Source: Xenophilus sp. AP218F
GTDB taxonomy: Bacteria; Pseudomonadota; Gammaproteobacteria; Burkholderiales; Chromobacteriaceae
Direction of reading: 5' to 3'
Length of the DNA: 34,958 nt
NCBI GenBank assembly: GCA_002213445.1
Contig: NJIE01000007.1
Span: forward strand, 1 to 34,958
The notes below the pieces were generated by a model. That model saw nothing but the letters and a program-made list of their open reading frames with translations. It did no database searches and was not told the DNA's origin. The position numbers were made by a program, and so were the translations under genes. Numbering within the stretch: position 1 is the first letter of the stretch; the number at the start of each line of letters is the position of its first letter. Shown here in pieces: positions 1-34,958 of the stretch.

Positions 1-321
1 GCCGCCGTGGTTCACCGCCTTGGCGCGGCCGGCGCCGGCGGCCAGCTGCTGGCGAGCGGGCGTCGGCCACTACGAGCTGGTCCTGGCCGGCCTGGCGGCT
101 CGCCGCCGTGGTTCACCGCCTTGGCGCGGCCGGCGCCGGCGGCCAGCTGCTGGCGAGCGGGCGTCGGCCACTACGAGCTGGTCCTGGCCGGCCTGGCGGC
201 TCGCCGCCGTGGTTCACCGCCTTGGCGCGGCCGGCGCCGGCGGCCAGCTGCTGGCGAGCGGGCGTCGGCCACTACGAGCTGGTCCTGGCCGGCCTGGCGG
301 CTCGCCGCCGTGGTTCACCGC
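1..321. repeat. 101-bp GC-rich tandem repeat, 3.2 copies
   Basis: Three consecutive near-identical 101-bp units begin at 1, 102 and 203, and a fourth begins at 304 and diverges after about 18 bases. Because 101 is not a multiple of three, each unit is read in a new frame, so the open frames crossing it are best seen as by-products. Diverged inverted relatives of the unit occur at the other end of the window (34420-34958). No gene is supported here. Confidence 0.9.
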
Positions 322-374
322 TCTGGTACGCAAGGCGTAGCACAGCAGGTCACCTAGCAGTGCAATGATGTACC

Positions 375-402
375 GAAAAAAACCCGCCGGCGGCGGGTTT
401 TA
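375..402 (-). terminator. Intrinsic terminator of the pilus operon
   Basis: On the minus strand, a GC-rich stem (AAACCCGCC paired with GGCGGGTTT around a 3-base loop) is followed by a run of T. It lies 10 bases after the stop of the last pilus-operon gene at 412. The A/T tracts on both sides could let it work in both directions. Confidence 0.85.
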
Positions 403-411
403 AGAATTTTA

Positions 412-1830
412 TTATGGAGAAACTTGTGGTGTCAGACCCCGATCTCTCTGCTGTTTGAGGCTATAAGCATCCTGTGGATTTTTCCAATCACTTGGTTGGT
501 AACGTCTATTGTTAAACTCTTGGCCCATTGCGCCAGGTACGTTGGCAGGATTTGCTTGTGTGTACCCGGAACGCACAGATGGAGTTGGATCCCAGACTGA
601 TCCAGTCGTTGGGGTATTTAAAACTCCATTATTAATATTGCCAAGAAATCCGTTTTGGGTTGTTGATAAAGGAACTCCAGCATTTCCAGATATTGCCATG
701 CTAAGTCCCGCATATATCCCTGCTGAAGCGAGGCCATAGGCCGCAGCTCCCCACGAGGATGCGGCCCCCGCCCCCGCAGCTACTACGCCAGCACCAGATC
801 CCACACTAGCAGCAGCACCTGCTGTAGTCATCCCCGGCCCTAATCCAGCTAACATCACGCCACCTGCCCACGCTAGAGCGAAGGCTATGATGATGAATGA
901 TATGAAACCTAATCCCGATTTTGTTTCCTCATGGTTGAACGCGTGGTATTCAGAGGTATTGAGATCGCCGTTATTCCAATCAACAAAATTTACACCACTA
1001 TCGACCACCAGATCTCGCGGGCAGGGATTTGACGGGCCACTGTCTACGACACAATATGCGGTACTCATTGAAGTACCTCCACGCCCGTAGGTCGTGCCCA
1101 TGTACCAGTGCGGTTTCACATAGGCGTCCAAATAAGTCGTTGTCTTCTTAACAAATACATTTCCACTCTTTCGTGTTCCTTGGTTGATACGAGTTTCTGC
1201 GACCCCAACCATAGCGTTATCGCTACGGTAATACTTCATAGCCATACCTACTGCCGCAAAAAAAGCACTGGGATTCAGATTTCTCCATTCATCGCAAACT
1301 AGGTTGGAGTTGGTATAGCGATCCCAGGGATCTTTCCAGTTATCTCTTGCCGATCCTGTATAATTGACAGCAGCACATGTAGCGCTGGCATAGAATGCCG
1401 CAAATGGATTCAATCCTCGGAAGTTTCCAGGAATAGGTGATCCATCAGCATTCCTATGTCGAGCCCATTTACTGCCGTCCTTTGGAGCCCAGGGACGGAT
1501 TTGCATTTCTACGCCACCACTGGGAAGCTTTCTCAAGGTCACTACGTCGATACGACCGGTGGCGCTTTCCGGGTGATAGCGGGCGTAAATTTGTGGCTTG
1601 GCTGCGAATGTTGAATAGAGACTATCTGAAACTTGCCCAGGCGGAATCTGTGCGATCAATGCACCAAGATTGTTTTTTGTATAACGAATATCGCCATTTA
1701 GCATGTAAACAGCTTGTCTATACAAATCATCGCTCATCGCATTAGTTACTGGAGATATAACAAAGGTAGCCAGATATAAAAACAACACCACCACCGAGTG
1801 CAAATTAATGTATTTTCTTATAAACGGCAT
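412..1830 (-). CDS. Secreted/membrane protein of unknown function, last gene of pilus operon
   Basis: Not recognised. The 472-residue product starts with a hydrophobic segment (residues 9-31) that looks like a signal peptide or anchor. A region of about 270 residues rich in Tyr/Trp/Asn with several Cys follows. A strongly hydrophobic stretch comes next (about 308-330), then a long Gly/Ala-rich low-complexity stretch to about 385, and a polar Pro/Asn/Gln-rich tail. The start has a textbook SD (AGGAGGT 4-5 bases before the ATG). It is the last gene before the operon terminator and follows the Hint-domain gene, so a pilus-associated or exported surface role is plausible from context only. A pore-like or effector protein is another possibility because of the Gly/Ala hydrophobic region. 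AT content is higher than in the core pil genes, a hint of separate acquisition. Confidence 0.75.
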   Translation of the reverse strand: MPFIRKYINLHSVVVLFLYLATFVISPVTNAMSDDLYRQAVYMLNGDIRYTKNNLGALIAQIPPGQVSDSLYSTFAAKPQIYARYHPESATGRIDVVTLRKLPSGGVEMQIRPWAPKDGSKWARHRNADGSPIPGNFRGLNPFAAFYASATCAAVNYTGSARDNWKDPWDRYTNSNLVCDEWRNLNPSAFFAAVGMAMKYYRSDNAMVGVAETRINQGTRKSGNVFVKKTTTYLDAYVKPHWYMGTTYGRGGTSMSTAYCVVDSGPSNPCPRDLVVDSGVNFVDWNNGDLNTSEYHAFNHEETKSGLGFISFIIIAFALAWAGGVMLAGLGPGMTTAGAAASVGSGAGVVAAGAGAASSWGAAAYGLASAGIYAGLSMAISGNAGVPLSTTQNGFLGNINNGVLNTPTTGSVWDPTPSVRSGYTQANPANVPGAMGQEFNNRRYQPSDWKNPQDAYSLKQQRDRGLTPQVSP

Positions 1831-1869
1831 GCGACCTCCTGCTATTGCGAAAAGTGAACTGTGCGAGGA

Positions 1870-3072
1870 TTATTTCCCGCCTCTTTTATTGTGAGCAATA
1901 ATTTTGCCATTACCCACAATAAAATTGTGATCTTCATGCTCCACGCAAATCGAGTAAACCGAATCTACTCTCCATGGCGTTATCGAAGATACAGTAACTT
2001 GCTTTCCCGATGCATTAAGCAGGGTTGATCCGATCTCGAGTTCGCCATGCCGAAGGTCATAGTGTTGATATATTTTATGTGATTTTTCTGGATTAATGGA
2101 AAGCCACTTAAAACCATTCCACACCGGGTGGCAGTCTGTTAATCTTTCCACAGTACCGTCGTCAAATTCAACTGAATACAAGAGCCCCTCCCCCTTTACT
2201 GTTTCTGAAATGTATGCTGACTCAATTTGGCCGCGCGCAAAATTCATAACAGAAACAGAATCACCAACATTCAGATCTTCAATCTGAATTTGAGAATTGT
2301 CTGACATAAGGATCAATGAGCCTGCGGCGAAGCAGCACGCATTGTGAGCTACTATGTTTTTTGATCCGACTAAGTAGTTATGATCATTATGATCAACCGT
2401 CAGTGTATAAACCTCCGCTTCGAGACATGGGTATACTTTGGATATCTTTTCAATTTCGACTTCCTCACCATGACCGTTAATGACGACCCCGCCTTCTACT
2501 AGCTTGTGAAAACTCAGACCGTATTCAGAGTATGAATTCGAAGATGCATCAGGATCTATGGCCCCCCATAAATCACCTCCCATCCAGAGAGGGTGATCAT
2601 CAGTTACATAAAGAGGATCAGCAGATTTTCTGAATACAATTTTATACAAGATTCTTTGTTTTTTAATTACTGCTATAACTTGCGAATCTTCCATGAGTCC
2701 ACTGCTTAAATTCAGTGAAATAACTTTATCGCCAACACACAAATTTTCAATCGGAACATACTGACCCTCCTCTATTAAAATCGGCGTTCCTTTAGCGAAG
2801 CAACAATTCGCACTGCTTCCACCGCTACTGGAAACACGCCTACTTACCTCGACCGGGAAACTATTAGGCGGACATCCTCCATTTACAAATCCACTATTAT
2901 TTGCAGCGTCGTAATTCGCATTGGAAATGCAAATATAACTCACCGCCCCACCTAGTTGAATTTGAGTATACGCCCCGACCACCAGACCTGCACACCCAGC
3001 CACTGCTAACGGAGCCCCGATCGAGCTACCAAGCACTGCCGCCATAATCAGAGAAAATTTTTTTGCACGCAT
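1870..3072 (-). CDS. Exported protein with two tandem Hint (bacterial intein-like) domains
   Basis: The 400-residue product is mostly two autoprocessing Hint modules. Residues 1-26 form a signal sequence ending in VAGC, which fits either a lipobox or signal peptidase I cleavage after AVA. Residues 27-90 are a short Cys-containing segment. Hint 1 spans about 91-244: it starts CFAKGTPI, has the T-D-D-H-P block at 157-161 and ends AHN at 242-244. Hint 2 spans about 247-395: it starts CFAAGSLI, has T-D-C-H-P at 312-316 and ends AHN at 393-395. Only KRGGK follows. Neither AHN is directly followed by Cys/Ser/Thr (Ala, then Lys), which resembles B-type bacterial intein-like domains that cleave or ligate rather than splice. 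I chose the second Met because AAAGGG sits 8 bases upstream; an alternative start is at 3087. The position at the end of a pilus operon suggests processing at the cell surface. Confidence 0.85.
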   Translation of the reverse strand: MRAKKFSLIMAAVLGSSIGAPLAVAGCAGLVVGAYTQIQLGGAVSYICISNANYDAANNSGFVNGGCPPNSFPVEVSRRVSSSGGSSANCCFAKGTPILIEEGQYVPIENLCVGDKVISLNLSSGLMEDSQVIAVIKKQRILYKIVFRKSADPLYVTDDHPLWMGGDLWGAIDPDASSNSYSEYGLSFHKLVEGGVVINGHGEEVEIEKISKVYPCLEAEVYTLTVDHNDHNYLVGSKNIVAHNACCFAAGSLILMSDNSQIQIEDLNVGDSVSVMNFARGQIESAYISETVKGEGLLYSVEFDDGTVERLTDCHPVWNGFKWLSINPEKSHKIYQHYDLRHGELEIGSTLLNASGKQVTVSSITPWRVDSVYSICVEHEDHNFIVGNGKIIAHNKRGGK

Positions 3073-3094
3073 ACCATACCCTTTCATGGTTAGT

Positions 3095-3688
3095 TTATTT
3101 GTCGAGCATTAGACGAGAACGATCGAGACGGCCAAATTTCCTAGCAGCAATAACGGAATCCTCGCTAACCCTTATATTCGCTGCAGTTCTTGAACACTTT
3201 GGCAACTCATCATACTCATCCAGCAATTCTAATATATCTTTAGATTGAAAGTGATATATTAGCGAAGGGAGCTTTGATTTTTCTATTTTACTGTGCTCAA
3301 GCAGAATATGAAGTAATGCGGATTTCGCAGGAGACTGACCGGAAAAGGCAAGATGTCGCAGCGTAATTCTACCATTTACCGTCACTGCTTCCTTGACAAT
3401 CTCAACAGCGTCCGGATCATCCAAAGACAACCAAAGCGTGCCAGTTTTAGACCCACCCCCAAATACTATTGGATCTGCCGGCTGCGCACGAGCCTGAGCA
3501 ATTGCTTGCAGGACGCTAATCATAGATAATCCATCATCATGCATTTGAAAATTCAAATTGCTTGTATTATTTAATTCCTCTGACTCAGCTCGGCATTGTA
3601 CCGAAGGGTTTGGATATAGCAGCTCTGAATTTACAACAGAACCCGGGAGGCCTAAAACTCCCATCACTAGAATAGCGGCCAAACTCAT
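3095..3688 (-). CDS. Small exported protein of unknown function
   Basis: Not recognised. The 197-residue protein has an N-terminal hydrophobic stretch (about residues 3-20) consistent with a signal peptide. The rest is a soluble, charged domain with two Cys, including a segment that reads like an alpha-helical HEAT-type region (residues 95-150), although I cannot assign a family. The gene starts 10 bases after the stop of the upstream gene, and the GAGGGTGGG lying over that stop could serve as SD. It belongs to the pilus operon by strand and spacing. A subunit or chaperone of the exported module formed with its two downstream neighbours is possible but unproven. Confidence 0.7.
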   Translation of the reverse strand: MSLAAILVMGVLGLPGSVVNSELLYPNPSVQCRAESEELNNTSNLNFQMHDDGLSMISVLQAIAQARAQPADPIVFGGGSKTGTLWLSLDDPDAVEIVKEAVTVNGRITLRHLAFSGQSPAKSALLHILLEHSKIEKSKLPSLIYHFQSKDILELLDEYDELPKCSRTAANIRVSEDSVIAARKFGRLDRSRLMLDK

Positions 3689-3698
3689 GAACCCACCC

Positions 3699-4925
3699 TC
3701 AACGATATGAAATTGGTGCTAGATTTACGATCATTCCTGGCGGATAGCTATTTACCTCGACAAGATCTAACTTCCCGTTTTCTGGGTTTATGATCTGGCT
3801 TGATAACGCCCCTAATTGGCTGCGAGTTATTGGAACTGATTTAGTCTGATCAATAGTGGGTGACACGCTTCGCCCACTATATCGATTCACTTGAACATAG
3901 CTTCCATCCATATTCACCAAATAGCGATCGATGATTGTTATCAGCGAGAATCCATAGCGTTGCTTGTTCGTATAGGTCTGCCCGGTATCTTGGCAGCAGC
4001 ACGCTGGTAACTGAATCGTGCGCTCGTAGATATCCAGAGCCATATTTGCCGCCTGCGATCCGTCCGGCTGCTCTGTATAATCCGGCTGTACTTTTCTAAC
4101 GTAATCGACCACTGCACGAATCGAATCAGTCGTCCTGATCAAAGTTTTAACGTCGGGAAATGCCTGAGGGCAGCTAGGCGAACTATTGTGGTCAATCAGA
4201 CATTTGAGTCCTGAATCAGGATCGGTCGTGATGTCGGAACTTGCGGGGGGCTCATCGTATGCGCCGTTGGTCTGAATCACCGTAGCAGGGGTCAGCGCCT
4301 GAAAACTGAGGTTGCGGGTGTCGTACTTGAGCGTTCCAGAGTCCGGATACTGCCAGCTCTGTGGAAGCCCCGTCTCCACCGACTTGTTGGTGTACACCGT
4401 GTAGAGTGTCGTGGGAGCTGCGTCCACAACCTGAACACCCGACCAAGTCATTTTTCCCGATTTCCGTATGCTCACGCTGAATACGATGTACTTGTTCTTG
4501 TTGTTGCTCTTAACAGTTTGCTGGTAGTCGAGCCAGGCGCTATCCACGCCGATACTGTTCAAGTGCGCCACGACTTGGTTGGTGAGGGCTGCTATGCGCT
4601 TAGTAAACCAAGACTGGGCAAGATTCTGGATTTCCGCTGTCGAGAGCGTCTGGGCCCCAAGAGAAATCGGCTGTATCGTGAATACACTGGCAGCGTTGTT
4701 GATCTTCTGGCCTAGCTGCATATCGGATAGGGTGCTCCCTGCCGTGCCTACCACGCCGATACGGCCTTTGACCTGGGCAATTCCATCAAGCCCCACCGAC
4801 TCGGTAAAGACTGCGGTGCGATTCTGTTGGGTTGCCACCGTGTTGGCGGCCGTCACCGGCGCACCGAAAGTGCCGACCAAAGCGGCCAGCACCAGGGAAG
4901 CCAAGCGGAAACGGAATGATTTCAT
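3699..4925 (-). CDS. Exported protein of unknown function in pilus operon
   Basis: Not recognised. The 408-residue protein has a clear Sec signal peptide (a basic start, a hydrophobic core and a likely cleavage near VTAAN at about residue 27). The mature part is polar and beta-rich in appearance, with an unusual Cys cluster (CCC near residue 310) and two more Cys around 240-255, suggesting disulfides in the periplasm or outside the cell. Genes in this position of type IVb pilus operons often encode minor subunits, adhesins or assembly factors, but this protein has no prepilin signal. It follows the PilP-like gene by 14 bases. Confidence 0.75.
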   Translation of the reverse strand: MKSFRFRLASLVLAALVGTFGAPVTAANTVATQQNRTAVFTESVGLDGIAQVKGRIGVVGTAGSTLSDMQLGQKINNAASVFTIQPISLGAQTLSTAEIQNLAQSWFTKRIAALTNQVVAHLNSIGVDSAWLDYQQTVKSNNKNKYIVFSVSIRKSGKMTWSGVQVVDAAPTTLYTVYTNKSVETGLPQSWQYPDSGTLKYDTRNLSFQALTPATVIQTNGAYDEPPASSDITTDPDSGLKCLIDHNSSPSCPQAFPDVKTLIRTTDSIRAVVDYVRKVQPDYTEQPDGSQAANMALDIYERTIQLPACCCQDTGQTYTNKQRYGFSLITIIDRYLVNMDGSYVQVNRYSGRSVSPTIDQTKSVPITRSQLGALSSQIINPENGKLDLVEVNSYPPGMIVNLAPISYR

Positions 4926-4939
4926 GGCTTACCCTTTGA

Positions 4940-5854
4940 TCAGGACCCATTAACTTGGGCCGCAACCGTCAACGGTGTTGAGCCCAGCGGAGCAGGAATC
5001 ACCGGATCGATACCATTCGCCTGTGGTGCTTTGGGCGCGGACATAAACGGGTCGCTCCCGGCCGGCATTTGATTATTCAGGGTGCTTCCTTGCAGCAGCG
5101 GGGAATTGATTTTTTCGCTGGCGGCAGTCTGCAGCGGGTTAGTGAGCGGCGTTTGGCCTGCGTCATTGCATACCGAAATCGACGCTCCCCCGAGCTCGAT
5201 ACTACAGCGGGTGATTGCGCCGACCAGTCGCCCCCCCACCGATTCGCCCGTTTTCACCGTCACTACTTTGCCGTTCTGCTCCACCATCACCGCAGCGATG
5301 CCGTTCTGCTGTACGACGCCCACGACACGAGGACCGAAAGAGGCTGGCACTGTAAATGTTGCCGCCGCAGCTACCGCCTGATTGGTGCTTACGCGCTTGC
5401 TCTTGGTTGTCTTCTTGGTTTTCTTCGTACTTTTGGTGGCGGCCGCCGGCGCGCTGAGGCCATAGGGTGTGCTGGAGCTGGCTTTCAGCGGCGGTGCCGA
5501 AGGAGCCATGGCGAAAACATCGGCGCTGCCAGCGCTACCACGTACGCCCCCCCCCACCTGGCCACCGCAATAACGAGATTGCGGGTTCTTCAAACACTCG
5601 ATCTTGGCCAGCTGTTCGGTCTGTTTGAGCTTTTCGTCGATGACTGCGGAACGTAGTTTTTCCGCCTGAGCGGCTGTATTGAGCGCATCTAGACTCAGAT
5701 CCTTACCTGTGAATGGATTGACAGATGCCGCAGAGCTGGCAACTTGATCGACCGGATTCGAGGCCACCGGCGCTCCAGCGGTTGGAACAACCGCTGGAGC
5801 CGCAACTGCCGGCATCGCCAGGAGGACTGATAGAAAACAAATGGTATAGCGCAT
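4940..5854 (-). CDS. pilP: PilP-like pilus biogenesis protein (periplasmic HR-type domain)
   Basis: The 304-residue protein has a signal peptide (residues 1-18, AVAAP). A charged helical segment follows at about 60-90 (EKLRSAVIDEKLKQTEQLAKIE), then a Lys/Thr-rich linker (140-155). A compact beta domain at about 170-232 reads VVGVVQQNG...VTVKTG...GG..VGAI...SI and ends in Cys. This pattern resembles the HR/GspC-type domain of PilP proteins in type IVb pili, which links inner-membrane assembly proteins to the secretin. The C-terminal 70 residues are Pro/Asn-rich and probably disordered. In IncI1 R64, pilP lies beside pilO and pilQ; here it follows the minor pilin. Identification rests on domain pattern and context. 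Confidence 0.7.
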   Translation of the reverse strand: MRYTICFLSVLLAMPAVAAPAVVPTAGAPVASNPVDQVASSAASVNPFTGKDLSLDALNTAAQAEKLRSAVIDEKLKQTEQLAKIECLKNPQSRYCGGQVGGGVRGSAGSADVFAMAPSAPPLKASSSTPYGLSAPAAATKSTKKTKKTTKSKRVSTNQAVAAAATFTVPASFGPRVVGVVQQNGIAAVMVEQNGKVVTVKTGESVGGRLVGAITRCSIELGGASISVCNDAGQTPLTNPLQTAASEKINSPLLQGSTLNNQMPAGSDPFMSAPKAPQANGIDPVIPAPLGSTPLTVAAQVNGS

Positions 5855-5865
5855 GAGGACTCTCC

Positions 5866-6828
5866 TTAGTAGCTACCGACGGCGTTGATGCTGTAGCTGG
5901 CGCCGCCAGGTAAATTGGTCATGATGCTTGCGCTGAATGGTGGCAGCGCGAAGGTTGGAGTTGGGTTATCCGGGTTCTTGGTAGCAGAAGAGGAGTTATC
6001 GATTTGGATGGCTTGCCCATAGGCATCCACCATATCCGACGAGGCCAATCCGAGATTGCTGACTCCGGGTAGAGAAGCCAGGTTGATCACACGCCCCCCC
6101 GTCGTCCCTATAGCTCCGCCACCATCCCACCGGTTGGAAGCGCCGCCGCCACTATTCACGTTGGCAAAGTAATCGACGCTCAAATCACGGTTTGGGTCGG
6201 ATAGATAGCGAGTCTGGGCGTAGCTGTGGTAGGCGTCGGCAATTCGGTTGAGCTTGGTGCTAGTATCATCAAAAGCCTTGCGTGCTATACCGTAGCCATC
6301 AACCAGCAGACCGACATTGCCACCGGCCAAGATCAGCTTTCCAGTGTTCGGATCGAAAGAGGTCCCAGGGTCCAAATTTTCCGACCGTCCTCTTGATACG
6401 ACTGCCATTACTCGGTAGTACAGAGTTGCACCTCCTACCGTCTGTGAGAGCTGCCTGGACACATAGATATTGAACGGGCGGCGATAGCCGTCCAGAGCTA
6501 GGTCCGCTGTCGCGCGCGACGAATAGGCAGCCAAAGGAGCCAGGATGGTGCCGGTTGCGGTCACTCCATTGGTGATACTTCCTGCGGGTAATGACAGGAT
6601 CGGACCGGTCTGAGCTTCTGCGCTTACCAAATTCCCCCGGTAGGCCGCCGCCAAGGCATCCCGAAGCGCTTCGATTGCCTTGTCATTCGCGGTTGATTGC
6701 TTAGCCAACGAATATTGGTAAAACGAGGCCGATAGCACCGGGATCATAATCGCCAGGATGGCCGTGGCGATCAGGAGCTCCAGTAGCGTGAAACCACGCT
6801 GGCGACGGAATGCTTGGCAGCTATTCAT
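5866..6828 (-). CDS. Type IV prepilin-like minor pilin
   Basis: The 320-residue product starts with a classical class III signal: a basic leader, RG followed by FTLLELLIATAILAIMI, with Gly at -1, Phe at +1 and Glu at +5. Prepilin peptidase would cut after Gly12. The mature protein is larger than the major pilin and has a Gly/Ser/Asn-rich C-terminal half, consistent with a minor pilin or a tip subunit. The start overlaps the end of the ATPase gene by four bases (ATGA), implying coupled translation. No prepilin peptidase gene is in the window, so a host enzyme (PilD type) would be needed. Confidence 0.85.
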   Translation of the reverse strand: MNSCQAFRRQRGFTLLELLIATAILAIMIPVLSASFYQYSLAKQSTANDKAIEALRDALAAAYRGNLVSAEAQTGPILSLPAGSITNGVTATGTILAPLAAYSSRATADLALDGYRRPFNIYVSRQLSQTVGGATLYYRVMAVVSRGRSENLDPGTSFDPNTGKLILAGGNVGLLVDGYGIARKAFDDTSTKLNRIADAYHSYAQTRYLSDPNRDLSVDYFANVNSGGGASNRWDGGGAIGTTGGRVINLASLPGVSNLGLASSDMVDAYGQAIQIDNSSSATKNPDNPTPTFALPPFSASIMTNLPGGASYSINAVGSY

Positions 6829-7904
6829 GAGGAGATCCTTGTCTCCAGACGCTCGCGGTCATACGAGGCGGCGAGAGCATCCTCTCGCTTTACCTGCCCA
6901 CTCATCACCATCTCTGCCAGGGAGTCATTGAGAACGTGCATCAACGGCCGGCGCTTGTTGATCTCTTCACCTAGCTGCTGCAGCTCCCCCTTGCGGATCA
7001 TGTTCTGAATAGCCCGCTCGTTCGCTGGCAGTACGACTACCTCATGAGCGAGGTTACGGCGTTTCCCGTCTATGGCTGGAACGAGTTGCTGCGAGATCAC
7101 GGCACGCAAAACAGAGGCAAACGTCTTTCTCAGCGACTCGGCTTGGGTCCCGGAGAGCAGATCGCAGACTCGATCGACCGTGTTTTCGAAGTTATTGGTG
7201 TGGAGAGACGCGAAGACCAGGTGTCCACTCTCAGCCCCTTGAATCGCAGCAACTAGGGTATCTTGATCCCGGATCTCGCCGATCATCAGCAGGGTCGGGC
7301 TTTCGCGCATTGCGTCGCGGATGCCTGTGATGAAGTCGGGCACATCAACGCCGATCTCACGCTGATTGACACATGAGCGTTTCCGCTTGAGTCGGTACTC
7401 GATTGGGTGCTCGAGGGTAATGATCTTGCCTGCGATGGTCTCGTTGTAATGATCAATGAGCGCCATCTGCGAAGTCGACTTACCCGAGTTGGTTTGGCCG
7501 GTAAATAGCACCAAACCATTCTTGCAATACACTAAGTCACCCACTTCGACAGGCAACCCCAGAGAGCTGTAATGCGGAATCGAGCCGCGAATCCAACGCA
7601 GCGTCAAGGACAGTTCGGTTTCAGCGCAGGTAGAGCGAAGCGCCGCGCGAAAATCATAGTCGCCTATTTTGAGGGAGAAGTCGTCGGAACCGTTGGACTC
7701 TTTCAGCTTTGGCCGTAGATCTCCGCCATAGCGGGCATGGAGCAGCTCGGAAAGGCTGTTGCTGGTGATGACAACTTCGGGTTCAATAGGCTCGAAACCC
7801 AAAGCGCCATTAATGCCAGCAGGGCAATTAGTATCAAGAAAAACATCCGCTAAAGCTGGGTGTTTTTCGATCTGATCAAGGATGAGCGTTGCGAGCATCG
7901 ACAT
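6825..7904 (-). CDS. PilT/DotB-like secretion or retraction ATPase
   Basis: The 359-residue hexameric-ATPase family protein has Walker A GQTNSGKST at 136-144, the Asp box around 163-170, Walker B LLMIGEIRD at 205-213 and the His box GHLVFASLHT at 227-236. The N-terminal 110 residues form the usual PAS-like domain. It lacks the MshEN domain and the zinc Cys pairs of assembly ATPases, as expected of PilT. The segment LVPAIDGKR also recalls DotB, the PilT-like ATPase of Dot/Icm and IncI transfer systems. Since DotC- and DotD-like genes lie in the same operon, this could be a DotB relative. It would act at the inner membrane, either retracting the pilus or energising assembly. R64 thin-pilus operons instead carry a lytic transglycosylase named PilT. 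Confidence 0.85.
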   Translation of the reverse strand: MSMLATLILDQIEKHPALADVFLDTNCPAGINGALGFEPIEPEVVITSNSLSELLHARYGGDLRPKLKESNGSDDFSLKIGDYDFRAALRSTCAETELSLTLRWIRGSIPHYSSLGLPVEVGDLVYCKNGLVLFTGQTNSGKSTSQMALIDHYNETIAGKIITLEHPIEYRLKRKRSCVNQREIGVDVPDFITGIRDAMRESPTLLMIGEIRDQDTLVAAIQGAESGHLVFASLHTNNFENTVDRVCDLLSGTQAESLRKTFASVLRAVISQQLVPAIDGKRRNLAHEVVVLPANERAIQNMIRKGELQQLGEEINKRRPLMHVLNDSLAEMVMSGQVKREDALAASYDRERLETRISS

Positions 7905-7934
7905 GAGAGTCTCTTCGTTGTGTTTCGATGTTGA

Positions 7935-8771
7935 TTAGTTAACGGTTTGTATGGCGGTCCCGATCACGGCCGCACCCCAAGGGGTCCTAGCCCTCACAAC
8001 CATCGTGTAAGGAGCCCCGGTAGTTCGTGCATCCGTGCCATTACTCACCTGGATTGCACCATTCCAAGCATCCACCAGCTGCGTGTTGCTCAGTCCCAAC
8101 TGGGTGGCAATAACATTCGCCGACGTATAGCTGTCGAGGCATGGAATTTCACCTGGTGCTACGTTGCTGCAATCAGCGGGTCGGAAAGGATTTCGCGTCA
8201 TGTCGCCTCCATTGGCAGCCTGACGTTGCTGCGCATAGTTATTGAGCGCACTAACTACCGTGTTCACTGCGGTAGATGTTCGTTGCCAGGCTTCTTGCTG
8301 AAGACGCTGGCCAGAAACCAATACCGCTCGTGCTTTCGGGTCCGGGTTGAAAACCCCGGTCGACGCCGTGAATGTGGTCGTGTCCGTTGCGCTGTCGTTG
8401 ATCCACAGCGCAATGGAATGCCAGTTCATGCTCCCCGAACTCAGTTTTTGGCTGATCTCAATATGAAGGCCGTGGCGGAGCGTAATCCCAGCCCCTGCGA
8501 GAACATCCGCGACGGTGGGATCAGCCGCGCCGGTCGCGTCTATCGTCCCGATATTGCGCTGGTACCATGCAGTGACCGCCGACGCGGTCTGTTCCAGATA
8601 AGCGTCTCGTTGATACGGACGATCGTTGCGGCGTTTATTGGCCAGCAACTCCGCCTCGCTGGCGGTCACGGCGATAGCCATGGCCACCAGGAAGACGATG
8701 AACCACCCTGCGGCGCTGCCCCGTTGTTTCTTAAGACTTGGGATTGGCTGCATGGCTTGAGCCCTTGGCAT
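7935..8771 (-). CDS. Atypical pilin-like protein (PilV position)
   Basis: The 278-residue protein follows pilS with a one-base stop/start overlap (TGATG). It has a prepilin-like N terminus, KKQRG followed by a hydrophobic helix (about residues 19-38), but the Glu expected at +5 of the mature protein is missing (SAAGW). It may therefore be inserted or processed differently from the major pilin. The remainder is a soluble domain with two Cys (C201 region and CLDSY) likely to form a disulfide. In IncI1 thin pili the gene near this position, pilV, encodes the tip adhesin whose C-terminus is switched by a shufflon. No recombinase or inverted segments are seen next to this gene, so it appears fixed. 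Confidence 0.7.
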   Translation of the reverse strand: MPRAQAMQPIPSLKKQRGSAAGWFIVFLVAMAIAVTASEAELLANKRRNDRPYQRDAYLEQTASAVTAWYQRNIGTIDATGAADPTVADVLAGAGITLRHGLHIEISQKLSSGSMNWHSIALWINDSATDTTTFTASTGVFNPDPKARAVLVSGQRLQQEAWQRTSTAVNTVVSALNNYAQQRQAANGGDMTRNPFRPADCSNVAPGEIPCLDSYTSANVIATQLGLSNTQLVDAWNGAIQVSNGTDARTTGAPYTMVVRARTPWGAAVIGTAIQTVN

Positions 8772-9340
8772 CAGTTGTGCGCATCAAACCACTTAGTGAT
8801 GGTCCCCGGTGCTCCACCTGTGCCCAGCACGGTCTTGCAAACAGTCGAGCCAGCCGACTTATTACACTGGCTGTCCGCTTCACGCAGAATCTCGTCCGGA
8901 ACGTTGGCCGATTGGATGCCATAGCGCACACCCGTCGTGGTATCGCGTACGATGGTTGCGGTGATTCCAGTAGCTATAGTGTCGAGCATCGCGGCGCCAG
9001 CGGCGTTGAATGTTGCCCCTTTGGCGTACGGACCACGCCAGTTGCTAGTCATGCTGATGCCGCAGAACGAATTAGCGGAATCCGCTTGGGTGTTCAGCGC
9101 GCGCAGCAAGGTCGGGTAGCAGCCACCATCTTGATTCAGCAAGCTGGCCCCCTGCCCCAGACTATCCATCGACGACAGCATCGCGGTTGCCTTCGATTTG
9201 GTGCTGTTCATGAAGGGCGCAACGATAGCGCCCAGAACGGCAATAATGGCGACGCCGATCATGAGCTCAAGAAGGGTAAAGCCCTCCTGGCGTTTGTTGC
9301 TTCGGCTTTTCGCTTGAGTATTATCGGAATTGAATTGCAT
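8771..9340 (-). CDS. pilS: Major type IVb pilin PilS
   Basis: The 189-residue prepilin has a 20-residue basic leader ending in Gly20. Phe21 and the canonical FTLLELMIGVAIIAVLGAIV helix with Glu at +5 follow. The mature size (about 169 residues) and four Cys in the C-terminal domain fit type IVb pilins such as R64 PilS and TcpA. A strong SD (AGGGGAAT) precedes the ATG. It lies just after the platform protein gene pilR, as in R64 (pilQ-pilR-pilS). A prepilin peptidase supplied by the host would cleave it. Confidence 0.9.
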   Translation of the reverse strand: MQFNSDNTQAKSRSNKRQEGFTLLELMIGVAIIAVLGAIVAPFMNSTKSKATAMLSSMDSLGQGASLLNQDGGCYPTLLRALNTQADSANSFCGISMTSNWRGPYAKGATFNAAGAAMLDTIATGITATIVRDTTTGVRYGIQSANVPDEILREADSQCNKSAGSTVCKTVLGTGGAPGTITKWFDAHN

Positions 9341-9359
9341 GAAATTCCCCTAGTTGGAG

Positions 9360-10547
9360 TTACAGGTTGGACAATGCGGCAATCATGTTCGGGAGAACAG
9401 TGACTGCGATGAAAGCCAGGACAAGTACGGCACCAAACATGGTGGAGCCGTAATTGACGATCGTGGCAAGAATGGTCGACTTGGTATTTACGATGTTGAT
9501 TTGCTCTTGCACCATCCGTCCGAGCTGATCCGGCAGAGAGCCGTTTTTGCTCGCTTTAAGAGCAATAACCACATAGCGAGGAAACTTGGCTTTCTCTGCC
9601 GCCTCAGCTTCGGTATGGGTATGTGCGAACTGGGCAAAGCGGCGCGCGCGCCGGCGGTTGACATCCATATTCGCCATGCGCTGAAGTGCCCGGAGCTGGA
9701 TCTCCTTTGGCATCCCCGCCTGATACAGTAGGCGGAAGCTCGACCACATCATGGCCAAGTCAGAACGCTCCGCGATATCCCGCGGAAGCTGGAAGGACAG
9801 AGCCAGGCTCTTGGCTAACGACGAGCGTATAAAAGCCACAAGCGCCATGCCGGTGAGCACATGAACGATCGTGGTGAGAGTCAGGTTTTCTCTGTACCAC
9901 AATGCAAAATGATAGAGTCCGCTTATCGAAGGCGGAATGTGATCCCCAAAGTTGTGCAGATACGATTCAGCGGTTGGAGGCAAGATGAACGCAAACGCTG
10001 CGTAGACGAGCATATAGAACGCCACGCCTAGGGCGGCTGGGGCGATCATCATGCGTCTAATGTTGCGATTACGCTCGTCCGTTCGACGGTGATCATCGGC
10101 CAGTGCGCGGAGGCCTTCGACCAGGTCTCCGCCCTTCTCGAGTGCAATCAGTACCTCGACATCTCGGCCAGAGAAAACACCGGTTTGACGAGCCGCTTCA
10201 CCCATGGTCAGGCCAGACTCCTGGATGACCAAAGCCATACTGTCCAATGCATGCCTTAATCTCGGGTCAGACACCAACTCGCTAGCCACCAACAGAGTCT
10301 CTGCCGTATTGCTTTTGCTCTCCCGCTGTGCCGCGCAAAACTCATACACACGAACCAATTCTTCGACAGGAATTGCTTTATTGAAGACGGTGGCGAGTGA
10401 GGCCTGCCAATCCAATTTGATAGTGTGGACCGCGTAGCCTGCGCGGCGCAGCTTGGCCGCGCAACGGAGGGAATCCTTACCATAAGCAATACCACTCACT
10501 GGACTGCCGCCCGGCGTACGGCCGCTATATTGAAAGGCGAACTCCAT
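9360..10547 (-). CDS. pilR: Inner-membrane platform protein PilR (T2SF family)
   Basis: The 395-residue protein has the GspF/PilC architecture: two related cytoplasmic helical domains (about 50-165 and 255-350). Hydrophobic segments follow the first (about 168-190), lie in the middle (225-240) and close the protein at the C terminus (365-390). The ESG..M/GEAARQTG.F and ALEKGG motifs of domain 1 and ALKASKNGSLPDQLGRM of domain 2 are typical of T2SF repeats. It anchors the assembly ATPase and pilin recruitment. It overlaps pilQ by one base, indicating translational coupling. Confidence 0.9.
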   Translation of the reverse strand: MEFAFQYSGRTPGGSPVSGIAYGKDSLRCAAKLRRAGYAVHTIKLDWQASLATVFNKAIPVEELVRVYEFCAAQRESKSNTAETLLVASELVSDPRLRHALDSMALVIQESGLTMGEAARQTGVFSGRDVEVLIALEKGGDLVEGLRALADDHRRTDERNRNIRRMMIAPAALGVAFYMLVYAAFAFILPPTAESYLHNFGDHIPPSISGLYHFALWYRENLTLTTIVHVLTGMALVAFIRSSLAKSLALSFQLPRDIAERSDLAMMWSSFRLLYQAGMPKEIQLRALQRMANMDVNRRRARRFAQFAHTHTEAEAAEKAKFPRYVVIALKASKNGSLPDQLGRMVQEQINIVNTKSTILATIVNYGSTMFGAVLVLAFIAVTVLPNMIAALSNL

Positions 10548-12637
10548 TAGTCTTCCCTCGGCACGTTTTCTCGAATTTCTTCGATCGACGTCACGCCATC
10601 AGCGACCATCTCCAACCCATGGCGCCACATGCGATGCTCCGTGGCGAATGCGGCATCATCGATCTCAGAAATGGGGGCATTGCGCTCGATCAGGCGCCGG
10701 ATGTTCGACGTCACTCGTAGCAGCTCGTAGACCATCCGACGGCCACGGTAGCCCGTGTGATTACACAGATGACAGCCGCCAGGGTTAGCTCGATAAAGCT
10801 GCACATTCGTGGTTGGGATCTTGCTGTCGGTCAGGGTTTGCCGGGTTTCCATCCTCGTGTCCGGTTGGCGACAATGAGTGCACAGGCGCCGGACCAGACG
10901 CTGACCAAGGATCGCTGACAGCTCGGATGCGACCATCTCGGCCGGTAGGTCGAAACGACGGAACTGGCTGATCGCAGACGGGGAGCGTTTAGTGTGGAAA
11001 GTGACGAAGCACAGGTGACCGGTATTGCTCGCGCGCAGCATCAAGTCGCAGGCTTCGGCGTCTCGAGCCTCACCCTGCAGGATCACGTCAGGGTCGTTCC
11101 GCAGCATGCCCTTCAAAAGAATCTTGCTGCCGCTCGCTTCATCGTAAGTGTTCGGGACTTCATACTGCTTCCAGCGGGGGTCGCGGAACTCGACCGGTCG
11201 CTCGATGGTTTGCAGCGAGCGGGCATCGGCATCGATGCGGCGCAGGCCAGCATACAGCGTCGTGGTTTTGCCAGAGCCAGTCGGCCCGGTGATGATGATC
11301 AACCCGGCGCTGGTCGATAGGATGTCTTCTAGGAACGTCTTGTCATGCGCTTTGAAGCCTAGCTTGTCCCAGTCAGTCACGGTGGACTGACCATCGTTTA
11401 CCCGGATCACCACGGTATCGCCACTGATCGCATGACCGAACTCCAAGCGGAAGTTCCAGCGCAAGAACATGTCTTGCACCTCTTTCTCGATTTCCCAGCC
11501 TTCCCGGGTTTGCAGGCCGCCCTCAACCATCAACTGCTGCTGCAGATCCTCGTTGGTGACGCCTGCCATATTGCGGAGCAGGTTATTGAGCGCTTCATAG
11601 GTTTTCAGGCTCATCGGCGCAAAGCGCTGCCTTACGCCATCGAATCGGTACAAGATGTAGCCGACCTTGGCAGTCCGCTCCAGGTGAATATCCGATGCAC
11701 CGCAGTAACAGGCATGACGAAGAAGATCGAAGACCAGCGCGCGGTTGGAGGCGAGCGCGATATTCTCTTCATCGTCGGCATGCAGATCGGACTTGGCGTT
11801 GGTTGCATCGCATTCGCGAATGCGTTGGAGCAGCGCCTGCTCGGTATTACTGAACCAGCGGAAATACACGCCCTGGACGGTGGTGGCCGAAGCGAATTTG
11901 AAATGGATATGCACTGGCAAGCTGCGAGTGCGGAAGAGGTCGTAGAAATAGTTTTCCGCATCGTTCCGATGATCGATGCGGCTAATCGCGACCGAGAGCT
12001 CGTGCGTCGCCGGATCGTAACCAACCGGGACAAACGGCTGGGGCTTGGGCAATGGGAATCCTAGCGCCAGATAATCGCTCAAATCGAGCTCGCGCGCCTG
12101 GTCGCTCGTAAGTGGCTCGTGGCTGTAGTACGCGGCCTGGACCCGCACCACTACATCGTCAGTCGCGTACCCAAGGTCACTGACGATATCAACGAGCTCT
12201 TCCTTGCGCTCGAGGCGCATTTGTAGCTGGCGGATTTGCAAAGGCATCAACCCCGCCCGGCGAAACAGGTTAGACAAGTCGCGGTTCTGCGCCTTTTGCT
12301 CGTCGAGCGCCTGTACCAGTTGCTCTGGCGTCAGCCTGCCTTGCTCAACGAGGTAACTGCCAAGCTGTGCACCCGATGCCTGATGCAGCCGGAGCGCGCT
12401 ATCAAGTTGCGCCTGGGTAATCCAGCCCTTTTCTACGAGAACCTCGCCCAGCCGAACGCGCAACGAGTCGTCCGTTTCGGTCAATGCGGTATTCTCTACC
12501 ATGGGCTCGCGAGTGATCGGCAGCGCAATCACGGTGGAGGCCGCGGGACGCTCATCAGCCTCGTGTACCGCGGCCCGATGATCAGACTTGCCCTGGTCGA
12601 GTTCTTTAGCATTCAATTCAAGTGAAAACATAGTCAT
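10547..12637 (-). CDS. pilQ: Pilus assembly ATPase PilQ (PilB/GspE type) with MshEN domain
   Basis: The 696-residue ATPase powers pilin polymerisation at the inner membrane. Residues 62-85 and 91-114 carry two copies of an (R/Q)LG..LVE.G motif, the MshEN fold that in MshE binds cyclic di-GMP. The catalytic half has Walker A GPTGSGKTTT at 451-460, an Asp box, a Walker B-type DVILQGEARD at 517-526 and the His box at 541-549. Cys pairs CTHC (586-589) and CHLC (622-625) form the zinc site of assembly ATPases. The gene overlaps its upstream neighbour by four bases and its downstream neighbour by one. At about 700 residues it is longer than R64 PilQ because of the N-terminal MshEN extension. Confidence 0.93.
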   Translation of the reverse strand: MTMFSLELNAKELDQGKSDHRAAVHEADERPAASTVIALPITREPMVENTALTETDDSLRVRLGEVLVEKGWITQAQLDSALRLHQASGAQLGSYLVEQGRLTPEQLVQALDEQKAQNRDLSNLFRRAGLMPLQIRQLQMRLERKEELVDIVSDLGYATDDVVVRVQAAYYSHEPLTSDQARELDLSDYLALGFPLPKPQPFVPVGYDPATHELSVAISRIDHRNDAENYFYDLFRTRSLPVHIHFKFASATTVQGVYFRWFSNTEQALLQRIRECDATNAKSDLHADDEENIALASNRALVFDLLRHACYCGASDIHLERTAKVGYILYRFDGVRQRFAPMSLKTYEALNNLLRNMAGVTNEDLQQQLMVEGGLQTREGWEIEKEVQDMFLRWNFRLEFGHAISGDTVVIRVNDGQSTVTDWDKLGFKAHDKTFLEDILSTSAGLIIITGPTGSGKTTTLYAGLRRIDADARSLQTIERPVEFRDPRWKQYEVPNTYDEASGSKILLKGMLRNDPDVILQGEARDAEACDLMLRASNTGHLCFVTFHTKRSPSAISQFRRFDLPAEMVASELSAILGQRLVRRLCTHCRQPDTRMETRQTLTDSKIPTTNVQLYRANPGGCHLCNHTGYRGRRMVYELLRVTSNIRRLIERNAPISEIDDAAFATEHRMWRHGLEMVADGVTSIEEIRENVPRED

Positions 12638-13161
12638 ACCCCCAGGACCAACAGATCCATCTCCACGCTGGTCGTGTTCACCTTGAGCTTGCGGATGGCA
12701 ACAGGGCGGGTGCTGATTGCACCGAGGAAGCGCTTCAGCCCCATGTAGTCGTGGTAATTTGCCTTGATATGCAACTCGACCGAGCGAACCGAGTTGTCGG
12801 TTTGGCCGAGCGGCGACGACATGCCGTCGAGCGGCATAGCATCGCGCGATGCCTGCGCTTTTGCGGTGCTGAGGCTGCTGAATTCCATCAGGTTGACGGC
12901 ACGATTTCGCTCAAGCATCAGCAGCGTCTCCGCCAGTTCGCGGTCAAGACTCACCAACGGCGTTTCATGAGCACCAGCTACCGCATGACGAAGCCCCTCC
13001 TGAACGGTTTGCGCTTGGTGCAATTGCTGCTCGGACTGGGCCCGCCTACCAGCTGCAACGGTGGCCCGCTCGGTCCCTGAGCGCAGGAAATAGATGCTAA
13101 TGAGCAACAAGGCCGCCAAGCCGATTAGGAAGTGCTTGGCTGTAATCGACATCGATGGCAT
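12634..13161 (-). CDS. Small bitopic inner-membrane pilus protein (PilO/GspM-like)
   Basis: The 175-residue protein has a short N-terminal tail, one transmembrane helix (about residues 9-26), a coiled-coil segment (35-60) and a C-terminal alpha/beta domain ending in a run of beta strand. This layout matches the PilO/GspM class of bitopic proteins that form the inner-membrane alignment complex. I chose this Met because GGAG lies 8 bases upstream; a start at 13173 is also possible. Its 5' end overlaps the upstream gene by more than 60 bases, an unusually long overlap, and its 3' end overlaps pilQ by four. The family assignment is from topology and context, not from a recognised sequence motif. 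Confidence 0.7.
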   Translation of the reverse strand: MPSMSITAKHFLIGLAALLLISIYFLRSGTERATVAAGRRAQSEQQLHQAQTVQEGLRHAVAGAHETPLVSLDRELAETLLMLERNRAVNLMEFSSLSTAKAQASRDAMPLDGMSSPLGQTDNSVRSVELHIKANYHDYMGLKRFLGAISTRPVAIRKLKVNTTSVEMDLLVLGV

Positions 13162-14266
13162 TGAGATCTCCATAAACTTTAATTCCGCTTCGGATCAGAC
13201 CTGCCGGAGGCGGTGCGGTAAGGGCGGTTTGCACTGCCGCAGAAGAGGCTGCGCGCGACAGGAACGGGAGAGAACTTGCATTCCCGGCTGCGTCTCCCTT
13301 GGCCGCGACCGTGACGGTGTAAACGACGCTCCCATTGCCGGCATCGAACCGGATAGTGGTGTCGGGATGCCACAGCTGCTCGGATGCCATAAACAATTGC
13401 GGCAGCGGCAGGGAAAGTTGCTGGCTGACACGCAGTGGCGCCTGGCGAATGGTGGCTGCATTGCTGCGCAGAATGGCTTGCGTGCGCGCATCCGCGTCTT
13501 GGCTCGCTCGCTCGTCAACGATGGCGGAGCCGAACCGCCATGCGGCAGTACCGCCGATGACCAAGAGCCCCAGCATGAGTATCCCGATTGCTGCCTTTTC
13601 CACCTGACTACGCCGGACTCCAGCGATCCGCTCTTCGCGATCGTAGGTCGGCACGATTGCTGCGACCTCGCGGATCTTATCCAAGGTGAAGAGATCTAGA
13701 TTGGCTGGCGGCTTGATTCGGTGCTGATCAGAAAAGGCCAGCACAAATTTCGGGAGACGTTCCTGATCCGGATCCAGGACGATCTGGGTTTTAACACCAC
13801 CATCAGGGAGCAGCGCAATCAGAACGCCAACGCAACCTGGGCCCAAATCACCAAGCAGAAAACCAGTTAGCTCGGGTTCCGAGGGAGGAGGCAGCCCTTT
13901 TTGTGCGCGTAGGAGGTCTAGCAACGCGACACCCGGTGTAATCGGAGCTGGCTCTTCCATGATGGCGTCCACACCGCGCGCATAAAGTGCACGATAAGGC
14001 TCTCCGCTCAGGTTGAGCATGCGCGACTGTTCGTCGGCTTCCGGATTGCTCAGCACCTGGGCAAGCGCATCCTTCTGACTGCGCTTCTTCGGAGCACTAA
14101 AGCGCATATCCGCTTTATCGAAAGCGATGATCCAATCGGTCTCAGCCGGAAGAGTATCCACAGCGCGCAATGCGTTGCCTTCGACGACAAAGCATCGACG
14201 CCCCAGAGTATTAACATCGGCGATCAAACCGATCCGTTCCGGGAGCTTCGGCTTGTGGCGTAGCAT
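13097..14266 (-). CDS. pilO: PilO-like type IVb pilus accessory protein
   Basis: The 389-residue protein has a large N-terminal cytoplasmic domain (1-215), a single transmembrane helix (about 225-248) and a periplasmic C-terminal domain. This is the topology of type IVb PilO/PilL-cytoplasmic (actin-like/PilN) proteins that couple the ATPase to the envelope complex. It lies between the secretin and ATPase genes, the place pilO occupies in R64. The start overlaps the stop of pilN by one base (TAATG). Sequence similarity to PilO is weak by eye, so the name is positional. Confidence 0.7.
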   Translation of the reverse strand: MLRHKPKLPERIGLIADVNTLGRRCFVVEGNALRAVDTLPAETDWIIAFDKADMRFSAPKKRSQKDALAQVLSNPEADEQSRMLNLSGEPYRALYARGVDAIMEEPAPITPGVALLDLLRAQKGLPPPSEPELTGFLLGDLGPGCVGVLIALLPDGGVKTQIVLDPDQERLPKFVLAFSDQHRIKPPANLDLFTLDKIREVAAIVPTYDREERIAGVRRSQVEKAAIGILMLGLLVIGGTAAWRFGSAIVDERASQDADARTQAILRSNAATIRQAPLRVSQQLSLPLPQLFMASEQLWHPDTTIRFDAGNGSVVYTVTVAAKGDAAGNASSLPFLSRAASSAAVQTALTAPPPAGLIRSGIKVYGDLNAIDVDYSQALPNRLGGLVAH

Positions 14267-15813
14267 TAAAGCGACTCCCCGATCAGGGCATCGACCCGCG
14301 GCGCCGGGATTACATTGGCGTGCACCAGGATAACGGTCCCGCGCTGCTCGTCCTTGTTGTTTCGCCCTTTCACCAGTTCGCCGAGACCAGGAATATCCAT
14401 CAGCCCAGGGACACCTTGCTGGATCTTCGACACCGTACCGCTGTTGGACCCGGCGATGATGACGGTCTTGCCACTTTCGACTGTTGTATTCAGATAGCCA
14501 TCAGTGACAGGGCGCATCGGGCCCACAAGCTGGGTCCCCCCGGGTAGGTTGAATTTCGAAAAACCGTCAATGCGGGCGATCAGCGGAACCAAGGTGACAT
14601 CGACGTACTGGTTCGACACTACATGTGGGATGGTGGCGAACGAAAGGCCCTGCATGGCAAATGCTAACGAGCCACTAGCTTGCACCGTCGCACTACCACT
14701 TCCGCTCGTAGTGTTGGTTGTTACGCTTGGTAAGTACGGGACTTGCTCAGCGTTGGTCAGAATCGCCGGTGCGTGATTGTTTGGACGACCGTGGTAGCGG
14801 ACCAGTACATTCACATCGGTGATCTTGCGCAATGCTTCGATGACACCGCTCACACTTTTTCGAGTGATGGTTGCGTCAAATGCCGGCGAGTCGACAACCG
14901 AGGCAGAGTTCATCACCTTGACGGTCCCGTTGGTGACGCCACTAAGCACCTTGGTCCAATCGAAACCCATCTGAAACTGATCGGTCAGGCCAACATCGAG
15001 AACCGTCGCCTCAATGTCCACCACAGTCAGCGCATCGCGCAACCAAGTTTCGACAAAGTCGCGGGCGCGGCGCAAATCACTGGCCGACCCCGGCACCGAG
15101 ATCAGGCCGGTCTCCGGATTGGCCTTAACCCGGGCCGCTGACGACGTAGACAGAACTCCCTTCAAGTGCTCCACCACGGTATTGACCGAGTATGCATGCT
15201 TCCCCTGAACCGATACCGTAGCATTGTCGCTGCCGTCGCCACTTCCGCCGCCTCCGCCACCTTCACCCGCCCCGCCACTACTCGTCCCACCGCCGGCACT
15301 GGTACCCAGGGAGTTTGACACGTTGGTATCAATACTCGTGGATTTGAGCACCCCAACCGGAATGCGGAAGGTGTATACGCCTTCATTCGCTAGTGACACG
15401 ATATGCCGAGTACGATCAATGATCGCCACCACTCCGCCAGCAAAGGCAACTTCACGGATGGCTGTTTCAGCATCTAACTGCCGAAAACTCACCGAAACCG
15501 GAATGCGGGTGTCAACATTGCCTACTGCGGTTACTTCGTAACCAGCCTGCTGAGCCAGCGCACGCAGCGTCGGCATCAGCGGTGCACGCTCTACGCTAAG
15601 TGTCACACCGCCACCCGATGGCCGGGTATAGTCCGCGGATTGCGCTCGTAAATACGGGCTATTGGTTTCCAGAAGCGAGGGATCGGCTTTCGATCGGCTT
15701 ACGTCAGCAATACCAGATTTCACCCTCTGCTTGACGTGTTCAGCGGGAGCCACACACCCCGCAAATAGCAGCGTCATAACCAGTACGGAATATCTCAGTT
15801 GGAAGTTAATCAC
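14266..15813 (-). CDS. pilN: Outer-membrane secretin PilN, lipoprotein
   Basis: The 515-residue secretin has a GTG start supported by GAGGAG 7-8 bases upstream. The start lies inside the end of the preceding gene. A lipobox (LFAGC, Cys about residue 20) follows the signal sequence. N-terminal secretin domains cover about 60-150 (the VTLSVERAPL and IPVSVSFRQLDAETAIRE regions). A Gly/Ser-rich linker (about 170-200) comes next, then an N3-like domain with NPETGLISVPGS, and the beta-barrel secretin core with VVSNQYVDVTLVPLIARI and the closing SGKTVIIAGS...QGVPGLMDIPGLGELVKG motif. The Gly-rich linker is long. It would form the pilus exit pore and is probably assisted by the DotD-like lipoprotein. 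Confidence 0.93.
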   Translation of the reverse strand: MINFQLRYSVLVMTLLFAGCVAPAEHVKQRVKSGIADVSRSKADPSLLETNSPYLRAQSADYTRPSGGGVTLSVERAPLMPTLRALAQQAGYEVTAVGNVDTRIPVSVSFRQLDAETAIREVAFAGGVVAIIDRTRHIVSLANEGVYTFRIPVGVLKSTSIDTNVSNSLGTSAGGGTSSGGAGEGGGGGGSGDGSDNATVSVQGKHAYSVNTVVEHLKGVLSTSSAARVKANPETGLISVPGSASDLRRARDFVETWLRDALTVVDIEATVLDVGLTDQFQMGFDWTKVLSGVTNGTVKVMNSASVVDSPAFDATITRKSVSGVIEALRKITDVNVLVRYHGRPNNHAPAILTNAEQVPYLPSVTTNTTSGSGSATVQASGSLAFAMQGLSFATIPHVVSNQYVDVTLVPLIARIDGFSKFNLPGGTQLVGPMRPVTDGYLNTTVESGKTVIIAGSNSGTVSKIQQGVPGLMDIPGLGELVKGRNNKDEQRGTVILVHANVIPAPRVDALIGESL

Positions 15814-17128
15814 GGCACTTCTCCTCTTCAGAGCCGGCCGGGTAAACCTCCACAACTGGCTTTACATTGCCTCGATGCACGCAAATGGATAGCCCGTAGT
15901 TGCGCACGACGTTGAATATTGCTTTCTCTGGCTGATCAGCATGGACGGCCAGCCCACGCTCAAGGCGGAATTGCGAGGGTGCGTTCCATTCCAAATCCAT
16001 CGGCGGCTGCTGCTTGGAAAGATAGATACTGATTGCATCGGGTAGCCACTGCCCATCAGCTACCCGCAAGGTCAGCACTTCCCTCCGTTTGGCCTCTTCG
16101 GCTTGTTTCAGCTTCTCCGCTTCTGCGGCTTTCTTAACCTGCTCAGCCTCCGCTAGGCGCAGTGCTTCTTCCTTAGCTTTTTTATCTGCTTCGCCCCTCT
16201 GGATGTCCCCCGCTTCAGTTTGTTGAAGATCAATTTGCAAGGTGTCGGTATCTTCAGACGCAGGGATTGAGGCCAAGGAGGCGGAGATAAGGCGAGCTTG
16301 ACCAGGGAGTGAAACACGGTCAGCCGAAACAGGACGCCAGTTGTCGGGATTGGTGTCGAACTGGGCGCGACCGGCAATTCGGCGGGAGGTTTCACCGACA
16401 AGAATCCGCTGGCCATCGCCAGTTACGGTCTGCTGGCTCTCCGCGACCTTGGTCTGAGATACCATGCCCTTTTGACGCAGCTGGGCGTATAAAACCATCC
16501 CACCGTAGTCGCGGGTCAACCGATTGAAGTTGGCCTGTAAGATGGCTTCTGCCTGACGCTGGCCATCGCTCCATCCTGCTTTAACGGCCTCTTGCCACAC
16601 CGCAGCTTCTTCATCGTTCTTCGGCCTGACTTCATGTTGTGGAAGGTCTACCGCCTGGGTGCCGTTCAAACCAATGTAAAGGTAATCGCGCCAGGTTGGC
16701 GGCACGCTAACGAAGCGTTCCTCACGCTCGATAGAGTAAGAACGATCAGCAGTCCGGATCTGGTCGCTGCTGATGGATGCGATGTCTTGTGAGCGTACGA
16801 TGACCGGAGGCAGCGAACCCTGCGCGCTCATCAGAGGGGTGAAGTTATACAGGGTATCAAGTTGTTGCCCACGTGCTTGCAACGACTCTCGAAGCTGCTT
16901 TGTTCGGGCCAGCAAACCGCCACGAAACCCGACAGTGCGACCAGCATCGGTCAGCATCTGTAGCCGCAGTGACGAGATCCCGGTCGAAGCCTGGGAAACC
17001 GGTTTAAGTAATGCGTCAAGCGACGGTGCCTCCTGACCAACAGCCAGTTCGTCAGCCAAGCTGAGTTGGGCCATCAGTAAGCCAACAATCAACATAGGCA
17101 TAGAAGCAACAAACGGAATGATCCTCAT
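15806..17128 (-). CDS. dotC: DotC-like protein fused to a C-terminal TcpQ/PilL-type domain
   Basis: The 440-residue exported protein has signal residues 1-25 and no lipobox Cys, unlike classical DotC lipoproteins. Residues 45-270 match DotC/IncI TraI: LDTLYNF at 90-96, SLPPVI at 105-110, FVSVPPTWRDYL at 139-150, AGWSDGQRQAEAIL at 184-197, DYGGMVLY at 207-214 and TVTGDGQ at 234-240. A Lys/Glu/Ala coiled coil (310-350) leads to a C-terminal domain (351-432) of TcpQ/PilL type (W-LPDAI and SFxxERG-like features). DotC and DotD bring secretin-like DotH to the outer membrane; TcpQ-type domains support pilus secretins. One chain therefore carries two secretin-helper modules. The SD (TAGGAG) overlaps the stop of the dotD-like gene. 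Confidence 0.85.
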   Translation of the reverse strand: MRIIPFVASMPMLIVGLLMAQLSLADELAVGQEAPSLDALLKPVSQASTGISSLRLQMLTDAGRTVGFRGGLLARTKQLRESLQARGQQLDTLYNFTPLMSAQGSLPPVIVRSQDIASISSDQIRTADRSYSIEREERFVSVPPTWRDYLYIGLNGTQAVDLPQHEVRPKNDEEAAVWQEAVKAGWSDGQRQAEAILQANFNRLTRDYGGMVLYAQLRQKGMVSQTKVAESQQTVTGDGQRILVGETSRRIAGRAQFDTNPDNWRPVSADRVSLPGQARLISASLASIPASEDTDTLQIDLQQTEAGDIQRGEADKKAKEEALRLAEAEQVKKAAEAEKLKQAEEAKRREVLTLRVADGQWLPDAISIYLSKQQPPMDLEWNAPSQFRLERGLAVHADQPEKAIFNVVRNYGLSICVHRGNVKPVVEVYPAGSEEEKCRD

Positions 17129-17138
17129 TGATGGACTC

Positions 17139-17582
17139 CTAGGAAGACGGGGGGCGGTTGTAATGCAGAACCAGCTTGTCTGGGTGCTGCTCAAGCGTTG
17201 CTCGATAGCCGATTTGCGCTCGGATCTGATTGAGCACAGAGGCGTAGCTCTCATTCCGGACATTGACACTGATCGGCAGAGGCAATCGCACCCCTACGAA
17301 AGCGAACGACTGGCCACGGTCATGGGCTAGCTTGTTGAGCAGCTGGAGAGCATCGCCATGCCATTCCTGGGTAATTCGCGAATCTGAAGGGCGCGGTGCG
17401 CCTAGCAGAATGCTGGAATTGAGTGCACCAGCATGGTAGAGCTCTACCAATGCACTCTGAACAGCCCGTGCGCTTTCCAATATCTGGCGATCGACAGCTG
17501 CCTGGGTGGTATCGACAGGCTGATTTGTCGCGCAACCAGCCACGCCAATCGATGCCATCAACACGAGGACAAATTTATGCAT
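17139..17582 (-). CDS. dotD: DotD/TraH-like outer-membrane lipoprotein, first gene of pilus operon
   Basis: The 147-residue lipoprotein has a signal peptide with lipobox VAGC (Cys17). After a helical segment, a C-terminal secretin-N-domain-like fold carries W-G...LLNKLAHDRG, F.FVGVRLPLPISV and the closing L..I..QIGYRATLEQ...LVLHY. This matches the pattern of DotD, whose structure resembles the periplasmic domain of secretins. It opens the operon, 61 bases downstream of a TATAAT box, with SD AAGGAGG. In Dot/Icm and IncI systems DotD works with DotC to place the outer-membrane ring. A PilL-like lipoprotein is the alternative, but the gene beside it is a DotC homologue. Confidence 0.8.
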   Translation of the reverse strand: MHKFVLVLMASIGVAGCATNQPVDTTQAAVDRQILESARAVQSALVELYHAGALNSSILLGAPRPSDSRITQEWHGDALQLLNKLAHDRGQSFAFVGVRLPLPISVNVRNESYASVLNQIRAQIGYRATLEQHPDKLVLHYNRPPSS

Positions 17583-17602
17583 AAGAGAAAAGCCTCCTTT
17601 TC

Positions 17603-17622
17603 CGTAGAAATACTAATCTACG
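17603..17622 (-). promoter_or_regulatory. 5'-UTR hairpin upstream of the pilus operon
   Basis: CGTAGA pairs with TCTACG around an 8-base loop, between the promoter and the AAGGAGG SD of the first pilus gene. It could modulate mRNA stability or ribosome access. Confidence 0.45.
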
Positions 17623-17642
17623 AAAAAAATAGAGGCAAGCAA

Positions 17643-17669
17643 ATTATACGATAGGCATGCGTTGTGCAA
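17643..17669 (-). promoter_or_regulatory. Sigma-70-like promoter of the pilus operon
   Basis: On the minus strand a perfect -10 TATAAT (17648-17643) has a TTGCAC hexamer upstream (17669-17664). The 15-base spacing is shorter than ideal, so an activator or a different -35 may be involved. It sits between the relaxase terminator and the first pilus gene. Confidence 0.6.
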
Positions 17670-17760
17670 TACCAAGGCAACAAAAAATGAGCCCGCCGGT
17701 AGACACACGGATAAGGACCGGGCACTCGGGAATAGTTGCTGAACCGAATCTTCCCCATCG

Positions 17761-17799
17761 AAAAACAACGCCACCCGGCTGTATGTAGCGGGTGGCGTT
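17761..17799 (-). terminator. Intrinsic terminator of the mobC-relaxase operon
   Basis: On the minus strand, AACGCCACCCG pairs perfectly with CGGGTGGCGTT around an 11-base loop, and GTTTTTC follows. It lies 21 bases past the relaxase stop and separates the mobilization and pilus operons. Confidence 0.9.
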
Positions 17800-17819
17800 A
17801 CAGAGGAGACTCCAGGAAA

Positions 17820-20435
17820 TTACTTCAGAGGCGAAGTCCTGCGCACTACTCGGTTCTGCAGCTGCAATTCCTTACGTTCCGCCTCTTGTTGCTTGCTGGT
17901 CAAAACTACTCGCAGCTTGGCATCCACTAGCAGCTTGAGCGCTTGCGTCTTAAATTCGTCACTTCCCGTCAACTCGAAGACACCACCAAATTTTTCAGTG
18001 GCATGTTGCAGCGCAGCCAGCAGAATCTCATGATCATCTTGGGCTGTGACCTGCAGGAATGGCCCATGATCGATGAATCCCGTAGCTTCCTGTTCGCGTC
18101 TGTAAACGACTGCGCCGTCCACGCGTACATGGAAGCCTATTCCCAGCTGCAGCTGGGCCAGCTTCGGATCGCACTGCTCTATGGCCCTGATGCCGTTCCC
18201 TCCACCGGCATCCTTGATCACCGTCAGGATCTGACGACCAGAGGAATAACGCCAACCATTCAATTGCACGATGGCGGCTTCGTCGCCTCCCATAGCTTGA
18301 CGGGCCACCCACTGTCGATAATTGAGCCTCCGATTCGTAGGGTCTGCCCTCAGAATGGCACGCTCCCCTCGGAGTTCCCTTTGCAGACGGTCTTTGGCCA
18401 GCATAGTATCGAATGCAATCACGCTATACAGAAGTTTGCGCTGAGCGGCAACGGGGACTGTACTGCGTACTTGAAGCCGGCGCCTCCGCGCCTCCTCTCG
18501 CAATGCTCGGAATCTGGCTCGGACAGCCTCAGGATCCAATCGACGATAAACGAAAGACCGCTTGTAGAGTCCATACCGTTCCCGCAGACCTTTTCTTTCC
18601 TTGGCGCGAGCCTCTCTCCGGATCTCCCGCATATACGGATCTCTCTTGGGCTGTCGATATTGGCTATTACTAGAACCGGCTCCGACCGTTGGCGCGGCAA
18701 ATACAGGGGCTGCGGTATATGGCCCCAGGCGGCTCACCAGCCTGGCCTTGCCAAGCTTTTCGTACAGATCGCTGGCTTTGATCGGAGCAATGGTCGGATC
18801 ATGCTGATCATAAATGGCAAGGCCTTGCCCCTTCTCTCGGATATCAAGCCCGTGCTTGGCGAGCACCAGGTGCAGCTGCGCCCAGTTGAGATCAGGCTTC
18901 TTGAGTGCCGCTTTGATCGCCGCCAGGGGAAGACCTTTGGCATAACTAAACAGGGTGTCTTGGTCGATACTCACCCCGGCACCCAGCGCCGGTGCCTGCG
19001 GACCCACATTGGTATTCGGGCTGCCGTCCATCCGGTCGATCTCGCTCAGGATGGCGCGCACCGGTGGCCGGTATTTGTCGTAGTGAGACTCGACCGGCGC
19101 CACCTGCTCGGGTGCTGCTGACCTTGCAACAAATGGACCAAGGCGCTTCACCAACCGGGACTTGGCAAGCTGCTCATGCATGTCACTCGCCTTGATCGGC
19201 GTGATGGCAGGATCGTGCCGATCGTAGATGGCAAAGCCCTGCCCTTTCTCACGGATTTCCAGGCCATGCTTGGCAAGAGCCTCGTGCAAGTGCGCCCAGG
19301 TTAGCTCGGCATTCTTGAACGCCGCCTTTACCGTGGCCAGCGGCAGTCCGCGGGCATAGCTGAACAGGCTCTCCTGATCGGCATGCACTTCCATATCCCG
19401 CGCCGCCGTCGGGATTTTCCCCTTGGTATTCGGGCGCTTGCTTGCCCAGTCGATCACCGGCTTGCCATCGCGCATCTGGACCGCATAAGGACCGGAATCA
19501 TGCTTCCAGCCGAATCGCAGCTCCAGCTCGCGCATGGCGTAATCTAGCTTGAAGTAATCCCGGTCCGGGTACACCGCCTTGAAGGAGTCCGGATTGACTC
19601 GGTTGACGGCGATGTGGAGATGCGCGTTGTCGGTATCGCGATGGATTGCGAACACATATTGATGGTCTTGCATGCCGACGGCGCGAAGGGCATGCAGCCC
19701 ACATTCGAAGGCTTGGTCATCAGTCGGATGCTCGCCAGCCGGCCAGGACAGGATCACGTGATAGATCGCATCCTTCACCCGCGGGTTCTGTACGGCCACC
19801 GCCTCCATCTCGGCCGCGGCCGTCACCAGCGTCAAGCAGTTGTGCTGAGAGACGACGCCTGTGGAACTGGTTACTCGCTGTGCTTCTCCGATGAGTCGTC
19901 CGCTGAGGAGGTCGGCAAGAGCGTCTCTTTCATCTCGGTCATTCTGTCTCCGATGGGCTGCAGTATTAAACGCAAGGTTGGCTCGACGGGCTCGGGCGCG
20001 CGCTTGAAAGTAATGATCAATTTGTCCAAACTGGTCGAGATGTCCTGCTGCTGCCGCAAGATGGTCTCGAGCAGCGGAAAGGCTTCCTTGATGTGAATGG
20101 CCATCCCTTACTCCTCCAGCACTTTCTTCAGCTCGACGACGAGATTGGTCATGTTCTGGCCCATCGGGATCAGCAGACCTTCCAGCACCCGCAAAACGTC
20201 TTCGGACGGCAGCTGCATCAATAGCCTCAACTCGTTCAATTGTTCCGAGATAATCCTCTGCTGCTCGCAGATAGCTTCGAGCAGCTTCAAGAATTTGGTC
20301 GTATCGGCTTCGCTCGCGTTGATTGAGCTCGACATGAGGCTCCTCCTTGTCTTTGTCACGGTTGGTAATGTACGCGATAAGCTTGGCAATGTTGCTGCCA
20401 CCATCGCGCCGCTTTTCGGGGATCTTCGCGATCAT
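17820..20435 (-). CDS. MOBP-family relaxase with LPD7-like C-terminus
   Basis: The 871-residue nickase starts DNA transfer at oriT. Motif I with the likely catalytic Tyr22 is at 14-27 (SNIAKLIAYITNRD). The His triad motif HRDTDNAHLHIAVN is at 265-278 (H265, H272, H274), and YHVILSWP is at 225-232. Residues about 30-190, between motif I and the conserved LTLVTAAAEM block, are an insertion that relatives such as NikB/MobA usually lack. Exactly this stretch encodes two nested genes in another frame. Two copies of an ~85-residue module (352-437 and 490-573, both opening LFSYA.GLPLA) follow, then an Arg-rich segment and a C-terminal domain (about 725-840) of large-polyvalent-protein type. The start overlaps the mobC-like gene by four bases. 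Confidence 0.92.
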   Translation of the reverse strand: MIAKIPEKRRDGGSNIAKLIAYITNRDKDKEEPHVELNQRERSRYDQILEAARSYLRAAEDYLGTIERVEAIDAAAVRRRFAGAGRSADPDGPEHDQSRRRAEESAGGVRDGHSHQGSLSAARDHLAAAAGHLDQFGQIDHYFQARARARRANLAFNTAAHRRQNDRDERDALADLLSGRLIGEAQRVTSSTGVVSQHNCLTLVTAAAEMEAVAVQNPRVKDAIYHVILSWPAGEHPTDDQAFECGLHALRAVGMQDHQYVFAIHRDTDNAHLHIAVNRVNPDSFKAVYPDRDYFKLDYAMRELELRFGWKHDSGPYAVQMRDGKPVIDWASKRPNTKGKIPTAARDMEVHADQESLFSYARGLPLATVKAAFKNAELTWAHLHEALAKHGLEIREKGQGFAIYDRHDPAITPIKASDMHEQLAKSRLVKRLGPFVARSAAPEQVAPVESHYDKYRPPVRAILSEIDRMDGSPNTNVGPQAPALGAGVSIDQDTLFSYAKGLPLAAIKAALKKPDLNWAQLHLVLAKHGLDIREKGQGLAIYDQHDPTIAPIKASDLYEKLGKARLVSRLGPYTAAPVFAAPTVGAGSSNSQYRQPKRDPYMREIRREARAKERKGLRERYGLYKRSFVYRRLDPEAVRARFRALREEARRRRLQVRSTVPVAAQRKLLYSVIAFDTMLAKDRLQRELRGERAILRADPTNRRLNYRQWVARQAMGGDEAAIVQLNGWRYSSGRQILTVIKDAGGGNGIRAIEQCDPKLAQLQLGIGFHVRVDGAVVYRREQEATGFIDHGPFLQVTAQDDHEILLAALQHATEKFGGVFELTGSDEFKTQALKLLVDAKLRVVLTSKQQEAERKELQLQNRVVRRTSPLK
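19871..20104 (-). CDS. Small nested protein 2, inside the relaxase gene (other frame)
   Basis: A 77-residue protein is read in a different frame from the relaxase but on the same strand, covering relaxase residues about 111-188. GGAGGAG lies 7-13 bases before the ATG, and this SD sits across the stop of nested gene 1, so translation is probably coupled. The sequence is an amphipathic helix protein with LLETILRQQQDIS..L near the start and P.G.RMTEM further on. It aligns clearly with nested gene 1 (LLE.I..QQ..IS..L..L; P.G..MT). Precedents for genes inside relaxase genes are traH in RP4 traI and mbeB/mbeD in ColE1 mbeA. A relaxosome-stabilising role is inferred. Confidence 0.75.
   Translation of the reverse strand: MAIHIKEAFPLLETILRQQQDISTSLDKLIITFKRAPEPVEPTLRLILQPIGDRMTEMKETLLPTSSADDSSEKHSE
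20108..20335 (-). CDS. Small nested protein 1, inside the relaxase gene (other frame)
   Basis: A 75-residue protein lies within the relaxase gene in another frame, covering relaxase residues about 34-109. The start is chosen because AAGGAGGAG lies 5-13 bases before this ATG; an upstream in-frame Met at 20404 lacks such a site. The protein is helical and Leu/Glu-rich (LLEAICEQQRIISEQLNELRL, then a Gly-containing turn and a second helix), likely a coiled-coil oligomer. It is a paralogue of nested gene 2, three bases downstream. See that entry for precedents. Frame analysis across homologues would settle whether both frames are selected. Confidence 0.78.
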   Translation of the reverse strand: MSSSINASEADTTKFLKLLEAICEQQRIISEQLNELRLLMQLPSEDVLRVLEGLLIPMGQNMTNLVVELKKVLEE

Positions 20436-20752
20436 TCTGAACTCGCATCAGATCTGGCGATCCTGGCGATCGCCTTGGTGATCTCCACCAGCACTTGAGA
20501 ATACTCTTTCGAAAACTCTCCTCCCCCCTGGTTGAACAGGTGCTTCTGTAGGCCGCCGAGTCTACGCAGTTCGTTGATGACATGCTCGTCAACTTTACTG
20601 CGCGTTTGGCGCCCTAGCGCGCAGGCCAGCATGAAGGGGCCAACGCCAACGCCGCAGTCTGCGGCCTTCTCTCGGATTTGGGCTTCCTCATTGGAAAAAC
20701 AGCGGATGGCGGGCAGGCGGCCGGTCCGCTGTCTGGTTTCGCTTTTGCTCAT
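20432..20752 (-). CDS. TraJ/MobC-like relaxosome accessory protein
   Basis: The 106-residue basic protein has the pattern of oriT-binding accessory proteins of MOBP systems (RP4 TraJ, R64 NikA, MobC). Its N-terminal beta/ribbon-helix-helix region runs from RLPAIRCFSNEEAQIREKAADCG and is followed by PFMLACALG. The C-terminal helix INELRRLGGLQKHLFN resembles the INELRRIGNNLNQ motif of MobC. It would bind the inverted repeat next to nic and load the relaxase. The gene starts about 100 bases left of the oriT repeat and overlaps the relaxase start by four bases (ATGA). No strong SD is visible. Confidence 0.85.
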   Translation of the reverse strand: MSKSETRQRTGRLPAIRCFSNEEAQIREKAADCGVGVGPFMLACALGRQTRSKVDEHVINELRRLGGLQKHLFNQGGGEFSKEYSQVLVEITKAIARIARSDASSE

Positions 20753-20857
20753 CCATGGGTCTTTCAGTATGGGTTTTCTCTAAGGGCGGGGTCTCGGGGC
20801 GAAGCCCTGAGCAGGGAGGCAGGCTGCGCGAGGGAGTGAAACGACTGGTGCGCTGCC

Positions 20858-20910
20858 GGTTGTACGGACGCCGCTTTGCGGCGGGAGTACAAGCCCTACC
20901 CTGTCCGCCG
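20858..20910 (+). other. Predicted oriT with P-type nic site
   Basis: An imperfect inverted repeat, TTGTAC (20860-20865) with GTACAA (20887-20892) and an inner GCCGC/GCGGC, is followed by CCTACCCTGTCCGCC (20895-20909). This fits the RP4/R64 type nic consensus YAYCCTG^Y, giving a cut between G20903 and T20904 of the + strand. The position between a leftward traJ-relaxase pair and a rightward traK-like gene is the RP4 arrangement. With this polarity the 5' end of the transferred + strand leads rightward, toward 21-33 kb. Confidence 0.75.
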
Positions 20911-20947
20911 TTTAAGTCTTATACTCGGATACACTAGCAGCCATCAT

Positions 20948-20975
20948 TTGACATGGCAAGCAAAAAGCATAGAAT
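20948..20975 (+). promoter_or_regulatory. Sigma-70 promoter for the traK-traL-traM-like operon
   Basis: A consensus -35 TTGACA (20948-20953) and -10 TAGAAT (20970-20975) are separated by 16 bases, 30 bases upstream of the traK-like start. It lies between nic and the gene, where the relaxosome could control it. Confidence 0.8.
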
Positions 20976-21004
20976 CAATGATGAGAGAGCGTGAGGTGAA
21001 CACC

Positions 21005-21436
21005 ATGGGCTACACGGTAGGAATCATTAAGGAAATCGCGGAGCAGCTTAAAGAGCTTCCAGTAATGGAAGAATCAAGCCGCGAAATTTCCAAGCAGGAA
21101 GCCATCAATCTGTTGGCAGATGAAATCAAAGAGTTGCAAACTAGAAAGAACTACACTTTTGACCAGATTGCCGAGGTCCTGAGTAAACGCGGCTTACAGA
21201 TCACTGGCAAGACTCTGAAGACATATCTTTCTCGCTCGCGGAACGCTGGTAGAAAGCCAAAGTCTACAAGACCGAAAACAATGAAGACTACAAAAACGGA
21301 AACAAAACAGGATTCGAATAGTCAAGAACAAGTTGTGCAGCAAGTAGATACAAAACCTGGACAAGTCGAAAACAGAGTTGACATTCATAAAAGAGCGTCA
21401 TCCTTTGAGCTGAACCCAGACACAGACGAGCTATGA
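21005..21436 (+). CDS. TraK/MobC(pTF-FC2)-like oriT-proximal DNA-binding protein
   Basis: The 143-residue basic protein has a helical N-terminal half and a helix-turn-helix-like segment (YTFDQIAEVLSKRG..ITGKTLKTYLSRSR, about residues 58-86). A Lys/Thr/Gln-rich disordered tail follows. The segment TLK.Y..R is characteristic of the small proteins encoded right of oriT in RP4 (TraK) and pTF-FC2/IncQ2 plasmids, which bend oriT DNA. I chose the Met with GAGGTG 7-12 bases upstream. Two earlier in-frame Met codons (20978, 20981) are possible. Eleven bases separate it from the ATPase gene. Confidence 0.75.
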   Translation: MGYTVGIIKEIAEQLKELPVMEESSREISKQEAINLLADEIKELQTRKNYTFDQIAEVLSKRGLQITGKTLKTYLSRSRNAGRKPKSTRPKTMKTTKTETKQDSNSQEQVVQQVDTKPGQVENRVDIHKRASSFELNPDTDEL

Positions 21437-21447
21437 GGTAAACGGAT

Positions 21448-22131
21448 ATGGCTTCAATCTTTATGATTGCCGGTGGCAAAGGCGGTGTAGGAAAGACGAT
21501 CACCGGTGCAGGAATGGTTGACACCCTTCAGAGCAAAGGGCGAAACATTTTGCTGATCGAAACGGACACATCTAATCCTGACGTGTATAAGATGTATGGC
21601 GAGTCTGTCAGCATTGCGGAGTTGATCGACCTGGACAATGCAAACGGCTGGATTGATCTGGTAAACATTTGCGATCAGCATCGAGATCACGATGTGGTAA
21701 TCAATACCGGCGCACGCAACGAAAAGGGTGTGGTCGCCTACGGTGAAACGCTGAGTAGCACGCTGGCAGAAATGAACCGTAAACTCATTACGCTGTGGGT
21801 GATCAACCGCCAGCGCGACAGCGTCGAACTGCTGAAAAAATACATGGAATACATGCCTGAATCGGTGACTCACGTGATCCGTAACGGCTACTACGGCGAC
21901 GAGTTGAAGTTCGAGCTGTACAATAATTCGAAAACACGGGAGGCGATCGAGAAGAACGGCGGCAAGTCCTTGCTGTTCCCTGACCTTGCCGACCGGGTGA
22001 GCGATGACCTGTACAGCAAACGCCTGTCGATCGAAGCGGCCATGCAATCGCTGCCGCTGGGCAACCGTGCGGAGCTGGGCCGCTGGCGCAAAGAAGTACA
22101 CCGCGTTCTGGCAGGCATCCTCGATGAATGA
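21448..22131 (+). CDS. ParA/MinD-type ATPase, TraL/MobD/StbB-like
   Basis: The 227-residue P-loop ATPase has a deviant Walker A GGKGGVGKT at 9-17 and an ETDTSNPDV switch region at 38-46. In RP4 (TraL) and pTF-FC2 (MobD), a ParA-like protein is encoded second in the operon right of oriT. In R388 the related StbB affects plasmid positioning and transfer. It would act on the plasmid inside the cell with its two neighbours, not as a classical ParAB partition pair, because no adjacent parB follows. SD GAGGT lies 10 bases upstream. Its end overlaps the next gene by eight bases. Confidence 0.8.
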   Translation: MASIFMIAGGKGGVGKTITGAGMVDTLQSKGRNILLIETDTSNPDVYKMYGESVSIAELIDLDNANGWIDLVNICDQHRDHDVVINTGARNEKGVVAYGETLSSTLAEMNRKLITLWVINRQRDSVELLKKYMEYMPESVTHVIRNGYYGDELKFELYNNSKTREAIEKNGGKSLLFPDLADRVSDDLYSKRLSIEAAMQSLPLGNRAELGRWRKEVHRVLAGILDE

Positions 22132-22759
22132 CCTGGAGAGCGCTTTTAGCCAGCTACTCGGCCGCCAGGCGAGCGAGGCGGAGATTATCCGCCTGCATCG
22201 CGTGAAGGATGCACTAAACCTGCGCGATAACGATTCGCTGTGGCTGATCTTGATGGCCCTGGAGTCATACGACACGCTGTACAGCAAATACCCGGCGATG
22301 ATCCAGGCGTCGCTTGTTGAGATGGTCTCCAGTCAGCGCCAGGTGCTGGCTGGGCTGGCTGAGGCAGAGACGCGCAAAGCGGTCTCGGGCTTGACCGAGA
22401 CCGTCACAAAAACCAGCCAGGAACTGGCCGGCCGTTGGTCTCAGGCCAGCCAACTGCTGGCCTGGGGGTGGAGCTTGGCCGCCCTGGTGCTCTTTGGCGC
22501 GCTCTGTGTGATGGTCGGCTTTGTCTTGGGGAGTGGCCAGCTGCCGCCATGGGGGTATCGTGGCGGCAACCTTGGTTTGACGCTCCTGGTCACCTTGGCG
22601 CGCACCCCTGCGGGTTGGATCGCAGGCTTGTTCGGCCTCGGCGGGCTGGGTTGGGCGCTTTGGAAACGCCGGGCACGTCCTCAAGAATTGCCACTGGCCT
22701 GGATGCTGGGAGGCCTATCGTTATTCGGAATATCCCTGGTCTTCCTCATCATCGGATAA
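22124..22759 (+). CDS. TraM/MobE-like membrane protein
   Basis: The 211-residue protein has a cytoplasmic helical N-terminal part containing DNDSLWLILMALESYDTLY (about residues 28-46). This resembles a segment I associate with the third gene of traK-L-M/mobC-D-E type operons. A central coiled coil follows (60-105), then hydrophobic helices at about 110-130, 145-170 and 190-210, so it is probably an integral inner-membrane protein. The start lies within the end of the ATPase gene (ATGAATGA), implying coupled translation. An anchor tethering the relaxosome or plasmid to the membrane is plausible but not shown. Confidence 0.75.
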   Translation: MNDLESAFSQLLGRQASEAEIIRLHRVKDALNLRDNDSLWLILMALESYDTLYSKYPAMIQASLVEMVSSQRQVLAGLAEAETRKAVSGLTETVTKTSQELAGRWSQASQLLAWGWSLAALVLFGALCVMVGFVLGSGQLPPWGYRGGNLGLTLLVTLARTPAGWIAGLFGLGGLGWALWKRRARPQELPLAWMLGGLSLFGISLVFLIIG

Positions 22760-22821
22760 GGAATTGTGCGGGGGCAGCAGGCTGCCTCACGGCGCGATCC
22801 CCCTGCACATCCCTAAATCTC

Positions 22822-22841
22822 AAGTTTCGCATACGAAACTT
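22822..22841. promoter_or_regulatory. 20-bp operator-like inverted repeat, copy 1
   Basis: AAGTTTCGCATACGAAACTT is palindromic except at the centre. The same site recurs at 24886 (perfect) and 32970. It lies between the convergent ends of the traM-like and methylase genes. A stem (GTGCGGGGG with CCCCCTGCAC) just upstream at 22766-22811 may end the tra transcript. Confidence 0.6.
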
Positions 22842-22851
22842 CTCACTCGCG

Positions 22852-23685
22852 TCAGAATAGCGCTAATTGCTCCCTCGGTGGGATAAGGCACAGCACAGGC
22901 TCTGCCACTGTCGCAAGGCAAGGGGCGAGTACGTCATTTTCCGGAGCGGGCAGCAGCACAACCGGATTGTCTACTGTTTCGGCCCTTTGGCGCGCAGCCA
23001 GCCTCCGGGACCACCCTCCTAAAATGTGGGCTGGGGTATACCACTTCCCCCATTGTTTGAGCGTCAGCGTATTTCCTTGGACGATGACGGCCGGGATGTG
23101 TAGCAGTGAAAACTGGATGTAGGCCATAAGGGCGGCCGTTTCATCTACGTCCCACGCTTCAACATGCATAACCTGCTGATAGTTGATGCCCTCTTCCATC
23201 AGCATGTCCGCGAAGGCGATTACCATAGAGCCTGCCCCCACGGCCGGTTCATGCATTGAAAAAAATCCCCCCTCTTCCTGGACCTTCCGCCAGGCATCCA
23301 GCGGGCCACAATTCAGGCGAGTGACAAGCCGACTTAGCTCAATCGGGGTGAAAAATTGCCCTTTCCAGTTATCGAACAACTCCAAGGCCATAAACACCGC
23401 GCCTAGAAAATCATGCGGTGTGGCGGCCAGTCCCTCCGTCATAACGGAAAGCATCGCAGGAAACCGGCTAATCTCATCGCGCTCATATCGTTTGATGATT
23501 TGCATGTAACGCGCTTCGCGGGCTTCATACTGGTGACGGTCCACAGAATTGCTGATAGCCAGCGCAGCCATCTCGCAGAAGTCTCGGAACACCTCATGTA
23601 GGCGATGGCGGCGGCTGTTCTCTCGGATCAGGCGGATAAATTCGTGTTGGCATTCGTGCATGCCGGTGGGTAGGCGTTTGCTCAT
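22852..23685 (-). CDS. Orphan N6-adenine DNA methylase-like protein
   Basis: The 277-residue protein belongs to the HsdM-like N-6 DNA methylase group. GQFFTPIELSRLV (about 113-125) is the typical entry motif, and EPAVGAGSMVIAFADML (about 148-164) is the AdoMet-binding motif I with Glu for Asp. I do not find the catalytic (N/D)PP(Y/F) tetrapeptide; at the expected place the sequence reads VIVQGNTLTLKQW. It may therefore bind DNA or AdoMet without methylating, or use a variant site. The Met at 23685 is preferred because the upstream extension has no methylase character; the SD is weak. No restriction gene is adjacent, fitting a protective role early in transfer. Confidence 0.8.
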   Translation of the reverse strand: MSKRLPTGMHECQHEFIRLIRENSRRHRLHEVFRDFCEMAALAISNSVDRHQYEAREARYMQIIKRYERDEISRFPAMLSVMTEGLAATPHDFLGAVFMALELFDNWKGQFFTPIELSRLVTRLNCGPLDAWRKVQEEGGFFSMHEPAVGAGSMVIAFADMLMEEGINYQQVMHVEAWDVDETAALMAYIQFSLLHIPAVIVQGNTLTLKQWGKWYTPAHILGGWSRRLAARQRAETVDNPVVLLPAPENDVLAPCLATVAEPVLCLIPPREQLALF

Positions 23686-23701
23686 GATGCGATCTTGCGA
23701 T

Positions 23702-23720
23702 GCCCGGCTAGGAGCCGGGC
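23702..23720. other. Perfect intergenic hairpin
   Basis: GCCCGGCT, a 3-base loop, then AGCCGGGC, in the 76-bp gap between the 72-residue protein gene and the methylase gene. CCGGC/GCCGG follows at about 23742-23755. Confidence 0.7.
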
Positions 23721-23761
23721 GGGAGTCAACCGAGGCGACCGGCCGAAGCCGGCCGCCGTTG

Positions 23762-23980
23762 TCAAACGGTGTAGGACGGATAGCGAGCATCCGGGTCGAT
23801 GGGGCCGGCCAGCAGCTCATTTGTCGATGCGTCGAACACCTCCACCCAATGTCCGCGCCGCCAAAATTCCCGGCAGAGGACACGGGCAACTTTTCGAGCA
23901 GGGGTCGTTGCGGTTCCAACCAGCTTGCTCGGCCCGTCGAATTCGGGGTTAAAAGTCGTTGCTTCGATACGAAACGCCAT
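23762..23980 (-). CDS. Small conserved-looking protein of unknown function
   Basis: Not recognised. The 72-residue protein begins MAFRIEATTFNPEF and has a basic middle (ARKVARVLCREFWRRG) followed by WVEVFDASTNELL..P, which looks like a small alpha/beta domain. The ATG is supported by GAGGAG 9-14 bases upstream. It lies between a 29-residue leader gene and the methylase gene, downstream of repeat element copy 1, so it should be among the genes expressed from that element. Confidence 0.7.
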   Translation of the reverse strand: MAFRIEATTFNPEFDGPSKLVGTATTPARKVARVLCREFWRRGHWVEVFDASTNELLAGPIDPDARYPSYTV

Positions 23981-24002
23981 AGTGTTTTCTCCTCTCGAAT
24001 AG

Positions 24003-24092
24003 TCAGATAGCACGTTCCACCTGGGTAACTACCCAGCGACCGGCGCGCAACACCTCGGTCAATTTCGAGCCGTTAATCACGATGATTCGCAT
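24003..24092 (-). CDS. 29-residue leader protein, copy A
   Basis: The short gene begins MRIIVINGSKLTEV and contains W-V-V-T-Q-V. Its partner at 32299-32388 begins MRTIVMNGSKLTEV; 19 of 29 residues are identical, while the third codon positions differ. Conservation at the protein level supports a real coding region. GAAAGG precedes the ATG by about 8 bases, and the 5' flank is shared with copy B and runs into the 485-bp element. A small DNA- or protein-binding beta hairpin is possible; the function is unknown. Confidence 0.75.
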   Translation of the reverse strand: MRIIVINGSKLTEVLRAGRWVVTQVERAI

Positions 24093-24111
24093 GGTTTTGC
24101 CTTTCGGGTTT

Positions 24112-24600
24112 CCCCCCTCTCCTAAGGAGAGTGGAGCCTGCCGGGTTCAAAAAAGCATCCGCGAAGCGGATTCAACAAGCCGCCGGGTTTTGGCCGGGGG
24201 AGGATTTTTGTCCTCTCTCCCGCGGAGTTGCGTATGCCTGTGCCGTGAGTGCGAAAGAGCACGGCCGGGAGCAGGTGCAAGTCGGCCGCAGGCCCCCGGC
24301 TCGCCGGGTTGACTTGCACCTGCTCCTGGTTGTGCTGCACTCACGTATAGGCACAGGTATGCGCAATTCCGTGACCGAGGGAGAGAGGACTTCCCCCGGA
24401 CAGGATCCGGCTAGGCGAAGCCCCGCTTGCGGCTGCTTTTGAACCTGGCGGGCGCAGCTCGCCTGGAGAACATCGCGCGCCGGCAGGCGCGGCCGCAGCC
24501 CCTCACGGGGCCGAGGGGGTGGGGTTTGAAGACCTGCACAACGCACGGCGGCGGCTATTTTTGACGGGGTTTCCTACCGCCAGGAACTGGCGGTGATCGC
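24112..24600. repeat. Leading-region element, copy 1 (giant covarying hairpin)
   Basis: First of three direct ~485-bp copies. It opens with CTCTCCTAAGGAGAG (24117-24131). The region from about 24130 to 24465 folds into one long imperfect hairpin. The outer arms share GGTTCAAAA/TTTTGAACC, the mid arms GTCCTCTCTCCC (24210-24221) pairs with GGGAGAGAGGAC (24379-24390), and the apical arm GAGCAGGTGCAAGTC (24269-24283) pairs perfectly with 24311-24325. TTGACT (24309-24314), a good -35 hexamer, lies at the apex. The copy ends with CCGCCAG-GAA-CTGGCGG. It lies upstream of the minus-strand genes at 22852-24092. I infer a single-strand promoter (Frpo/ssi-like). Confidence 0.85.
24149..24171 (-). terminator. 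Terminator/attenuator-like hairpin in element copy 1
   Basis: On the minus strand, ATCCGC-TTC-GCGGAT is followed by GCTTTTTTG. It points toward the leader gene and lies between the big hairpin and the genes, so it may act as an attenuator or stop readthrough from the upstream gene set. The same structure occurs in copies 2 and 3. Confidence 0.6.
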
Positions 24601-24731
24601 ACAGATGAAGACCTAAGGTGATTGAGTGGCCGGCAAGATTTTCCGATAGACCAGCACTGACGGGATGACTTAAAGCATGGGCAATGTACAGCGAGTCGTG
24701 GATCGAGTTCGAATGGACCCCGGTGGCAATT

Positions 24732-24850
24732 GCACGCGCCGTCAGGCGCGTGCTTGTGACAGATGCCGCCGTAGGCGGCGGCCTTGGCCCCTCACGGGGC
24801 CGTGGGGTAGGGTTGGCAAGCGAGGGCCGGTCGATCCGGCCCTCGCTTGC
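24732..24850. other. Cluster of four perfect hairpins
   Basis: Four stems with 3-5 base loops occur within 120 bases: GCACGCGCC/GGCGCGTGC (24732-24753), GCCGCC/GGCGGC (24765-24779), GGCCCC/GGGGCC (24786-24801) and a 15-bp perfect stem GCAAGCGAGGGCCGG with its complement (24816-24850). The stretch 24601-24934 holds no gene I can support. The cluster may be a single-strand initiation site or a terminator group for the DUF3768 operon. Confidence 0.7.
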
Positions 24851-24885
24851 GCCGGCGCCCGAGTCTGCGCCCTTACTCCCACCAA

Positions 24886-24905
24886 AAGTTTCGCATGCGA
24901 AACTT
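24886..24905. promoter_or_regulatory. 20-bp operator-like palindrome, copy 2 (perfect)
   Basis: AAGTTTCGCATGCGAAACTT is a perfect palindrome 30 bases past the stop of the DUF3768 gene. It is related to the sites at 22822 and 32970 and resembles parS-type sites (GTTTC...GAAAC) in layout only. Confidence 0.7.
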
Positions 24906-24934
24906 AAAGCGGGGGATGTGGTGGGCATGCGAGG

Positions 24935-25432
24935 TCAGTATTCTTCCGCCAGCATGAGCGTCAGAACGCGGGTGGTTTTTTCCGGATTCCATGGTTCCTC
25001 GCTGGCATAGTGGCAATCCTTATCGTAATAGTCGATTTTCCAGAATGCTTTTTGCCCGCCGATTTCCACGCAGCCAAACGAGCGGTCAAGGTATGGATCG
25101 TCGCCCGGTTCGAACGCTTCGAAAGCGGTGATGCGTTGCAAGAACTCGTCGCGGTTTGGCAACGCCCGGAAGCCTTCAGTCATGACTACGTGGCCGCCGA
25201 TGAAGTGCCGCCGTAACGTGTCATTCCTGCGCGCGCACAACAGGTTTTGCAGAATTGTTCCTCGGCTCCAGACTTCCCCGTTCACGCGCACGGAGAATTG
25301 ATTGAACTCCGACGCGGGCAATGATGCCAGCATTTGCGTCAGCCAATTCATCGCGGCGATGGGGGCAACATCCGGGCAAGGTTGGCCGTCAAGAGTGGTG
25401 ATGGAGTGGCGGGCTTGGGTCGTGGTGCTCAT
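24935..25432 (-). CDS. DUF3768 family protein
   Basis: The 165-residue protein carries the DUF3768 signature. It includes NDTLRRHFIGGHVVMTEGFRAL (about 68-89), a middle DDPYLDRSFGCVEIGG and the C-terminal WKIDYYDKDCHYASEEPWNPEKTTRVLTLMLAEEY block that ends the family. The N-terminal 60 residues are extra. The biochemical role is unknown; the family is common on plasmids and integrative elements near transfer genes. I chose the Met at 25432 (AGGAAC 9 bases upstream). It follows the LPD29 gene by about 50 bases, with a perfect hairpin in between, in the same transcription unit downstream of element copy 2. Confidence 0.85.
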   Translation of the reverse strand: MSTTTQARHSITTLDGQPCPDVAPIAAMNWLTQMLASLPASEFNQFSVRVNGEVWSRGTILQNLLCARRNDTLRRHFIGGHVVMTEGFRALPNRDEFLQRITAFEAFEPGDDPYLDRSFGCVEIGGQKAFWKIDYYDKDCHYASEEPWNPEKTTRVLTLMLAEEY

Positions 25433-25451
25433 TTGATGGGTTCCTGCAAGT

Positions 25452-25470
25452 GGCTCCCCACTGGGGAGCC
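25452..25470. other. Perfect intergenic hairpin
   Basis: GGCTCCCC-ACT-GGGGAGCC lies in the 49-bp gap between the LPD29 and DUF3768 genes. The loop length matches the hairpins at 23702 and 27231, but the stem sequence is different. Confidence 0.75.
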
Positions 25471-25481
25471 GGGTATTGGGA

Positions 25482-26345
25482 TTAGTCGCAGAGGGCTTCC
25501 AACGCTTCACGAATCAACTGCTCATAGCTTTGGCCCCAGCCGTTCGGGTAGCGGTAGCGCAGCTCGCCGCGCCGGTAGGCTTCCGCTTGAGGTTTATCGG
25601 CGCGGTCGATGTCGGCCAGCAGGCCGGCAAACAGCTGTTCGATGGCGGTTTCGATCATGGCCAGCGAGATCGAACGATGCGCGAAGATGTAGCGGGCTTC
25701 TCCGAACACCTGATTAAACGGGGTGGCTTGGTATTCGAAGTAATCTTCCATGCTGTTGAAGCTGCCGGCCTTGTGGCGGGAAAGGAACGGCTTAACAGCA
25801 TCCTCGCTTGGGCCATCTTCCCAAGACACATTGACCGTGCCGTAATCAGCTTTGCGCACGCTGAATTTGACCTTGGGCCATTCTTTTTTCAGCGTCTTGC
25901 GAATGTTCGCGGCGACCAGCTTGCCGCAACTCTCCCGGTCGCCTTGGGTGAGATGGGCGAATTCCGGCGCGGTTTTCAGGCGGGCCACTTCCGCAGCAAA
26001 TGCGGTTTTGGCTTCGGATTTCTTGGCTTCGGCTTCCGCCTTCACCGTCGCCGCCAATGCCAGCCGCTGCGCGATCTGCTCCGGGGTTTCCGGGGCTTCG
26101 TCCACAATACGCCATTGCACACCGCGCAAGATGCACTCCGGCAATTGCTGCGTCACTGCGCCGCCGTCGAAAACGATGTCGAATTTCGCCCCGCCCCCGG
26201 TATGGATTACACCGCCATGGATACGAACCGATTCCGGCGATTGCTCGCCGTCGATGGCGTAAACGGTGCCATAGCCGCGCCCGTACAAATTGGTGTGAAC
26301 GCGAGTGCCGATGGTGATGGTTTGGGAGCTTGTCGCAGTCGCCAT
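25482..26345 (-). CDS. LPD29-type large polyvalent protein-associated domain protein
   Basis: The 287-residue cytoplasmic protein has an N-terminal beta-rich domain (residues 8-75, GTRVHTNLYGRGYGTVYAI onward) and a charged Ala/Lys/Glu helix (about 85-125). An LPD29-type domain follows: KLVAANIRKTLKKEWPKVKFSVRK, then VNVSWEDGP (about 160-177). LPD domains occur in proteins delivered or expressed with conjugative elements and phages; their biochemical function is not known to me. The start has AAGGAA 8-9 bases upstream and lies 24 bases left of element copy 2, which would drive it together with the DUF3768 gene. Confidence 0.8.
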   Translation of the reverse strand: MATATSSQTITIGTRVHTNLYGRGYGTVYAIDGEQSPESVRIHGGVIHTGGGAKFDIVFDGGAVTQQLPECILRGVQWRIVDEAPETPEQIAQRLALAATVKAEAEAKKSEAKTAFAAEVARLKTAPEFAHLTQGDRESCGKLVAANIRKTLKKEWPKVKFSVRKADYGTVNVSWEDGPSEDAVKPFLSRHKAGSFNSMEDYFEYQATPFNQVFGEARYIFAHRSISLAMIETAIEQLFAGLLADIDRADKPQAEAYRRGELRYRYPNGWGQSYEQLIREALEALCD

Positions 26346-26368
26346 GATTATTTCCTTGCTACTGGTTT

Positions 26369-26855
26369 CCCCCCCTCTCCTAAGGAGAGTGGAGCCTGCC
26401 GGGTTCAAAAAAGCATCCGCGAAGCGGATTCAACAAGCGGCCGGGTTTTGGCCGGGGGAGGATTCTGTCCTCTCTCCCGCGGAGTTGCGTATGCCTGTGC
26501 CGTGAGTGCGAAAGAGCACGGCCGGGAACGGGTTCAAGTCGGCCGCAGGCCCCCGCTCGCCGGGTTGACTTGCACCCGTTCCTGGTTGTGCTGCACTCAC
26601 GTATAGGCACAGGTATGCGCAATCCCGTGACCGAGGGAGAGAGGACCTCCCCCGGGCAGGATCCGGCTAGGCGAAGCCCCGCTTGTGGCTGCTTTTGAAC
26701 CTGGCGGGCGCAGCTCGGCTGGAGAACATCGGGCGCCGGCAGGCGCGGCCGCAGCCCCTCACGGGGCCGAGGGGGTGGGGTTTGAAGACCGGAACAGCGC
26801 ACGGTGGCGGCGGTTCCTGACGGTGTCCCCTACCGCCAGGAACTGGCGGTGATCG
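26369..26855. repeat. Leading-region element, copy 2 (giant covarying hairpin)
   Basis: Second ~485-bp copy, in direct orientation. The apical arm GAACGGGTTCAAGTC (26526-26540) pairs with GACTTGCACCCGTTC (26567-26581) with one mismatch. Compared with copies 1 and 3, the bases at arm positions 3 and 5 differ and so do their partners, so pairing is kept. TTGACT lies at 26565-26570. The copy sits directly upstream of the LPD29-DUF3768 gene pair. Its right part overlaps the 3' end of the gene at 26667-27209. Confidence 0.85.
26407..26429 (-). terminator. Terminator/attenuator-like hairpin in element copy 2
   Basis: On the minus strand, ATCCGC-TTC-GCGGAT then GCTTTTTTG, as in copy 1. It is 60-80 bases upstream of the LPD29 start. 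Confidence 0.6.
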
Positions 26856-27209
26856 TGAGCCAATTTGGTGTTCAGCGACAGCACAAACTGAGTCACTTGG
26901 ATGAACTTGTCCGATTCGTTTCAGGCAACGCCTGCATGTCACTGCCGTGGCTATCGTGGAACACCTGGCGTCGTCGCGCCGCCGGCCGCAAAGCGTTTTG
27001 AGGTGCTTACCGATAGCCAGATGCACGGCTCCGGGGGTGGTTCGCCTGCCGGCAGCCAAGCCCGCTTGGTAGGCTCCGAGCAGTGCGGCCTGGATCGACC
27101 ACACCGGCAGGTCATGAAAATCGAGACAATCGCGGCTTCGCCGTTCCAGCGTGTCGATCAACAGGTGTTTGCGGGCGATTTCATGGAAAAGGCGATCAAG
27201 TTCAATCAT
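26667..27209 (-). CDS. DUF6900-like protein with Cys-rich middle, tail read from the repeat
   Basis: The 180-residue protein has an N-terminal part (EIARKHLLIDTLERR.RDCLDFHDLPVWSIQAALLGAYQAGLAAG, within residues 10-55) that looks like the DUF6900 family of small phage/plasmid proteins. A middle with C-GRRR...C..IATAVTCRRC could bind zinc. The last 55-60 residues (Pro/Arg-rich) are translated from the right part of element copy 2 and are probably not a folded domain. Either the gene originally ended earlier, or its stop was lost when the element inserted. AGGAG lies 10 bases before the start. It should be co-transcribed with the upstream genes from 27265. Confidence 0.6.
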   Translation of the reverse strand: MIELDRLFHEIARKHLLIDTLERRSRDCLDFHDLPVWSIQAALLGAYQAGLAAGRRTTPGAVHLAIGKHLKTLCGRRRDDARCSTIATAVTCRRCLKRIGQVHPSDSVCAVAEHQIGSRSPPVPGGRGHRQEPPPPCAVPVFKPHPLGPVRGCGRACRRPMFSSRAAPARFKSSHKRGFA

Positions 27210-27230
27210 GGTGGTCAGCTCCTGGACGCT

Positions 27231-27255
27231 ATACTGGCGGCAGCGCCGCCAGTAT
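27231..27255. other. Perfect intergenic hairpin
   Basis: ATACTGGCGGC-AGC-GCCGCCAGTAT, an 11-bp stem with a 3-base loop, fills the 55-bp gap between two genes. Confidence 0.8.
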
Positions 27256-27264
27256 CAGAGAACA

Positions 27265-27759
27265 TCATGCGGTCTGATTGCCGATGAGTCCGTAGTAGTC
27301 GGATTCTTGCAATTGTTCCGCTACCCAGTCCCAATACCCCTCAATCGTGTGGCCTTCCGTTACCCAAGTCCGCCATTGGGATACTGGTAAGCAGGGATGG
27401 CCGGCCTCGGTATGGCCATACTTTTCGGCAAGCTGGCAAGGCAGCAGCTGCTGGTCTTTAGCCGCCTCCACCTCGCTGTACGGCAGATAGGTCGGCAGCT
27501 CGTCCACAATGTAGCCATCTTCCTCGAACAGCACCCATGTGATTGGCGATAAGCGAATTTCCAGCCAGGCGCGCAGCGCGCGCAGCTCCGGGAATCCCCT
27601 GCCGGCATCCTCGTTCTCCAAATTGACAAAGAAGCCTCGCGAGGTTTGCGCCGATTGCAGCGGTTCGTCGCGGTCGCCGGCAGTCGCCTCCAGATAATGG
27701 CGAGTCATGATGGCCAGGTGGGACAGCGACAGCACTGGAAAGGTATAGGTCGTATGCAT
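27265..27759 (-). CDS. Leading-region protein of unknown function (possibly DUF5983-like)
   Basis: The 164-residue acidic soluble protein begins MHTTYTFPVLSLSHLAIMTR, followed by GFFVNLENE and WVLFEEDGYIVDELPTY, with a Trp-rich C-terminus. The N-terminal segment (SLSHL...T..YLE...GFFV) recalls DUF5983, found on plasmids near antirestriction genes; I am not certain. Its AAGGAGG SD overlaps the TAA stop of the methyltransferase gene upstream, so translation is coupled. A role in overcoming recipient defences would suit the position but is inference. Confidence 0.65.
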   Translation of the reverse strand: MHTTYTFPVLSLSHLAIMTRHYLEATAGDRDEPLQSAQTSRGFFVNLENEDAGRGFPELRALRAWLEIRLSPITWVLFEEDGYIVDELPTYLPYSEVEAAKDQQLLPCQLAEKYGHTEAGHPCLPVSQWRTWVTEGHTIEGYWDWVAEQLQESDYYGLIGNQTA

Positions 27760-27772
27760 GGTCTTGTCCTCC

Positions 27773-28417
27773 TTACGCGGCCAGTGCTTGGCGACCCGCT
27801 GCTAGCCGGCGCACGCCAGCGGCGTGGTATTCCGGAAGCAGCTCGATCCCGATGTAGCGTCGCCCGGTTTCGGCCGCCGCGACGCAGGTCGATCCGGACC
27901 CAGCGAACGGGTCCAGCACGATGTCGCCTGGGCGGGTGAACGACTCGATCAAGGGCCGCAGGCACGCGACCGGTTTTTCGGTCGGGTGGTGACGATTGCC
28001 GGTGTACTGCCACGGCATCACGTCGCGCAGTGGCTCGGCCGGTTCAGCCGGTCGGCCCTTGGCCAGCAGGTAGGCCGACTCGTGGGCGTAGCCAAAAAAT
28101 CCGGATTTGCTCGAATAGGACTTGGCGAAAACGATGTGGCCGACCACGCGGAAACCGGCCGCCTTCCACGCCGCGAAAAACGTGTCCACCTTGGTCCATC
28201 CGTAGAACGACAACATGAAGGCATTCGGCTTGAGGACGCGGTACATCTCCGCGACGGCTGGCGCGAGCCAGTCGTCGCGCACGTCGTTGGCGATGGAGCG
28301 GCCGGCGCGGTCGCGGAAATTGACCAGATACGGCGGGTCGGTCAGGATGAAATCCACCGCGCCAGCGGGGTAGGTCGGCAGAATGGATAGGCAGTCGCCC
28401 AGGACGAAACGGCTCAT
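27773..28417 (-). CDS. DNA methyltransferase, beta class (orphan)
   Basis: The 214-residue enzyme has the order of beta-class DNA methyltransferases. The catalytic DPPYLVNF is near residue 27, a variable middle follows, then HPTEKPVACLRPLIESFTRPGDIVLDPFAGSGST, where DPFAGSGST (about 175-183) is the AdoMet site. It methylates adenine N6 or cytosine N4. DNA methylases of this class are also found in F- and I-type plasmid leading regions, where they may protect incoming DNA. The start is chosen at MSRFVLG because GGAGACC lies just upstream; six more codons to 28435 are possible. No cognate endonuclease is visible. Confidence 0.9.
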   Translation of the reverse strand: MSRFVLGDCLSILPTYPAGAVDFILTDPPYLVNFRDRAGRSIANDVRDDWLAPAVAEMYRVLKPNAFMLSFYGWTKVDTFFAAWKAAGFRVVGHIVFAKSYSSKSGFFGYAHESAYLLAKGRPAEPAEPLRDVMPWQYTGNRHHPTEKPVACLRPLIESFTRPGDIVLDPFAGSGSTCVAAAETGRRYIGIELLPEYHAAGVRRLAAGRQALAA

Positions 28418-28600
28418 GGAGGTCTCCGAAGTCATCGGATAGCGCGACGTTGCCGATGCGGCCGTACCGCACTACCCGATGCCTCGATGGCGCGCGGGGC
28501 TGCCGGTCAAGGCGACGTGGAATACCGAGGTCGCTTGCGGCCGAGGCTATGCCGCGAAAGCGCCTTGAAAGCGCGCCGGCCGGGCATACTCCTTGGCCCG

Positions 28601-28875
28601 GCCGGCCGCTGGCCGGCTGAAGCACCGCGAAGCCACGATGGCTTCGGGTAGTGCCCTAAACAGCGCCCGCAGCAGCGGGCCTCCAGCTTCTTGGGAGAGT
28701 CAGGTGTGCGGCGCAGCCGCACATCACCAGGGCCGGCAGCGCCGGCGGCCGATTCCGGGCAGGGGGCAGCGGGGTGGCCGCCGGAGGCGGCCGGCCCGCT
28801 GCGGGTGTGGGGCCGCGAAGCGGGGCTGCCCGGAAAACGACGTCCACCAGGTGGACGTCGCCGCCGTTTCGGCGG
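28601..28875. other. Array of eight or more perfect small hairpins
   Basis: The gene-free interval 28418-28895 holds back-to-back perfect stems with 1-5 base loops at 28601-28617, 28629-28645, 28665-28680, 28706-28722, 28732-28746, 28776-28792, 28838-28860 (CGACGTCCACC-A-GGTGGACGTCG) and 28861-28875. The stems differ in sequence, so this is not a simple repeat. It may be a structured single-strand site, a processing region of the leading transcript or a protein-binding platform. Confidence 0.75.
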
Positions 28876-28895
28876 TTACGCGCCGGGCGTTGTGA

Positions 28896-29063
28896 TCAGC
28901 TGGCGATCTCCCAGGTACGGCTGACCACACCGACAAACGATGACGGTCCGGGGAAGTCCTCCATCGCCTCTCTCACCCACTTCTCCAGCGCCTCGCCACT
29001 CAGACCCTTCGGGGCGTCCAGCTCATATTCTTCCTCATTGATTTCGGTGACGCGGATCTTCAT
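28896..29063 (-). CDS. 55-residue acidic protein of unknown function
   Basis: The small gene encodes an acidic protein starting MKIRVTEINEEEYELDAP, with a helix (ALEKWVREAMEDF) and a C-terminal strand. It has the layout of a small alpha/beta domain. The ATG overlaps the stop of the upstream 17-residue gene (ATGA), and GGAGGG lies inside that gene. The acidic composition could suit a DNA mimic, but that is speculation. Confidence 0.7.
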   Translation of the reverse strand: MKIRVTEINEEEYELDAPKGLSGEALEKWVREAMEDFPGPSSFVGVVSRTWEIAS

Positions 29064-29113
29064 GCTTCGATGCCCTCCACGTTGCTCAACAGCAGCTCTA
29101 AAGTGTTGTTCAT
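29060..29113 (-). CDS. 17-residue leader peptide gene
   Basis: A 17-codon frame (MNNTLELLLSNVEGIEA) starts behind a strong SD (GAGGAG, 4-5 base spacing) and ends in a four-base ATGA overlap with the next gene. This suggests that its translation feeds ribosomes into the downstream frame. It is too short to judge by homology. Confidence 0.55.
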   Translation of the reverse strand: MNNTLELLLSNVEGIEA

Positions 29114-29133
29114 GGGGTTCTCCTCGAGGATGA

Positions 29134-29153
29134 CGCGGGGCGCATGCCCCGCG
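29134..29153. other. Perfect intergenic hairpin
   Basis: CGCGGGGC-GCAT-GCCCCGCG lies in the 52-bp gap between the 245-residue protein gene and the 17-residue leader gene. Confidence 0.75.
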
Positions 29154-29165
29154 ACGGTTTTACAA

Positions 29166-29903
29166 TCACGCGGCGACGGCCTGCGAAAGGAATGGCAACA
29201 GAGCCTGCAGCTCCGCCTCGAGCAGCTGGCCGAGCTTCGGCTGCTGAGCGATGGCGGGCAGGTAATACTGCTGCAGCTGCTGGTACAGCAGCGGCTCAAC
29301 GTTGGCGGGACAGAGCGGCTCGGCGTTGTTGCCCCGGTGCTGCAGGAGGAGCTTGGCCAGCTGCGCCCCCAGCTGTTCGGAAACTTCATAATCGAAGATG
29401 CCGGGTACTCTGCCGCCGTGGTCATCAACGGTCGCGTTGACCTTGAGGCCAACGGCGCGCACACGTTCCGCCACGATGGCCAGTTCATAGCCCAGCTCAT
29501 AATGGCCTTGCCCCCACCGGTCGAGCAGCTGCTCGAAGTGATCCCCGGCTGCAGCGCGCAAACCCTCGTAAAGGAAAATCGCGGTGGTAGTCAGGCGGCG
29601 GAGCGCATGCGGGTTCGTCGCCGCCTCGTCGGGGGATTTGGCGCGCTCATCATCCTTGCGCGGGCGGTACACGCCGTCGCGATGCAGCTGCAGCCAGATC
29701 GAGCGGTCGAGATCCGCCTCGCCGCTGGGAAGTAGCGGATCGACCAGCACCTCGTCAAGCACCTCCTCGGCGTCGGCCTCTTCGACGACCTCCAGATGTG
29801 GCCAGCGCGTGTCAGCCAGCTGTGCGGCGGCTTGAGCGCTTTCGGCCTCGATCAGAAATTTGCGGCGAACAACATGGTATTGGTGTACAGCGAATTTAGG
29901 CAT
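29166..29903 (-). CDS. Leading-region protein of unknown function
   Basis: Not recognised. The 245-residue soluble acidic protein has an N-terminal MPKFAVHQYHVVRRKFLIEAES.AQAAQLAD, the form of a small ferredoxin-like domain that is frequent in plasmid proteins. An acidic linker (EEADAEEVLDEVLVD) follows, then a long helical C-terminal part rich in Leu, Gln and Ala with LLYQQLQQYYLPAIAQQ. The ATG at 29903 is preferred; a TTG 30 bases upstream is in frame. It lies directly downstream of the large ParB-like gene, suggesting joint function or at least joint expression. Confidence 0.7.
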   Translation of the reverse strand: MPKFAVHQYHVVRRKFLIEAESAQAAAQLADTRWPHLEVVEEADAEEVLDEVLVDPLLPSGEADLDRSIWLQLHRDGVYRPRKDDERAKSPDEAATNPHALRRLTTTAIFLYEGLRAAAGDHFEQLLDRWGQGHYELGYELAIVAERVRAVGLKVNATVDDHGGRVPGIFDYEVSEQLGAQLAKLLLQHRGNNAEPLCPANVEPLLYQQLQQYYLPAIAQQPKLGQLLEAELQALLPFLSQAVAA

Positions 29904-29959
29904 GGCTAGGTTCTCATCTATGAGGGAAGGCAAGGGCTGCGCCCCTGCCCTGATGGGTA

Positions 29960-31915
29960 TCAGATCGCGCCGCCCAGCACCTTGGGCAACCAGCCTTTGC
30001 CTGCCAGCAAGGCTTCGGTACGGCCAGCCGCCTCGGCCTTCTTCATCGGCGTCAGCTGCAGCGCCGCTTCGTTCGACACTTCATGAGCGACGATTTGCTG
30101 CAAGCGTAGTTTGTTGACGTGCATCAGGTAGTTGTCGACGGTCGGCTGCCAATACTGGGTCATGTCCAGCGATACCGCTTTGGCCAGCTGGTCGAGCTGG
30201 GTCACACGCTCGCGCCCGATCACGCCATCGATGTTGACCGCCACGCAGAAGGCCAGCAGCCCCAGCACCTCCTCCTGCGGCCATGCCAGAATCCACTCCA
30301 GATCGTCCTCGAAACCTTCCGGCAGTTTGCTCCGCCACAGTTCCTCGGCTGCAGTGCGCGTTGCCCATGCAGGGGACTGCTCAATGGTTTCGTCTTTGCG
30401 CGGCAAGTCGGCCAACTCGCGGGAGCGGTCCACCTTCAGCACGCTGGGGCTGTAGTAGCGCGAGCAGAACACGATGGCGGCCATACGATGCGCCATCATC
30501 GCCAGCGCCACGTGTGGCTGCTGCATCAGCTCGGCCTGCACGGCGGCGGTCCTGTGCGCCGTCATCTTGGTGACCAGCTTTTCGGAGTGAATCGCCTTGG
30601 CTGCTTGCGGCTGGCCGCTGGCGGCGGCCTGCGCCTTTTGCTCGGCCCGCTGCCTCGCCTTCAGCTCCTCTTGCGTCTTCAAGCCTTCCAGCACCACCAG
30701 CTGGCCAGCGCCATCGATGTAGATCACCGCGCCGCAGTTGGCTTTGTCGACGGGCAGGCGCATCCCTTCGCGAATCGCTTCAATCTGCGCCGCCAGCTCG
30801 TCGCGCTTGGCCTCTGCCTCCTGATAGGCATCAGATAGCTCGTTCTCATCCTCATCGTCGGCCATGTCTTCCAGCGCGAGTTCCAGCTCCTCCAGCTGCT
30901 GGTTCAGGGTGTCCAGCTGCAGCAACTCGGCTTCGCTGGCCTCGCGCAGTTCGGACGGCGCGCGTCCGTATTTTTCGCGTTCGGAATAGCTATAGTCGCC
31001 GGCGATCACGTTCACCCAGCTCCAGCCCTGCGCGGTCACCTCGTCCGCTTTCTCCTGCAGGCGCTCGGCCACGAGACTGTGCAGCAGCTCCGGGTTTGTG
31101 ATGTAGCCGGAATTGTTGCTGCTGAAGATGTCCTCTCGGACAAAGCCACCCGCCGCCTCGTATGCGTCGAGGCCGACCAACTTCACCAGCGGATTGGAGG
31201 CCGGAATTTCCGCCTTGGTGATGGCCTGCCGCAGGTTGTTGGGGTTGCGCTGCCAGTCCACCCGCGCCGCGTCCCAAACCTGCTCCTGCAGCTCGTGAGT
31301 GTCGGCCAGCGTCAGCGCCGCCAGTTGCTCCAGCGAGATTCTGTCTTCCGCCAGCAGCGCCAGTAGGCGCGGGGATGCATTGGCCAGCTTCAGCATCCGG
31401 CTGACTTGCGCCACCGGTACGCCGTACACGCTGGCGATGAACTCCTTGCTGCGCCCCTCTGCCACCAGATCCCGGTAAGCCGGGATTTGCTCATACGGCT
31501 GCATGCTCTGCCGCTGGTTGTTCTCGGCCAGCGAGATCATGCGGGCAACCGACTGGCTGACGATTTTGACCGCGACCGGAAAATCGGCCGGAATCCGGCC
31601 CGCGTTGACCAGATGTTCGAAGCCGCAGCGTCGGCGGCGGCCAGCGGCCACGCCGTAGCGTTTCGACTTGTCCTTGCCCGGTAGCTCGTACACAACCAGA
31701 TTTTGCAGCTGGCCAAGGGCGTAGAGATTCTCGGCCAGCTCCGGGATGCCGCGCAGCGGGCTGCGGAAGCGGACATTATCCTCAACGTCTTCCAGCTGGT
31801 TGAACGGCACCGTGGTGCTGACGACCTTGTCCAGCAGCGCGGCCAGCATCGCTTTGTTCTCGGCGGTGATTTCCGGGGTGGCCTCTACGGCGGTTTCGTG
31901 TGTAACGGTGGTCAT
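29960..31915 (-). CDS. Large ParB-like protein of the leading region
   Basis: The 651-residue protein has a ParB/Spo0J N-terminal domain at about 35-145: VPFNQLEDVEDNVR, LAENLYALGQLQNLVVYE, then YGVAAGRRRRCGFEHL, where the Arg-rich box is the CTP-binding signature of ParB. A helix-turn-helix follows (FIASVYGVPVAQVSRMLKLA, about 165-185). The long C-terminal part has an acidic coiled coil (about 345-410) and further helical domains. Its size and position match the YubM-type ParB-like proteins of F- and I-type plasmid leading regions rather than partition ParB, and no parA is adjacent. SD TAGGAG precedes the start. Its function during establishment is unknown; nuclease activity has been proposed for relatives. 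Confidence 0.88.
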   Translation of the reverse strand: MTTVTHETAVEATPEITAENKAMLAALLDKVVSTTVPFNQLEDVEDNVRFRSPLRGIPELAENLYALGQLQNLVVYELPGKDKSKRYGVAAGRRRRCGFEHLVNAGRIPADFPVAVKIVSQSVARMISLAENNQRQSMQPYEQIPAYRDLVAEGRSKEFIASVYGVPVAQVSRMLKLANASPRLLALLAEDRISLEQLAALTLADTHELQEQVWDAARVDWQRNPNNLRQAITKAEIPASNPLVKLVGLDAYEAAGGFVREDIFSSNNSGYITNPELLHSLVAERLQEKADEVTAQGWSWVNVIAGDYSYSEREKYGRAPSELREASEAELLQLDTLNQQLEELELALEDMADDEDENELSDAYQEAEAKRDELAAQIEAIREGMRLPVDKANCGAVIYIDGAGQLVVLEGLKTQEELKARQRAEQKAQAAASGQPQAAKAIHSEKLVTKMTAHRTAAVQAELMQQPHVALAMMAHRMAAIVFCSRYYSPSVLKVDRSRELADLPRKDETIEQSPAWATRTAAEELWRSKLPEGFEDDLEWILAWPQEEVLGLLAFCVAVNIDGVIGRERVTQLDQLAKAVSLDMTQYWQPTVDNYLMHVNKLRLQQIVAHEVSNEAALQLTPMKKAEAAGRTEALLAGKGWLPKVLGGAI

Positions 31916-31952
31916 GAGTGTGGCGCTCCTACAGTAATGGCAGTTCGGTACC

Positions 31953-31974
31953 CCCGGCGCGGTCTTGCGCCGGG
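31953..31974. other. Perfect intergenic hairpin
   Basis: CCCGGCGC-GGTCTT-GCGCCGGG lies in the 66-bp gap before the ParB-like gene (minus direction). It has the same style as the other gap hairpins. Confidence 0.7.
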
Positions 31975-31981
31975 TCGGCAA

Positions 31982-32284
31982 TCAAGCGTGTTGATGGATC
32001 AGATCGATCTCGACAAAGAAGCAAAGCCGATTCGGCTTGTCCGGATCGAAACCGAAGTGGGCCTGCAGCTGTTCATTGATCAGGCGGGTGTCGCCTGTGA
32101 TGACCGGGCGGGTCGGGATGTTGAACCAGTTCAGCAGGTCAACCATGGAAAAACCGTCGCTCAGCGTGTCCAACGCCGGGCGCGAGATGTAGAACTCGCC
32201 GGATAGGCAATAGCGATTCAGTTCGGACTCAGCGACTTGAACCCAGCCGTTGGGCTGGCTCAGATGACGGGGAATGTTGTTCAT
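31982..32284 (-). CDS. 100-residue protein of unknown function
   Basis: Not recognised. The soluble protein starts MNNIPRHLSQPNGWVQVAESELNRYCLSGEFYISRPALDTL and ends in a beta-like CFFVEIDLIHQHA. It is encoded between leader copy B and the ParB-like gene, the second gene downstream of element copy 3. A GAGG SD lies about 11 bases before the ATG. Its place parallels that of the 72-residue protein after leader copy A, but the two sequences do not look alike. Confidence 0.7.
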   Translation of the reverse strand: MNNIPRHLSQPNGWVQVAESELNRYCLSGEFYISRPALDTLSDGFSMVDLLNWFNIPTRPVITGDTRLINEQLQAHFGFDPDKPNRLCFFVEIDLIHQHA

Positions 32285-32298
32285 GATGACTGCCTCAT

Positions 32299-32388
32299 TC
32301 AGATAGCTGGCTCGACCTTGATCACCAACCAGCCGCCATCGACCTGCACTTCGGTCAGCTTGGAGCCGTTCATTACGATGGTGCGCAT
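32299..32388 (-). CDS. 29-residue leader protein, copy B
   Basis: Paralogue of the gene at 24003-24092 (19 of 29 identical). It keeps MR.IV.NGSKLTEV, the Gly-X-Trp pair and the V.KVEPAI end. It has the same distance to its repeat element and the same GAAAGG SD. It is the first gene downstream of element copy 3. Confidence 0.75.
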   Translation of the reverse strand: MRTIVMNGSKLTEVQVDGGWLVIKVEPAI

Positions 32389-32409
32389 GGTTTTGCCTTT
32401 CGGGTTTTT

Positions 32410-32891
32410 CCCCCTCTCCTAAGGAGAGTGGAGCCTGCCGGGTTCAAAAAAGCATCCGCGAAGCGGATTCAACAAGCGGCCGGGTTTTGGCCGGGGGAGG
32501 ACTTTGTCCTCTCTCCCGCGGAGTTGCGTATGCCTGTGCCGTGAGTGCGAAAGAGCACGGCCAGGAGCCGGTGCAAGTCGGCCGCAGGCCCCCGGCTCGC
32601 CGGGTTGACTTGCACCGGCTCCTGGTTGTGCTGCACTCACATAAAGGCACAGGTATCGCAAGGCCGCGACCGAGGGAGAGAGGACATTCCCCCGGACAGG
32701 ATCCGGCTAGGCGAAGCCCCGCTTGCGGCTGCTTTTGAACCTGGCGGGCGCAGCTCGCCTGGAGAACATCGGGCGCCGGCAGGCGCGGCCGCAGCCCCTC
32801 ACGGGGCCGAGGGGGTGGGGTTTGAAGACCGGAACAGCGCACGGCGGCGGCGGTTTCTGACGGTGTTCCCTACCGCCAGGAACTGGCGGTG
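32410..32891. repeat. Leading-region element, copy 3 (giant covarying hairpin)
   Basis: Third ~485-bp copy, in direct orientation. The apical arm GAGCCGGTGCAAGTC (32565-32579) pairs perfectly with GACTTGCACCGGCTC (32607-32621). The mid arms GTCCTCTCTCCC/GGGAGAGAGGAC and the outer GGTTCAAAA/TTTTGAACC arms are conserved. TTGACT lies at 32605-32610. It sits upstream of the longest gene set (26667-32388), including the ParB-like and beta-class methylase genes. Confidence 0.85.
32446..32468 (-). terminator. Terminator/attenuator-like hairpin in element copy 3
   Basis: On the minus strand, ATCCGC-TTC-GCGGAT then GCTTTTTTG, 60-80 bases before leader copy B. Same as in copies 1 and 2. Confidence 0.6.
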
Positions 32892-32969
32892 TTCCGCTGG
32901 ATCCGCAGATAAATCCAGTAGTGCATGTTGGGATGAGGTGAAGTGACCTGGCAGAGCGGTCCAGGGAAA

Positions 32970-32989
32970 AAGTTTCGCACGCGAAACTT
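32970..32989. promoter_or_regulatory. 20-bp operator-like inverted repeat, copy 3
   Basis: AAGTTTCGCACGCGAAACTT, with one central mismatch pair, lies between element copy 3 and the promoter region of the ATPase gene. See 22822 and 24886. Confidence 0.65.
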
Positions 32990-33009
32990 CAGGGCTATTG
33001 GCATCACAC

Positions 33010-33056
33010 TTGTTTACTCGATTTTATGGGATAATAATAATTATTGGATTCCCATA
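33010..33056 (+). promoter_or_regulatory. AT-rich promoter with symmetric operator upstream of the ATPase gene
   Basis: TATGGGA (33025-33031) and TCCCATA (33050-33056) flank AATAATTATT (33036-33045), and both symmetries share one centre (12 of 16 half-site bases match). A -10-like AATAAT (33033-33038) with TTGTTT 17 bases upstream, or AATAAT at 33036 with TTTACT at 33013, falls inside the symmetric site. Repression by occlusion is therefore likely. The region is strongly AT-rich against its surroundings. Confidence 0.55.
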
Positions 33057-33083
33057 ATTTCAAATAATCACCGGACAACTGCA

Positions 33084-34247
33084 ATGAGTACGTCAACATT
33101 TTTCAGCCGTGCCCACTTGGCAAACCAGATGGCTGGTCAGCTGCTCAGCCCTGGCATCCTGGATGCCAACCTGCGATCGGGCCTGTTTCTCTCCGGCCAG
33201 CGCAGGACCGGCAAGACCACGTTCCTGAAGCAAGACCTGATCCCCATCCTGGAAGAACGCGGCGCCATCGTAATCTATGTGGACCTCTGGTCCGATCCCC
33301 AGGCCAACCCTGCCACGCTGGTGCACAACGCCATCAAAACAAAACTACAGGAGCTTGAGACTCCCGGCTCGTCCCTGTTGGGCCAGCTCAAGCGCTTGAA
33401 GGGCATCGACGTGGGCGCCGCCGGGTTCAAGCTGGGCATCAACTTGGACAGCCTGGGCACCGAACAAGGCACTACGTTGGCGGACGCATTCTGCCAAGTG
33501 GTCGACCAGGCACAAACGAACGTCGTGGTCATCGTGGATGAGGTGCAGCACGCCATCAGTACCGATGAGGGCAACCAGATGCTGACCGCGATGAAGGCAG
33601 CCCGCGACGCCGTAAACGGCCGGGCGGGCACACCAGGTCATTTCCTGTTCATCGGCACTGGCTCGCACCGGGCCAAAGTGCAAGAGCTGGTGATCAACCG
33701 CAACCAGGCCTTCCTGGGCGCCAGCTCGGTGGACTTCCCGCTGTTGGGTCGCGATTACGTCGAGTTTCTCCGCCAGCGACTGGAAGAGGCGAACTACCCG
33801 AACCTGCCGTCGCTTGACGTGATGGCCGCCGGCTTTGAGACGTTGGGGCACCGGCCGGAAGAGCTGATGAAGGCGTTGCGGCAGGTGATCCAGCTACAGC
33901 CCGGGCAGAATGCGGACGAGTTTTTCCCGATCATCACCCAGACGCTGAAGTCCTCACTGGCCGATGTCGAGATCAGCAAACTTGAGCAGCTCGGCAGCCT
34001 GGCCATGGTGGTGTTCGATCGCATCGCGAAAAGCCGGGCCGGCGTGAAAGGGTTGTACTCCGCTGATGCGCTAGCCAGCTACCGGGCGGAACTGGGGATG
34101 GAAGTGAGTACCGGCGAGGTGCAGCAGATCCTCAACATCCTGCATGCAGATAACCTGGTAATGCGGAGTGGGCATGGCAGCTACTGCGTGTCAGATCCGT
34201 ACGTTCAAAAGCTTTGGGAAGAAAGAAGAGCTCTTTCAAGTTTTTGA
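33084..34247 (+). CDS. AAA-family ATPase with C-terminal winged-helix-like domain
   Basis: The 387-residue protein has Walker A GQRRTGKTTF at about 38-47 and Walker B VVVIVDEVQ at about 149-157. A sensor-like FLFIGTGSHR segment lies at about 188-197. The C-terminal region (about 330-387: ALASYRAELG...VQQILNILHADNLVM...GSYCVSDPYVQKLWEE) looks like a winged helix, as in STAND/MNS-type or archaeal-type ATPases. The partner is unknown: such genes often stand alone on mobile elements. It has its own operator-like promoter and is the only right-end gene on the plus strand. The SD is weak. The start is chosen at the ATG just after the promoter. Confidence 0.82.
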   Translation: MSTSTFFSRAHLANQMAGQLLSPGILDANLRSGLFLSGQRRTGKTTFLKQDLIPILEERGAIVIYVDLWSDPQANPATLVHNAIKTKLQELETPGSSLLGQLKRLKGIDVGAAGFKLGINLDSLGTEQGTTLADAFCQVVDQAQTNVVVIVDEVQHAISTDEGNQMLTAMKAARDAVNGRAGTPGHFLFIGTGSHRAKVQELVINRNQAFLGASSVDFPLLGRDYVEFLRQRLEEANYPNLPSLDVMAAGFETLGHRPEELMKALRQVIQLQPGQNADEFFPIITQTLKSSLADVEISKLEQLGSLAMVVFDRIAKSRAGVKGLYSADALASYRAELGMEVSTGEVQQILNILHADNLVMRSGHGSYCVSDPYVQKLWEERRALSSF

Positions 34248-34419
34248 AGGGATGTCATACATCGCAGAGATTTTCGAATCAGCCAATCGCCGCAATAGCG
34301 CTCCCCTTCAGACTTATTGGTGATGGAGCTACAGGGGAAGCTGTTGAGTTAGTGGAGTCATGACCACGTTACTCGAAAGCACCCCACAACTAGCCGTCGG
34401 CACACAGCGCGTTGATGTG

Positions 34420-34958
34420 CCGGCAGCGATCAGCGCGGCCGCGGCGCGCGCCTCGTGGATCTGCTGGCCTGCGCCTTGGCGCCGGCCGCGCCAAGGCGGT
34501 GAACCACGGTGGCGAGCCGCCAAAATTTCCTGGACCAGCCCTCCGGCCGGCGCCCCCCATCTGCAGTTGGCCGTCGGCGCGGCTGCGGCGGGAGTCGCGT
34601 GGATCTGCTGGCCAGCGCCGCCAGCGCCGCCGGCGCTGACCTCGATGCCGAGTCGCCCGGGCCGATACCCACCTGCAGCAGTCCGTCGGAGGTGGGCTGC
34701 GCGTTGACGTGCCGGCAGCGATCGGCGCAGCCGCGGCGCGCGCCTCGTGGATCTGCTGGCCAGCGCGGCCGGCGCCGGCCGCGCCAAGGCGGTGAACCAC
34801 GGTGGCGAGCCGCCAGGCCTGCCTGGACCAGCTCGTCGTGGCCGATGCCCATCCTGGAACAACTGGTCGCCGGCGGGCTGCGCGTTGACGTGCCGGCAGC
34901 GATCGGCGCGGCCGCGGCGCAGGCCTCGTGGATCTGCTGGCCAGCGCCGCCGGCGCTG
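34420..34958. repeat. GC-rich imperfect repeat array, partly inverted relative to the left end
   Basis: A unit starting GACGTGCCGGCAGCGATC and running to GTGGATCTGCTGGCC occurs at about 34413, 34707 and 34886, with a shorter relative at 34590. Within it, the segments at about 34482-34513 and 34777-34850 are diverged reverse complements of the 101-bp unit of the left end (the region around GCCAAGGCGGTGAACCACGG). CCTTGGCG/CGCCAAGG forms a stem at about 34474-34496. Several open frames cross it in different frames, and I support none as a gene. The flank 34248-34419 shows no gene, only the start of an open frame at 34360 that runs into the repeats. Confidence 0.8.

Follow-up and report, generated by a model that had tools for sequence, protein, structure and literature searches.

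Three copies of a giant hairpin on the leading side of an oriT-like site, candidate Frpo/ssi-like single-strand elements

The window analysed here is a 34,958-nt stretch of contig NJIE01000007.1 of Xenophilus sp. AP218F (Chromobacteriaceae), and its relevant features are collected in Table 1. Close to a relaxase gene lies a putative oriT, with the nick presumably after position 20903, and because this oriT-like site can be aligned with the oriT of ColIb the + strand is presumed to be the transferred strand (T-strand). On the presumed leading side, 3.2–12 kb from this site, an element of ~485 bp is present three times, always on the + strand and with the copies ~95% identical to copy 1, which confirms the three same-orientation copies reported in the initial annotation. 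The gene sets to the left of the copies are all on the - strand, i.e., oriented toward oriT, the first ATG being separated from the hairpin base by 44, 49, and 45 nt. Each copy is placed just upstream of a leading-region gene set, as had been proposed. Other leading-side ORFs, such as those at 21448–22131 and 32943–34247, are on the + strand. PADLOC gave methylase-type matches for two proteins (one of them with 68 families) and one weak mad8 match. Copies 1 and 3 have common flanking sequence as well (repeat family D6). A fourth structured element, distinct from the three giant copies, belongs to a widespread methylase-upstream type, with which F, ColIb, Burkholderia, Mycetohabitans, and Serratia plasmids agree both in the core and in the position ahead of a gene annotated as DNA methylase/methyltransferase; a Frpo upstream of ecoGIXM is described in PMC7736820.

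Table 1. Features of the window around the three hairpin elements.
Feature	Coordinates	Strand	Remarks
TraI/MobA-type relaxase	17820..20435	-	Pfam Relaxase, TraI_middle, LPD7
Putative oriT	20860..20904	+	inverted repeat, then TACCCTG 20897-20903; aligned with ColIb and relatives
N6-methylase-domain protein	22852..23820	-	part of the gene set to the left of copy 1; uncertain start
29-aa ORF	24003..24092	-	nearest ORF following copy 1; copy 3 is followed by a similar one
Element copy 1	24112..24600	+	main hairpin 24136-24453, 318 nt; ssDNA fold
Terminator-like hairpin + T run, copy 1	24147..24171	-	between predicted start and gene
Promoter-like core, copy 1	24231..24363	+	-35-like TTGCAC 24314-24319, -10-like TGCACT 24336-24341; putative box names
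Core bulges, copy 1	24253-24257, 24346-24350	+	GAAAG (5' arm), TATAG (3' arm, near +1)
DUF3768 protein	24935..25510	-	start uncertain
LPD30/LPD29 protein	25482..26345	-	first gene after copy 2
Element copy 2	26369..26855	+	main hairpin 26394-26709, 316 nt; ssDNA fold
Terminator-like hairpin + T run, copy 2	26405..26429	-	between predicted start and gene
Promoter-like core, copy 2	26488..26619	+	TTGCAC 26570-26575, TGCACT 26592-26597, bulges 26510-26514 and 26602-26606
DUF6900 protein	26667..27209	-	reading frame enters copy 2
DUF5983 protein	27265..27759	-	
DNA methyltransferase, PRK13699 family	27773..28435	-	
Fourth structured element, different type	28460..28660	+	core GTGGAATACCG...TATGCCGCGAAAG from 28517, just upstream of DNA methyltransferase gene
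ParB-like protein	29960..31981	-	
100-aa ORF	31982..32284	-	no family found
29-aa ORF	32299..32388	-	first ORF after copy 3
Element copy 3	32410..32891	+	main hairpin 32433-32749, 317 nt; ssDNA fold
Terminator-like hairpin + T run, copy 3	32444..32468	-	between predicted start and gene
Promoter-like core, copy 3	32526..32659	+	TTGCAC 32610-32615, TGCACT 32632-32637, bulges 32549-32553 and 32642-32646

Folding of the + strand as single-stranded DNA, a check suggested in the initial annotation, gives a giant hairpin in all three copies, of 316–318 nt where ~330 nt had been claimed, and with an apical stem of 26 bp instead of 15 bp. For copy 1 (496 nt), on which the shuffle test was run (copies 2 and 3 were folded), the energy is -171.5 kcal/mol, whereas shuffled sequences average -107.8 (z -13.4) and 0/100 of them fold as stably, and the RNA fold is likewise very stable (z -14.2). 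A hairpin scanner that allows no side branches misses all three copies, and a path method was used in its place. A coding explanation was rejected, as a manual comparison shows that the ORFs entering copies 1 and 2 read the repeat in different frames, which leaves no common protein. A terminator-like hairpin is predicted in the nascent RNA of each copy (middle-pair probability 0.85, 1.0, and 1.0), the three occurrences going back to one common ancestor. This motif may mean nothing, since the region has eight such motifs versus 10.3 by shuffling, i.e., not above chance; it was seen in 1/20 of the comparison regions outside the window.

The folded + strand is also the more stable one. The T-strand fold is better than that of the opposite strand in 21/21 elements, F and ColIb included, which are not independent of each other, and within the window this holds for the + strand in 3/3 copies. 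The comparison set, 150 real sequence stretches of 318 nt that are not themselves hairpins, had a mean bias of +0.68 (sd 4.47, minimum -10.3). Selection acting on the folded + strand and a Frpo/ssi-like setting are supported by this strand bias, by the oriT layout that makes + the presumed T-strand, and by strong covariation in similarly arranged hairpins elsewhere.

Compensatory changes among the three copies are real, namely A-T/G-C/C-G in copies 1/2/3 (columns 138–186) and G-C/A-T/G-C (columns 136–188). The earlier argument from these two pairs to selection on structure was sustained only in part, as the pairs are present but, with three copies alone, between 28 and 85 out of 500 shuffles score as high on the covariation measures, and a G to T change breaks one pair in the apical stem of copy 2; by themselves they speak weakly for such selection. 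More weight falls on relatives in other plasmids. Five related hairpins were found in leading regions of Burkholderia pyrrocinia p2327, B. cenocepacia HI2424 plasmid 1, and a Mycetohabitans endofungorum plasmid, and their 3' arms align with those of the window copies without gaps in one register (CTTG, 17 nt, GCT); in both groups the -10 faces a bulge or loop and a bulge is present near +1. Pairs covary in this set: across the eight sequences 17/26 pairs are altered on both sides and 199/208 cells are paired (slid controls 33.7–40.9%), a result that leans on the common layout, as unrelated hairpin arms look covarying too once aligned. The orthologous B. pyrrocinia/B. cenocepacia pair keeps 78/78 pairs in both members with 10 altered on both sides (slid controls 0–1), and this test is independent of the common-layout argument, although the structure it uses comes from the very two sequences compared. 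Identity of the 3' arm between the window copies and BpyA does not exceed what chance would give (p 0.22, 0.087, and 0.086), and with BceA it is marginal (p 0.092, 0.024, and 0.029).

A covariance model built without the window sequences (R2) ranked the three copies at the top of the window when run unfiltered, all on the + strand, with 46.7, 45.8, and 43.5 bits for copies 3, 1, and 2 (rough E-values 5.7e-10, 9.3e-10, and 3.6e-9), and the best place outside the elements had E 0.085; with default filters only copy 2 was found in the window (E 6.2e-8). R2 rewards any long stem, since the mirror strand scores 32.8, 30.0, and 24.8 bits, and it also has matches on the tra side of the relatives. In default-filter genome searches none of the window's three copies was found in its own genome, and because of these misses the genomes with matches, at least 3/61 and at least 10/300, are lower bounds; in the 3/61 and in several of the others it is chiefly the apical module that matches (roughly model positions 18–118), not the promoter stem. 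Covariation in 25/26 pairs of a 47-match alignment (38 distinct rows) is secondary evidence, because the alignment was fitted to R2 and has mirror-strand and repeated rows, copy 2 being the only window row. A layout descriptor, designed after the window and Burkholderia elements had been inspected and thus not blind, gave 8 matches over the window and 17 loci (3 in the window, 4 on Burkholderia T-strands, and 1 on the other strand in Mycetohabitans, whose T-strand copy it misses) and 0 in 200 random sequences. One source in the R2 search was a Serratia match (L020). A Pantoea match was retained as a lead, since it forms a hairpin on the T-strand ahead of leading genes. A Sphingobium region had no T-strand stem of >45 pairs, and at two Azohydromonas loci with related relaxases the best R2 match had E 2.4.

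BLAST against 72,556 plasmid records, F and ColIb included, gave no match at E 1e-5 (near records may be omitted), and similarity to known Frpo/ssi elements, the criterion of PMC11541004, was likewise not found at E 1e-5. Within the host family, 6/61 genomes matched, the window's own and five with only 28–33-nt matches (E 1.7e-4 to 7.7e-4). Weak BLAST matches of the core (E about 2) in pXap41, Pandoraea, and Variovorax plasmids fall inside annotated genes and were dropped. The boxes TTGCAC-16-TGCACT have 3/6 consensus matches each, in a register common to the relatives, and the -10-like TGCACT lacks A at position 2, so that they would be weak candidates for -35 and -10 boxes; no consensus sigma-70 promoter was found at 22800–33000, where shuffles average 1.8. 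The TTGACT hexamer noticed earlier at the apex does exist (24309–24314), but the box conserved in the relatives is CTTG, starting 4 nt further on.

The known elements of F resemble the window copies in several respects. Frpo1 and Frpo2 (ssiD) are leading-region T-strand hairpins upstream of leading genes, in near-identical copies (92% identical), required for early leading-gene expression according to PMC9849209, and a Frpo length of 328 bp is given in PMC7690428. The F hairpins, assigned by us to Frpo2 and Frpo1 by position (one upstream of ssb, the other at a distance of about 5 kb), also fold better on the T-strand. However, they have no BLAST similarity to the window copies and a different apical part, their 3' arm carries TGGACA/TGGACT, in our reading closer to the -35 consensus than the window box, and the F regions are without the terminator-like motif present in 3/3 window copies; Frpo function has been tested, whereas the window elements are predicted. 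The ssi elements of ColIb-P9 are also same-orientation leading-region T-strand hairpins, with a similar oriT layout and IncI-type transfer genes, but their sequence and hairpin details differ, the one-sided bulge beside the apex being larger in ColIb. The Burkholderia/Mycetohabitans hairpins, of which our literature search found no published description, precede, like the window copies, genes on the - strand next to a PRK13699-like methylase region, but belong to MOBF plasmids, with another apical module and TATGCG or TACGGT as the -10, and 4/5 are without the terminator-like motif.

The best explanation, with a probability of roughly 0.65, is that each copy is a divergent variant of the Frpo/ssi-like single-strand promoters or primer sites. 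On entry of the transferred (+) strand into the recipient the element would fold, with the 5' arm as template and the 3' arm as non-template strand, on which CTTG would be the -35-like box and GC would precede the -10-like box. The bulge opposite the -10 and that near +1 could hold the DNA partly open around the start. Transcription by host RNA polymerase would then begin in the element and proceed leftward toward oriT into the - strand gene set, and/or the element would leave an RNA primer for second-strand synthesis; in double-stranded DNA the hairpin would be lost and the element silent. The use of RNA polymerase, the start site, the timing, and the genes served are inferred by us. A more elaborate version, which we regard as a long shot, is a two-state switch in which the terminator-like hairpin would silence the leading genes in double-stranded DNA and the giant hairpin would activate them solely on a single-stranded template, to which the nascent RNA would remain base-paired, preventing the terminator from forming.

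Other explanations were weighed against the promoter or primer reading. It is possible, but rather unlikely, that the elements serve chiefly to start second-strand synthesis (ssi), with RNA polymerase or a primase laying down a short primer on the folded strand, downstream expression being incidental and the RNA ending at about 100 nt at the terminator-like motif. The motif in 3/3 copies agrees with this, but the short distance from hairpin base to first ATG and an orientation that always fits transcription into the genes do not, nor do its scarcity in the comparison regions and its chance-level frequency in the region. We find it very improbable that the structure acts as RNA (a long leader hairpin, an attenuator, or a non-coding RNA) and not as single-stranded DNA. 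The stable RNA fold and the terminator-like motif would be in keeping with this, and a + sense RNA, for which the search was that against Rfam, would fit the strand bias; yet mRNA from the neighbouring genes corresponds to the - strand, and in 3/3 copies this strand folds into the weaker structure of the two, and no Rfam family reached the gathering score in the window.

Pairing may also be kept by mutation, as template switching is a known process that corrects quasi-palindromes by copying changes between the arms of imperfect palindromes, and the copies would then be passive duplications. Copies 1 and 3 share flanks, and the duplication therefore exceeded the element, which is consistent with this possibility. 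Such correction should nevertheless erase bulges, but bulge positions are kept in distant plasmids, CTTG and GCT are constant while the intervening stem varies, and G-T pairs favour one strand, and we see hardly any likelihood in this explanation.

If the single-strand promoter or primer reading is correct, single-strand promoter-like elements are not confined to F and IncI plasmids but include a divergent set, backed by covariation, on further plasmids of the MOBP and MOBF types, and the neighbouring genes become candidates for early, establishment, or anti-defence functions. The T-strand fold-energy bias, the -10 and +1 bulges, and the fixed box register suggest possible sequence tests for such elements where BLAST fails. 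The two-state switch, if true, would represent a built-in single-strand sensor in a plasmid hairpin family beyond the BLAST reach of the F and ColIb elements.

The three repeats of about 485 bp described in the initial annotation were confirmed, all in a single orientation and about 95% identical. Folded as single-stranded DNA, the + strand of copy 1 reaches -171.5 kcal/mol (z -13.4) and its - strand -152 kcal/mol (z -9.0), and a structure scan of the whole window placed the three copies at ranks 1, 3, and 4 among the 65 local + strand structures retained. The compensatory changes claimed from these copies held in part: 99.5% of the cells are paired across the 130 pairs counted and two pairs are altered on both sides, but the covariation measures were equaled by 28 to 85 of 500 shuffles, so the three copies by themselves say little about covariation. 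The hairpin base and the first ATG are 44, 49, and 45 nt apart. Copies 1 and 3 are followed by similar 29-aa ORFs (24003-24092 and 32299-32388), both with NGSKLTEV, and their duplication reaches beyond the element (repeat D6).

Giant hairpin elements of the window
Feature	Hairpin	Strand	Repeat or position
Copy 1, main hairpin	24136-24453	+	24112-24600
Copy 2, main hairpin	26394-26709	+	26369-26855
Copy 3, main hairpin	32433-32749	+	32410-32891
Fourth T-strand hairpin	28460-28660	+	just before PRK13699 methylase gene

An inverted repeat and, after it, TACCCTG-TCC (+ strand) are found upstream of a mobA-like gene and align with the ColIb site, CATCCTG-TCC; the nick is presumably placed within this sequence in both. 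From this alignment, we presume that the + strand is the one transferred (T-strand) and that the leading region lies to the right. There, the - strand gene sets left of the copies encode a methylase-domain protein, LPD30/LPD29, DUF3768, DUF6900, DUF5983, the PRK13699 methylase, and a large ParB-like protein, and + strand ORFs are also present (21448-22131 and 32943-34247). The relaxase is 54-56% identical to its counterparts in pBVIE04, pEMT1, and Xanthomonas plasmids, and the plasmid also carries secretin, T2SSE ATPase, and T4SS_TraI genes. Beside the secretion genes, a 405-aa protein (1870-3087) has several Hint-type and AXH Pfam matches, unusual in such a cluster, and GC-rich direct repeats of 104, 63, and 62 nt lie near the window end (34380-34956).

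BLAST of the window element against plasmid records gave no match at E 1e-5, and leading regions of other plasmids were located via LPD29 and via the methylase-upstream element, with a Pantoea plasmid entering through a weak BLAST hit. Long T-strand hairpins were found in leading regions of Burkholderia, Mycetohabitans, Pseudomonas, Rahnella, and Serratia plasmids. A 3'-arm register (CTTG, 17 nt, GCT) is exact in the three copies and five hairpins (two of B. pyrrocinia, two of B. cenocepacia, one of Mycetohabitans), all eight with a 5'-arm bulge or loop of 3-6 nt opposite -10 and a 3'-arm bulge of 4-5 nt close to +1. The Pantoea, Serratia, and Rahnella elements show similar boxes at different spacings, as we read the folds. 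P. silesiensis pPL2 has three giant T-strand hairpins (5151-5344, 10222-10419, and 12512-12709), two of equal fold energy; core relatives occur in P. fragi pAd12 and pMBUI4.

In an alignment of the three copies and the five others (A3), 17 of 26 pairs are altered on both sides and 199 of 208 cells are paired (33.7 to 40.9% in slid controls). It is the fixed register that carries this argument for covariation, because aligning unrelated hairpins by their arms would likewise make them seem to covary. The orthologous hairpins of B. pyrrocinia p2327 (BpyA) and B. cenocepacia HI2424 plasmid 1 (BceA) are a fairer test: 78 of 78 pairs are kept and 10 altered on both sides (0/500 shuffles), under a structure derived from the same two sequences. 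Ungapped 3'-arm identity of copies 1, 2, and 3, out of 44, was 22, 22, and 20 with Mycetohabitans (p 0.0005, 0/2000, 0.0025), 19, 20, and 17 with BpyB, also of p2327 (p 0.0055, 0.001, 0.02), 16, 18, and 18 with BceA (p 0.09, 0.02, 0.03), and 14, 16, and 16 with BpyA (p 0.22, 0.09, 0.09).

A covariance model built from the five non-window sequences (R2), run unfiltered, recovered copies 3, 1, and 2 on the + strand at E 5.7e-10, 9.3e-10, and 3.6e-9, the top place elsewhere in the window reaching E 0.085. Their - strand mirrors scored E 1.7e-6, 8e-6, and 1.6e-4, and much of the score is owed to the long stem, since the bit scores of the mirrors amount to 57 to 70% of those of the copies. With default filters copy 2 alone among the three was returned (E 6.2e-8). 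In pBVIE04, pEMT1, and two Xanthomonas plasmids the model matched the T-strand on the leading side, with more matches to this strand on the tra side; weak ones were seen in F (4666-4811, E 1.2e-4) and ColIb (22378-22523, E 4e-4). Matches occurred in 3 of 61 genomes of the host's family and 10 of 300 of its order, both searches missing the window's own genome. On one contig from this order (G350:C2:149192-172719; loci L043, L050, L053, and L056), a stretch of 24 kb carries seven matches, all to a single strand.

The T-strand folded more stably than its complement in all 21 chosen elements, which are not independent (the three copies, the fourth element, four of F, four of ColIb, one each of Pantoea, Rahnella, and Serratia, four of Burkholderia/Mycetohabitans, and two of Pseudomonas; others seen at L014-L017, L027, and L034 were left out). 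The strand difference was 16.4, 16.9, and 11.3 for the window copies but a mere 0.1 kcal/mol in the methylase type of F; 150 control windows (318 nt each, taken from the first 23.8 kb) had a mean of 0.68 (sd 4.47, minimum -10.3).

The fourth element is of a type common to F, ColIb, Burkholderia, Pseudomonas, and others. With the E cutoff set at 10, loose enough to admit chance matches, its core matched at least 5000 plasmid records (best 4e-11). In F, ColIb, and plasmids of Burkholderia (two), Mycetohabitans (one), and Serratia (one), the type stands directly before an annotated DNA methylase or methyltransferase gene, in the same orientation. It is probably known already, since PMC7736820 places an Frpo upstream of ecoGIXM. 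In one of the giant hairpins of Burkholderia (L031, 6792-6912), the apex holds the GTGGAATACC...TATGCCGCGAAAG core of this type (cf. window 28517), which looks as if an apical module had been swapped between element types.

Against the promoter role initially proposed stand the weak boxes (-35-like TTGCAC, -10-like TGCACT) and a terminator-like motif between predicted start and gene in all three copies, found in 1 of 20 comparison regions and absent from the fourth element. As modeled, this motif should form in the nascent RNA and, if real, would suit primer making, attenuation, or a device working only on double-stranded DNA. It may be due to chance, because the three copies have one origin and the region holds eight such motifs against 10.3 from shuffling.

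The 328-bp Frpo region of F folds, and RNA polymerase uses it in vitro; it also primes DNA synthesis (PMC7690428 and, likewise, PMC8744291). Early leading-gene expression requires Frpo1 and Frpo2 (PMC9849209). PMC11541004 used BLAST with five known sequences to list 13,089 in 6,006 conjugative elements, with extra candidates by structure. Our literature search, with most subscription papers and supplements outside its coverage, found no paper on the window/Burkholderia/Mycetohabitans hairpin family. Given that BLAST similarity was tested and not found, we do not class the window elements as Frpo/ssi members by sequence; judged by their probable mode of working, they are most likely a candidate divergent variant of the Frpo/ssi kind.
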